From Deltaproteobacteria bacterium (lineage in GTDB: Bacteria; Desulfobacterota; Desulfomonilia; Desulfomonilales; Desulfomonilaceae): a DNA stretch of 45,751 bases. The translations under genes were made by a program, and so were the position numbers. The notes beneath the pieces were generated by a model. That model was not told the origin of the DNA, did not search any database, and saw nothing but the letters and a program-made list of their open reading frames with translations. The stretch lies in contig JAMCYH010000009.1 of NCBI GenBank assembly GCA_023474025.1, positions 1-45,751 on the forward strand, written 5' to 3'. Position 1 is the first letter of the stretch. The number at the start of each line of letters is the position of its first letter. Below are positions 1 through 45,751 of the stretch, in pieces.

Positions 1-464
1 TTTTTTGTCTACCTCCACCTGAAGACGGGGTTGACAATTTGTTTAGCCTTAACAATTCGGGATCCAGTCAATTAGGTCAAAATCTCATATATACTTTCCC
101 AACGGGTTTTCAGGGAATCCGTCGGGGACTGCCAGTCCTTTTTTATGTGAATGGCATGGGCGCTGTGGGAGAAGCGCGTATAGCGAATTGGTCATACGAA
201 GAGCCGAAAAATGTTTGCAGGCTGGTTAACAGCAATCAAAAATATGACGTGGAACATATACGAGAACACGCAGGACAGTCAGGTCCGAAGGCCGGCAAGG
301 TTCTGATCCTGTGGTATGAGTACTATCGAGTATTCAAGAGGTCTGTTGAGCTGGATCAAATGAAAAAACAAAACACCTATTTTAAACCTCAACGCCTACG
401 CTCCATTTCTTATGAATTTTTCCAGGCAATTTCGGAGCTTGGGAATAAACAACTTACCGTCTGA
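1..464 (+). CDS. C-terminal part of a PUA-like domain protein (partial)
   Basis: The reading frame is open to the left edge of the window, so only the C-terminal 150 or so residues are visible. A TTG at 39 is the first possible start inside the window but is not needed. The visible part has a pattern of small hydrophobic beta strands with GLPVLFYVNGMGAVGEARI, where a hydrophobic strand is followed by a glycine turn and a G-x-A/G-E strand. This resembles the PUA-like superfamily (ASCH/EVE-type nucleic-acid or modified-base binding folds), often found at the C-terminus of multidomain proteins. It ends 24 bp before the carbonic anhydrase gene on the same strand, so the two may be co-transcribed. 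The PUA-like assignment is by pattern only, and the N-terminal domain that would name the protein is outside the window. Confidence 0.55.
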   Translation, partial: FCLPPPEDGVDNLFSLNNSGSSQLGQNLIYTFPTGFQGIRRGLPVLFYVNGMGAVGEARIANWSYEEPKNVCRLVNSNQKYDVEHIREHAGQSGPKAGKVLILWYEYYRVFKRSVELDQMKKQNTYFKPQRLRSISYEFFQAISELGNKQLTV

Positions 465-488
465 TTCGGACGCGCCATCTGTCTGGTT

Positions 489-1025
489 ATGGAGAATTTC
501 ATGATAATCGAATACAAAGGAATAAAAGCAAAAATCAGCCCCAATGTTTTCCTTGCTCCTGGGGTAGTCCTTTTGGGTGATATTGAAATCGGGGACTATT
601 CAAACCTGTGGTTCTACACTGTCGCCAGAGCTGACGCGAACCATATTAGAATTGGTAATCGGACAAATATTCAAGATCACTGTACACTTCATGTTACCAC
701 AGACCGATTCCCGCTAATTGTGGGAGATGAGGTTGTGGTTGGTCACCGCGCAGTTTTACATGGATCCACAATTCACAACAACGTCTTGATCGGCATTGGA
801 GCGCTTGTCCTTGACGGATGCGTTATTGAAGATGGCGCGATAGTGGCGGCCGGCGCCGTGGTGAGCCCCGGTACAGTAATCCCTGCCAACAAACTGGCAG
901 TGGGAGTCCCTGCGCGTCCATCGCGGGATTGCACAGAAGCTGATCGCGAGCTTCATTTGCTCACCTGTTCAAGATATTGTGATTATGGTCAACATTTCGC
1001 ACAGATCACCAGAATGATCGAATAG
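489..1025 (+). CDS. Gamma-class carbonic anhydrase family protein
   Basis: A 178-residue left-handed beta-helix protein built from hexapeptide repeats (imperfect [LIV]-G-x4). The three metal-binding histidines of the gamma-carbonic anhydrase family are present: H68 in the NIQDHCTLH stretch, and H86 and H91 in GHRAVLHG. The Arg-x-Asp (RAD) and Gln-Asp pair that order the active-site loop are also present. Family members (YrdA/PaaY/CaiE-like) are cytoplasmic trimers that hydrate CO2 or are close relatives lacking strong activity. Length is normal for the short bacterial form without the acidic loop of archaeal Cam. An internal ATG at 501 is an alternative start. A cluster of cysteines near the C-terminus (LLTCSRYC) is slightly unusual. 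Family assignment is secure; catalytic activity is inferred. Confidence 0.93.
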   Translation: MENFMIIEYKGIKAKISPNVFLAPGVVLLGDIEIGDYSNLWFYTVARADANHIRIGNRTNIQDHCTLHVTTDRFPLIVGDEVVVGHRAVLHGSTIHNNVLIGIGALVLDGCVIEDGAIVAAGAVVSPGTVIPANKLAVGVPARPSRDCTEADRELHLLTCSRYCDYGQHFAQITRMIE

Positions 1026-1104
1026 ACAAAAACTCATAATCCTTGAATCAAACTCCTACCATATCGGCATCAAAACCTATTAGCAGTAACCTCCCCGGCC
1101 TGAA

Positions 1105-1155
1105 ATCCCCAAGAAGCGGGATGGCTGGGGATAATTGAAATAAGCCTCCGGCTTA
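1105..1155. repeat. Two short hairpins in the gap after the carbonic anhydrase gene
   Basis: The 268-bp gap between the carbonic anhydrase gene and the small acidic gene holds an inverted repeat ATCCCCA/TGGGGAT (1105-1111 and 1126-1132) and a perfect TAAGCC-TCC-GGCTTA hairpin (1141-1155). Neither is followed by a clear T-run on the plus strand, so they are only possible transcription-end or RNA-processing structures. Confidence 0.35.
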
Positions 1156-1214
1156 CAGGCTGGAATGATGGATTTGTGACGTCTGAGCATTTATCTAATG
1201 TAATACTTTAAGTA

Positions 1215-1243
1215 TTGACAATATCATCTTGTTATGCTTTATA
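1215..1243 (+). promoter_or_regulatory. Sigma-70-type promoter for the small acidic gene
   Basis: TTGACA at 1215-1220 and TTTATA at 1238-1243 are separated by exactly 17 bp. Transcription would start about 43 bp before the ATG at 1294. This supports the 59-codon gene as an independent, actively transcribed unit. Confidence 0.7.
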
Positions 1244-1293
1244 TATTTTTAGTTGCCGGGCAACAGCATTTATAGAAAACGGGAGGATCCAGC

Positions 1294-1473
1294 ATGCCTC
1301 ATTCTCACAATATTGATTACTATATCGGCCATGTGAAAGAAGAATCGTTGGCCGAAGCTCTCGCTGACTTTGAAGATCCCCTAGAGGGTGGCCCCGTGGA
1401 TTTATTGTCCTCCCTTGAAGTCGAGGAAGATTACGCAGATGACGAATTAACCATAGACTTCGACGATTTTTAA
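1294..1473 (+). CDS. 59-residue highly acidic small protein, unknown function
   Basis: This short ORF has a strong ribosome-binding site, GGGAGG at 1281-1286, with a 7-nt spacer to the ATG. A good promoter lies upstream and a strong hairpin downstream, so it looks like a real monocistronic gene. The product has 19 Asp/Glu and a single Lys in 59 residues and ends in DFDDF. The N-terminus contains three His (H3, H5, H13). No signal peptide or membrane segment is visible and there is no cysteine. I do not recognise a family. Very acidic small proteins can be DNA mimics, chaperone-like, or metal or polycation binders, but nothing here decides between those. It is convergent with yggT. Confidence 0.7.
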   Translation: MPHSHNIDYYIGHVKEESLAEALADFEDPLEGGPVDLLSSLEVEEDYADDELTIDFDDF

Positions 1474-1488
1474 TAAGGCCTTTTAATA

Positions 1489-1543
1489 AAATTACAAACA
1501 GGATGACCGGCGCCCCGATGGCCGGTCATCCTGTTTGTAATTT
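1489..1543. terminator. Bidirectional terminator hairpin, 23-bp perfect stem
   Basis: Bases 1489-1511 are perfectly complementary to 1521-1543 with a 9-base loop; the centre is GC-rich (GACCGGC/GCCGGTC) and both ends are AT-rich. It lies between the convergent acidic-protein gene and yggT. On the minus strand the stem runs into a T-rich stretch (AATTTTATTAAAA), as expected of an intrinsic terminator; on the plus strand the tail is less T-rich. Confidence 0.8.
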
Positions 1544-1566
1544 GTTCTCTTTGTCCAGTAAATTTT

Positions 1567-1866
1567 TTAACGAAATGCTTCGGCGATTTGGAGAAGGGTT
1601 TTGACCAGGAATTGTTGGAGAAAAACAATGCCAATGAGCACAATTAGCGGTGAAAAGTCTATTCCCATCTGAGGTATAGGAAGATGGCGTCGCACAAAGC
1701 TAAATACTGGTTCAGTTATTCCGTACAGGAATCTCACTATAGGATTATATGGATCAGGGTTAACCCATGAAATCAATGCGGCTACGATGACGACCCACAT
1801 GTAGATGGACAAAAGAATATCAACAACATGAGCCAAAGCAAAAACAAGATTTCCAATAACAAACAT
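1567..1866 (-). CDS. yggT: YggT family membrane protein
   Basis: A 99-residue protein with two hydrophobic blocks: residues about 5-35 and 73-92. Between them is the family's conserved segment SWVNPDPYNPIVRFLYGITEPV followed by an arginine-containing turn (FVRRHLP) and a Phe-Ser-Pro before the second membrane block. YggT/YlmG proteins are small inner-membrane proteins linked to cell division, chloroplast nucleoid organisation and osmotic balance, with no known catalytic activity. The ATG is preceded by TGAGGT at a good distance. It sits on the same strand as and downstream of HU, but a probable terminator lies between them, so it may have its own promoter. In many proteobacteria yggT neighbours the DUF167 gene yggU and proC; here DUF167 is about 1.8 kb away. 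Confidence 0.93.
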   Translation of the reverse strand: MFVIGNLVFALAHVVDILLSIYMWVVIVAALISWVNPDPYNPIVRFLYGITEPVFSFVRRHLPIPQMGIDFSPLIVLIGIVFLQQFLVKTLLQIAEAFR

Positions 1867-1954
1867 TATTTACCTCAGAGATTTTTTCTGAACAGCCCAT
1901 TTCCGCACTGAAACCCGTTACAGATTGGCTTTTCCGATATTCAATCCAGTTCCT

Positions 1955-1981
1955 CCAAAATCAAAAGCGCCCGTAGGCGCC
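1955..1981 (-). terminator. Probable intrinsic terminator downstream of HU
   Basis: On the minus strand a GCGCC/GGCGC stem (1967-1971 with 1976-1980, 4-base loop) is followed by TTTTGATTTT. The stem is short but GC-only, and the placement between HU and yggT fits. Confidence 0.5.
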
Positions 1982-2107
1982 AGTATCAAATTCGGAAATA
2001 AATCGGTCCTGGAAGTCGCCGAAACACTGCAAAAACCATATCCCAAAAATTATTTTTGCCGCAACTTTTCTGGATCCATATAACCCAACACCATAACGAC
2101 ACATCAA

Positions 2108-2380
2108 TTATTTTATGGATTCCTTGAGGAGTTTTGCTGGCGAAAATTTGGGGGCTTTAGTCTGTTCAATTTTAATTTTTTCTTTAGTGCGAGGATTTAT
2201 GCCGGAGCGCGCTTGCCTAACTACAACAGAGAATTTGCCAAAACCGGGGACAGAGATTTCTTGGCCCGCAACTAAGGCCTCGGTTATGGTAGAGAAGACT
2301 AACTCTATTGCTTCCGACGCGTGCTTCTTGGTTGTCTGGCCCTTCTCCGCGAGTTTGTCCACAAATTCAGCTTTTGTCAT
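2108..2380 (-). CDS. hup: HU-family DNA-binding protein
   Basis: A 90-residue HU/IHF fold protein that wraps and bends DNA in the nucleoid. It starts MTKAEFVDKLAEK, the classical HU N-terminus, has the helix-turn-helix dimer core, and carries the DNA-binding beta-arm signature GFGKFSVVVRQARSGINPRTKEKI with the proline of the arm tip (INPRT). A GTG two codons upstream (2384-2386) is open in frame, but the SD sequence GGGAGG sits 7 nt before the ATG at 2380 and overlaps the GTG too closely, so the ATG is chosen. A strong promoter lies 60-85 bp upstream. HU versus IHF cannot be settled from sequence alone, but single-gene context and residues fit HU better. Confidence 0.95.
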   Translation of the reverse strand: MTKAEFVDKLAEKGQTTKKHASEAIELVFSTITEALVAGQEISVPGFGKFSVVVRQARSGINPRTKEKIKIEQTKAPKFSPAKLLKESIK

Positions 2381-2435
2381 TTCCACGCCTCCCTCTTGAT
2401 GATCACAAATTTAATTCACTAAAAACAATGATGGT

Positions 2436-2465
2436 TTTATACGACCGCAAAACGTCAAGTGTCAA
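2436..2465 (-). promoter_or_regulatory. Sigma-70-type promoter for HU
   Basis: On the minus strand TTGACA (2460-2465) and TATAAA (2436-2441) are 18 bp apart, placing the start about 48 nt before the HU ATG. A second TTGAC overlaps the spacer. Confidence 0.7.
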
Positions 2466-2542
2466 GAAAATAGTGTTTAAAAATGTCCTTAAAATTATTT
2501 CCAAAATGCCTTGATACTGTGTTTTGATCAAAGGGAACTTGC

Positions 2543-2581
2543 TTTAAGGCTGCTTGAGCCTTAAAACAGTTATTAAAATAA
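2543..2581. repeat. Hairpins in the AT-rich HU/ferredoxin divergent region
   Basis: The 429-bp gap 2381-2809 separates divergent HU and ferredoxin genes and is very AT-rich. It holds the HU promoter, a perfect 8-bp inverted repeat TTTAAGGC/GCCTTAAA with a 7-base loop (2543-2565), and an adjoining GTTATT/AATAAC repeat (2568-2581). The remainder (2582-2720) is low-complexity A/T with no gene visible. A TTGACT at 2724 could be part of a ferredoxin promoter, but no good -10 follows. Confidence 0.4.
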
Positions 2582-2809
2582 CATCACATCACACATTATA
2601 TATATCAATTAACATACTAATAACAAAATACTTTAAAATATATATAGCATCAGATGGAAATGAAAATACGATACGTTCACTAACAAATTTTGGAAAAGGA
2701 AAATAAATTCATTCACAATATCGTTGACTGAAAAAACGCGTACATGTAAAGGTCTTACATTGAATATTCCATACCTACAAACCATGTCCTGACAGACAAA
2801 GGAGGAAAA

Positions 2810-3004
2810 ATGGCAAGGACTTTAGTTGTTGATCAAGAGGCTTGCAGCGGCTGCGGAACATGTGCTGCTATCGCGGAAGGCTGTTTTGCCGTAAGTGATG
2901 ATACTGATAAAGCTTATGTGGTTGACCAGAGCGCGTGTTCTGAAGACGAAATTCAGGAAGCCATCGACACCTGTCCAGAAGAAGCCATCAGTTGGCAAGA
3001 ATAG
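2810..3004 (+). CDS. Ferredoxin with one [4Fe-4S] cluster
   Basis: A 64-residue soluble electron carrier. The cluster ligands are C12, C15 and C18 (CSGCGTC) plus C55 in the TCPEEAI segment. The second cluster motif of 2[4Fe-4S] clostridial ferredoxins is absent: only C25 and C43 remain as extra cysteines and could form a disulfide, as in Desulfovibrio ferredoxin I or Thermotoga ferredoxin. Acidic overall, as expected. A perfect AAAGGAGG ribosome-binding site precedes the ATG by 3-4 nt, suggesting strong expression. Likely a general low-potential donor in anaerobic metabolism; the partner enzyme is not indicated by neighbours. Confidence 0.93.
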   Translation: MARTLVVDQEACSGCGTCAAIAEGCFAVSDDTDKAYVVDQSACSEDEIQEAIDTCPEEAISWQE

Positions 3005-3069
3005 CTTTAAGAGTATTGTTTCGTTTTGAATTGTTCGTGATCCTTAATCAAAAACGTTAGGCTAAGAAA

Positions 3070-3660
3070 ATGGATTCCGGAGATAATTTGGCTTGTTTCT
3101 CTGGGACTGTTTTTGACTCCCGTTTAAAAGAGCTTTACGCAGAAATGGACGCCGCATACGAGGCGGTGTCCATTCAATCAAATTTTAACTGTATCGGTTG
3201 TGATGGCGCAAAATGTTGCTCGGTTGACCTGATAATTCATACTTTTGTGGAAATGGTTTATTTGAAAAATGGACTGTTGACCTTGGACGAAAACACTAGC
3301 TCCCGGATACAAAAACGAAGTACGGAAATTGTAACATTCAAAGAAATCGACCCGTCTGGGGGCGACTACCGAAATTCAGTTTGCGCGGCAAACTTCGATG
3401 GCAAGTGCGCCATATACCAATATCGACCCATGATTTGTAGATTGGCTGGTATCCCTCACTTCATTCACAGACCGGACTTGACAAAAATTTACGGGCCAGG
3501 TTGTCCACGCTTTGAAAATCGTTTCAGGAGTTCGAATCCATTATTGCAGATAGACAGGACGCCTTTTTACCGTCGGATGGCGGAACTGGAAATGGAAATC
3601 ATTAAACAGCAGGGTAAAAGAACTCAAAGTCTTACAATTTCCGAGATTCTAGCCAATTAA
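3070..3660 (+). CDS. YkgJ-type cysteine-cluster (zinc/iron-chelating) protein
   Basis: A 196-residue protein of the CxxCxxCC family. The N-terminal cysteine group is C41-x2-C44 followed by C49-C50 (CIGCDGAKCC). A second group follows around residues 115-135 with CAANFDGKCAIYQYRPMICR, the typical C-x8-C-x-[IV]-Y-x-x-RP-x-x-C-R pattern. The family is thought to bind a metal, with no firmly established reaction. The spacing before the first group is normal, but the insert between groups is somewhat long. The stop codon overlaps the DUF167 stop codon on the other strand within a TTAA palindrome. A weak ribosome-binding site precedes the ATG. Confidence 0.85.
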   Translation: MDSGDNLACFSGTVFDSRLKELYAEMDAAYEAVSIQSNFNCIGCDGAKCCSVDLIIHTFVEMVYLKNGLLTLDENTSSRIQKRSTEIVTFKEIDPSGGDYRNSVCAANFDGKCAIYQYRPMICRLAGIPHFIHRPDLTKIYGPGCPRFENRFRSSNPLLQIDRTPFYRRMAELEMEIIKQQGKRTQSLTISEILAN

Positions 3661-3908
3661 TCCGAAAGGCTTTGTTCCACTCTTTGCCCAGAAATCCCTC
3701 TAATTAGAATTGTTTTATCTTTTGCGCGCTCTCCTCGCTCGATTGAGATGGCTGACTGGGGAACCTTCAGCTTTCTGGCGAGGAGTTTAATCATTTCCCT
3801 GTTGGCCTTGCCCTCAACCGGAGCGCAAGTTAACCAGACCAGGATTGTGCCGTCCTGGCCCCTTGCCACTTTGTTCATTGAAGAATTCGGCTTAACCTTC
3901 ACTGTCAT
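3657..3908 (-). CDS. DUF167 (YggU-like) family protein
   Basis: A small conserved protein of unknown function. The core LTVxVxPxS...VWLTCAPVEGKANREMIKLLARKLKVPQSAISIERGERAKDKTILI matches the DUF167 signature (P-V-[ED]-G-[KA]-A-N near the middle, then G-x-x-[SA]-x-x-K). The frame is open further upstream into lspA, but the only Met in a sensible position is at 3908, giving 83 residues; no good ribosome-binding site is visible there. Start is therefore uncertain, and the upstream in-frame stretch overlaps lspA. It lies just after lspA on the same strand, so it is probably translated from the ileS-lspA transcript. Confidence 0.8.
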   Translation of the reverse strand: MTVKVKPNSSMNKVARGQDGTILVWLTCAPVEGKANREMIKLLARKLKVPQSAISIERGERAKDKTILIRGISGQRVEQSLSD

Positions 3909-3937
3909 GATTAAATTTTCGTCAGATACGTCCCTTT

Positions 3938-4432
3938 TCAGCTTTTTACCTGTTCCTGGAATAGGAGTCTGACGCAAAAAATTAACGCGCCGATCGTCAG
4001 TGCCGAATCTGCAACATTGAAAGCCGGCCAATGAACATCCTTCACATAAACATCAATAAAGTCAGTCACATGGCCAAGAATCAGTCTGTCAATAAAATTA
4101 CCTGCCGCTCCTCCAAAAAAAAGAGCAAATCCGATTACCGAATAGCGATCCAAACGTTGAAAAAAAACCAGCCACCCAATAATAATGAGAGCGATCAACG
4201 AAATTCCCGAAAGCGCTATTCTTATAACAACATTGCCGCTGTGAGAGAATGTCCCAAAAGCCGCGCCTGTGTTTCTGACGTGGACCAGATTCAGAAAGCC
4301 TGGAATTATAGTCTCAGAGCCATTTAAAGGGATACTGGATGAAACCAAATATTTGGTAAGCTGATCAGCAAATACAATTACGGTCGCGATCACTCCGAAT
4401 GTTATTAAAGATAGTTTCCTGTAATGGTCCAT
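3938..4432 (-). CDS. lspA: Lipoprotein signal peptidase (signal peptidase II)
   Basis: The 164-residue aspartyl protease of the inner membrane that cleaves prolipoprotein signal peptides after lipidation. Four hydrophobic segments are visible. The family motifs are all present: FADQLTKYLV near the N-terminus, NTGAAFG, GGAAGNFIDRL with catalytic Asp115, and FNVADSALTIG with catalytic Asp142. The frame is open 30 codons further upstream into the end of ileS, but the start at 4432 (MDHYRKLSL) gives the standard N-terminus and a 31-bp gap after ileS. The ileS-lspA pairing is classical in many bacteria. Substrates would include the transglutaminase-like lipoprotein encoded nearby. Confidence 0.95.
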   Translation of the reverse strand: MDHYRKLSLITFGVIATVIVFADQLTKYLVSSSIPLNGSETIIPGFLNLVHVRNTGAAFGTFSHSGNVVIRIALSGISLIALIIIGWLVFFQRLDRYSVIGFALFFGGAAGNFIDRLILGHVTDFIDVYVKDVHWPAFNVADSALTIGALIFCVRLLFQEQVKS

Positions 4433-4463
4433 TGTTCCAAATTCATTATTGATGAATCCCCGG

Positions 4464-7259
4464 TCAGGGCATCCCGGATAATACGCCTGCGCATCTGGGG
4501 CACACATCAGGAAATGTTCCATGTGTACCTATATTGGTACTCCAGATCCAGCAGCGGGGGCACTTTTCACCTTCAGCCCGAGCTGTTTGAACCCTAATTC
4601 CACCTAAGGGATTCATATCGTCCCGATCGGTCTCCACGTCAGCTAATTCACGCAATTCAACCTGTGAAACGATGAAAAAGCCCGCAGGATCTTCCATATT
4701 TCTAACCTGCGAAACAAAGTCTTCAGGACCAGTTATTATCAGCTTGGCTTCAAGTGAAGAGCCAATGACCTTGCCAGTTCTTGCTTCCTCAAGAGCCTTG
4801 GAGGCTTCCTGACGTACCAAGAGCATCTTGTTCCAAAAGGACCTTTCTTCTTTGCCTAAAGAGGCGCCAGGAATCTCTTCCGGGAACGAACTCAAATGGA
4901 CGCTGGAAGTCTTGTTTGCGTCTGCTAAAAACTCGGCCCACACTTCTTCCGAAGTGAAGACTAATATGGGAGCCATGAGCCTGATCAAAGAGGACAATAT
5001 GTGGTACAGAGCCGTCTGGGCAGCTTTTCTGAGTGAACCGTGAGGATGTTCAACATAAAGACGGTCTTTCAGAATATCGAGATAGAATGATGACAAATCA
5101 ACTGTGCAATAATTGTAAAGCGTGTGAAACACGACATGGAAATCGAATTCTTCGTATGCCGTTTTCACCCTGGCGATGACACCGTTAAGTTTGTCCAAGG
5201 CAAATCTGTCCAAAGCAGTCATCGCGGATGGATCCATCAAATCGGAGGGGTCGAAATCCACCAGGTTCCCCAAAAGAAAACGGCATGTGTTGCGGATCCT
5301 GCGATAAGCCTCTGAAAGTCGATCCAATATTTCGGGTGAAATCCTTATATCATCGCGATAATCTTCCGCAGATACCCATAGTCTGAGAATGTCCGCTCCG
5401 TATTTGTCTATTATCTGAGATGGTTGAATGACATTTCCCAGCGACTTTGACATCTTTTTCCCTTGGCCATCCACAACGAATCCGTGGGTTAAAACATTCC
5501 TGTAAGGCGCTTGCGAACGAGTCCCCACCGAGGTAAGCATGGCACTGTGGAACCATCCTCGATGCTGATCACTACCTTCAAGGTACATGTGGCAGGGATA
5601 TTCCAAATAAGGTCTTTTCTCTAGAACAGACGCCCAACTGACACCGGAATCAAACCAGACATCCAGAATATCGGTTTCTTTGACAAAAGACGCGCCACCA
5701 CACTTCGGGCATTCAAGCCCAGCTGTGAGCAGTTCTTGAACATCTGATTCGAACCATACGTCAGCTCCCTTTTGTTCGAAAAGTTCGGCGGTTTTTTCAA
5801 ACAGTTCGGGTGGGGCCACCACCGAGTCACAATCTGCGCATCTCATAGCTACAATGGGCACACCCCAACTTCTTTGGCGAGAAATACACCAGTCAGGTCT
5901 GTGCTGGATCATTCCATATATCCTGTCTCGTCCCCATCTGGGAATCCATGTGACGGAATCTATGGCTTTTAGAGCGGAATCCCTTAAACCAGTGCGATCC
6001 ATTGAAATGAACCACTGATGCGTAGCCCTGAAGATCACAGGCTTCTTGCATCGCCAACAATGTGGATAACTGTGGCTGATTTCTTCTGAAAGCATTAACG
6101 CTCCAGCTTCGTCTAGTTTAGCGATTATGTCCCTGTTTGCGCTGAAAACGAATTTCCCGGAAAAGAATTCGACTTCGTCCGTAAATCGTCCTCGATCATC
6201 AACCGGCGCATATACGTCGATGTTATATTGGCGTCCGACTTCATAATCTTCCTGTCCGTGTCCTGGGGCAATATGCACCAAACCGGTTCCAGTATCCAAT
6301 GTTACGAAATCAGCCAATATTATCTGAGATGGCCTGTCGTATAGTGGATGTGCGCATCGAAGGCCTTCGAGCTGTTTTCCTGAAAATTCCGCAACAATTT
6401 TGAACTCGGTTTTTCCAAAAGCCTCCATGTTAATTGAGACCAGTTTCTGGGCTAAAATGTAGATTTCCCCGTCGGCCTTGACTGCGGCGTACTGCTCGTT
6501 AGGATGCGCGGCTATCGCCAGGTTGGCCGGAATTGTCCAAGGTGTCGTCGTCCAGATCACGGCATAAACGCGTTCGCCTTTTAATTCTGGTATCCTGGAC
6601 GAGAAGTCATCAAGCGATGAAAACCGAACATAAATAGCCGGAGTAGTCGAATCCGCATATTCGACTTCAGCTTCCGCCAGCGCCGTAACGCACGATGAAC
6701 ACCAGTAAACGGGTTTCTTACCTCTATATACCGCTCCGGAATCAAAAAACCGGCCTAATTCCCTCACTATCGTAGCTTGATATCCATAATTCATGGTTAG
6801 GTAAGGATCATACCACTGTCCAAGAACCCCTAGTCTTTGGAATTCCTCACGTTGTATATCTATGAATTTGGTGGCGTATTCCCTGCATTTTTGCCTAACT
6901 TGAACTTCTGTCATTCCGGCTTTTGCCTTACCCAACTCCTTGTCCACCTGATGCTCAATCGGTAAGCCGTGGCAATCCCATCCAGGGACGTAACTTGAAT
7001 CATAACCGGCCATAAACTTGGATTTAATTATTATATCCTTGAGAATCTTGTTAAGGGCTGTTCCAAGGTGAATGTGGCCGTTGGCGTATGGTGGTCCGTC
7101 GTGAAGTATGTACTTGGCTCTCCCTTGCGCGGCTTCAAGGATCTGATCGTATATTTTAACTGAGTCCCAATGCTTGAGAGTTTCCGGCTCCTTTCTGGGA
7201 AGGTTGGCTCTCATGGGAAAGTTAGTTTTAGGTAAGTTTAAGGTGTCCTTATAATCCAT
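4464..7259 (-). CDS. ileS: Isoleucyl-tRNA synthetase
   Basis: A 931-residue class I aminoacyl-tRNA synthetase that charges tRNA-Ile. The HIGH-type motif is GHIHLG (residues 61-66) inside [12 protein letters not shown]. The editing (CP1) domain occupies about 190-400 and includes the [11 protein letters not shown] segment. KMSKS is near residue 603, and the C-terminal zinc finger has two Cys pairs (CPRCW and CPRC, about residues 897-921). Length and zinc finger match the bacterial type. The frame is open 43 codons upstream, but an SD GGAGG lies 7 nt before the ATG at 7259, and the upstream stretch contains the putative promoter, so the shorter form is chosen. First gene of ileS-lspA-DUF167. 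Confidence 0.97.
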
Positions 7260-7310
7260 GTTTATTCCTCCACTGGGACTGAGCCAAGATTTTGGAAGTC
7301 CGGTCCAGGC

Positions 7311-7316
7311 ATTATA
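7311..7316 (-). promoter_or_regulatory. Possible -10 element of the ileS promoter
   Basis: A perfect TATAAT reads on the minus strand here, about 45 bp before the chosen ileS start. The region 17 bp further upstream has a poor -35 match (AGATCG), so the call rests on the -10 hexamer and position. Confidence 0.4.
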
Positions 7317-7375
7317 CAATCCTTTAAAATTGACGATCTGCGTTTTAAAGTCAACCAAAAAACCCCAAGACACGG

Positions 7376-7404
7376 TTGAGTTATTCAAAGTTAATTAGTA
7401 TAAT
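7376..7404 (+). promoter_or_regulatory. Sigma-70-type promoter for the transglutaminase-selW run
   Basis: TTGAGT (7376-7381) and TATAAT (7399-7404) are separated by 17 bp, ending about 25 bp before the ATG at 7430. It would drive the plus-strand gene run starting with the transglutaminase-like lipoprotein and is divergent from ileS. Confidence 0.7.
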
Positions 7405-7429
7405 CAATAAAGGATATTGACCATAGGGT

Positions 7430-8935
7430 ATGAAAAACAAGTTTATTATATATATTTTACTTCTTATAATCACAGCTGCTAACAGTAGTTGTCTGGTGAA
7501 AAACTTTAGCCAATCATCAGAAGATGGTGTAGAGCCTATAAAAGGTTATGGAACGCTTTCAGATTTTCCCTTCCACGAAGCCTGGTACGGGATCTATTTT
7601 CAGGAAGATAAAATAGGTTATAGCCATTTCAAAATAACCCCTGATGGGAACGATTTCCTCATTAAAAGCGATTCAATGATGAGGCTCACCGCCATGCGGA
7701 AAACCAACGAAGTTAAAATGAATGAAAGCATTAAAGTCGCTCCCGATCTATCATTAATTTCTTTTGAATCTACCGTGAATATGAACCAGAAAGAACTAAG
7801 GGTGGAAGGAAAGGTAGAAACTTCAAAGCTTCGACTCAAGATGAATGTTTCGGATGAAAAAGTCGAGAGGGATTTCCCTTTGGACGGAAAAATTTTTCAT
7901 ACTAGCGCCATCTCTCTAATGCCAGCGCTAAAAGGCCTGAAAGAAGGATTAAAATATTCCTTTAACGTTTTCAATGTGGAGCGGCAGGCGATCGAATCAA
8001 TAGAACAGGAAATTTCCAGAGTTAAAGGAAGTCCCGGACCTTCGGGAGCTGTTTGGCGGGTTACGAATAATTACGGGCAGTCGAAGGTTACCTCCTGGTT
8101 GAATCGAAAAGGCTTGGTAGTCCTGGAAAAGGGCCTGGATGGTTCTTTGATCACAATACTTGAAGATGAAGGAGCAGCACAAAAATTTTTGCAGGCGAAA
8201 GTCCGACAGAAGGACCTGATCCTCGATTTCAGTCTGGTTAAATCTCCTGTCCAAATCATAAATCCTGCTAGGACCAAAATGTTAAAAGTGTGTCTCCAAG
8301 GGGTAAAGTCCGATCTTTTTGCACAGGATTATCGCCAAAAAGTTTCCGATTCCAAGGATGGGGTTAACATTGAAGTACATGTGGAAGACCTCCAACATTT
8401 CCAAGAGTCGCAAAAGAGCCCTAATTTCCAGGAAAACGGGCAACAGGAAAAAGATGGACTTTCAAAATACTTAGCCTCAACGACATCCATTCAATCTGAT
8501 AACAAGGAAATAGGTGATCAGGCTCGAAACATCATTTCCAGTAAATTGCCCACTCTTGACAATGTAATAAGGTTAGTAAACTGGACTGCCGACAATATAA
8601 AGGGGGATATGAAAGAGTCGTTTAACTCTCTTGACGCTCTTCATTCCGGCGAGGGTGAATGCAAGTCTCATACAAAGCTGTACGCAGCAATGGCAAGGGC
8701 CGTAGGGATCCCCACTCGTATAGTCACAGGCCTGGTGTATGCCGACAATCTGGGTTTTTCTTATCATGCGTGGGCTGAATCTTATGTGAAAGGATGGTTA
8801 TCAGTTGATCCTACATTAAGACAGGCGCCTTCGGACGCTACTCATATTAAACTTGCTTCTTCGGGAGATGATGACTCCGGAGCGGTGCTTAAAGTAATGG
8901 GAAAAATCAGAATCAGATCATTGGAATATCAATGA
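7430..8935 (+). CDS. Transglutaminase-like (papain-fold) putative lipoprotein
   Basis: A 501-residue exported protein. Residues 1-21 are a signal sequence (basic MKNK, hydrophobic IIYILLLIITAA) ending at NSSC, an imperfect lipobox, so lipid attachment at Cys21 is likely but not certain. The middle is predicted beta-rich and unassigned. The C-terminal third holds the transglutaminase-like catalytic triad: C411 in GECKSHTKLYAAMARAVGIP, H446 in YHAWAE and D460 in VDPT. Such domains in bacteria act as proteases, amidases or cross-linkers acting on the envelope. The substrate is unknown. It is first in the run with selW, the zinc-ribbon protein and the dGTPase, 80 bp upstream of selW. Confidence 0.85.
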   Translation: MKNKFIIYILLLIITAANSSCLVKNFSQSSEDGVEPIKGYGTLSDFPFHEAWYGIYFQEDKIGYSHFKITPDGNDFLIKSDSMMRLTAMRKTNEVKMNESIKVAPDLSLISFESTVNMNQKELRVEGKVETSKLRLKMNVSDEKVERDFPLDGKIFHTSAISLMPALKGLKEGLKYSFNVFNVERQAIESIEQEISRVKGSPGPSGAVWRVTNNYGQSKVTSWLNRKGLVVLEKGLDGSLITILEDEGAAQKFLQAKVRQKDLILDFSLVKSPVQIINPARTKMLKVCLQGVKSDLFAQDYRQKVSDSKDGVNIEVHVEDLQHFQESQKSPNFQENGQQEKDGLSKYLASTTSIQSDNKEIGDQARNIISSKLPTLDNVIRLVNWTADNIKGDMKESFNSLDALHSGEGECKSHTKLYAAMARAVGIPTRIVTGLVYADNLGFSYHAWAESYVKGWLSVDPTLRQAPSDATHIKLASSGDDDSGAVLKVMGKIRIRSLEYQ

Positions 8936-9015
8936 AAATGAACTCAACTTGCAATCCCTTTTACGCGGCAATATAATCGGAAAAAGTGGAGTGGTCTTAA
9001 TAGGAGGAATCATTT

Positions 9016-9246
9016 ATGAATCAGACTTGTAAAATCACATACTGCGGTAGTTGAAGCTATCGTCCAAAAGCCGCTAGTCTGGCGGAAGAACTTACTCGGG
9101 AACTTGGTTTGGAAATCGAACTCATAAAATCAAGTGGAGGAGTTTTTGAAGTTGAATTTGGAGACGAGTTGATTTTTTCAAAAAAACAGGTAGGACGTTT
9201 CCCAGACTTAGGTGAAGTTTTGAAATTAATAAGAACAAAATTGTAG
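9016..9246 (+). CDS. SelW/Rdx-family selenoprotein (UGA = selenocysteine)
   Basis: A 76-residue protein read through one in-frame TGA (9052-9054). It begins MNQTCKITYCGSU-SYRPKAASLAEEL, so the redox motif is C10-G-S-U13 at the position of the CxxU/CxxC motif of the SelW/SelT/SelH (Rdx) thioredoxin-like family. The family's R-x-K/R-A-x-x-L after the motif, the GGVFEVEFGDELIFSKK beta hairpin and the G-x-FP-D signature (GRFPDLGEVLKLI) are all present. AGGAGG at 9002-9007 is 8 nt from the ATG. It would be cytoplasmic and probably a glutathione- or thioredoxin-linked thiol oxidoreductase. Codons after the TGA continue the family without interruption, which argues against a pseudogene. The frame would be ignored or split by standard annotation. 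Confidence 0.9.
9070..9085 (+). promoter_or_regulatory. Candidate bacterial SECIS hairpin after the selW UGA
   Basis: About 16 nt after the UGA a small stem can form, either CCGC/GCGG (9071-9074 with 9082-9085, loop TAGTCTG) or GCC/GGC (9070-9072 with 9081-9083, loop beginning with G). Distance and loop fit the loose bacterial SECIS model. The stem is short, so the call is tentative. Confidence 0.4.
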
Positions 9247-9258
9247 GAAATCGACAGC

Positions 9259-9744
9259 ATGGTTGTTAAATGTTTTAATTGTGAAGCTCTTCTTCGAGTA
9301 GATGAAAAGAGCATTCCGGAAGGCGAGCAGATCAATGTTAGATGTCCCAAATGTGGAAGTGAAGGCATAATCGGCGCAAACCAACATTCATTTAAATCCG
9401 AAACAGATTCCCTCCAACAAATACAGGGGTTAGAATCGAAAATCGTTGAAAAGCCGGTGGACCAAATGAAAGATCAACCTCTTTCCAAAACTGCAACGAA
9501 TTCAAAAGCGGGAGAATTGACTCTCCCCGAAGACGCATTTAAGGATTTCCGGTTTCCTGGGCAAGTTTCCCCGTCGAGTAAGAAAAGCCTATTTGGTGAC
9601 CGAAGGGCGGGCAAAATCTTTTTCTTGATAGCGTCAATTATTGTAGTAGCCATTTTTACCATACTGGTTAATTTGATTCTTCCTGGGATGCCACCAGCGG
9701 ATGTTGAGCATGTGACATCCTCCCAGCATACCCACGCAAGATAA
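9259..9744 (+). CDS. Zinc-ribbon (MJ0042-like) single-pass membrane protein
   Basis: A 161-residue protein. Residues 1-38 form an N-terminal zinc ribbon with C5-x2-C8 and C29-x2-C32, matching the MJ0042/zinc-ribbon-5 pattern (short spacer with K-x-R-C-P-K-C-G). A low-complexity hydrophilic linker of about 80 residues follows, then one transmembrane helix at about 120-141 (KIFFLIASIIVVAIFTILVNLIL) and a short His-containing tail. Such proteins are common in Deltaproteobacteria and have no known reaction. It starts 12 bp after the selW stop, so it is in the same transcript. Function unknown. Confidence 0.8.
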   Translation: MVVKCFNCEALLRVDEKSIPEGEQINVRCPKCGSEGIIGANQHSFKSETDSLQQIQGLESKIVEKPVDQMKDQPLSKTATNSKAGELTLPEDAFKDFRFPGQVSPSSKKSLFGDRRAGKIFFLIASIIVVAIFTILVNLILPGMPPADVEHVTSSQHTHAR

Positions 9745-9811
9745 GAATGTTTGAGGGTGATTTCAACTGTTAATCGACAGAAATATTCAGGAAAAAAGGG
9801 AACGAGATTAT

Positions 9812-10933
9812 TTGGCTCCCTACGCGTTTCTCTCTCAAAACAGTTCGGGTCGTCAGTGGCCTGAGCCTGAATGCGGATATCGAACGTCATTTCAAAGGGA
9901 TAGAGATAGAATTATTCACTCGAAGGCGTTCCGCCGACTGGAATACAAAACTCAGGTTTTTGCCTATTACGAAGGGGATCACTACAGAACCAGGCTAACG
10001 CATACCCTGGAAGTAGCTCAAATCGCAAGGAGCATAGCACAGTATATCGGCGCTAACGAGGATTTAACGCATGCGATCGCGTTCGCTCATGATTTGGGCC
10101 ACACTCCTTTTGGTCATGCAGGTGAAAAATCTTTACATTACCTAATGGAGGATTTCGGAGGATTTGAGCATAACCGCCAGTCATTGCGGGTAGTTGATCT
10201 CTTGGAAACCAGATATCCAGATTTTCCGGGTCTCAATTTAAGCTTTGAGACCCGGGCCGGCATTATCCGGCATACGACGAGATACGACCGAGCTCCTGAG
10301 GATATGCTAGCAGAATTTCTGACAACTGCCAATCCTACGTTGGAAGCTCAAATTGTAAATATTGCTGATGAGATAGCTTATAGTTGTCATGACATAGAGG
10401 ATGGATTGCGATCCGGCTTTTTCACCGAGCGAGATCTCTCAGACCTTGGGATCTGGAACGAAATTACTGGAATGGTTAAAGAGCGTCTAAAACGAGCAGA
10501 CGAAAATACGTTTCTATATCAATGCATCCGTTTTCTGATAGATTTTTTAATCAGGGATGTTCTTGTTCGAACGGAACAACTCCTAACACTGATCAGAGCT
10601 GAAAAGCCTGAACAAATTATGACTGCTCGCGAAGTTGTGGTTTCGTTTTCAGATAAAATGCAGGAATGGAAAACTCAACTCGACAGTTTTTTGTACAACA
10701 AGTTTTATACTCATTACAAAATCATGAGAATGCAGTACAAGGCTGATCGTTTATTAACGGATCTTTTTCGAGAGTATGTTAGTAGACCGTTTCAATTACC
10801 ACCAGGTATTCAACGACGCATTGAAAAAGGTAACGAATCGGTAGAAAGAATCATTTGCGATTATATTGCGGGGATGACGGACCGGTTTGCTTTAAATGAA
10901 CACCGTAAACTGTTTTTACCGTATGAGTATTGA
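9812..10933 (+). CDS. dgt: dGTPase-like HD-domain nucleotide triphosphohydrolase
   Basis: An HD-superfamily enzyme of the deoxyguanosinetriphosphate triphosphohydrolase-like family, cleaving dNTPs to deoxynucleoside and tripolyphosphate. The family's RTSFQRDRDRIIHSKAFRRLEYKTQVF segment is followed by metal ligands H64 (RLTHTLEVA), H93-D94 (FAHDLGHTPFGH) and a later Asp in NIADEIAYSCHDIEDG. Residue counts start at the TTG at 9812. The frame is open back to 9761, and the extra residues (QEKRERDYLAPYAF) resemble the N-terminus of family members. CTG at 9767 lies 6 nt after GAGGGTGA, so the true start may be a non-AUG codon upstream. It is last in the transglutaminase-selW run and convergent with mobA. 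Confidence 0.92.
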   Translation: MAPYAFLSQNSSGRQWPEPECGYRTSFQRDRDRIIHSKAFRRLEYKTQVFAYYEGDHYRTRLTHTLEVAQIARSIAQYIGANEDLTHAIAFAHDLGHTPFGHAGEKSLHYLMEDFGGFEHNRQSLRVVDLLETRYPDFPGLNLSFETRAGIIRHTTRYDRAPEDMLAEFLTTANPTLEAQIVNIADEIAYSCHDIEDGLRSGFFTERDLSDLGIWNEITGMVKERLKRADENTFLYQCIRFLIDFLIRDVLVRTEQLLTLIRAEKPEQIMTAREVVVSFSDKMQEWKTQLDSFLYNKFYTHYKIMRMQYKADRLLTDLFREYVSRPFQLPPGIQRRIEKGNESVERIICDYIAGMTDRFALNEHRKLFLPYEY

Positions 10934-10948
10934 GACTGACACTATTTT

Positions 10949-11593
10949 TCAAGAATCCGAGCCGTTTTTGATAGCCATTCTTATCGCCACATTCAAATCA
11001 GCAGGCGTATTAACATTAATACGAAACTGGAGGCATGGATCCATTTCCATCAACTCTCGTTCGTCAATTTCCAACATATCCACTTCTTTAAAAAAATTAG
11101 CTACCTTAAGTTCGCCTCTTTGCATCAATTTCTCAATATGAGGAATACATTGGGACGAATAAACAGCATGTAACGGTTCGAGATACCTACCAATTCGCGG
11201 TATGGTGATATCATGCCCTGAGGCGCGGCAACACATATAGGAAACAATCTCTTTATTCAGGAAGGGCATGTCACATGCCAGAACGAAACCGAACTCCCTT
11301 GAGCAAGATTTGAGCCCGGTCAAGATTCCTCCGAGTGATCCATAGCCAGGCTTTATGTCGGCAAAAATAGGTTTTTTCAGAAAAGCGTATTGGTCAAAAC
11401 TGTTGCTGACGATAATTATTCTTTCAAAAAGCTGTTCGAGTACCTCTATTTCTCTGTCAATAATGGTCTTACCGGCTATTTTTATAAACGCCTTATTTTT
11501 GCCACCCATACGTTTGGATGCCCCACCGGCAAGCAAAATAGCCGCGATATTAGGAAACAACGGCGAAATGTTTGTAAGAGCTTTAGTCGCCAT
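10949..11593 (-). CDS. mobA: Molybdenum cofactor guanylyltransferase
   Basis: A 214-residue nucleotidyltransferase that attaches GMP to Mo-molybdopterin to make the MGD cofactor of formate dehydrogenases, nitrate reductases and related enzymes. Residues 18-36 carry the family's ILLAGGASKRMGGKNKA nucleotide-binding loop; GSLGGILTGL, ACDMPFL (metal-binding Asp) and a C-terminal RINVNTPADL (N-T-P-x-D-L) segment follow. An in-frame TTG six codons upstream (11611) has a badly spaced SD, so ATG 11593 is used. Presence implies the host makes MGD-dependent molybdo/tungsto enzymes, consistent with anaerobic life. Divergent from the next small gene, 72 bp away. Confidence 0.93.
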   Translation of the reverse strand: MATKALTNISPLFPNIAAILLAGGASKRMGGKNKAFIKIAGKTIIDREIEVLEQLFERIIIVSNSFDQYAFLKKPIFADIKPGYGSLGGILTGLKSCSREFGFVLACDMPFLNKEIVSYMCCRASGHDITIPRIGRYLEPLHAVYSSQCIPHIEKLMQRGELKVANFFKEVDMLEIDERELMEMDPCLQFRINVNTPADLNVAIRMAIKNGSDS

Positions 11594-11665
11594 GAAATCT
11601 CTTATTGCCAATCCTGAGTAATGACCATAATATGGTACTTAAGTAAGAACAGAAAGGTTCAGAGC

Positions 11666-11914
11666 ATGGAAGAGCATACGATACTGGCGGCTGAGGAAAA
11701 TTTTGGAGCGGTTTCAGTTTGCCCGGGAGGTATAGTTCATATAAACCTTACTCATATGACTTTAAAACTTGTTCCCTCTGATTTCGAAAAATTCTCTGAT
11801 TTGGTAGCCAAGGCAAGACAAAACTTTAGTCGACCCAAGAGAATTGACGGCAAACCGCGTTTGCAAGTCGTTGCAAATGAAACCTCATCGGATGAAAATT
11901 CCGAAAAAAGCTGA
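11666..11914 (+). CDS. 82-residue conserved-looking protein, unknown
   Basis: A small soluble protein starting MEEHTILAAEENFGAVSVCPGGIVHINLTHMTLKLVP, then a helical part (DFEKFSDLVAKARQNF) and a charged tail ending in acidic residues. The block C-P-G-G-x-V-H-[LI]-x-[LF] followed by a strand-turn and an F-x-x-[LF]-x-x-L helix looks like a recurring short family, but I do not recognise a name. The frame runs 15 codons further upstream, but the first ATG with an AAAGG-like ribosome-binding site is at 11666. No signal peptide or membrane segment. Convergent with the HPt gene and divergent from mobA. Confidence 0.65.
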   Translation: MEEHTILAAEENFGAVSVCPGGIVHINLTHMTLKLVPSDFEKFSDLVAKARQNFSRPKRIDGKPRLQVVANETSSDENSEKS

Positions 11915-11938
11915 AAGGGTTCAGATCTTAACCAAGTT

Positions 11939-12292
11939 TTATTTTGTCGCTGACAAATCATTTTTTATAGCGCTAAGTTCATCAAACAGTCTGTTCAAAC
12001 TGTTTTCCAGAATAATTAAAGCCTCCGATGCGCCCGTCAAATCTTTGTTACGTCCCATGGTTTCAAGTCGCAAAGACGCCTCAAAAGTGTCCTCAGCCGC
12101 AAAATTACCTACGGAACCTTTAAGCGTATGCGCCGATTTCTGAAGACTATCTGCTGAGTTTTTTTCAACAGATTCTTTTATATCTTTAAACATACTTGGG
12201 CCAAGCTCCAAAAACAATTCGATCAGTTCGATTAGCAGTTCACAAGAATTGCCAACGCGTTCCATCAGTTGCTCTCTATCGATCACCACCAC
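11939..12292 (-). CDS. HPt (histidine phosphotransfer) domain protein
   Basis: A 117-residue, all-helical single-domain protein. The phosphorylated histidine is H55 in SAHTLKGSVGNFAA, the canonical A-H-x-L-K-G-[SA]-[ASV] motif of HPt domains, which relay phosphate between receiver domains of hybrid sensor kinases and response regulators. The N-terminal helix starts with IDREQLMERVGNS, which is usual for stand-alone HPt proteins. No kinase or receiver gene adjoins it: the neighbouring gene upstream on the same strand is nnr (18-bp gap). Its partners are not shown by context. Confidence 0.88.
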   Translation of the reverse strand: MVVIDREQLMERVGNSCELLIELIELFLELGPSMFKDIKESVEKNSADSLQKSAHTLKGSVGNFAAEDTFEASLRLETMGRNKDLTGASEALIILENSLNRLFDELSAIKNDLSATK

Positions 12293-12310
12293 GTTTCAGT
12301 CTCCTGCGAT

Positions 12311-13915
12311 TCACTGTTCTACAGATTTACCCTGGTTTGTGTAATTCTTTAATATACTTTGTATAAAACCGGGAATTTCCTTTACTATGTCCGTAGCGAT
12401 TACAGGTCGTGGTCCATCACGATCAATAACACTATCAGCTATATATCCATGGATCCAAACAGCAAAAGGGATCGCCTCAGCAAGGGGCATTTTTTGAGCT
12501 ATCAGACCAGTGATGATACCCGTTAGAACATCTCCCTGACCGCCTGACGCCATCCACGGGTTACCCGAGCCGTTTATATATGATCGTCCATCCGGATCAA
12601 AAATGATGGTACGAGCGCCTTTAAGGACCAGCCAAGCCTTATAGGTTTTGACGAACTCTCTACCAATGTTCAATCGATCATTTTGAATCTGCAACCCCGA
12701 AAAGCCTGTCAACCTACCCATTTCGCCTGGATGTGGAGTCAAAACGACAGTAGCCTTGGTAGTAGACAAAAGTTCCGGATTTTGAGCTAGACAATTTAAT
12801 CCATCCGCATCAACAACAAGTTTCCCTTCATATTGGCTCAAAAGCGTGTTAACGATTTCAACAGCCCCTGATGACGCAGACAGACCTGGACCTATCGCGA
12901 CCACATCTTTATCCTGACAAAGCTCCAAAATTCGATCAATAGCGGATAGACTAAGATAGCCCGATTCATCGGGAAGCGGTTCGGTCATTTCTTCTGTTAG
13001 TTTATTTTCAAGGATAGGATTCAGTGAAGCCGGAACTGCCACCGTGACCAATCCAGCGCCTATCCTTGACGCTGCCATTGCCGTCATGACTGGGGCCCCT
13101 GTCTTGCCTGTAGATCCTCCTACAATAAGCGCTCTGCCGAATGAACCTTTGTGAGCAGTTGGATCAGACCTTAGTTGCAAGTACTGCCTTAAATCAGGTT
13201 TATCATAAAAAATGACCTTTGGGGGGGCCTGTTTTATCGAAATTTCGGGAATGCCAATATCAATTACCTCAATTTGCCCGCAAAGTTTTTCTCCTGGAAA
13301 ATTGGCCATACCTATTTTCCGAAACCCGAAGGTAGCTGTGATGTCCGCCTGTATGGCAACCCCCTGTATGACCCCAGTATCTGAATCAACCCCCGATGGT
13401 ATGTCGACGGAAAGTTTGAAAGCGTCTATGGCATTTATTTTTGTAATGGTGTCACTGTATGGCGGTCGAACCTGAGATTTTAGGCCAGTGCCTAAAATAG
13501 CGTCGACAATTATGTCGTTTTGACACCATAAATTCGCAGCAGATTCGAGTTTCTGATAGGAATCGATCTCATGGATAGACCCTCTCATCGCAATTAGTAT
13601 ATTCAGGTTTATCCTAGCGTCGCCCCTTATTTTGTCCCTGGGAGTTAGAAGGAAAGTATCAACCTTGGCTCCCTGATTTATCAGGTACCTTGCGATTACG
13701 AAGCCGTCTCCTCCATTATTGCCGGGACCTGCTACGACCGAGATCGATTTATTTTTGAGGTCTTCTTTAAATAACCGTTTGAGAATCTGAAACGTAGATC
13801 GTCCAGCATTTTCCATGAGGACAATTCCAGGTATCCCAAATTGATTAATCGCCGTGGAGTCGAATGAACGCATCTCCTCAGCGCTAACTAGAAAAGAATT
13901 CGTAACTTTTTCCAA
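12311..13915 (-). CDS. nnr: Bifunctional NAD(P)H-hydrate epimerase / ADP-dependent NAD(P)H-hydrate dehydratase
   Basis: A 534-residue metabolite-repair enzyme that rescues hydrated NAD(P)H. The N-terminal YjeF domain (epimerase, about 1-225) has GPGNNGGDG at 63-71. The C-terminal ribokinase-like domain (dehydratase, about 230-525) has GKTGAPVMTAMAASRIGAG, the VLTPHPGEMGRL segment and the catalytic SGGQGDVLTGI loop near 457-467. Both active sites look intact. The TTG start at 13915 is preceded by GAGGG with a 6-nt spacer, a reasonable arrangement. It lies 51 bp after the site-2 protease gene and 18 bp before the HPt gene, so the three are likely co-transcribed. Confidence 0.95.
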   Translation of the reverse strand: MEKVTNSFLVSAEEMRSFDSTAINQFGIPGIVLMENAGRSTFQILKRLFKEDLKNKSISVVAGPGNNGGDGFVIARYLINQGAKVDTFLLTPRDKIRGDARINLNILIAMRGSIHEIDSYQKLESAANLWCQNDIIVDAILGTGLKSQVRPPYSDTITKINAIDAFKLSVDIPSGVDSDTGVIQGVAIQADITATFGFRKIGMANFPGEKLCGQIEVIDIGIPEISIKQAPPKVIFYDKPDLRQYLQLRSDPTAHKGSFGRALIVGGSTGKTGAPVMTAMAASRIGAGLVTVAVPASLNPILENKLTEEMTEPLPDESGYLSLSAIDRILELCQDKDVVAIGPGLSASSGAVEIVNTLLSQYEGKLVVDADGLNCLAQNPELLSTTKATVVLTPHPGEMGRLTGFSGLQIQNDRLNIGREFVKTYKAWLVLKGARTIIFDPDGRSYINGSGNPWMASGGQGDVLTGIITGLIAQKMPLAEAIPFAVWIHGYIADSVIDRDGPRPVIATDIVKEIPGFIQSILKNYTNQGKSVEQ

Positions 13916-13966
13916 ATCCGACCCTCGAGGCTCATTGATTCCTTGGGCGAAGCAGAATTAAGGAGC

Positions 13967-15061
13967 CTATGCTTTGCTAGTTCCGAGGAATTCACATGAA
14001 TACCCACTGCAGAGCATATTGTACCGGCCTATTTGTTCTAGTGTAATGAGGCCTCTTAATTCATTCCCGCTCATTATCGGGATGGCTTTACTACCACTAG
14101 TCTGCATCTTCTGGAGCACTTCAATGACCGGGGTATGTTCGCTAGCGGTGGGAAAATCGCGGATCATAGCTTCAGAGATTGGGGTAGAAGGGCCTTTTTT
14201 ATGAAGAGTTTCAACAATTGCTTCCCTGGTCACCAAGCCAATCAATCTATGTCCGTCCATTACCGGGAAATCTCCCTGGAAACTACGACAAAAATGCTCC
14301 GCCGCATCTCCGACGGTTTGGAACGGAGTGAGGGTTTCGATGTCGCTGATCATTGCGGCCTGAGCTTTGACTCCACCCAGGGCAACCATAATCCCCATTT
14401 GACGCTCCTCAGCCTCAGCGCCGAGATATACAAACAACGCAATTAGAATCAGGAAAACGTTGCCAGAAAAGAATCCCCAGAAAAACATAAATATTGCGAA
14501 CCCTTGTCCTACACCGACAGCTATTTTGGTAGCCTTGTACGGATTCAGGTACATTGCCAGGGCGCCTCTTAAAACTCTACCTCCATCCATGGGAAAAGCT
14601 GGGGCCAGGTTGAATAGACCGAGGATAAGATTCACTGCGATTAATTCGGCAAGTAGTCCACCTTTTAGGGAAAAATCAGTAATTGTAACCCCGGTTCCAA
14701 GAAAATCCGCTACAAACCATAGTAGAAAAGCTAATAGAAAACTTGACGCCGGACCAGCAATTGCGATTAAAACTTCCTGAAGGGGTTTGTCAGGAGTTTC
14801 AGCCATTCTTGAAACGCCACCAATCGGAAGCAGTGTGATATCAGTAACCTCTATTCCGAAATGTCTTGCAACAATGGAGTGGCTTAATTCATGAAAAACA
14901 ACCGAAGCGAAGACAAGAATGACAAAAACCACTCCAGCAAAGCCCCCAGCGCCAATTATTGACCCTCCTACGAAGTACACCAGTATTAACAGCAGGATAA
15001 ATGTGATGTGAAGGTTTAATGGTATTCCGAATATAGACCCGATTCTAAACGACCATTTCAT
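13967..15061 (-). CDS. Site-2 protease family (M50) membrane zinc protease with CBS domains
   Basis: A 364-residue intramembrane metalloprotease. About six hydrophobic segments in the first 220 residues contain the zinc motif H57-E-L-S-H61 and the third ligand in FPMDGGRVLRGAL. The C-terminal 130 residues (about 235-355) form a pair of CBS domains that usually bind adenine nucleotides and could couple activity to energy status. The family (FtsH-like/SpoIVFB type with C-terminal CBS) cleaves membrane-bound regulators; its substrate here is unknown. SD AGGAGG is 9 nt from the ATG. It starts the likely operon S2P-nnr-HPt and is divergent from the fused dehydrogenase gene. Confidence 0.92.
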   Translation of the reverse strand: MKWSFRIGSIFGIPLNLHITFILLLILVYFVGGSIIGAGGFAGVVFVILVFASVVFHELSHSIVARHFGIEVTDITLLPIGGVSRMAETPDKPLQEVLIAIAGPASSFLLAFLLWFVADFLGTGVTITDFSLKGGLLAELIAVNLILGLFNLAPAFPMDGGRVLRGALAMYLNPYKATKIAVGVGQGFAIFMFFWGFFSGNVFLILIALFVYLGAEAEERQMGIMVALGGVKAQAAMISDIETLTPFQTVGDAAEHFCRSFQGDFPVMDGHRLIGLVTREAIVETLHKKGPSTPISEAMIRDFPTASEHTPVIEVLQKMQTSGSKAIPIMSGNELRGLITLEQIGRYNMLCSGYSCEFLGTSKA

Positions 15062-15135
15062 AAGAGGCGCCTCCTGATGGCATTTACCAATTGTGCACTA
15101 ATTCTTCGGTAACAAATTGTTTTGTGTAAACCTAT

Positions 15136-15147
15136 TTTACTAGTAAA
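15136..15147. promoter_or_regulatory. Palindrome in the divergent gap, possible operator
   Basis: TTTACTAGTAAA is a perfect 12-bp palindrome in the 166-bp gap between the site-2 protease (minus) and dehydrogenase (plus) genes. It may be a dimeric regulator site; no regulator is identified. Confidence 0.3.
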
Positions 15148-15227
15148 CAAAAAAATTGGCAACAACTGAGGCTTTTGATACAAATCAACAGGCTCAAGCG
15201 AAAGAGATTTGTATACGGGGCAATTTC

Positions 15228-17402
15228 ATGAGACAGATTCTCCAAAACCTGGGTGACGGTCGCGCAGAGCTGACAGAAGTTCCTGCTCCAAAAGTCAGAG
15301 CCGGTCATGTGCTAATCAGGACTGTGATGAGCCTCGTTTCGTCAGGAACCGAGCGAAGTGTTGTAGAGTTGGGTCAAGCCAGCCTGTTGCAAAAAGCCAG
15401 AAGGCAACCCGAAAAAGTCTTCCAGGTTTTGGGAAAAATTAAAAACGAAGGACTGCTCGAAACAATTGAAGCGGTCCGTGAAAAGCTCAATCATCCTATA
15501 ATAATGGGATACAGCAATGCCGGCATAGTAATTGAAAAAGGTATAGGGGTTGAGTCGTTCAATGTTGGGGATCGGGTCATTTCAAATGGTCCTCATGCCG
15601 ATCTAGTGCTGGTTCCGAAAAATTTGTGCGCCAAAATCCCTGAAGCAGTTTCAAACGAGCAGGCTGTCTTTACTGTGCTGGCGGCAATTGGTCTTCAGGG
15701 CATCCGTCTTGCAAATCCTACCTTAGGCGAAAATTTCGTGGTAACCGGACTAGGTTTAATTGGCCTTGCCGCAGCTCAAATTCTGATCGCTAACGGTTGC
15801 AGGGTTCTTGGAGTTGACCTGGACGCAAATAAAGTCGCAACGGCCCGAAGCCTCGGCATTCCAACTGTAAGCCTATCCGATGGAGAAGACCTAATAAGGG
15901 CGGCAAACACATTTTCAAACGGCTTTGGTGTAGACGGAGTCATCATTACCGCGGCTACAGAGAGTCACGAGCCGATAAAACAGGCTGCAAAAATATGTCG
16001 TAAACGTGGTCGGATAATATTGGTTGGAGTAACAGGTCTCAATCTTGATCGATCACTATTTTACGAGAAAGAACTTAGCTTTCAGGTTTCCTGTTCATAT
16101 GGACCAGGCCGGTATGATCCTGAATATGAAGATCGCGGCCATGATTATCCCTTCGGTTTTGTTAGATGGACCGAACAACGCAATTTTGAGGCCGCTTTGG
16201 CGCTTTTGGCCACGCAAAAACTTAACGTGAATCCTCTGATTTCCCATAGATTCAAATTTGAAGACGCTGTTGGGGCTTATGAGCTTTTAGCCAGCCCAGA
16301 GCCATCATTAGGGATACTTTTGACGTATGATCATGACGGAATCTTGCAAAGCGACCTCATCAGCCAAACCATCAAATTACCGAAAACAGCAGCCAAAGTC
16401 CCAGTTGTTAAAACGGGCCAGAAAGTTGGACAAATTGAGCCAGTCATTGGAGTTATAGGCGCAGGAAACTATGGATTGCGCACTTTTATTCCTGCTTTGA
16501 AATCGATTGGAGCGATGTTGAAGACTATTTCAACTTCTACAGCGGTGAGTGGAGCTTACGCCGGTAAGAAATTTGGCTTCAGCTTCGCTACCACAGATAC
16601 CTCTGGTCTTTTCAAAGATCCTGAAATCAACACCATTTTTGTTCTGACGCGGCACAACACCCATTCAAAATTAGTTTGCGAAGCCCTAAAAAATGGCAAG
16701 AGCGTTTACGTGGAGAAACCCCTTGCCATATTTCCTGATGAAGTGAAAATGGTTGAGGAAGCTTACAATGCGTCGCGGAATCATGACTTTTCCCCGATTG
16801 TCATGATAGGATTTAACAGGAGATTTTCTCCTCACCTCCTGAAAATCAAAGATCTTCTGAAAGGAGTCAAGGCCCCTTTGTCGATAATAATTACAGTGAA
16901 CGCCGGTGAAGTTCCTTCAGGTGACTGGACACAAGATCCGACGTTAGGGGGAGGCCGTATAATTGGGGAAGGATGCCACTTTGTAGATCTGTTATATTAT
17001 CTGACTGAGTCTCAGCCGGTTTCTGTATGTTCGACAAAAATTGGGGATGCCCCCGGGACTTTTGTCACTGATGACAAAATGAGTTTCACGATCAAATTTA
17101 AAAATGGGTCATTTGGAACGGTCCATTACCTGGCCAACGGCTCTAAGTCCTTTCCAAAAGAGAGAATTGAAATATTTTGTGAAGGACGAATTCTGCAACT
17201 GGACAATTTTCAAACCTTGAGAGGGTTCGATTGGCCGGGTTTCAGTAAAATGTCTCTGTGGAAACAAGACAAGGGACATAAGGAAGCCATCACAAGGTTC
17301 TTGAATTCTGTCAGGAAGTGTGAAGCGTCCCCGATTCCTTTTGAAGAAATCATTGATATCACCAACACGACTTTCGACATTGTAAGAGCTGCCTCCGAGT
17401 AA
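15228..17402 (+). CDS. Fused MDR-type dehydrogenase and Gfo/Idh/MocA oxidoreductase
   Basis: A 724-residue two-domain protein. Residues 1-370 form a medium-chain dehydrogenase/zinc-type alcohol dehydrogenase-like domain (GHVLIRTVMSLVSSGTERSVVELG, NGPHADLV, then the NAD-binding GLGLIGLAAAQIL). Catalytic zinc ligands are not conserved. Residues about 415-724 form a Gfo/Idh/MocA NAD(P)-dependent domain with VIGAGNYGLRTFIPAL, the VEKPLAI motif and GEGCHFVDLLYYL, whose His is the usual proton-transfer residue. The same fusion occurs in sugar and surface-polysaccharide clusters of other bacteria. The frame is open upstream to a TTG at 15156, but MRQILQNLGDGRAEL at 15228 is the usual N-terminus. No glycosyltransferase neighbours, so the substrate cannot be read from context. 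Confidence 0.88.
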   Translation: MRQILQNLGDGRAELTEVPAPKVRAGHVLIRTVMSLVSSGTERSVVELGQASLLQKARRQPEKVFQVLGKIKNEGLLETIEAVREKLNHPIIMGYSNAGIVIEKGIGVESFNVGDRVISNGPHADLVLVPKNLCAKIPEAVSNEQAVFTVLAAIGLQGIRLANPTLGENFVVTGLGLIGLAAAQILIANGCRVLGVDLDANKVATARSLGIPTVSLSDGEDLIRAANTFSNGFGVDGVIITAATESHEPIKQAAKICRKRGRIILVGVTGLNLDRSLFYEKELSFQVSCSYGPGRYDPEYEDRGHDYPFGFVRWTEQRNFEAALALLATQKLNVNPLISHRFKFEDAVGAYELLASPEPSLGILLTYDHDGILQSDLISQTIKLPKTAAKVPVVKTGQKVGQIEPVIGVIGAGNYGLRTFIPALKSIGAMLKTISTSTAVSGAYAGKKFGFSFATTDTSGLFKDPEINTIFVLTRHNTHSKLVCEALKNGKSVYVEKPLAIFPDEVKMVEEAYNASRNHDFSPIVMIGFNRRFSPHLLKIKDLLKGVKAPLSIIITVNAGEVPSGDWTQDPTLGGGRIIGEGCHFVDLLYYLTESQPVSVCSTKIGDAPGTFVTDDKMSFTIKFKNGSFGTVHYLANGSKSFPKERIEIFCEGRILQLDNFQTLRGFDWPGFSKMSLWKQDKGHKEAITRFLNSVRKCEASPIPFEEIIDITNTTFDIVRAASE

Positions 17403-17587
17403 TCGGTCTGGTCTGTCTGAGATTAAAGAGTGAACTATTAGTTAAAATTGCCAAATTTACTGAATTGACGTTTACAGTGAAAATAACGACGGCTTCTTCA
17501 AACCTTTCGGTGATGAAGTCGACAGTCATCAAATTAAGGATTCAGACGCTCGGGGCTGAAAATAGTCCACCGGATTGGTAATCAAAA

Positions 17588-20257
17588 ATGGCAAGAGTTT
17601 ATGATTATGATCTCATCGTCATAGGCGCGGGAATCGCCGGTTTCGTTTCGGCAGTAACCGCCAACGGCATCGGAAAGCGGGTCGCAGTAGCTGAAAAGCG
17701 TAAGGTAGGCGGGAATTGCACCAACTACACTTGTATTCCCAGCAAAGCGCTTATCAGACTCAGCCATTTAAACCGTGAAATGGATCATTTTAATCATCTC
17801 GGTTTATGGTCTGGTGCGGTTCCCCCAATTAATGGTCCAAATGTCATGGATCATATCAGGTCCGTGGTCCAACAGGCCTATGAAAAGGACCTTCCGGAAA
17901 CTTTTGAGCGCATCGGCATCAAAGTAATGTCAGGGGTTGCATCCTTCGTTGACACCCATTGTGTGAGAATCGATGGGAGGGTTTTTTCATCTGAAAAATT
18001 CATAATAGCCTCAGGAACTCAGCCCTTAATCCCCCCTATAAGCGGTCTTCAGGATATCGAGTTTTTAACAAACGAAAACCTTTACGAACTTCATGATTTG
18101 CCCAAGTCAATTGTCATACTTGGAGGAGGCGTAGATGGCCTGGAATACGCTTCCGCTTTTGGTCGGCTTGGTGTAGAAACCACTATCGTCGAAATGGGGA
18201 CCAGGCTGCTTCCCATGGCCGAGCGAGAGTTGATAAACGTTCTTACCAGGACACTGGAAGCTGACGGGATACGTATATTAAGTGGCGCAAAGGCAGTTAG
18301 CCTGAGCAACCGGCAGGACGGCATTAAACTTGTGTTCGAGCAGGGCGCCGGAAATCTTGGGGAAATCGAGGCTGCCAGGGTATTGGTAGCGATCGGCCGA
18401 AAACCTGATCTGGCTGATCTGATGCTCGAAAAGGCCGGTGTGAATTACTCCCCCAAGGGAATAATCACCAACAACAAACTTCAGACTTCGAACCCGAGGA
18501 TCTACGCGTGCGGTGACATAGTTGGACCTTACCAATTGGCATCCATGGCTGAATATCAGGGGATTATTGCGGCTACCAACGCTTTCTCGCCTTTTAAACA
18601 AAAAGTCGATTATCGGAACAATGTCTACGTCATATTCACTGAACCTCCAATAGCCTTTATAGGCCTTACCGAAGAACAGGCTCTGAAGAAATACGGTGTC
18701 GATCTCAAAGTATATCGTTTCAATTACTCGAACATGCGGCGGGCCTTGATAGACGGTCATCCAACAGGTCTGGCCAAGGTCCTCTGTGACCGTAGAGGAC
18801 GTATAGTGGGGGCCCATATAATTGGCGAATCCGCAGCCGAAGTAATACATGAAATTCAGATAATCAAGTCACTAAACACGCCTTTACATAAACTGCACTC
18901 TGTTACCCACGCATACCCGACATATGCTCAGGCGCTTGTCGGGAGGGCAGCGCAGTTATGTTACCTGGACAAAATGAGTAAATCCTGGTTTGTCAGTATC
19001 GGCCTGAAATTACTTCCAGGCTTCTCCAACCGGCTCAATCTTGCCAGAGATCGTTTAGCGGAAAAGGAACTTGCGCCTGTCAGCCCCAAAACCACAACAC
19101 TTGACAAGGTAACTCAATCAGGGTCCCAAACAGTAACGGAGTCGCTCTCAAAAGCCATAAGACACGGTCACATGGCTTGCGTGGCTGTCCTGCCAGAAGC
19201 TCTCATAGATTATAGTGAAGAAGCTCTTATGCTTGCTTGCGCGGGCACTGGATCGACAGAATCTCAATTAAGGGCGCTAGACTTCTCCAATGTCCAGACC
19301 ATTAATGGATTGGGGGCCTCAATGCTTGCAAAACTAAGCGCCAAGGCCAAAAGTGAAGGGAAAAGACTTACTGCTTTCGGACTGGATTCGGGGCTACGTG
19401 ACATTTTTGAGGTTACGCAACTTGACCAGGCTATTGAAATCTGCCCAAATCAGAAAGCAGCGTTAATAGCTGCCGGATTTAACGCAATACAGCAAAATCA
19501 TGATGACGATCAGAAAGTCTGCCGACCAAAAGTAGATACCAGATATTGGGCTACGGCTGTGAGCAGTTTAACTGTTCCTCCTATGCCCAGAGAACCAAGA
19601 AATCTTAATGTTGATGGGCTTCGCATAACAAGTCCTGTGAATGGATTCGGTCAGTTGTGGCAAAAGATTTACCGATTGTACATCAACGACCCAAAGATAA
19701 CTCCTGAGTACACGATCGAAGTCCTTAAACAAAATTTTCCCCAGCTCCAGCCGTCCTTCAATCGTTTCTATCCCTCACCCGCAGGTATCAAGCCCGGCGA
19801 AATAGTGCTAATAGATTCCATGACCCCAGGTGGTCCGGTTTCAACCGGTGTCATGATCCTGTACGCTGATGAACGTTCTTTTACTTTTTGCACTCCACAG
19901 GGCCATCCTGAAGCCGGTTGGGTGAGTTTTAGCGCTTCTAAATCAGATGGGGAGACCATTGTGCAAATCTATGGCCTTACCAGATCCAACGACCCTATTT
20001 TTGAAGCGGCGTTTCATCTTGTTGGCTCCAAAATCCAAATCCAAATATGGATGCATGTTCTTAAATCTCTCGCGGCCTATCTGGGCGTTCCTCCTGAAAT
20101 TACAACTGAGTCCAAATGTCTGGACACAAGAATGCAATGGGCACGTATTGGTAATATCCGGCACAACTCCCAAATAAGAACATTGATAAAGGAACCTTTG
20201 CGGTGGTTCCGTTTAGCGCAGGAATTCCTGAACCGCGACAGTCAGAATGAAGCGTGA
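17588..20257 (+). CDS. Flavin disulfide oxidoreductase-STAS-DUF1990 fusion protein
   Basis: An 889-residue protein with three parts. Residues 1-460 are a pyridine nucleotide-disulfide oxidoreductase of the Lpd/MerA type: FAD motif VIGAGIAG, redox cysteines C44 and C49 in GGNCTNYTC, NAD motif ILGGGVDGLEYA, and YACGDIVG. The usual catalytic HxHPTxxE is HAYPTYAQ, so the His base is Tyr. Residues about 515-625 are a STAS-like domain (LDFSNVQTINGLGASML, then FGLDSGLRDIFEVTQLDQAIEI). Residues about 655-840 match DUF1990, a domain of SRPBCC-like shape (GHPEAGWVSFSA, LTRSNDPIFE, and WMHVLKSLAAYLGV). I know of no protein with this order. It overlaps the next gene by 11 bp. No convincing ribosome-binding site precedes the ATG. 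Function unknown; cytoplasmic. Confidence 0.85.
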   Translation: MARVYDYDLIVIGAGIAGFVSAVTANGIGKRVAVAEKRKVGGNCTNYTCIPSKALIRLSHLNREMDHFNHLGLWSGAVPPINGPNVMDHIRSVVQQAYEKDLPETFERIGIKVMSGVASFVDTHCVRIDGRVFSSEKFIIASGTQPLIPPISGLQDIEFLTNENLYELHDLPKSIVILGGGVDGLEYASAFGRLGVETTIVEMGTRLLPMAERELINVLTRTLEADGIRILSGAKAVSLSNRQDGIKLVFEQGAGNLGEIEAARVLVAIGRKPDLADLMLEKAGVNYSPKGIITNNKLQTSNPRIYACGDIVGPYQLASMAEYQGIIAATNAFSPFKQKVDYRNNVYVIFTEPPIAFIGLTEEQALKKYGVDLKVYRFNYSNMRRALIDGHPTGLAKVLCDRRGRIVGAHIIGESAAEVIHEIQIIKSLNTPLHKLHSVTHAYPTYAQALVGRAAQLCYLDKMSKSWFVSIGLKLLPGFSNRLNLARDRLAEKELAPVSPKTTTLDKVTQSGSQTVTESLSKAIRHGHMACVAVLPEALIDYSEEALMLACAGTGSTESQLRALDFSNVQTINGLGASMLAKLSAKAKSEGKRLTAFGLDSGLRDIFEVTQLDQAIEICPNQKAALIAAGFNAIQQNHDDDQKVCRPKVDTRYWATAVSSLTVPPMPREPRNLNVDGLRITSPVNGFGQLWQKIYRLYINDPKITPEYTIEVLKQNFPQLQPSFNRFYPSPAGIKPGEIVLIDSMTPGGPVSTGVMILYADERSFTFCTPQGHPEAGWVSFSASKSDGETIVQIYGLTRSNDPIFEAAFHLVGSKIQIQIWMHVLKSLAAYLGVPPEITTESKCLDTRMQWARIGNIRHNSQIRTLIKEPLRWFRLAQEFLNRDSQNEA

Positions 20258-21674
20258 GGCGGAATTTTACGCCATAGTAGTAGGGTCAGGACCAAATGGC
20301 CTAGCGGCCGCAATAACCCTCGCCAGACAAAAACGACCGGTACTGTTGGTGGAGGCAAATCAGACCATAGGCGGTGGAACGCGCACCTGCGAGTTAACTC
20401 TTCCAGGTTTCAAGCACGATGTGTGTTCAGCGATTCATCCTCTAGCTTTGGCGTCACCTTTTTTCCGATCAATCGATCTTTCTCGCTACGGGCTCGAGTG
20501 GAAATATTCTCCTGTACCATTAGCTCATCCAATGGATGAAGAAGAAGCGATTCTACTCGATCGATCTGTTGAACATACAGCAGAAAACCTTGGTCCAGAC
20601 GCAGAAGCCTATCGAAAGACTATAGGTTATTGTATTCATAATTGGGACAGTCTGGTTAAAGAATTGTTAAAACCTTTGAGTTTGCCCCAGCGCCCTTTGA
20701 CCCTTATGAGATTCGGACTCTTGGCTATGCGTTCAGCGACCAATCTTGCTCGACATTTATTCAGGGGTAAAAGGGCCAGAGCCCTATTTGGAGGCAATGC
20801 GGCACATTCCATTCTTTCTTTGGATCATTGGTCCAGCGCTGCCTTTGGGCTGATGCTTCCTTCGCTGGGACACGCCGTAGGCTGGCCAATAGCCAAAGGA
20901 GGGTCTCAGAAGATTGCAGATGCGCTTGGATCTTATTTTGAATCATTGGGTGGAACTATCAGGGTGGGAACAAATATAACCTCAATTGATGATCTTCCCA
21001 AGGCCAAAGCAGTTCTCTTTGATGTAACCCCTAGACGCCTGGCGAGGATAGCAGGGCACAAATTCCCGGATTGCTATCGAAAAAGACTTGAGAAACATAA
21101 TTATGGACCTGGTGTATTTAAGGTGGATTGGGCATTAAGCGCGCCGGCGCCATGGTTGGATCCGGCCTGTCTAAAAGCGGCGACGCTACATATCGGTGGT
21201 ACATTGGAGGAAATCGCTACTGCTGAAAAAGAAGTTTGGCAAGGTATAGCCCCTGAAAAACCTTTTGTGTTTTTTGCTCAACCCAGCCTTTTTGATGATT
21301 CAAGAGCTCCAGAGGGTATGCATACCGCATGGGGTTACTGTCATGTTCCAAATGCCTGTGAAATTGACATGACCGATCGCGTCGAAGCGCAAATTGAGCG
21401 TTTTGCTCCAGGATTCCGGGACAAAATTATCGCCAGGCATGTAATGTTTCCAAGTGATATGGAGGCATACAACCCCAATTACATCGGCGGAGACATAATT
21501 GGAGGATCGCAAGGTTTTGCGAATCTTTTTATTCGGCCATTGGGTAGATGGCGCGCCTACACTACCGCAGCAAAAGGTATCTACATTTGCTCGTCATCCA
21601 TGCCACCCGGGGGGGGCGTGCACGGTATGTGCGGGCATCTTGCCGCGAAGCGTGTTCTGTGGGATATATTTTGA
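20247..21674 (+). CDS. Phytoene desaturase-like NAD(P)/FAD-dependent oxidoreductase
   Basis: A 475-residue flavoprotein. The N-terminus VVGSGPNGLAAAITLARQKRPVLLVEANQTIGGGTRT is the dinucleotide-binding motif of the CrtI/PYROXD2-like amine oxidase superfamily, and the C-terminal PPGGGVHGMCGHLAAKRVL is the second FAD contact typical of that group. The mid-region (SLGHAVGWPIAKGGSQKIADALGSYFESLGGTIRVGTNI) also fits. It might desaturate or isomerise an isoprenoid or fatty substrate; PYROXD2-like proteins have few defined reactions, so the substrate is unassigned. It begins inside the last codons of the preceding fusion gene (11-bp overlap), strongly suggesting translational coupling. A tspO remnant follows immediately. 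Confidence 0.88.
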   Translation: MKREAEFYAIVVGSGPNGLAAAITLARQKRPVLLVEANQTIGGGTRTCELTLPGFKHDVCSAIHPLALASPFFRSIDLSRYGLEWKYSPVPLAHPMDEEEAILLDRSVEHTAENLGPDAEAYRKTIGYCIHNWDSLVKELLKPLSLPQRPLTLMRFGLLAMRSATNLARHLFRGKRARALFGGNAAHSILSLDHWSSAAFGLMLPSLGHAVGWPIAKGGSQKIADALGSYFESLGGTIRVGTNITSIDDLPKAKAVLFDVTPRRLARIAGHKFPDCYRKRLEKHNYGPGVFKVDWALSAPAPWLDPACLKAATLHIGGTLEEIATAEKEVWQGIAPEKPFVFFAQPSLFDDSRAPEGMHTAWGYCHVPNACEIDMTDRVEAQIERFAPGFRDKIIARHVMFPSDMEAYNPNYIGGDIIGGSQGFANLFIRPLGRWRAYTTAAKGIYICSSSMPPGGGVHGMCGHLAAKRVLWDIF

Positions 21675-21680
21675 TCCTTT

Positions 21681-21940
21681 AAAACAAATTGAACAGCGAG
21701 GTCCGCTGGGTGTTTATGCCGTGCAACTTCTTTTGAACCTGGCTTGGCATTCGTTTTCTTTGGTCTACGAAAAGACCAGGTCTTGCCTTGATTGAAGTTG
21801 TCGGATTATGGATAGCTATGCTTGGCGCATTGGTAAGTTTCCGGAAAGTATCACCATTTGCCGGGACATTAATGGTCCCTTACGTGATGTGGCTGAGCTT
21901 TGCCACCGCTCTTAACTTAATGATCTGGCGACTGAACTTA
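21681..21940 (+). pseudogene. tspO: tspO remnant (TspO/MBR family), truncated and frameshifted
   Basis: The segment translates in three frames into consecutive pieces of the C-terminal half of TspO: RGPLGVYAVQLLLNLAW in frame 1 (to about 21750), VFFGLRK in frame 3 (21753-21773), and PGLALIEVVGLWIAMLGAL...MVPYVMWLSFATALNLMIWRLN in frame 2 (21776-21937). This is the order seen in intact TspO, whose second half reads LYAVQL-LNLxW-LFFGLRRPGLALIE-VPYLxWVxFATALN-IWxLN. Two single-base indels occur within about 30 bp. The N-terminal half of the family (first three membrane helices) is not present upstream, where the oxidoreductase gene runs. TspO is a membrane translocator-like protein tied to tetrapyrrole, sterol or carotenoid-related stress. 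A sequencing error could explain the frameshifts but not the lost N-terminus. Confidence 0.8.
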
Positions 21941-21957
21941 TTGCTCATCCGCTTTCA

Positions 21958-22860
21958 TTACAAAAGGTCCCTGAGTGCGTTTTCAATGTTTGTGAATTCA
22001 AACTGAGACCCATTATCTAAAAGCGCTTTGGGTAACGCTCTTTGACCTTCCAGGGTTACTGATCCGAACTCTCCAAGGATCAACCTGATCATGAATGCGG
22101 GGGCTGGCACAAACCATGGCCTTTTCAGGGCTTTCCCAATGGCTCGGGCAAGGTCAACATTCCTGACCGGGTTTGGAGCGACGCAGTTTACAGGCCCTTC
22201 TAAAGTTGATTTTTCTATGACGAACAATATCACTCGACACAAATCCGAAATATGGATCCACGGGAACCATTGTAAACCATTACCTAAGCGCCCTCCGACA
22301 AAATAGCGAAATGGTCGAAGCATTTCATTCAACGCTCCACCGTCTCTTCCCAAGACGATACCAAGCCTGGCAATTACTACTCTAACCCGTTTAAGTTTTG
22401 CTTTTTGGGCCTCAGCCTCCCAATCCTGGGCCAGCCTTGCCAGAAAATCGGAACCTGGAGGAGCGTCTTCGGATAATTCCTCGTCTCTGGTAAATCCGTA
22501 ATACCCGACCCCGGAGGCGTTGATCAACGTAACTCTCTGGCTATTTTGAAGTGGAATAGCGTCTACCACGTTCCGCGTTGTAAGGATCCTGCTATCTCGC
22601 AGCAATATCTTGTGATTTTCATCCCATCGTTTGTTTATTGAAACTCCGGCGAGGTTTATAATCACATCAAAGTTTTCCACTACCTGTTGCCAAAGTCCCG
22701 GTTTTGTCGTATCCGCTGCGATAAAATTTACCTGGCTATGGGAACCAGGCCCCTTTTTGGGACTGCGGGACATTACTGTAACCTCGTGCCCCTTATTGAC
22801 AAGAAGTTTCGTGAGATTAGATCCCACGAATCCACTTCCACCTGGTATCAGAATTTTCAT
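21958..22860 (-). CDS. TIGR01777/YfcH-type NAD-dependent epimerase
   Basis: A 300-residue extended short-chain dehydrogenase-like protein. Nucleotide-binding GGSGFVGSNLTKLL at the N-terminus, then NLAGVSINKRWDENHKILLRDSRI and NASGVGYYGF, where the YYG Tyr sits at the usual site, followed by WEAEAQKA (in place of the catalytic-lysine helix) and RLGIVLGRDGGAL are characteristic of the TIGR01777 family (YfcH; plant SULA homologue). The reaction is not established. The frame is open 9 codons upstream to 22887 but MKILIPGGSGF at 22860 is the normal start. It is convergent with the tspO remnant and divergent from the acyl-CoA synthetase gene. TIGR01777 genes are sometimes neighbours of tspO and DUF1990 genes in other phyla, from general knowledge. 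Confidence 0.9.
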   Translation of the reverse strand: MKILIPGGSGFVGSNLTKLLVNKGHEVTVMSRSPKKGPGSHSQVNFIAADTTKPGLWQQVVENFDVIINLAGVSINKRWDENHKILLRDSRILTTRNVVDAIPLQNSQRVTLINASGVGYYGFTRDEELSEDAPPGSDFLARLAQDWEAEAQKAKLKRVRVVIARLGIVLGRDGGALNEMLRPFRYFVGGRLGNGLQWFPWIHISDLCRVILFVIEKSTLEGPVNCVAPNPVRNVDLARAIGKALKRPWFVPAPAFMIRLILGEFGSVTLEGQRALPKALLDNGSQFEFTNIENALRDLL

Positions 22861-22908
22861 TACTGAACACCCGCATGCTGACTTCATAACAATATTGTAG
22901 ACACAATT

Positions 22909-22929
22909 TAACTATACCCTATATAGTTA
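22909..22929. promoter_or_regulatory. 8-bp inverted repeat between divergent genes, possible operator
   Basis: TAACTATA (22909-22916), a 5-base spacer, and TATAGTTA (22922-22929) form a 21-bp dyad in the 97-bp gap between the TIGR01777 gene and the acyl-CoA synthetase gene. It overlaps where promoters of both would be. The binding protein is unknown. Confidence 0.4.
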
Positions 22930-22957
22930 GCCCGCAAAATAATTATCGCAGGGATGT

Positions 22958-24550
22958 GTGGATATGGATTTCGGGAGAATTAGTGGCAAGAAAAGTTATT
23001 CTGACAACGGTCTAAGCTCAATAAGGATTAACGCATACAAAAGGCCTAAGAATGTAGCGGTATTATTTGAGGACATGAAACTGACCTGGGCCGATTTCTG
23101 GGCTAGAAGTAAGAAACTTGCTAACGCATACTTAAAACTAGGTTTGAAAAAGGGTGATAGAGTTCAGATATTTCTGCCTAATTGTCTGGAATATCCTGAA
23201 GTCGTAATTGGCGGGAACCTGGTGGCTTTAATAAATACTGCGGGAAATTACAGACTCACCGGTAACGAACTGGTTTACCAGCTCAACGACTGTGGCGCTC
23301 GAGCCATAGTATTCAAATCGAGAGAGCAGTACGAAACGATCAAGGATGTAAAAAGCCAGGTTCAAAGCCTGGAATATCTCATTATGCTTGATGAAGACGT
23401 CCCACCAGATGTCGTTTCCTACAAAACTCTTCAGTCCGAAAATTCCCCGGACGATCCAGGGATAGATGTACTGCCTGAGGATATCCATTTGCTGATGTAC
23501 ACTGGCGGCACTACAGGGTATCCGAAAGGGGCTGCCAGGACCAACAAATGTGATTATCACATGGCAAATGCTGTTTGTCATGAACTGGGCCTGAGCCCAG
23601 ACGATGTTTATCTTGCCGTGGCGCCGATGTATGCCGCTGCGTCTATGGGTTATATGTATGCTGCGCTACTCTCGGGTGGAACTTTGGGAATTGTTCCTTC
23701 GTTCATCCCTGATCAGGTTTTTAAATATGTCGAAAAATACAAAGCTACCTGGATATTCATGGTCCCGATTATGTATGACTGGATACTCAACCTGCCAGAA
23801 GCCATTTTGGACAAGTATGACATCTCGTCGCTTAAGCGTGTAACGGCATGTGGAGCTCCTCTACACATCGAAACAGCTAACAAGATGATCAAAAAATTCA
23901 AAAATGCCGAAGTTTCAAACTGGCTGGGCGCTTCGGAGTTTGGGTTTATCTCCAAATACAATTTCAGGAATGGTTTGATAAAAGAGGGTTGCGTTGGGAA
24001 AGCCGTTTTTGACCTTGAGTTGGCGCTTTTCAATGAAAACGGTGATCCGGTCAAAGAAGCCGGGCATGCTGGTATTCTATATGGCAGGGGATACAGTATG
24101 TGGGAAGGATATTTCAACAAGCCTGACGCTACCAAAGAAGCTTATCTTGACCATGAATGGGCAACAGTGGGAGATATTGCGCGTCAGGACGAAAATGGAG
24201 ACTTCTACATTGTCGACCGGAAAAACGATATCATCATAAGTGGCGGTATCAACGTGTATCCCGTAGAAATAGAAAATATTCTTCTGAAGATCAAGGAAAT
24301 AGTTGATTCAGCGGTGATCGGGGTCCCTGATGAAAAATGGGGTGAAGCTGTTAAGGCAATCGTTGTGAAAAGGCCCAATAGCTATATCACTGAACAGGAA
24401 ATCATTGATTTCTGCAGGAAATATCTTGCTGGTTTCAAAGTTCCAAAGTCGGTTGATTTTGTCGATCAAATTCCTCGCTCTTTTGTGGGAAAGTCCCTGA
24501 AAAAGGAACTCAGAAAAAAATATTGGGAAGGTCAAAATAGATTAATCTGA
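22958..24550 (+). CDS. Acyl-CoA synthetase (AMP-dependent, ANL superfamily)
   Basis: A 530-residue adenylate-forming enzyme that activates a carboxylic acid with ATP and CoA. P-loop YTGGTTGYPKGA is near residues 179-190. The motif-A5 position reads WLGASEFGF, and the A7/A8 hinge is ATVGDIARQDENGDFYIVDRKNDIIISGGINVYPVEIE. The C-terminal catalytic lysine motif is RSFVGKSLKKELR. Best fit is a medium/long-chain or aryl acyl-CoA synthetase rather than acetyl-CoA synthetase; the acyl group is not decidable. Start is GTG at 22958 or ATG at 22964; AGGG at 22950-22953 sits 10 nt before the ATG, so ATG is slightly favoured. Convergent with nuoN. Confidence 0.92.
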   Translation: MDMDFGRISGKKSYSDNGLSSIRINAYKRPKNVAVLFEDMKLTWADFWARSKKLANAYLKLGLKKGDRVQIFLPNCLEYPEVVIGGNLVALINTAGNYRLTGNELVYQLNDCGARAIVFKSREQYETIKDVKSQVQSLEYLIMLDEDVPPDVVSYKTLQSENSPDDPGIDVLPEDIHLLMYTGGTTGYPKGAARTNKCDYHMANAVCHELGLSPDDVYLAVAPMYAAASMGYMYAALLSGGTLGIVPSFIPDQVFKYVEKYKATWIFMVPIMYDWILNLPEAILDKYDISSLKRVTACGAPLHIETANKMIKKFKNAEVSNWLGASEFGFISKYNFRNGLIKEGCVGKAVFDLELALFNENGDPVKEAGHAGILYGRGYSMWEGYFNKPDATKEAYLDHEWATVGDIARQDENGDFYIVDRKNDIIISGGINVYPVEIENILLKIKEIVDSAVIGVPDEKWGEAVKAIVVKRPNSYITEQEIIDFCRKYLAGFKVPKSVDFVDQIPRSFVGKSLKKELRKKYWEGQNRLI

Positions 24551-24597
24551 AAAGCTGGTTTACGGCCGGTCGATAGCGGATAGGTTCATGGCAATTA

Positions 24598-26037
24598 CTA
24601 AGCCGGGTTTGGAACTATTTTCTGGATCAGCGCAATTAGTGAACTCGGATATATGCCTAGCCACACAAGAGCAATAGTTAACAGAACCAGTGCAAATCCT
24701 GCTGCAGCCATTCCTGTCATATCGGAGCCTGTAGCTTCAGAGTTCCCCAAGTCCTTCGAAAACATTACCGATATGATTCGAAGATAGTAGAAGAGCCCAA
24801 TTACACTACTTGCCACGAGTGAAACAACCAGTATCCACAAATGGGAATTTATGCCGGCCGCCATGACATAAAATTTGCCCACGAAACCTGCTGTCAGCGG
24901 GATTCCGGCTAGTGACAAAAGTGTCGCTGAAAAAACCCCTCCCAATAATGGTTGTTTCCAGAACATTCCCCTATAGGAATCAATCAGGTCAGGCTCGGCT
25001 TTGGACCCTGAGAGCGCCGTTATTGCGCCAAATGCGCCAAGAATGGTCACAAAGTAAGCGGCAAGATAATAAGTCACAGCACTGAAAGCCAGATTGCCGC
25101 TTGCAAGGAACGCCGTCAGCAAATACCCGAAATGGGCAATCGATGAATATGCCAGTATCCTTTTGACATAGTTTTGCAACAAGGCCAGCAGGTTTCCTCC
25201 AAACATCGAGGCTACGGCGATAACTGCAAATACGGTTAAAAGCGAATTGTTTGTATGGATACCGATTTTGGTAAAATAACGCAGCATCAGGGCAAAAACA
25301 GCCCCTTTGGATGCGGAAGCCAGGAAAGCCGTTATTGGAGCCGGAGCGCCTTGATAAACATCAGGTGTCCACATGTGGAACGGGACTAAAGACAACTTGA
25401 AACCTAGTCCCACTATAAGCAGCCCTAAACCTGGAAGCAGGAATCCAATGTGGCCTGAATCAAACATCGGAGCAATTCGAGCGAACTCCAATTGACCTGT
25501 ATCCGCATAAATTAGAGCAATTCCAAAAAGCAGAAAGGCGTCAGAAGTAGCAGCCAGTATCAAATACTTGATGCCGGCCTCCAGCCCTAAAGAATCCTCA
25601 GCTTTATACGCGATTAACGCATACAGGGATACACTTAATATTTCCAGGCCAAGGAAAAAAGAAACAAAATGATTGCTTGAGACAACTACCGATGACCCTA
25701 GTGTAGTAAGCAAAAGGAATACATAATACTCTTCTTTTCGGCTTTCTTTTTGCAATTCCAGGTAACGATAGGACAAAAGAGTGACCATTAAAGCTGCCAA
25801 CAAAATAAGCCCAACGAAGAAAATTGAATACCGATCCACAATAATCAGGGGCATCACATATTGGGGAGTTGATTTGTCTATAAATAATGTGGAAATCAGC
25901 GCCAATACCAGGCCCAACCCCGTCAATAGCGCGGTGGTTTGATGATTCCTGTAGAGCGAGATAACTATCAAATTCAATACTACAAATACAGAAACGATCA
26001 ACAACGGTAGGAGCGGTAATAATTCTTGGCCATTCAT
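24598..26037 (-). CDS. nuoN: NADH-quinone oxidoreductase subunit N
   Basis: A 479-residue antiporter-like membrane subunit of complex I with about 14 transmembrane helices. The proton-channel signatures are visible: the conserved glutamate in FLGLEILSVSLYALIAY, the lysine-containing GLGFKLSLVPFHMWTPDVYQGAPAPITAFLASASKGA segment, and VKRILAYSSIAHFGY. Last gene of the nuo operon, 5 bp after nuoM. About 47 bp separate its end from the convergent acyl-CoA synthetase and no clear terminator is visible there. Confidence 0.96.
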   Translation of the reverse strand: MNGQELLPLLPLLIVSVFVVLNLIVISLYRNHQTTALLTGLGLVLALISTLFIDKSTPQYVMPLIIVDRYSIFFVGLILLAALMVTLLSYRYLELQKESRKEEYYVFLLLTTLGSSVVVSSNHFVSFFLGLEILSVSLYALIAYKAEDSLGLEAGIKYLILAATSDAFLLFGIALIYADTGQLEFARIAPMFDSGHIGFLLPGLGLLIVGLGFKLSLVPFHMWTPDVYQGAPAPITAFLASASKGAVFALMLRYFTKIGIHTNNSLLTVFAVIAVASMFGGNLLALLQNYVKRILAYSSIAHFGYLLTAFLASGNLAFSAVTYYLAAYFVTILGAFGAITALSGSKAEPDLIDSYRGMFWKQPLLGGVFSATLLSLAGIPLTAGFVGKFYVMAAGINSHLWILVVSLVASSVIGLFYYLRIISVMFSKDLGNSEATGSDMTGMAAAGFALVLLTIALVWLGIYPSSLIALIQKIVPNPA

Positions 26038-26042
26038 CTCGT

Positions 26043-27596
26043 TTATCTATTCTTTGATCGTTTCAAATTTGCCAGGGTTTTAAAAGAAGCCAGCGAATAA
26101 TGCTTTTCTGTCAGTCTGATTCCGGATTTTTCCCTTATAAACTTTAACGAAGGTTTAGCGATATTCAGAGCTGCCTGAGGGAACAACCCCAGCCACAAGA
26201 TCATAAAGATCATTGATGACATAACCATAGCTTCCCTAGGCCAAAGGTCATGAATTATGCGGTTTTCATCCGAAGGACCGTAAAAAGCTCTGTTTACAAT
26301 CCTTAATGAATAAATTACGGCCATTACTATGCCTAAAGCAGCAGGAAGCGCCATTAACGGATAGGCTTGGTAAACACCAAGCAAGACTAAAAATTCTCCC
26401 ACAAAATTCCCCAATCCGGGAAGTCCGAGGGAAGCTAGAGCAAAAAAGAGCCCGATAGCGCCTATCCGTGGTATTGAGGTCCAGAGCCCACCCATAAAAT
26501 TGAGATCGCGCGTGCCCGTTCGTTCCTGAATCATTCCCACTAGAATGAACAGCGCTCCAGTGCTTATTCCATGACAAATCATCTGCATTACTGCGCCCTG
26601 CAAGGCCAGTTCATTCGATGCGAATATCCCCAAAAGCACGAAACCGAGGTGGCTAACACTCGAATAAGCGACCAACCTTTTCAGATCAGTCTGGGCAAAA
26701 GCCATCATTGCTCCGTATATTATCCCAACCACGCCCATAATCATTGCCGGTGTAGCCAAAAAATGTGTCACCATAGGGAATAAGGGTAGAACAAACCTGA
26801 TAAGTCCATAAGCCCCTGTTTTCAATAGCAAGCCGGCCAGAATTACACTACCCGCGGTCGGCGCTTCAGTGTGCGCATCAGGTAACCAAACGTGGAAAGG
26901 CACAGCAGGAAGCTTTACAGAAAAAGCGGCAAAAAAACCCAACATCATCAGCAGAGACGGCCATTCTGGAAGAGAAGTTCCCAAGAGTTCGAAATAATTA
27001 AAGGTATATACTCCGGTAATTTGTCCGTGACTGAAATAAAGGCCCAATATCGCCATCAGCATCAACAGGCCACCAGCCTGTGTGAATATGAAAAATTTTA
27101 CTGAAGCGTAGATCCTGTTTTCATGACCCCATATGCCAATCAAAAAATACATGGGGACTAACATGACTTCCCAAAACACGTAAAACAGGATCAGATCGGT
27201 AGCCAGAAAGACTCCCACAATACCCGCCAGACAGGCCATGAGATTAAAATGGAAAAAACCTATGCTCGTCCTTATTTCAGTCCAGGAACATAGAACAGCG
27301 GCGATCCCCAAAAAGGCAGTCAGGGCCACCATCAATAAACTCAAACCGTCCATGGCAAGACTGAAGCCAATTCCCAGTTGGGGAACCCATTTTAAATTCG
27401 TGGTGGCTAGCCACGTGGAGTATTCTCCAGGCGCAATTGGATTTGAATGGCCAAGCCACAACACGGCAAGTATGGCAATTTCCAAACCAAGTGCGGCCAA
27501 TGAGATCCAACGTGGCCACAAGTCGCTATAGCGAGCCGAGGTCCAGGCTGCGATACCGGCGAGCAAAGGGATTATGATTAGCCAAATCAAAGTCAT
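26043..27596 (-). CDS. nuoM: NADH-quinone oxidoreductase subunit M
   Basis: A 517-residue antiporter-like subunit. Channel residues in FYVFWEVMLVPMYFLIGIWG (glutamate), FAAFSVKLPAVPFHVWLPDAHTEAPTAGSVILAGLLLKTGAYG, and LKRLVAYSSVSHLGFVLLG are intact. It has a 30-residue C-terminal charged tail, slightly longer than usual. The start overlaps the nuoL stop by 4 bp (ATGA type), so translation is coupled. Confidence 0.96.
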   Translation of the reverse strand: MTLIWLIIIPLLAGIAAWTSARYSDLWPRWISLAALGLEIAILAVLWLGHSNPIAPGEYSTWLATTNLKWVPQLGIGFSLAMDGLSLLMVALTAFLGIAAVLCSWTEIRTSIGFFHFNLMACLAGIVGVFLATDLILFYVFWEVMLVPMYFLIGIWGHENRIYASVKFFIFTQAGGLLMLMAILGLYFSHGQITGVYTFNYFELLGTSLPEWPSLLMMLGFFAAFSVKLPAVPFHVWLPDAHTEAPTAGSVILAGLLLKTGAYGLIRFVLPLFPMVTHFLATPAMIMGVVGIIYGAMMAFAQTDLKRLVAYSSVSHLGFVLLGIFASNELALQGAVMQMICHGISTGALFILVGMIQERTGTRDLNFMGGLWTSIPRIGAIGLFFALASLGLPGLGNFVGEFLVLLGVYQAYPLMALPAALGIVMAVIYSLRIVNRAFYGPSDENRIIHDLWPREAMVMSSMIFMILWLGLFPQAALNIAKPSLKFIREKSGIRLTEKHYSLASFKTLANLKRSKNR

Positions 27597-29485
27597 AGCC
27601 AGGTTAGTAACCCTACCACCAATATTGCGCCAATAGCGATCCCGCAGGCGTATTGTCTGAGTTTTCCGGTTTGGGTAAGACTTAACACACGGTGAACGAG
27701 CTGAACTAGCAGTGCGACAAGTCTGTAAAAACTATCCACAAAATCTGCCTTATTAAGGGTCGTGATCCAAATAAAGGGTTCAATTAACAACTTGTTATAA
27801 ACCAGATCAAATCCCCAACCTGAGCGCCAAAAATTGCGTAGTCCTGAAACAAATGGAAATTCAGAGAATTTTTCAAAATAATCCGATTTCCTCAAATACA
27901 AGAGATAACAAATTGGCGCTCCGGCAATGCAAACAATCGAAGCAACAATTTCGAGAACCAATTCATCGTTAAAATTAGACCCATTTCCACTGAAAGCCGG
28001 CAAAGCGGTGTTCAGGAAATTAGAGAACAAATGTATATTGCCAAAATTACTTGGCAATTCAATGAATCCTACTACAATAGACAAGATCGCTAGCGTTATC
28101 AGAGGAATACGAATTGAAATCCTGGGTTTTCGTTCCAGTGGAGTTCTTGGGGAACCAAAACAGGAAATAAAAACCATTCGAAAAGTATAAAGCGACGTCA
28201 GAAACGCTCCGAAAACTCCACCTGCCCAAATCCATGGGCCTCCTGTAGTCGATGACCACACATCCCATAAAATCAAGTCCTTGCTGTAAAAACCGTCCGT
28301 AACCAGAGGTAGCGCAGCCAGTGATGAAGCTCCGATTAGGAATGTCCAAAACGTAACAGGCAACTGTTTACGAATCCCTCCAAGCTTGAACATATCCTGT
28401 TGATGGCCCGCGGCAAGTATGATCGAACCTGCGCCCAGGAAAAGCAAGGCCTTGAAAAACGCATGTGTAACGAAATGGAAAATCGCGGCTGACCATGCTC
28501 CGACCCCTAGCGCCAGAAACATGTAGCCGATTTGACTTATCGTTGAATAAGCGAGTACCCTTTTAATATCAGTCTGGACCAGGGCGCTAAATCCAGAGAG
28601 TATTAATGTAGTTAATCCGATTATCGCGATGGCGAATTGAACTGCCGGGGCAAGAGAAAACAACGCATTCATTCTTGCTATAAGATAAACACCGGCCGTA
28701 ACCATAGTAGCGGCATGAATTAATGCGCTCACGGGCGTAGGACCAGCCATTGCGTCCGGTAACCAGGTTTGGAGTGGAAGTTGGGCGGATTTGCCCAGAG
28801 CGCCGCCCAGAAGTAGAACTGCGGCAAGTGTTGGCAGCGTTGATCCCACGGCCCAATGTTGAGTCGCTCTGACTGCCAATTCCTGAATTTGCAGTGTCCC
28901 GAGCGTATTGAACAAAACAAACAGGCCAATCGCCATTGCCGTGTCGCCTACACGTGTCATCACAAAGGCTTTTGTCGCAGCCCTAACATTTGAAGGTTCC
29001 TTGTACCAGAAACCAATTAATAGGAAACTGCATAGCCCTACACCCTCCCAACCAAGGTAAAGCATCAGCAGGTTATCTGCTAGAGCAAGAATTAGCATGG
29101 AAGCCACAAATAGGTTCATGTATGCGAAAAAACGACCAAAGCCTTCATCATCAGCCATATATCCAATGGAATACAGGTGAATCAAAAAACCAACTATAGT
29201 AACCACAAGAATCATGCATATAGAAAGAGCGTCTAAATAGAGTCCGAATGTCGGGGCAAAATTACCGATAGTGATCCAGTGCCAGAGGGTTCTGTTGAAG
29301 TGATAATCGGCAGGTGGATTCGTGATGAAGTAAACGGCTATGACTAAACTAATAGCGGCGGCAACCCCTACAGATCCTACCCCTACAACGGATTGGATAC
29401 CGCGGGACAGTCTTGATCCAGCTAGAACTAAAGTTAAAAAACCCAGAATGGGTAAAGCCGGAACCAGCCATAATAGATCGAACAT
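27593..29485 (-). CDS. nuoL: NADH-quinone oxidoreductase subunit L
   Basis: A 630-residue antiporter-like subunit at the far end of the membrane arm. Conserved LYLGWEGVGLCSFLLIGFWY, LLLGGALGKSAQLPLQTWLPDAMAGPTPVSALIHAATMVTAGVYLIAR and the KRVLAYSTISQIGYMFLALG segment are present, with a C-terminal lateral helix region (about residues 540-605) after an extra membrane segment. Normal length. It begins 1 bp after the nuoK stop. Confidence 0.97.
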   Translation of the reverse strand: MFDLLWLVPALPILGFLTLVLAGSRLSRGIQSVVGVGSVGVAAAISLVIAVYFITNPPADYHFNRTLWHWITIGNFAPTFGLYLDALSICMILVVTIVGFLIHLYSIGYMADDEGFGRFFAYMNLFVASMLILALADNLLMLYLGWEGVGLCSFLLIGFWYKEPSNVRAATKAFVMTRVGDTAMAIGLFVLFNTLGTLQIQELAVRATQHWAVGSTLPTLAAVLLLGGALGKSAQLPLQTWLPDAMAGPTPVSALIHAATMVTAGVYLIARMNALFSLAPAVQFAIAIIGLTTLILSGFSALVQTDIKRVLAYSTISQIGYMFLALGVGAWSAAIFHFVTHAFFKALLFLGAGSIILAAGHQQDMFKLGGIRKQLPVTFWTFLIGASSLAALPLVTDGFYSKDLILWDVWSSTTGGPWIWAGGVFGAFLTSLYTFRMVFISCFGSPRTPLERKPRISIRIPLITLAILSIVVGFIELPSNFGNIHLFSNFLNTALPAFSGNGSNFNDELVLEIVASIVCIAGAPICYLLYLRKSDYFEKFSEFPFVSGLRNFWRSGWGFDLVYNKLLIEPFIWITTLNKADFVDSFYRLVALLVQLVHRVLSLTQTGKLRQYACGIAIGAILVVGLLTWL

Positions 29486-29486
29486 A

Positions 29487-29798
29487 CTAGCCCTGGACCT
29501 TTCTTGCCTCGTCTGTATCCAATGTTTTGAATTGGCGATAAAATTGTAATGCCAACGCTAGTCCAACTGCAACTTCAGCCGCAGCGGCCGAGAGGATAAA
29601 AATGAACATTACCTGTCCGTCTATTTGTCCCCATCGGGAACCACTTGCGACGAAAGCTAACCCTGTAGCGTTAAGCATTATTTCAACGGACATGAGCATA
29701 AAAATGAGGTTTCGCCTCGCAAGTACTCCTATAAGGCCTAAGCCGAAAAGAACAGCAGCGGTAATCAATACATGTTCCAACGGGACATTCACGGTCAC
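29487..29798 (-). CDS. nuoK: NADH-quinone oxidoreductase subunit K
   Basis: A 103-residue three-helix membrane subunit. The two conserved glutamates are present in [16 protein letters not shown] and [16 protein letters not shown]. The GTG start overlaps the nuoJ stop by 4 bp (GTGA). Confidence 0.96.
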
Positions 29799-30340
29799 TC
29801 TTTGTCACCCCTCTTTGAAGATGAATCAAGTAACCGTCTGGAACCAATATGATAAGCGCCTACCAAACCAGCTAAAAGTAACATCGACGCAAGTTCAACG
29901 CCAATTGCATATGGTCCGAAAAGCGCCATACCAATTTGTTTTGGAGCAATTTCGGCAGGAGATGAAATCGGGGAACTCCCCGAGTAGGCCATTAAATAAA
30001 TGATTTCCAAAATCAGGATGCCTGAAAGCACAGATGGTCCAAGCCACGAACGAGGCTGTAACAAAACGCCTTCCTGTTTTGTTGATTTCGAACCCAGGTT
30101 GAGCATCATTATCACGAACACAAAGAGCACCATTATTGCGCCAGCGTAAATGATTATTTCAAGGGCAGCCACAAATGGAGCCCCTAAAACAAAAAAGATA
30201 ACAGCTACCGAAAAAAAGGACACTATCAAATATAATAAAGCATGTACCGCATTCAGACGTGTAACTACCATTAACGTAGCCAGAATACCAATAATAGCGG
30301 ATAAATAAAAAACGCCATTCATATTAATGTCCTTAACCAC
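29795..30340 (-). CDS. nuoJ: NADH-quinone oxidoreductase subunit J
   Basis: A 181-residue membrane subunit with five hydrophobic helices. It has the family's [26 protein letters not shown] and [20 protein letters not shown] (with the conserved Tyr-Ala-Gly-Ala pi-bulge region). The hydrophilic C-terminal tail is rich in Arg/Ser. Separated from nuoI by 6 bp; overlaps nuoK by 4 bp. Confidence 0.95.
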
Positions 30341-30346
30341 AATTTT

Positions 30347-30862
30347 TCACGGCTTCAAACTGTAAATGTCTACAGGAAGGCTCTCATTTTCCGATTCACC
30401 CTTACCTTTTCCACCAATGGAAATTCCAGCCACTCTGTAAAAATTGTAGTCATGATATTTCCCTGGGCCGTTGATCAATAAGTGCTCTTTTTCATAGACA
30501 AAATTGGGACGATAATATTCACTCATCTCAAAATCATTGGTTAGCTGTATGGCATAAGTGGGACACGCTTCTTCACAAAAGCCACAAAAGATGCAACGCG
30601 AAAAATTAATACGGAAAAATGCTGGGTATCTTCGCCCATGCTCGTCCTGGGTAGCCTGCAAAGCAATGCAGTCAACCGGACACGCCGCCGCGCAAAGATA
30701 ACACGCCACACAGCGCTCCTGCCCATCGGGATCTCTTGACAGAATTATCCGGCCTCTCCATCTGGGCGGTCGGTTCGGTTTTTCTTCCGGAAAAAGAACT
30801 GTTTCCCGCTTTCTGAAAGAGTGCTTGAATACAGTCCAGATTCCTTTTAACAAGTCAAGCAT
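30347..30862 (-). CDS. nuoI: NADH-quinone oxidoreductase subunit I
   Basis: A 171-residue peripheral subunit carrying clusters N6a and N6b. Two CxxCxxCxxxC motifs: C51, C54, C57, C61 ([15 protein letters not shown]) and C90, C93, C96, C100 ([14 protein letters not shown]). The N-terminal amphipathic segment fits docking to the membrane arm. Twelve bases separate it from nuoH. Confidence 0.96.
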
Positions 30863-30874
30863 TGTAAACCCTAA

Positions 30875-31828
30875 TCAATTTATCGCAATCGCAACAGCGC
30901 CTGTCACCACTATATTAAGCAGCGCCAGAGGGAGCATTAACTTCCAGCCAAATGAGATCAACTGGTCATATCGCAGTCGAGGGAGTGTAGCTCTAATAAG
31001 TATGAAAAAGCATATGAAGACAAAAGTCTTGATTATCATCCAAAGAGGGGGTGGAAGCAAAGGCCCCATCCAGCCGCCAAAGAAAAGAGTTGCTATCAGG
31101 GCGCTGATGAGAGTGACACCCATATATTCACCTACGAAAAACATTCCGAATTTCATTCCCGAATATTCGGTGTGATACCCTGCTACAAGTTCATTCTCGG
31201 CTTCAGGAAGATCAAAAGGTATTCGCCTTGTTTCTGCCAGACCGGCGATCAAGAATATAAGGAAACCAGGAAATTGCGGTATGAAAAACCACATCTTCCT
31301 CTGAGCGTTCACGATGTCGCTAAGATTGAATGATCCTGCAAGTATAATCACCCCGGTCAATGACAACCCCATAAATACTTCGTAACCGAGCATCTGAGCT
31401 GCGGCTCTTAAACCGCCAAGTAATGAATATTTGTTATCGGAAGCCCAACCAGCCAGAGCAACGCTATATACGCTTAATGATGACATGGCGAGGAAAAACA
31501 GCAATCCAATATTCAGGTTAGCTATCTGGATTCCCGGTCCAAAAGGAATGATTGCAAAGGATAGAATGGTTGTCACGACTATAATCGATGGCGCAATTAT
31601 AAATACGGGTTTGTCAGCGAAAGGTGGAATCCAGTCCTCTTTTGTAAAGATTTTTATCATGTCTGCCACCACCTGCAGACTCCCGAACGGGCCAGCTCGA
31701 TTGGGACCGTAACGATCCTGCCACAATCCGAGCAACCGTCTTTCCAGCCAGATCAAACCAGCGGCTGTGGCAAGCACGCCTACAAAAATAGCTGCCAAAA
31801 CTATGATCGATCGGATAGGTTCACCCAT
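30875..31828 (-). CDS. nuoH: NADH-quinone oxidoreductase subunit H
   Basis: A 317-residue membrane subunit that forms part of the quinone site. Signature segments include [45 protein letters not shown], the acidic loop [25 protein letters not shown] and [12 protein letters not shown]. The frame is open 15 codons upstream, but the ATG at 31828 (MGEPIRSII) gives the proper N-terminus and overlaps the nuoG stop by 8 bp. Confidence 0.96.
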
Positions 31829-34550
31829 TTGAGTTTTCCACAATTCTGGCCCATGCGGGTAACTCGATACCATCGAGGTTTGAAATTCCTACGGGTAAGG
31901 CTATTACCCCTCTCGGCAACGAGTTAATAATATGCGCCGGCAGGTTCAGCAAAACATTATCAATTACTAGGCTTACCTTTTCACCTTCTTTTTTGTCTAA
32001 CAAGTCAGCGTCCTGAGAGCTGATTCCTACATATGGTTTAGGAGCCCTTTCGGAGATCGATGCTCCAAATCTACTCAACTCTTCAGAACCAAAAATATGA
32101 AATTTTGGAAGCGCTAGCCATTCTTTGTCTCTATGTCCGTTAGCCTCGGGGATGTCACTAAAATAATTCCACTTGTTACCAGTTGATGGCTCTATTAAAC
32201 GTTTGCCAGGATCGCCTCCGAGAAGAGGACCGTTAATTTCACTTTGAAACTTGTTAACAGATTGGCCTGAATTCCATCCCGGCGCCCAGAATCGTTGAAT
32301 CAGGGACGATGGAGGAATCCCCGGGTAACCCTCCATAGAAAAGGATAACGGTGATTCACTATCATCCGGCGGTTTTGGTTCGTGAACACTTATGTTGGCG
32401 GACATCGAAGTCCGTCCGCTGAATCGATGGGATTGACGCGGAATTTTCTGTCCTATTGCACGGAATTGGGAAGACGGCGCCAATTCGAGAAGAGGTTTGA
32501 AGATAGAAAACTCTCGGGTGATAGATTCACATATACTGTCAATATTGAGTAAATGATCTGTAGCGTCGGGTTTGACGGTTTTAATTATCTCCAGAATCCA
32601 GTTGTGGCTCTCCAGGATTTCACCTGTTTCCGGCATTGCACGGTATAATCGTTGAACCCGGCCCTCACTGTTGACAAAAGATCCTGTTGTTTCAGCAAAC
32701 GTCCCGCAGGGAAAAACCACTTCAGCTTTTTGAATGGTTTTGCTGAACAGGTGGTCAATAACGATGGTGTGTTTACATTTTCGGAGAATGGACTCAACCA
32801 TCTCTGCAGGAGCCCTTCGATAAAGGTCGTTTTCCAGAATGACCAATGTGTCAACCGAATCGCTATTTACTTTTTCGAAGCATTCCCTGAGGCTGCCGCC
32901 GCCCATCAACCCAAGACCCAAACTATTACATTCGGGAACTGTGTAAAACAAACCGGCCTTTTCCCCTTTATCGGATAATGCCCAAGCTACGTTGGCCGCG
33001 GCGTTAATTACCGAAAGAGTCCCCGAACCGGTCCCGGACACAACTAACGGCATAGACGCCTGTTTAAGCGCCGCCGCAATTCTAATCGCCAATTCCTTCA
33101 GATTAGGCTGTAAATCAGCAACCTCAGGCGCTTCGTGATTTATTTCGTGAGCAACCTGGAATCCAAATCTGGCAATATCATTCGGATCAATACGTAATGT
33201 CTCGGTGGCAATGTCGTCAAGTTTTGTAGCAAAAGGGCTCAAAATGAACAAAGGCCCCTTTTTAGATTGAACCGCCTGTCGGACCGCTGCGTCAGCCCAC
33301 CTGGGAATCTTGAGTCTGTCAGCTATTTCCATAGATTTTTGCCGAACTGACTGCCGTAAAGACAATGCCAACCGTGGAGCTGAATTGGTAACATCCTCTC
33401 CAAGAATCAAAACCGCGTCACATAATTCGACCTCTCGGAGCGATGGCGAGTGCACTGGTCCACTGCGCAGAACTTGAATAATCCTGGAGATCATTTTGGA
33501 TTCAGGCTCGGACATTCCCAAGTAAAAATTTTCAGGCCCTACCAATGACCTCAATGAAAAATTGGCTTCCAGCGTAGCCCGAGGGGAGCCCAAGCCGATG
33601 ATACCTTTGCTGGATCGCCATATTTTGGCCAAATGTTCTAGAACTTCAGTTTCCTGAACTGGTTGATTAGAATTCTTTGAGTTATTAGAACTATCTCGAA
33701 TGATAGGTTGCAGCACACGATTGGAGCCATTGACAAACTCATATCCAAAACGACCACGATCACATAGAAAATAACCGTTTACCTCATGATTGTATCTATT
33801 AAGTATCCTGCGAACCGAGCCATATCTTTCACCAACGATCGTGTTGCACCCGAGCCCGCAGTGAGGACAAACTGAAGGCGCAGTCTGTAAATCCCACTTT
33901 CGGGTATAATGTTTTCTAAGGGTTTTGTCCGTGAAGACGCCAGTCGGGCAAACTTCAACCAGATTTCCGCTGAATTCGTTTTCAAGTGTTCCGTCAGCGC
34001 ACCTACCAAAATAGATTCTCTCATGCGCCCCGAAAACATTAAAATCTCTTCCGCCGCAATAGTCTCTGTAAAATCTGACACATCTGTAACACTGAATGCA
34101 GCGGTTCATCTCGTGGTTGATGAATGGTCCTAAATTCTGGTTTAGATATGTCCGCTTCTTGAAACGATATCTACGATAAACATGTCCCGACATTACAGTC
34201 ATGTCTTGGAGATGACATTCCCCACCCTCATCACATACCGGGCAATCGTGAGGATGATTAATCATGAGAAATTCGATTACGCCTGCCCGAAACTCCCGGA
34301 CGTCATCATCCTCAATTGAAATTCTTGTTCCATCGGTAGCAGGAGTCATGCACGACATGACGATTGAACCACGGGTGTCGTTCTCATCCCGAAATTGCTT
34401 TACGGCGCACATCCGGCACGCGCCCACTGCGTGCATAGCGGGATGCCAGCAAAAATAAGGGATATTGAAACCCAGGGAAAGACATGCGCTAAGAAGATTT
34501 TGTCCGTCTTGAACCTGGTAGGGAATATTATCTATAAAAATTGTGGCCAT
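31821..34550 (-). CDS. nuoG: NADH-quinone oxidoreductase subunit G
   Basis: A 909-residue iron-sulfur subunit of the NADH-oxidising arm, of the large E. coli/Thermus type. Clusters: [2Fe-2S] N1b from C34, C45, C48, C67; N5 from H99, C103, C106, C112; N4 from C151, C154, C157 plus a later Cys; and N7 from CPHCGLGCN near residues 228-236 with a partner Cys in FLCDRGR. A molybdopterin-oxidoreductase fold follows (about 280-640) without evident cofactor residues. The C-terminal 200 residues are variable. The same architecture is shared with formate dehydrogenase alpha subunits, but the position between nuoF and nuoH settles the identity. Confidence 0.96.
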
Positions 34551-34553
34551 CCC

Positions 34554-35828
34554 TTATCTCCACGGACACCGCTTATCTCTGATGTGTGTATCAAAGTCTT
34601 CCCTGAAAAATTTTAATGCGCTTCGCAGGGGCTCCATTGCGCCAGGAGCTAATGCGCAAAAAGTTCTACCAGGACCGAGCGCTCGTATGTGAAATTCAAG
34701 TATCTCAATATCGCCGGGTTCGCCTTTTCCCTCTTCAATCGCTTTGAGGATCTTGGCTGTCCAAGGCAATCCCTCCCGGCATGGAGTACACCATCCACAC
34801 GATTCTCTCGCAAAAAAACTCTCCAGATTGTGAACCATTCCTACTGGACATGTATGGTCGTCCAACACGATCATCGTGCCTGTGCCAAAACGGCTCCCTG
34901 CCTTTTGAACCGAATCGTAATCCATCGGAACGTCCAAATGTTGTTCCACGAGGAAATCTGTAGAAGCTCCACCTGGAAGTGTTCCACGAAATTTTAATCC
35001 GTCTAGCATGCCTCCGGCATGTTCTTCGAGGATTTCCCTGATGGTTGTTCCCATAGGAAGCTCCCAGGCCCCGGGCTTCTTAACTTTTCCGCTAACACCA
35101 AAGATTTTCGTCCCGCCATCTTTACATTTGCTCAGATTCTTGAACCATACTGCGCCATTATTAATGATGTGGGGTATGTTACAAAGGGTTTCAACATTGT
35201 TTAGCAGTGTAGGCATGCCCCAAAGGCCTGACTCTGTCTGGCGTGGAACCTTGTGCCGTGGAACAGCCCGATTACCTTCAATAGAATTGGCCAGCGCAGT
35301 CCCCTCGCCACAGATATATCTGCCCGAACTAACGTGTAGCCTAAGTTCAAAATTAAAGCCCGATCCCAAAATGTTGAATCCTAGATAACCTTTTTCATAC
35401 GCTTCCTCGATAGCCTTTTTGATACGTTTAGCGGCTAGAGTATATTCAGATCGTATAAAGATGTAACCAATTTCAGTATCCACTGAGTAAGCGGAGATTA
35501 TCAGTCCCTCAATCAGTTGATGAGGGTTTCCTTCCATCAATATACGATCTTTAAATGCTCCTGGTTCCATTTCGTCCGCATCAGCTATCAGATATCGAGG
35601 TCTGGGACTGTTTTGTAAGGAGGGCATGGAACACCATTTAAGGCCGGTTGGGAAACCAGCGCCGCCTCTCCCCCTAAGGTTCGAATCTTTCACCAGTTGC
35701 AAAATATTGTCAGGGGTCAGAGTCCTGAGAGATTTTCGGCAGGCTTCATAACCACCGACTTTCTCATATTCGGACAGGTTAAGTGGGCCTCCGCCAATTG
35801 TAATGTGTTTAGTTAGAGGTCGCTCCAT
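34554..35828 (-). CDS. nuoF: NADH-quinone oxidoreductase subunit F
   Basis: A 424-residue flavoprotein that binds FMN, NADH and cluster N3. The FMN/NADH glycine-rich segment is LRGRGGAGFPTGLKW (about 51-65), and YICGEGTALANSIEG and ESCGWCTPCREG (N3 cysteines near residue 342) with a further Cys in FCALAPGA follow. In place of the usual GEETAL the sequence has GEGTAL, so the first Glu of EE is changed to Gly; that Glu is implicated in setting FMN/NADH reactivity, so it may alter the flavin site. Three bases separate it from nuoG. Confidence 0.95.
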   Translation of the reverse strand: MERPLTKHITIGGGPLNLSEYEKVGGYEACRKSLRTLTPDNILQLVKDSNLRGRGGAGFPTGLKWCSMPSLQNSPRPRYLIADADEMEPGAFKDRILMEGNPHQLIEGLIISAYSVDTEIGYIFIRSEYTLAAKRIKKAIEEAYEKGYLGFNILGSGFNFELRLHVSSGRYICGEGTALANSIEGNRAVPRHKVPRQTESGLWGMPTLLNNVETLCNIPHIINNGAVWFKNLSKCKDGGTKIFGVSGKVKKPGAWELPMGTTIREILEEHAGGMLDGLKFRGTLPGGASTDFLVEQHLDVPMDYDSVQKAGSRFGTGTMIVLDDHTCPVGMVHNLESFFARESCGWCTPCREGLPWTAKILKAIEEGKGEPGDIEILEFHIRALGPGRTFCALAPGAMEPLRSALKFFREDFDTHIRDKRCPWR

Positions 35829-35839
35829 TTATAGATTCT

Positions 35840-36304
35840 CTATTCGTAACTCCGAAGTATAGCTTCGATTTTATCCCGGTCCAGGTAACCGTACAATTGC
35901 CCGTCGATCATGATTGCGGGGGCCTGTTCACATGCTCCGAGACATTGGATAGGCAATAAAGTGAAGCGGCCATCGTGCGTTGTTTCGCCGAAATCTATGC
36001 CAAGCCGTTTCCTGATATAATCGAGAATGTTTTCAAATCCCATTATCCAGCAACTCACGCTGTCACATACAAGAATTATGTGCCGCCCTACCGGCCGTCG
36101 GTAAATCCGGTTATAAAAAGTTGCGACCCCATCCACTTCTTCAACGGTCAAATTCAGGAATTCAGCTACTTCCCTGAGCTGTTCGTCAGAGATCCATCCA
36201 TGAGACCGCTGAACAGTTTGAAGGGCCTCCAGGATTGCGCAACGGTCAGTGGGACATGAATTCAATCCGCACTGAATTTCGGATTTTATTTCATCAGATA
36301 GCAT
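35840..36304 (-). CDS. nuoE: NADH-quinone oxidoreductase subunit E
   Basis: A 154-residue thioredoxin-like [2Fe-2S] protein (cluster N1a). Cysteine ligands are C80 and C85 (CDSVSCW) and C121 and C125 (CLGAC), the standard C-x4-C...C-x3-C arrangement. The N-terminal helical part has HGWISDEQLREVAEFLNLTVEEVDGVATFY. Presence of nuoEFG shows the complex uses NADH (or ferredoxin-linked pairs) directly rather than being the truncated 11-subunit form. Confidence 0.96.
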   Translation of the reverse strand: MLSDEIKSEIQCGLNSCPTDRCAILEALQTVQRSHGWISDEQLREVAEFLNLTVEEVDGVATFYNRIYRRPVGRHIILVCDSVSCWIMGFENILDYIRKRLGIDFGETTHDGRFTLLPIQCLGACEQAPAIMIDGQLYGYLDRDKIEAILRSYE

Positions 36305-36312
36305 TATTGATA

Positions 36313-38091
36313 TTACCGATCCACGTCAGCCAGCACGTAATCGACACTCCCCAGAATCGCAATAAGGTCCGCAATTGTTAACCCTTTGGAAATATAGGGC
36401 ACCATCTGAAGATGGGCGAATGACGGAGTACGTATTCGCGTTCGATAAGCCATTGTGTTACCATCACTTATCAAATAATAGCTATTTGCGCCTTTGGTCG
36501 CTTCGATCCTGGAAAAAGACTCGCCGGGTTTGACCACAGGCCCCCAACTAACGCTGAGAAAGTGCGTTATAAGTGTCTCGATATCTTTCATAGTATGTTC
36601 TTTAAGAGGTGGGGTAGCCAGAGGATGATCAGATTTGTAAGGTCCTTCCGGCATATTTTTCAGACATTGTCTTATGATCCTTAGGCTCTGTCGCAACTCT
36701 TCTACTCTGACAACAGCCCTGTCATAACAATCTCCCTTGCTTGCGACAGGAACATCAAATTCCAGTTGATCATAACCTGAATAGGGTCTTTTTTTACGAA
36801 AATCCCAATCAAGTCCGCAGGCTCGTAATCCGGGGCCGGTTACTCCCCATTCTATCGCGTCATCCAGAGTGTATGTTCCGACTCCTTGGGTCCGAGCTTT
36901 GAATATCGGATTTTGCATGACCAACTTGTCATATTCTGCCAGCCGTGCAGGAAAGTATTCGATGAATTCACTGACCAGTCTATCCCATCCCTTGGGAAGG
37001 TCCTGTGACACCCCGCCGATTCTAAACCAGGCCGGATGCATACGTCCGCCGGTTATCGCTGAAACTATTTCAAAAACACGTTCTCTATCGTTGAACATGT
37101 AAAATACCGGAGACATAGCTCCTAGATCCTGAGCAAACGTGCCGTACCATACCAAGTGGCTAGAAATTCGAAAAAATTCAGCCATCATGATTCGGATCAT
37201 TTGCGCTTTTTCGGGGACTTGAATTCCGGCAAGACTCTCTGCTGCCTGAACATAGGCGAAATTATTCATAACGCCGCCAAGGTAGTCTATCCTGTCCGTG
37301 TAAGGTATGAATGTGTGCCAGGATTGGCGTTCCGCCATCTTTTCCGCCCCCCGGTGGTGGTACCCGATATCCATCACCGCATCAGCTATCTCCTCCCCAT
37401 CAAGAGCAAGTATTATCCGAAGGAGCCCATGAGTCCCGGGGTGCTGTGGACCGAAGTTCAGAAACATGAGATCGGTGTCTTGACCTTCGGATTTCATCCC
37501 CCATTCTTCGGGATTGAACTGCAAATCTTTTTCCAGAGACTCCGCTTTTTCTTCCGGGAGTTGGAAAGGTCCCATTTCTGTGGCTCTAGCCGGGTGTTCC
37601 TTACGCAAGGGGTGCCCATTCCAGGATGGTGGCATGAGAATTCGTCTGAGGTGAGGGTGACCTTCGAACTTTATGCCGAACATGTCCCAGATTTCACGTT
37701 CATACCAGTTAGCGGATTGCCAGATATCGACAATACTCAAGATTGAAGGATTTTCGCCTCTCAGAGGGGTTTTGACGCGAATATCCGAATTTCGGTCAAA
37801 AGACAGCAAATGATAGACGATGGTAAATTCACTGCCTGGCTGACCCTTCCTGTGTGAACGAAGCCGCTCGTCAATGGCGGTCACGTCGTAAAGCATCCTG
37901 TAAGGTTTAGAAATGCCGGTCTTTAGATAAGACAAAATTTCATGAACTTTTTGAGGGGTGACCCAAACGGTTGGAATATCATCCTTCGTAGTTTGGTCAG
38001 AAAGGATCCATTCACCAAATAGATTCTGTAAGTCCTGGAGAATGTCGGTAGTGAGGTCCATGAGATTTGGTAAATATCTCCTAAAGTTCAT
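36313..38091 (-). CDS. nuoCD: NADH-quinone oxidoreductase subunit C/D fusion
   Basis: A 592-residue fusion. The N-terminal 190 residues are NuoC (30-kDa type, ERE[IV]WDMFGI..GHP.LRRIL motif: [25 protein letters not shown]). The remainder is NuoD (49-kDa type) with [22 protein letters not shown], the [12 protein letters not shown] quinone-site region, and the C-terminal G-S-[VI]-D segment. The fusion occurs in enterobacteria and many Deltaproteobacteria. The ATG overlaps the nuoB stop by 11 bp. Confidence 0.96.
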
Positions 38092-38716
38092 CCGGGGATG
38101 GCAACGTGGTGACCTGCCTTCTGCTGCAGGCCTTAAGGTCTCTCATGGATGGTCTAGGGGGACGGATAATATTTTGAGGACCTGCAAATCTGCTCAGAGG
38201 CCTTCGTTCATTGCCCACCATTTCCTGAAGGAGAGTTAAACCTTCGAGGAATGCGTCAGGCCGAGGGGGACATCCAGGCACATAAACATCTACAGGGAGG
38301 AATTTGTCCACGCCCTGAACTACGCTGTAAATATCATACATTCCGCCGGAGTTGGCGCAGGAACCCATGGAAATTACCCACCGAGGCTCCATCATTTGCT
38401 GATACATTCGTCTGATTATAGGGGCCATTTTTATGAAGACAGTGCCAGCTATAACCATGAGATCAGCTTCTCGAGGGGTTCCTCGAAGCACTTCCGCCCC
38501 AAAGCGCGCGACATCGTACCTGCTTGTAAACGCAGTAGCCATCTCGACATAACAACATGACAAACCAAAATTAAAAGGCCAGATCGAATATTTACGACCC
38601 CAGGCGATTAAATCCTGAGCCTTGGTGAAAAGCACACTTGAGCGAACGGCGTCTTCAACGGCATCAGTTTTTGATGACCGTGAATCTGAGTGAGGTTTTG
38701 TCAAGGTCCAACGCAT
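38081..38716 (-). CDS. nuoB: NADH-quinone oxidoreductase subunit B
   Basis: A 211-residue subunit carrying the terminal cluster N2. Ligands are the tandem C54-C55 (GLSCCYVEM), C120 ([13 protein letters not shown]) and C149 ([10 protein letters not shown]). The C-terminal tail of about 45 residues is longer than in short NuoB proteins and basic. A 94-bp gap separates it from nuoA. Confidence 0.96.
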
Positions 38717-38810
38717 GACAATCGTTTCGTCTCCGTGGAATTACCCTAAATAATCATCAATTTTTCCCAACAGCTACAAGGTGGTCGGTTGCTGACTAAA
38801 AGCCACTGCA

Positions 38811-39191
38811 TTATCTTTGTGCGGCCCTTTTATTCCCCCGTAGTTCCAGTGCCCCAGAACGCCACAAATACATAAGTGAAATAGCGAGAACAATTATGAA
38901 AACTAAAATTTCCAGATAACCAACCCAACCCAACTCACGAGCAGCTACTGCCCATGAAATGATGAAAAGAGTTTCTAGATCAAAAATCACAAAGAAAACT
39001 GCTATTAGGTAAAAAGTGGCGTTGAAACGAACATGAGCCGAACCGGTAACAACCATCCCAGACTCGTAAGGGTCACCGGTAGTTCTCTCTTTGTGACTTT
39101 CCCCAAGCAAATAAGAGAGCCCGACCATAATAATTGCAATAGCGATCGCAGCAAAAAAATAGATGGCCAAAGGCCAGAGGGCTGTATTCAA
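38811..39191 (-). CDS. nuoA: NADH-quinone oxidoreductase subunit A
   Basis: A 126-residue, three-helix membrane subunit. Family block LLGESHKERTTGDPYESGM...ARVRF-like (HVRFNATFYLIAVFFVIFDLETLFIISWAVAARELG) is clear; the acidic DLET in TM2 is conserved. The start is TTG at 39191 with GGAG 8 nt upstream (MNTALWPLAIYFF); a TTG at 39251 would add 20 residues but has no ribosome-binding site. First gene of the 13-gene operon. Confidence 0.9.
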   Translation of the reverse strand: MNTALWPLAIYFFAAIAIAIIMVGLSYLLGESHKERTTGDPYESGMVVTGSAHVRFNATFYLIAVFFVIFDLETLFIISWAVAARELGWVGYLEILVFIIVLAISLMYLWRSGALELRGNKRAAQR

Positions 39192-39505
39192 AATGTGGTC
39201 TCCGCATTCTTGCCCAAGTATTATTCCCTCAAAGGCTTTAGAGTATAACAATATAACATAACATTTTCGATTTCAATTTTTGAAGGATGCTTCTTAACTA
39301 CTGAGCTTACGTAACCCTAAGCAAAGTAGCCCCTTTTGACTCAGAATGCTCACCATATTTTTACGATTATAGCTCAGGAACCTGCTTGAGGCGGAGAGCG
39401 GAATTTCCGTAAATTCCTTGATTCGGAAAGCCTGCATTATAGCGCCAAACTGTGACAAAGAACCACCAGGTAGCTCGAAATAGTGTTCATCGAATGTGTG
39501 ATGCC
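39192..39505 (-). promoter_or_regulatory. nuo operon leader region (promoter not pinpointed)
   Basis: A gene-free 314-bp stretch between nuoA and the upstream secreted-protein gene on the same strand. On the minus strand it holds two perfect TATAAT hexamers (39436-39441 and 39366-39371) but neither has a good -35 at 16-18 bp. The transcription start of the nuo operon is likely here. Confidence 0.4.
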
Positions 39506-40063
39506 CTAGTTGAGCGCTCTAAGCGTTCCTGGAATTGGCGCTGTAACCGGCTGGGCTCGCGGGGGCGCTTCGGGCAAAACTTTCCCGATAATAGATTCAT
39601 TTATTTCAAGACGATGGGCGTTTTTAAGATATCGCTCCAACTCACCAATTAATCTTGCCTGCCCCGATTGTAAAAGTTTCATATATTCAGCAAAAAGGTC
39701 ACCAGTACAAAATTCCCTGTAATTCGACTTACGAACTATGGATTGGTAGGCTTTGATAAACCTTTCATGTTCCGGAGTATTGGCAAGATATCCAAAAACC
39801 CGATCGACCAGTTCACAGTCCAACCTGGTCGAGTAATTCCGGGATTGCGCAGAAGGAAAGGCTACCTCAAGAATTTGTCTCTCCGTACGATAGGATTCCT
39901 GGATATTGCATTTAAGCGCCTCAATGTCCGAGATCTGTGCAATCAGTCGGTAAACCTGCTCGGGGACCGTTGCGGTCATCTCTTCAGATCGAAGGAGAGA
40001 CGGAGTTAAAATGATTATGCCCAGTAACACAAGTGTCCGAAAGTAATTAATATTATTTTTCAT
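39506..40063 (-). CDS. Exported protein of unknown function
   Basis: A 185-residue protein starting MKNNINYFRTLVLLGIIILTPSLLRSEE: an N-terminal signal peptide of about 25 residues with cleavage probably after SLLRS or so. The mature part is predicted mostly helical with three cysteines (about C53, C83 and C124) and a Pro/Ala-rich C-terminal tail (PEAPPRAQPVTAPIPG). I do not recognise a family. The frame is open 14 codons upstream; the ATG at 40063 is preceded by GGGA. It is upstream of nuoA but 314 bp away. Confidence 0.6.
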   Translation of the reverse strand: MKNNINYFRTLVLLGIIILTPSLLRSEEMTATVPEQVYRLIAQISDIEALKCNIQESYRTERQILEVAFPSAQSRNYSTRLDCELVDRVFGYLANTPEHERFIKAYQSIVRKSNYREFCTGDLFAEYMKLLQSGQARLIGELERYLKNAHRLEINESIIGKVLPEAPPRAQPVTAPIPGTLRALN

Positions 40064-40191
40064 AGGATGTCCCATTAGTTCAGTTGGATGCTTTTCTAAC
40101 TCCAAAGGTTAATCCTTATAGTCGCTGCCCGGTTTTCGAAATCATCAAATACATATGTTTTGCTCTATGTGAAAATCTTCATTGGGCAAGT

Positions 40192-40530
40192 CTACGGGTT
40201 CAGCAACCTTTCCTGCCTTCTCGATTCCTTTCCTGGTCGTTTCATCTTGGTCAACACATCCTGTCTGGTAGCGTCAATCAAGCCTCTGCCCAGGAAAAGA
40301 TTGTTTGGATCATGGCGACGCACATGTTCTGAAAAAGAACGGGCGTATGGGTGATCAGGGCCCAATAGTGACGAGATACAATCGATCGCCTTTTGCCGCC
40401 ATTTCTTGAAAGTCATCTCGTCAAAATCGCTTTCAACCAGTTCATATCCAGCTTCAACAAGAGCCGAGAAGGCATCGTCATACGTGAACGGCGCCCCATC
40501 CAATTTCATTATGTCGCCTTTATCATCCAA
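40192..40530 (-). CDS. 112-residue protein, unknown
   Basis: A soluble, charged protein with YDDAFSALVEAGYELVESDFDEMTFKKWRQKAIDCISSLLGPDHPYARSFSEHV, then a basic C-terminal half ending KRPGKESRRQERLLNP. The K-W-R-x-K-A-I-x-x-[IL]-x-x-[IL]-[FL]-G-x-[ND]-[HS]-x-Y segment resembles N-terminal parts of several uncharacterised bacterial proteins, but I do not recognise a named family. A second ATG at 40509 has AAGG 7 nt upstream and is an equally good start. No partner gene is obvious. Confidence 0.5.
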   Translation of the reverse strand: MDDKGDIMKLDGAPFTYDDAFSALVEAGYELVESDFDEMTFKKWRQKAIDCISSLLGPDHPYARSFSEHVRRHDPNNLFLGRGLIDATRQDVLTKMKRPGKESRRQERLLNP

Positions 40531-40629
40531 TTAATTGACCTGGCCTTAGGTTTCCAGTAAAGACAATTAGTTATGATTCCTTGCCTGACTCACTTGGACA
40601 TGTTTTGATTCTGAGATATTGACAAACTG

Positions 40630-40693
40630 TCGTGTGGTAACCCCTAGCCACACGAGCCCTTCCTGTTTAGAAAAGTAACAGGAAAGTTTTTTT
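40630..40693 (+). terminator. Orphan plus-strand two-hairpin element with intrinsic terminator
   Basis: TCGTGTGG (40630-40637) pairs with CCACACGA (40648-40655); then TTCCTGTT (40660-40667) pairs with AACAGGAA (40677-40684), followed by seven T (40687-40693). This is a classical terminator on the plus strand, but all neighbouring genes are on the minus strand, so a small plus-strand transcript may end here. The rest of the 494-bp gap 40531-41024 is AT-rich and holds no convincing gene. Confidence 0.6.
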
Positions 40694-40986
40694 GCTAGAA
40701 TTCCCCAGATTTACGCGAAAAAACACTAATACAAAACTCCCGAATTCTAGGATCTTGATCTATTATATTTTGGCAGAGCAATTTACGTACCAAATACGAG
40801 ATGTGCGTGGATATTTACGAAAAAGCTTGCAATAACGATTAGTTAAAAGACTGTATTTTTGGATTGGGGCATCCTATGAAAAATAATTAAAGAATATGAG
40901 TATTTTAATCAATAATAGAAAATGTTGCAGATTCGCCCCTATTATTTGAGCTAACGATCTTATTCTTTAATTATGCCAATCTTCCG

Positions 40987-41038
40987 ATGTGCGAATCCGG
41001 CACATAGTTTAAAAAGATAAAGTGTCATTTTCGCACAT
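40987..41038 (-). repeat. Inverted ATGTGC/GCACAT elements at the 3' end of the regulator gene
   Basis: ATGTGCGAA (40987-40995) is repeated inverted as TTCGCACAT (41030-41038, inside the last codons of the regulator gene), and GCACAT recurs at 41000-41005 making a smaller ATGTGC-N7-GCACAT hairpin. No T-run follows on the minus strand. It could be an RNA 3'-end structure or operator. Confidence 0.35.
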
Positions 41039-42878
41039 TAATTCCGAGCTTGTGTATCCAGCGCCGCAATGTGTAACGGGAAATCCCCAGATAAGACGCG
41101 GCCAACTCCTTTCTACCTTTTGAACGCGTAAGAGCTTCCTCGATCATGGCCCTACTCAAATTCTCCATAGAATCGGCTAGAGTCGAAGTATCGACAATAT
41201 TTAAGACCCTGGAGGAAGATGGAGCCGGATCTCGAGTGTTAGAGCCCTCAATGTCCACCTTTATGGTTCCCCCACCTGAAAGAATTACCGCCCGTTCCAG
41301 GACGTTTCTAAGTTCCCTGATGTTTCCAGGCCAGTGATAATTGTAAAGTTTAGCCATTTCTCCGGGCGCCAATTCCGGTGAAAAGCTCATTTGCAGTTCT
41401 TTGGCCAAGCTCGAAAGCAACTCTGGAACAAGAATCGCCAGATCTTCGAGGTGTTCTCTAAGCGGTGGGACTCTTATTGAGAACACATTCAAACGGTAAT
41501 AGAGATCAGCCCGAAAACGGCCGATCGAGATCTCATGTTGGAGGTCTCTGTTGGTCGCCGCAAGAATGCGCGCATTGACCCTTATGTTTTGTTGCCCGCC
41601 CACTCGAGTAAATGTTCTTGTGTCGAGAAAGGTCAGAAATTTTGCCTGGAGGGCAGGGGAAAGCTCTCCGACTTCGTTCAATAAAAGGGTTCCCCCCTCA
41701 GCCAGTTCTAAAAGACCACGCTTTCGCCTACCGGCGCCGGTAAATGCTCCGGCCTCATGGCCAAAAAGCTCGGATTCCGCTAGCTCCAGTGGAACAGCCG
41801 CGCAATTTATGGAGTAATATGATCCGGAAGAATAGTTAGATCGTTTGTGTATGTATTTAGCTAGATAATCTTTACCTACTCCACTCTCACCCAAAAGCAG
41901 GACCACACTTTTACCTGACGCTGCAAATGCAGCCTGTTTAAGAACCTCCCTCATAATTTCTGAACGATATTCCTGCGACGCGAACTTTTGCGTATCCTGC
42001 AGGCTGTTTAGATCAGTTACGTCTCGAGATATTCCACAAAGCCCTATGATCTCTCCTGAACCGTCATGCATGGGTACTCTGATTTCATGGAGAGTCATGG
42101 ACACGCCCTTGATTTCTCTGGTGCTTATCTCTTCAATCGATTCTCCCCTTAAAACGCGGAGGTCGACCTCTCTAATATATTGAGCCACTTCCCTATTAAG
42201 GATGTCCTCAGCAGTTTTTCCCAACATTTCGGATGCAGTTACACCAAAAAGTTTTGCCGTGGCAGGATTGATGTGTGTATATCTCAATGAGAGATCCTTG
42301 ATGAATATGAAGTCGTTAGCGCCTTCAAAGATGGCCCTGAAACGTTCCTCACTTTTCTTCAGCTCTTCAGCGGCCAGCCTTCGCTCCATGATTTGCTTCT
42401 CGAGTTCCCTGTTGGTTATTGATAGTTCGGCCGTGCGTTCCTCGACGCGTTTTTCGAGTTCGTCACGCGCCCTGGTCAGGTCTACCGCCATTCGTTTGCG
42501 CTCTATGGCGTAACGTATGGACCTAACCAACTGGTTTCCATCTACCAGGCCTTTGACCAGATAATCCTGCGCTCCCTGCTTTAAAGCCTCTACAGCTATC
42601 ATTTGGTCTTCCTGGCCAGTAAGCACGATAATTGGAATTTCAGGAAACTCTGTGTCAACACGGGTTAACGTTTCAATCCCCAGGCTATCGGGCAAATTCA
42701 GATCCAGAAGGACACCGCTGACCCCTCCTTTTCCAAGACGGGCTAATCCTGAAGCTAGACGGGATTCACACTGGATGTCCAGATCAATGGTCTCGCAATC
42801 CAGGCACATTTCCCTAATCAGACGGGTATCGACGGGATTGTCCTCTATCAGCAGAATTGTCAGCCGATCTTCCAGCAT
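41025..42878 (-). CDS. Sigma-54-dependent response regulator (REC-PAS-AAA+-Fis)
   Basis: A 617-residue transcription activator. Residues 5-125 are a receiver domain with phosphoacceptor D59 (LLDLNLPD), acidic pocket E12-D13 and K109. A coiled coil (130-175) and a PAS domain (about 178-290) follow. The AAA+ sigma-54 interaction domain (about 305-540) has Walker A GESGVGKD (330-337), the GAFTGA sigma-54 contact loop (377-382) and Walker B LLLNEVGE, where Asn401 replaces the more common Asp; such variants occur in functional members. The C-terminal Fis-type helix-turn-helix (LAASYLGISRYTLRRWIHKLG) binds DNA. It follows the kinase gene by 20 bp, so the two are a likely phosphorelay pair. Confidence 0.93.
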   Translation of the reverse strand: MLEDRLTILLIEDNPVDTRLIREMCLDCETIDLDIQCESRLASGLARLGKGGVSGVLLDLNLPDSLGIETLTRVDTEFPEIPIIVLTGQEDQMIAVEALKQGAQDYLVKGLVDGNQLVRSIRYAIERKRMAVDLTRARDELEKRVEERTAELSITNRELEKQIMERRLAAEELKKSEERFRAIFEGANDFIFIKDLSLRYTHINPATAKLFGVTASEMLGKTAEDILNREVAQYIREVDLRVLRGESIEEISTREIKGVSMTLHEIRVPMHDGSGEIIGLCGISRDVTDLNSLQDTQKFASQEYRSEIMREVLKQAAFAASGKSVVLLLGESGVGKDYLAKYIHKRSNYSSGSYYSINCAAVPLELAESELFGHEAGAFTGAGRRKRGLLELAEGGTLLLNEVGELSPALQAKFLTFLDTRTFTRVGGQQNIRVNARILAATNRDLQHEISIGRFRADLYYRLNVFSIRVPPLREHLEDLAILVPELLSSLAKELQMSFSPELAPGEMAKLYNYHWPGNIRELRNVLERAVILSGGGTIKVDIEGSNTRDPAPSSSRVLNIVDTSTLADSMENLSRAMIEEALTRSKGRKELAASYLGISRYTLRRWIHKLGINVRK

Positions 42879-42898
42879 TTCAGCCTCATTGTTTAGAA

Positions 42899-44968
42899 TT
42901 ACAAACCCTGTCCGGGGATTGTGAAAAAGAAGGTGGCTCCCTTGCCCTGCTCTGATTGAAACCAGACGCGTCCCCCGTGTCTCTCAACGATCTTCTTGCA
43001 AATAGCCAGGCCTATGCCTGTTCCCGGATATTCATCTCTATTGTGCAGCCTCTGGAATATTACGAATATTCGATCCGCATATTGTGGATCAATTCCAATA
43101 CCATTGTCACGGAAAGAAAAGCGCCAATTCCCGTAACATTGTTCGGCGGAGACATGGATCAATGGGGGAGAATCATTTTTAAATTTCAACGAGTTATGGA
43201 TAAGGTTCTGGAATAGCCGCATGAGTTGGGCGCTATCGCCAATCACCACAGGAAGATGGTCATGAGTTACCGTGGCGCCGCTGTCCTCAATCAACAGTTG
43301 AAGATGGTCGAGGACCCGACTTAACAATGTTTCACAGTCAACAGGTCCAAAAGCTTTACCGTGAGTCCCCACCCGGGAATATTCCAAAAGGTCATTAATA
43401 AGCATCCTCATGCGCTTGGCGCCGTCAATCGCGTACCCTATAAAATCATCTGCCTCTGCGTCGAGTCGTCCCTTGTAGCGACGTTCAATGAGCCCCATAT
43501 AGCTTGACACCATTCGTAATGGTTCCTGCAGATCATGTGAGGCGACATACGCGAACTGTTGTAACTCTGCGTTGGAACGTTCGAGTTCCGCATGAGATCG
43601 TCGTAATTCCTCTTCAGCCCTTTTCCTTGCGGAGATGTCTTCGGCAAACATGAGAATCCCGGGCTCTCCCTGATAGTCGATTGGAACCGACGACACGCTC
43701 ACGTCCACTCTTACGCCGTCCAGTCTGATAAATTCCTGCTCGATCTCCGGGACTGACGACCCCTTTTCCTGAACTTGTTCCATTCTTGATTTTACGAGAT
43801 CTCGAAACTCCGGACTGACTATTTCCTGGATTTCCCTGCCGACCAGTTCTCCTTCGCTCCTGGCTCCGAGGAGTTTCAGGCCCGCCGGGTTCATGTAGAT
43901 CCACTTCTGTTTGACATGGACGCCTATCATTTTTGGAAGGAACTCCACCAACTTTCGATTGCGTTCTTCGCTCTCCCGAAGTTTCTGTTCCGCTAGCTTA
44001 CGCTCTGTGATGTCCAAAAAAGTCACAACGGCGCCCACTCTTACGCCGTCCAGTCTGAGGGGATACGACCAATATTCGGCCGGAAAACACGCTCCATCGG
44101 CCCGCCAGAACACCTCGTCGTCTGCGTGTGCCCCTTCCACCTGACCTAGCGTCAGAGTCATCCGGCATTCCTCCTCGGGAAACGGGGTTCCGTCCGGGCG
44201 CTTGTGGTGGATTTGCCGATGTATATTTTTCCCGACCAATTCGTCAGGCTCTTTGTATCCAAGCAAATTGAGGCATCTGGCGTTGCAGAACGTGCAGTCG
44301 CCATTCAGGTCGACGCCGTATATCGCTTCGGCGGTGGAATTTAGCAGGAGACGGAATTGGTCCTCACTTCTGCGTAGCGCATCCTCTGCTTGTTTACGCT
44401 CAGCGATCTCTTCTGTCAATCTGGAGTTTTTCGTAGCAATTTCCGCAGTGCGCTCTCTTACGAGTTCTTCCAGATGATGACGATGGCTTTTGAGTTCTTC
44501 TTCGGAAGCCAGCCTTTCAATAGCCGTCTCGGCTAATCCAGCGACTGCCAGAAAAAGATTTAAAAGATCTTTGGGCAAAGCAGCCTCAGTCTTATAACCG
44601 ATCAGCATGACATTTTCTGTCTCCCCCCCCTTGTGGATCGGCAGGAAAACAGTCACATAAGGGTCGGGTATCTCCAGGACTTGCATGTCCAGAAACCCAC
44701 TACCTAAAACACTCGATATAATTCCCCTTGATTTCACTGTGCAAACGCCATCCTGAAGAACCTGATCAGAAACAGTGCAGTGGTGTATGGCAATCTCTCC
44801 TGTCGGCGCCTGATGAGCAAAGGCCACCCAGTCCGATTTGAAAAAGTTCACCATCACTCCTGCCAGGTGTTCATAAACATCCTGTTGGGTGGTAAGCCGG
44901 GATATATATTGAGCGGCTTTTATGAAAGCCTCGTGCTGTTCCTTTTCGTCGATTAACGCTCGGTCCAT
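42899..44968 (-). CDS. PAS-domain sensor histidine kinase
   Basis: A 689-residue soluble kinase with no membrane segments. Order: GAF-like N-terminus (about 10-155), coiled coil (157-200), PAS1 (about 203-325), PAS2 (about 335-450), coiled coil, HisKA with phosphoacceptor H478 (VASHDLQEPLRMV, the phytochrome/HWE-neighbour type H-box), and HATPase_c with NLIHNSLKFKN, DNGIGID and GTGIGLAI. It therefore senses a cytoplasmic signal. It starts 3 bp after the RACo stop codon and is followed by the sigma-54 regulator, tying the sensor to corrinoid-protein activation. Cofactor of the PAS domains is not evident. Confidence 0.93.
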   Translation of the reverse strand: MDRALIDEKEQHEAFIKAAQYISRLTTQQDVYEHLAGVMVNFFKSDWVAFAHQAPTGEIAIHHCTVSDQVLQDGVCTVKSRGIISSVLGSGFLDMQVLEIPDPYVTVFLPIHKGGETENVMLIGYKTEAALPKDLLNLFLAVAGLAETAIERLASEEELKSHRHHLEELVRERTAEIATKNSRLTEEIAERKQAEDALRRSEDQFRLLLNSTAEAIYGVDLNGDCTFCNARCLNLLGYKEPDELVGKNIHRQIHHKRPDGTPFPEEECRMTLTLGQVEGAHADDEVFWRADGACFPAEYWSYPLRLDGVRVGAVVTFLDITERKLAEQKLRESEERNRKLVEFLPKMIGVHVKQKWIYMNPAGLKLLGARSEGELVGREIQEIVSPEFRDLVKSRMEQVQEKGSSVPEIEQEFIRLDGVRVDVSVSSVPIDYQGEPGILMFAEDISARKRAEEELRRSHAELERSNAELQQFAYVASHDLQEPLRMVSSYMGLIERRYKGRLDAEADDFIGYAIDGAKRMRMLINDLLEYSRVGTHGKAFGPVDCETLLSRVLDHLQLLIEDSGATVTHDHLPVVIGDSAQLMRLFQNLIHNSLKFKNDSPPLIHVSAEQCYGNWRFSFRDNGIGIDPQYADRIFVIFQRLHNRDEYPGTGIGLAICKKIVERHGGRVWFQSEQGKGATFFFTIPGQGL
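43705..44058. repeat. 24-bp direct repeat inside the two PAS-coding segments
   Basis: A 24-base stretch at 43705-43728 recurs exactly at 44035-44058, 330 bp away. Both copies encode the RLDGVRVxV strand of a PAS domain (residues about 305-313 and 416-424). It points to recent PAS duplication or gene conversion. Confidence 0.7.
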
Positions 44969-44971
44969 AAT

Positions 44972-45751
44972 TCAGTCTGTCTCCATGGGCTTCACATAAA
45001 GGTTTTCCAGAAAGAGTTCTTCGAATTCCGAATGATTCGACATATTGATCACACGGGCTTTTTTTCTTACGGATTCCAACTCAAGCAACTGGTCGGGCGA
45101 AGCGAGAAGCATTTCGCAGCCGGCTAGGGCAGTGTTGCCGCATAACTCAATCGAGTGAGCTCCAACTCCAGGAAGAAGGCCGATATTCTGGGCATTTCTG
45201 ATATTCAACAAACGCCCGAAGACGCCGCTGACATAAACTCGCCCCAGGTTTTTCGTAGTCATGCCGGCAGACTTGAGCAAAAGCCGGATTCCAGCTCCAA
45301 TGGCCGCCTTCGCACGCTGAAAGATATCGACGTCCTTATTTGTCACTACAATGTCCCGACTACCTTTCAGCAGGAGGAATCCATCAATGGCCATCTCGCC
45401 CGTCAATTTTCCCTTCCTGTCCAGGGCCCCGGTACGGAGCAGACAGGCAATCAGATCGACCAGGCCCGAACCGCAGAGACCTTTTGGGTTAACACCAGCT
45501 AAAACCTGAAAGGTAAAATCTTGCGAGTGCTCCTTCTGTTCGATTTGATAAATTGCTCCTGGCGCAGCAGGCATTCCACAACTCAAACCAGAGCCCTCAA
45601 ATGCAGGCCCCCCGGCAGCAGACGTTACCCACAGGACAGAGCCATCCCACAGGGCGATCTCGGAATTGGTCCCGAAATCGACCAGCAGACTTACTTTGGG
45701 TTGAGCAGTCATCGCTGTGGCAAGCACACCGGCCAGGTAATGAATATATTG
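44972..45751 (-). CDS. Reductive activator of corrinoid protein (RACo), C-terminal part (partial)
   Basis: The frame is open to the right edge, so only the last 259 residues (C-terminal ASKHA/DUF4445 domain) are present. Signatures: LLVDFGTNSEIAL (phosphate-binding loop), SAAGGPAFEGSGLSCGMPAAPGAI, PKGLCGSGLVDLIACLLRTG and GVFGRLLNIRNAQNIGLLPG. RACo proteins use ATP to reduce Co(II) corrinoid proteins back to Co(I) during methyl transfer; the missing N-terminus normally carries a [2Fe-2S] ferredoxin domain. Immediately downstream lie the kinase and sigma-54 regulator. Methyltransferase genes may lie beyond the window. The host thus probably uses corrinoid-dependent demethylation or acetyl-CoA pathway chemistry. 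Confidence 0.9.
   Translation of the reverse strand, partial: QYIHYLAGVLATAMTAQPKVSLLVDFGTNSEIALWDGSVLWVTSAAGGPAFEGSGLSCGMPAAPGAIYQIEQKEHSQDFTFQVLAGVNPKGLCGSGLVDLIACLLRTGALDRKGKLTGEMAIDGFLLLKGSRDIVVTNKDVDIFQRAKAAIGAGIRLLLKSAGMTTKNLGRVYVSGVFGRLLNIRNAQNIGLLPGVGAHSIELCGNTALAGCEMLLASPDQLLELESVRKKARVINMSNHSEFEELFLENLYVKPMETD

Follow-up and report, generated by a model that had tools for sequence, protein, structure and literature searches.

A SelW-like selenoprotein gene very probably read through an in-frame UGA in a member of the Desulfomonilaceae

Background

SelW-like selenoproteins are established in some bacteria, as the original prediction for this locus stated, and the Sec form has long been known in Deltaproteobacteria. 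Zhang et al. 2006 (PMC1794560) describe such proteins in Geobacter sulfurreducens, Desulfotalea psychrophila and others, and propose Sec as the original form. According to the same paper and the GOS survey (PMC2398784), Cys forms of the protein are mostly absent from Sec-using bacteria. For the Epsilonproteobacteria, PMC4607533 describes SelW genes missed by annotation, with a covarying SECIS of 5–6 bp and an invariant G in the loop.

Here we analyze a SelW-like gene in a 45,751-nucleotide stretch of DNA (contig JAMCYH010000009.1 of assembly GCA_023474025.1, positions 1 to 45,751; hereafter the window) from a Deltaproteobacteria bacterium of the Desulfomonilaceae. The gene has the CxxU motif, the small Rdx domain and the UGA with a downstream hairpin found in the bacterial SelW-like selenoproteins of PMC1794560 and PMC2398784, and it differs from them only in species and gene neighbourhood. 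With the Epsilonproteobacterial SelW it shares its best NCBIfam match, NF041051, and a history of being missed by annotation, although it comes from another phylum and the two hairpins are likened by description. In fold and sequence it matches the solved SelW-related proteins of Cys or Sec type (2obk, 2fa8, 2p0g, 3dex, 2ojl, 2oka and mouse SelW, 2npb), although identity is 25–37% over the aligned part. Both SelW-like selenoproteins in Deltaproteobacteria and their omission from annotation have already been published, and the window gene is in this respect correct but ordinary. It leaves our knowledge of Sec decoding unchanged; its value lies in an annotation correction, the gene being absent from the ORF list made under translation table 11, and in giving the selenoproteome of a Desulfobacterota-like lineage a well-supported SelW whose SECIS covaries.

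The gene and its product

The SelW-like (Rdx family) gene occupies 9016..9246 on the + strand, from the ATG at 9016 to the TAG stop at 9244-9246, and encodes a protein of 76 residues (MNQTCKITYCGSU...) once the in-frame TGA at 9052..9054 (+) is taken as residue 13. Translation and comparison with homologues place this codon as Sec13, the U of CGSU (C10-G-S-U13). An AGGAGG ribosome-binding site can be read directly at 9002..9007 (+), 8 bases 5' of the ATG, and 12 bases separate the gene from the downstream zinc-ribbon ORF that starts at 9259. The reading frame, the ribosome-binding site and the tight spacing are all as originally described. So is the prospect that standard annotation would miss the gene: the table 11 ORF list has no + strand entry of at least 60 aa at the locus. 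The protein has no match in phage records (E <= 1e-5).

Profile searches were run with C entered at position 13. Pfam Rdx (PF10262) matched residues 5-73, spanning the TGA, with 73.6 bits (cut-off 22.6, E 1.5e-20); the best NCBIfam match was NF041051 (SelTWH_Campy, 95.3 bits against a cut-off of 88), and TIGR02174 scored 63.9 bits against 34.2. All three exceed their curated cut-offs, which bears out the earlier assignment to the Rdx/SelW family, and a search of the raw genome returned the same single Rdx match, with one internal TGA. A sequence search of the PDB gave 8 distinct matching sequences. In the AlphaFold2 model, made from 28 aligned sequences (pLDDT 87.1, pTM 0.71), a strand at residues 4-10 carries CGSU (C10/U13) at its end; C10 and position 13 are invariant across the 28-row alignment, in which U was written as C. 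The top Foldseek matches of the model are SelW-related bacterial proteins (TM by query 0.85–0.94, E 1e-7 to 1e-6), followed by mouse SelW (2npb, TM 0.75). The protein is accordingly modelled with the thioredoxin-like Rdx fold.

Selenocysteine machinery of the genome

The original prediction implied that the host has the Sec machinery, and a search of the genome found selA, selB and tRNA-Sec, with selD as a fragment at a contig end. SelA is present with E 2e-149, and SelB scores 403.5 bits against a cut-off of 242. The tRNA-Sec gene (selC) scores 68.4 bits against a cut-off of 47, and ARAGORN agrees, giving the anticodon tca (UCA). The SelD match (211 bits) begins at base 3 of its contig, being cut by the contig end. 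Other Sec codons are apparent in the same genome: its formate dehydrogenase alpha gene (FdhA) has one TGA, in the motif CARLUH, and a second, partial formate dehydrogenase alpha gene has a TGA in the same motif.

Among the 33 related genomes with a TGA-bearing Rdx gene, SelA is above its cut-off in 32 and tRNA-Sec is present in 27; the one without such a SelA, G089, is 82% complete. Neither SelA nor tRNA-Sec is found in G131, which carries a CxxC form. This co-occurrence is consistent but weak, because SelA is present in 131 of the 148 relatives anyway.

A SECIS-like hairpin downstream of the UGA

A SECIS-like hairpin lies at 9071..9085 on the + strand, with a stem formed by 9071-9076 and 9080-9085 and the loop GUC at 9077-9079; drawn with a five-base loop, the latter reads AGUCU. 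Sixteen bases lie between the TGA and the stem (6 bp, 16–21 bases after the TGA), and the loop position falls inside the range of 16–37 bases given in the available text of PMC10778597. The 25-base stretch with the hairpin folds at -7.6 kcal/mol (z -1.82, with 7 of 200 shuffles as good), and longer folds around it are of ordinary stability (z 0.1 to 1.2 in five folding windows).

Homologous loci were compared in an ungapped alignment anchored at the UGA. A count over 39 sequences, which left out 8 loci with fewer than 5 of 6 pairs and 5 clostridial loci, is biased in that its rows were partly picked for pairing, and it was replaced by counts over 52 distinct loci and over 28 loci of the phylum. 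Dropped before all hairpin counts were L049 (in the wrong frame, and re-read as L096), L042 and L029 (identical to L050 and L051) and L021 (a Cys form). The counts also exclude L090-L096, of which L092 is the same as G011 and L052, the latter being in the 52-locus count.

At the 52 loci, 89.4% of stem cells pair, against 78.1% in shuffles, and both sides have changed in 39 cells, where 12.9 were expected; for neither measure was any of 500 shuffles as high. When the partner strand is slid, pairing falls to 18.6–51.3%. The 28 loci of the phylum behave similarly, with 95.8% paired against 90.7% and 9 double-changed cells against 1.9. Since kin sequences without structure can beat column shuffles, a synonymous-codon null was added: pairing is complete at 31 of the 52 loci, whereas 2000 resamplings, which preserve the protein but not the relatedness of the DNA, average 2.7 such loci and never exceed 10. 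The pairs 9072/9084 and 9075/9081 each link two third codon positions, and they co-vary. Covariation and the synonymous null point to a SECIS-type hairpin that closely follows the UGA and has a G near the start of its loop. With its closing pair, the loop is mostly [A/G]GU[C/U]U (33 of 39 loci), which resembles the GGUCU of the FdhA hairpin in the window's own genome.

Within the window, the covariance model R1 found the known site only (54.7 bits; the runner-up had 11.2 bits, E 0.61). It did not find the FdhA SECIS in L097 and is too specific for finding SECIS elements in general. For 11 loci of the Tissierellia/Clostridia type, a second register seemed to fit, but its covariation is no higher than in shuffles: 66 of 500 reached its score, and 77.3% of cells paired against 76.2% expected. 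At the clostridial-type SelW loci (L056, L057, L059-L061, L063-L066, L068 and L070, with L062 outside the set), the hairpin may sit 4–5 bases nearer the UGA.

Conservation of the UGA codon and competing readings

An Rdx match was present in 36 of 148 related genomes, with one internal TGA in 33 and no stop in 3. Read at the protein level, the TGA stands at CxxU in all 33 of the former, and the three stop-free relatives (G131, G113 and G145) all have CxxC. In named genomes, which include Deltaproteobacteria, a Cyanobacteria MAG, Firmicutes, Chloroflexi and others, U was found at 26 of 26 loci; these overlap the set of relatives, L050, L051 and L052 being the records G002, G001 and G011 respectively. 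The homologue search used patterns derived from the query, so that the loci are close relatives by design.

One alternative is that a Cys-type Rdx gene has had its TGT or TGC misread as TGA through a sequencing or assembly error, or that the gene is a decaying pseudogene. The assembly is indeed fragmented (353 contigs, 86% complete), but the same codon is TGA in every TGA-bearing relative and at all 26 named loci, and a TGA that recurs in genomes of other species is no sequencing error. Moreover, comparison with six relatives of the genus gave 7–14 differences at first, 4–9 at second and 23–29 at third codon positions after the TGA; the frame past this codon is therefore under selection, since third positions vary most. 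Error or decay is highly improbable, and, judged from the sequences compared, the conservation of the TGA has already refuted it. Another refuter named in the original prediction, TGA assigned to Trp, also failed. In a reassignment to Trp (or Gly), TGA would be a sense codon in this organism; yet it ends 12 of the 27 well-supported window genes, including the gene just upstream (TAA ends 10 and TAG 5), and is therefore not a Trp codon, and the same genes hold 168 TGG codons. Moreover, relatives without the TGA have Cys rather than Trp at this position, and the genome encodes a tRNA-Sec whose anticodon is UCA. We found no support for such a reassignment, whose chance is vanishingly small and which is already refuted.

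Standard annotation would take a different view, namely that there are two short ORFs, or that translation mainly terminates at the UGA and the second half is made from an internal start. Sec insertion does compete with termination. Nevertheless, a single Rdx domain runs across the TGA, with the active-site Cys before it and the body after it, and we consider separate products very unlikely.

The locus thus very probably encodes a SelW-type protein with a C10/U13 redox centre, through a UGA read as Sec with the help of a SECIS hairpin and the genome's sel genes. The computations established family and fold, conservation of the UGA and coding constraint past it, covariation in the hairpin and the presence of sel genes, and so support the prediction of a SelW/Rdx selenoprotein hidden behind an in-frame UGA. 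The gene product would be a small soluble protein of the SelW type with a thioredoxin-like fold. During translation, UGA codon 13 would be decoded as selenocysteine, with SelB delivering Sec-tRNA-Sec while held by the SECIS hairpin that starts 16 bases past the UGA; the Sec-tRNA would be supplied through SelA and selenophosphate from SelD. We infer that Sec is inserted in this organism. By homology, the C10/U13 pair, where the first strand ends, would form a selenol/thiol redox centre, and the most likely role would be that of a reductase or a thiol-exchange partner in an anaerobe.

Gene neighbourhood

Upstream of the SelW gene, at 7430..8935 (+), is a conserved neighbour encoding a transglutaminase-core protein, a probable lipoprotein from its lipobox-like N-terminus as seen by eye. 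The conserved downstream neighbour at 9259..9744 (+) encodes a small zinc-ribbon protein that has, by eye, a hydrophobic stretch at its C-terminus; its zinc-ribbon match is weak in Pfam (26.5 bits, under the cut-off of 30.3) and over the cut-off in NCBIfam (25.8 bits against 20.9). A further conserved neighbour at 9812..10933 (+), with a listed TTG start, matches profiles of deoxyguanosinetriphosphate triphosphohydrolase (dGTPase). Its frame is open upstream from 9761, and the homologue in L050 begins further upstream (VIIDRNIQEKRERDYLAPYAF); the true start is probably earlier than the listed TTG and a codon other than ATG.

In 14 regions from relatives in the genus or family, SelW is followed by the zinc-ribbon gene in 13 and by the dGTPase gene in 12, and is preceded by the transglutaminase gene in 11, with all four genes together in 10. 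The L081 and L083 regions are cut by contig ends, and L088 (G013) lacks all three neighbours. An ORF for a membrane protein lies between SelW and the zinc-ribbon gene in L082, L084, L085, L086 and L089; two of these five were scanned, and both matched EI24/CysZ (PF07264; 132.8 and 133.9 bits). A similar membrane-protein ORF is found downstream of SelW in L088. In the window's own genus, no EI24/CysZ-like gene separates SelW from the zinc-ribbon gene. At the other 23 named loci (L053-L075) these neighbours are absent, L075 having only a distant ileS paralogue. From these comparisons the block appears as a lineage trait of the organism's own bacterial family, kept across its genera. The neighbours named in the original prediction (a transglutaminase-like lipoprotein, a zinc-ribbon protein and a dGTPase) are thus as described, the lipoprotein by eye, but the putative operon, which it called unusual, is a stable trait of the family and not a peculiarity of this genome.

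Nothing relevant to this neighbourhood block turned up in the literature listings searched. It is conceivable, though unlikely, that transglutaminase-lipoprotein, SelW, the EI24/CysZ-like protein where present, zinc-ribbon protein and dGTPase form a real functional unit in which SelW has a redox task at the membrane or envelope. If so, the block would provide the first assignable partner set for a bacterial SelW. We know of no settled substrate for bacterial SelW, so that its conserved neighbours here offer a modest lead.

Other features of the window

A TGA read-through scan of the window with a crude Cys/Sec motif filter returned a long list, mostly of frames overlapping real genes, and no second CxxU Rdx-like case. 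On the - strand, a complex I cluster extends over 24598-39251, with antiporter-type subunits, NADHdh, matches to NuoG-, NuoF-, 49/30-kDa, 20-kDa and chain-3 subunits, and small ORFs. Consecutive genes at 41025-45727 (-) encode a sigma-54 response regulator, a PAS histidine kinase and a protein with a RACo C-terminal (ASKHA) match. Finally, a long, near-perfect inverted repeat at 1487-1543, terminator-like by eye, lies behind a small acidic ORF (about 1294-1471).

Follow-up and report, generated by a model that had tools for sequence, protein, structure and literature searches.

What might a flavin disulfide reductase, a STAS domain and a DUF1990-like domain do within a single polypeptide? The question is raised by an open reading frame at positions 17588–20257 (+ strand) of the window, the 45,751-nucleotide stretch of DNA analyzed here. 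An earlier note had described the encoded protein as a reductase joined to the other two domains in an order not seen in any described protein, and had proposed redox control of a process involving a lipid or hydrophobic ligand. The domain order was borne out by the ORF, by Pfam matches in the protein and its relatives and by structure modeling; every part belongs to a known family, and the order was not found described in the literature searched. The conserved unit extends beyond this protein and includes an overlapping CrtI-like gene at 20247–21674. Genomes and loci are designated below by G and L numbers.

Anatomy of the fusion protein

The ORF is intact, begins with ATG and encodes 889 amino acids. 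Since the fused frame was intact, or cut by a contig end alone, in nine other genomes, it is not an assembly artifact. The ORF call, Pfam, the homologues and the model confirmed a real ORF encoding one chain of three modules, reductase, STAS and SRPBCC. Along the + strand these are arranged as follows: (i) a reductase module with an FAD/NAD(H) disulfide-reductase fold, residues 1–455 (17588–18952), delimited by Pfam and a PDB fold match, (ii) a linker (18953–19132), delimited by conservation and predicted structure, in which residues 456–493 are conserved and helical and residues 494–518 are predicted to be disordered in the full-length model, (iii) a STAS domain at about residues 516–630 (19133–19477), identified by Pfam in relatives and by the model, with the motif MNGLG/INGLG, and (iv) an SRPBCC/START-type, DUF1990-like domain at residues 652–889 (19541–20254; core 689–834), placed by an AF2 model and fold comparison. 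The structure prediction suggested by the earlier note yielded the domain folds but not their packing, the full-length model (pLDDT 84.8, pTM 0.53) being untrustworthy as to relative domain placement. Promoter and terminator matches were no more frequent than expected by chance.

The reductase module

Pfam identified Pyr_redox_2 at residues 7–325 (4e-53) and Pyr_redox_dim at 348–451 (2e-25), and the module matched a PDB fold with an E value of 9e-44. By Pfam, fold and alignment, the module has the features of a class I flavoprotein disulfide reductase, namely both of the dinucleotide-binding sites claimed earlier, a CX4C motif and a dimerization domain. The redox pair C44/C49 (17717–17734, +) lies where it had been reported and is invariant in the ten fused homologues. 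Following the second Rossmann strand, E202 (VEMGTR; 18191–18193, +) occupies a position that is acidic in all ten fused proteins in the alignment, which suggests that the reductase prefers NADH over NADPH.

The motif HAYPTYAQ, correctly noted before at residues 441–448 (18908–18931, +), places Tyr443 and Gln448 where Lpd has its His/Glu dyad. The alignment revealed that the HxHPTxxE dyad is gone from all ten fused homologues, nine of which have HAYPTYAQ and one (G285) HAYPTYTQ, so that lipoamide oxidation is unlikely, as had been argued. The accompanying comparison with MerA was right about the loss of the dyad and wrong about MerA itself: the module scored 349 bits with NCBIfam TIGR02053 (MerA; cut-off 454), no adjacent Cys pair of the C-terminal MerA type occurs anywhere among the Cys positions of the chain, and the reductase tree separated it from MerA. 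The score with TIGR01350 (dihydrolipoamide dehydrogenase) was likewise below cut-off (360.9 versus 408.8 bits). Identification as Lpd, MerA or Gor was dropped because the curated cut-offs and the catalytic motifs both failed. Loss of the His/Glu dyad also occurs in quinone- or metal-active flavin reductases.

In the reductase tree, in which several reference sequences sit on long branches, the fused copies group with a free reductase of Ilyobacter in a clade (99/97 as a whole) that includes TVP38/DedA-fused and free YPT-type reductases, apart from E. coli Lpd, Gor, SthA and RclA and from two plasmid MerA proteins. By this placement the module belongs to the DedA/TVP38-associated lineage. COG0398 DedA proteins are fused most often to the combination of PF07992 and PF02852 (PMC10127716). 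Pfam detected no DedA membrane domain (PF09335) in the fusion protein.

The STAS and SRPBCC domains

In the window protein the STAS_2 match (residues 564–613, 1e-4) was below cut-off, as was the copy's score with PF01740. All 18 C-terminal homologues matched STAS (best 3.6e-9) and 17 of the 18 matched STAS_2 (best 4e-13). Several relatives, the fused homologues G353 and G285 (31.1 and 34.5 bits) among them, exceeded the PF01740 gathering score of 22.6 bits; clear matches in the relatives thus settle the weak call in the window. The DSSGLG motif of SpoIIAA is replaced by INGLG or MNGLG in the alignment. The phospho-acceptor position (Ser58 of SpoIIAA) is Gly574 in all fused proteins and Ile, Val, Gly or Pro in nearly all unfused ones, with Ser in one. 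The missing Ser argues against partner switching by phosphorylation (the earlier note had named partner switching as a usual role of STAS domains), and we therefore read the STAS domain as a putative docking domain rather than a phospho-switch.

The earlier note had called for domain searches; Pfam, which found STAS by way of the relatives, left the DUF1990 label borderline. The window protein matched DUF1990 at residues 728–808 (E 0.089), and 17 of the 18 C-terminal homologues matched it as well (best 1.3e-7). Against the PF09348 gathering threshold of 23 bits, the window copy scored 13.3–14.8 and G026 24.3, the other relatives scoring 18.8–22.8 or giving no match; the most distant members had no DUF1990 match at E<0.01. 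The label thus holds to the extent that relatives match the family, and fails in that the window copy and most members are below its cut-off, and the domain may be better named a distinct DUF1990-like SRPBCC family. The predicted SRPBCC-like shape stood up well. An AF2 model of the domain (pLDDT 92.8) displayed an SRPBCC/Bet v 1 fold, Foldseek retrieved SRPBCC, Bet v 1 and START proteins (E 9e-6), and comparison with an SRPBCC/START fold in VIA aligned 138 residues at a Z score of 12.0, an rmsd of 2.9 and 10% identity. PDB sequences searched with a profile of the C-terminal part gave insignificant matches only. The model accordingly has the helix-grip fold of the SRPBCC/START/Bet v 1 superfamily, predicted to be of the hydrophobic-pocket type. 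Within this domain, nearly every member, whether fused or not, has a cysteine at the position of C844 (20117–20119).

The CrtI/CrtO-like partner gene

The gene downstream encodes a CrtI/CrtO-like FAD oxidoreductase of 475 amino acids on the + strand, as evidenced by the ORF call, Pfam, NCBIfam and locus comparison, and its start overlaps the fusion stop by 11 nt. A CrtI-like gene lies directly downstream on the same strand in 26 of 26 loci with enough contig, its distance from the STAS-SRPBCC gene being mostly −4 to +31 nt; loci inside one family are not independent of each other. Among 42 genomes of the class, 21 have both genes, 17 neither, three the STAS-SRPBCC gene only (at contig ends) and one the CrtI-like gene only (Fisher p 9e-8, ignoring kinship). 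The sole exception on an uncut contig is G022 (L151:4635-6080), where the CrtI-like gene occurs without STAS-SRPBCC and a GDSL-type gene lies upstream. In two unfused genomes, G311 and G099, the CrtI-like gene is followed immediately by one for a free flavoprotein of the Pyr_redox_2 family (374–390 amino acids), which parallels the fused reductase. CrtI-like copies of about 40–53% identity were found on plasmids of Deinococcus, Actinomycetota and Gemmatimonadota; a plasmid-collection search for STAS-DUF1990 relatives of the STAS-SRPBCC protein gave no match.

CrtO and CrtI are the curated models closest to the partner, which might thus make a carotenoid, as a desaturase or ketolase whose FAD is recycled by the fusion. 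We regard this as very improbable: the partner falls far below both cut-offs, scoring about 110 bits with CrtO (cut-off 1000), and phytoene/squalene synthase (SQS_PSY) is absent from 17 of 18 genomes, the window's included, some of these genomes being incomplete. Since the synthase is missing from all but one of the genomes checked, carotenoid formation by the partner is unlikely.

Distribution and origin of the fusion

Twenty-four of the 42 genomes in this small class carry a C-terminal homologue, as do 19 of 395 sampled across the phylum. In family f1 they are always reductase-fused where the contig permits a check (G000, G002, G004, G005, G008, G012, G014 and G015); G003 and G006 hold contig-end fragments of the fusion, and G010 is without it. 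Family f2 has stand-alone proteins of about 340–380 amino acids with STAS at the start. The fusion recurs in two further families (G353 and G285) and is thus kept in at least ten genomes and three families of one phylum, the searches having been made within the phylum; to that extent the earlier call for its taxonomic distribution is answered. A contig search with the whole protein retrieved one close relative (L033) and two reductase-only matches. Apparent STAS-DUF1990-CrtI triple fusions in G277 and G335 were rejected as ORF-caller artifacts, the two parts being in different frames, and a 1398-aa frame in G014 was a match-table value later shown as 913.

The fused clade received support of 100/100 in the reductase tree and 98/98 in the C-terminal-domain tree. 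Since the fused proteins lie on one side of one branch in both trees, one fusion event is sufficient. STAS-SRPBCC and CrtI-like make up the ancestral pair, which the reductase joined once. Wherever dS was computable, each of the three parts had a dN far smaller than dS; STAS and the linker evolve fastest.

Gene neighborhood

A convergent neighbor at 21958–22887 (−) encodes an SDR39U1/TIGR01777-type epimerase with DUF1731 (Pfam), which is found near the pair in three families. Naive binomial p values, which are too small because of kinship, were 2e-6 for the DUF1731 SDR (close to the pair in 4 of 14 genomes), 5e-10 for DUF1365 (within about 5 kb in five of the nine genomes having it) and 7e-9 for a photolyase-like gene (within 7 kb in four of six genomes). 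The photolyase probe was PF00875, FAD_binding_7 (PF03441) being too insensitive for this photolyase type. From whole-genome positions, clustering with all three is beyond chance.

DUF1365 (UfaO)-CMAS (UfaM) neighbors belong to unfused relatives, and PPDK_N/PEP-utilizer, Chalcone_3, UfaD-like amine oxidase, lipocalin and pyrimidine-dimer glycosylase genes likewise lie mostly near unfused copies. The fused genomes have no DUF1365 and no photolyase; the context carried into them consists of the DUF1731 SDR (G000, G002) and of lipocalin and TudS-DUF1722 (G353). TudS (2-thiouracil desulfurase)-DUF1722 proteins are repeated neighbors of the pair (L117, L057, L114), and PNPOx-type split-barrel flavin proteins are near it at 17 loci, four of them fused (upstream in G008, G014 and G285; nearby in G353). 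The known UfaO reaction requires O2, in contrast to which the lineage of the DUF1365-CMAS relatives is probably anaerobic. UfaM, UfaD and UfaO, the last of which carries DUF1365, make furan fatty acids in Rhodobacter, and the reductant of UfaO is unknown (PMC7380195). By domain type, the neighbors may be orthologues of UfaD and UfaM.

Several further gene arrangements were observed. DUF1365 (UfaO-like) and CMAS (UfaM-like) are combined in one protein at L045:11886-13892, L055 (from 11934 on), L042 (from 8681 on), L044 (from 12403 on) and L047 (from 1711 on); in at least two of these loci it adjoins a UfaD-like amine oxidase. In two genomes the gene immediately upstream of the fusion, absent in the window, encodes a B12-binding radical SAM protein (L059:2425-3864, −; L037 from 8611 on, −). 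Its nearest curated models are BchE, HpnJ and HpnR, and it is below the cut-off of each. Upstream of the window's fusion gene, 15156–17402 (+) encodes a 748-aa protein that joins a zinc-type alcohol dehydrogenase to a GFO/IDH/MocA dehydrogenase and is conserved in that place in G004, G005 and G006. A complex I (nuo) cluster occupies 24598–38716 (−), and within it a 592-aa ORF at 36313–38091 looks like a NuoC-NuoD fusion.

Proposed function

Our preferred reading, to which we assign a probability of roughly 0.38, is that the fusion forms part of a two-component lipid oxidoreductase acting in membrane (photo)oxidative stress, as the subunit that donates electrons and carries the substrate. NADH would reduce the FAD and CX4C of the reductase module, from which electrons would pass to the CrtI-like flavoenzyme, taken here to lack an NAD(H) site. 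The SRPBCC pocket would present a hydrophobic substrate, an acyl chain or polyprenyl lipid rather than a carotenoid; STAS would dock the fusion and the CrtI-like protein together; and the system would help to maintain the membrane when oxidants or light stress it. In favor of this reading are the pair geometry, the co-occurrence, the single origin, the trans reductase of G311 and G099, the SRPBCC fold, the lipid and stress neighbors of unfused relatives, the DedA-type kinship of the reductase, the lack of SQS_PSY in 17 of 18 genomes, the acidic NADH residue and the lost His/Glu dyad. The earlier guess of a hydrophobic ligand gains support from the fold and from lipid-gene neighborhoods. Three observations speak against this reading: a conserved CX4C is unnecessary for simple flavin-to-flavin transfer, the lipid and photolyase neighbors sit with unfused relatives, and G022 has retained the CrtI-like gene but not STAS-SRPBCC. 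We consider it rather unlikely that the locus encodes a new NADH-powered two-component system that saturates, desaturates or repairs oxidized membrane lipids in anaerobes, with a lipid-transfer domain delivering substrate between flavoenzymes.

Alternatively, the reductase may act on a small substrate of its own (a quinone, a metal ion or a low-molecular-weight disulfide), with the other domains only tethering it to the membrane or a partner. Its sisters are free or DedA-fused and it shares the loss of the dyad with flavin reductases active on quinones or metals, but the strict CrtI-like pairing and the single fusion to that pair are left unexplained, and we hold this possibility to be somewhat unlikely. 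A redox-switched lipid sensor or carrier, in which the thiol/FAD state of the reductase alters lipid binding by SRPBCC and STAS relays the signal, would make sense of the invariant CX4C of all fused proteins, of the near-invariance of Cys844 even in unfused ones and of STAS domains being classical interaction modules. It is nevertheless quite unlikely, given a STAS without phospho-acceptor Ser, a steadily co-encoded partner that is an enzyme and not a regulator, and a full NADH site; the context is better accounted for if the fusion supplies electrons to the partner flavoenzyme than by redox control. That the fusion is neutral or accidental, without functional coupling, might be argued from its containing known domains only and from the rapid evolution of STAS and the linker, and is scarcely credible for a protein retained in ten genomes across three families, with dN far below dS where dS was computable and the partner always attached.

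Under the two-component reading, the fusion suggests which protein may supply electrons to the CrtI-like enzyme. The reductant of UfaO is a similar question, though the fused genomes are without UfaO. What DUF1990-like domains and non-carotenoid COG1233 oxidoreductases do becomes testable. Neither the conserved STAS-SRPBCC/CrtI-like module of uncharacterized genes in one phylum nor its tie to furan-fatty-acid and photolyase genes was found in the literature searched.

Comparison with known systems

With the class I enzymes Lpd and MerA the fusion has in common the fold, the FAD and NAD sites and the redox Cys pair, whereas it lacks the His/Glu dyad and the C-terminal Cys pair and is below both cut-offs. 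The partner gene belongs to the same superfamily as the CrtI/CrtO-like COG1233 FAD oxidoreductases; it differs in that 17 of the 18 genomes checked have no phytoene/squalene synthase. The STAS domain has the sequence profile and predicted beta-alpha pattern of SpoIIAA, MlaB and SulP; here, however, it is SRPBCC-fused, and the phospho-acceptor Ser is replaced by Gly (fused) or mostly by other non-acceptors (unfused). The last domain appears to share its helix-grip fold with DUF1990 (PF09348; plant Oep23) and SRPBCC/START proteins, and some members are near or above the DUF1990 cut-off, but the similarity is distant, most members are below that cut-off, and the family is STAS-joined. The closest likeness in the reductase part is to the DedA/TVP38 (COG0398)-Pyr_redox proteins and free reductases, with which it shares CX4C, the YPT motif and, by tree placement, its lineage. 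Being fused to a lipid-related domain is a further likeness to the DedA/TVP38 proteins. The Glu kept by most of that lineage is Gln in the fusion, and STAS and SRPBCC take the place of the DedA membrane domain.
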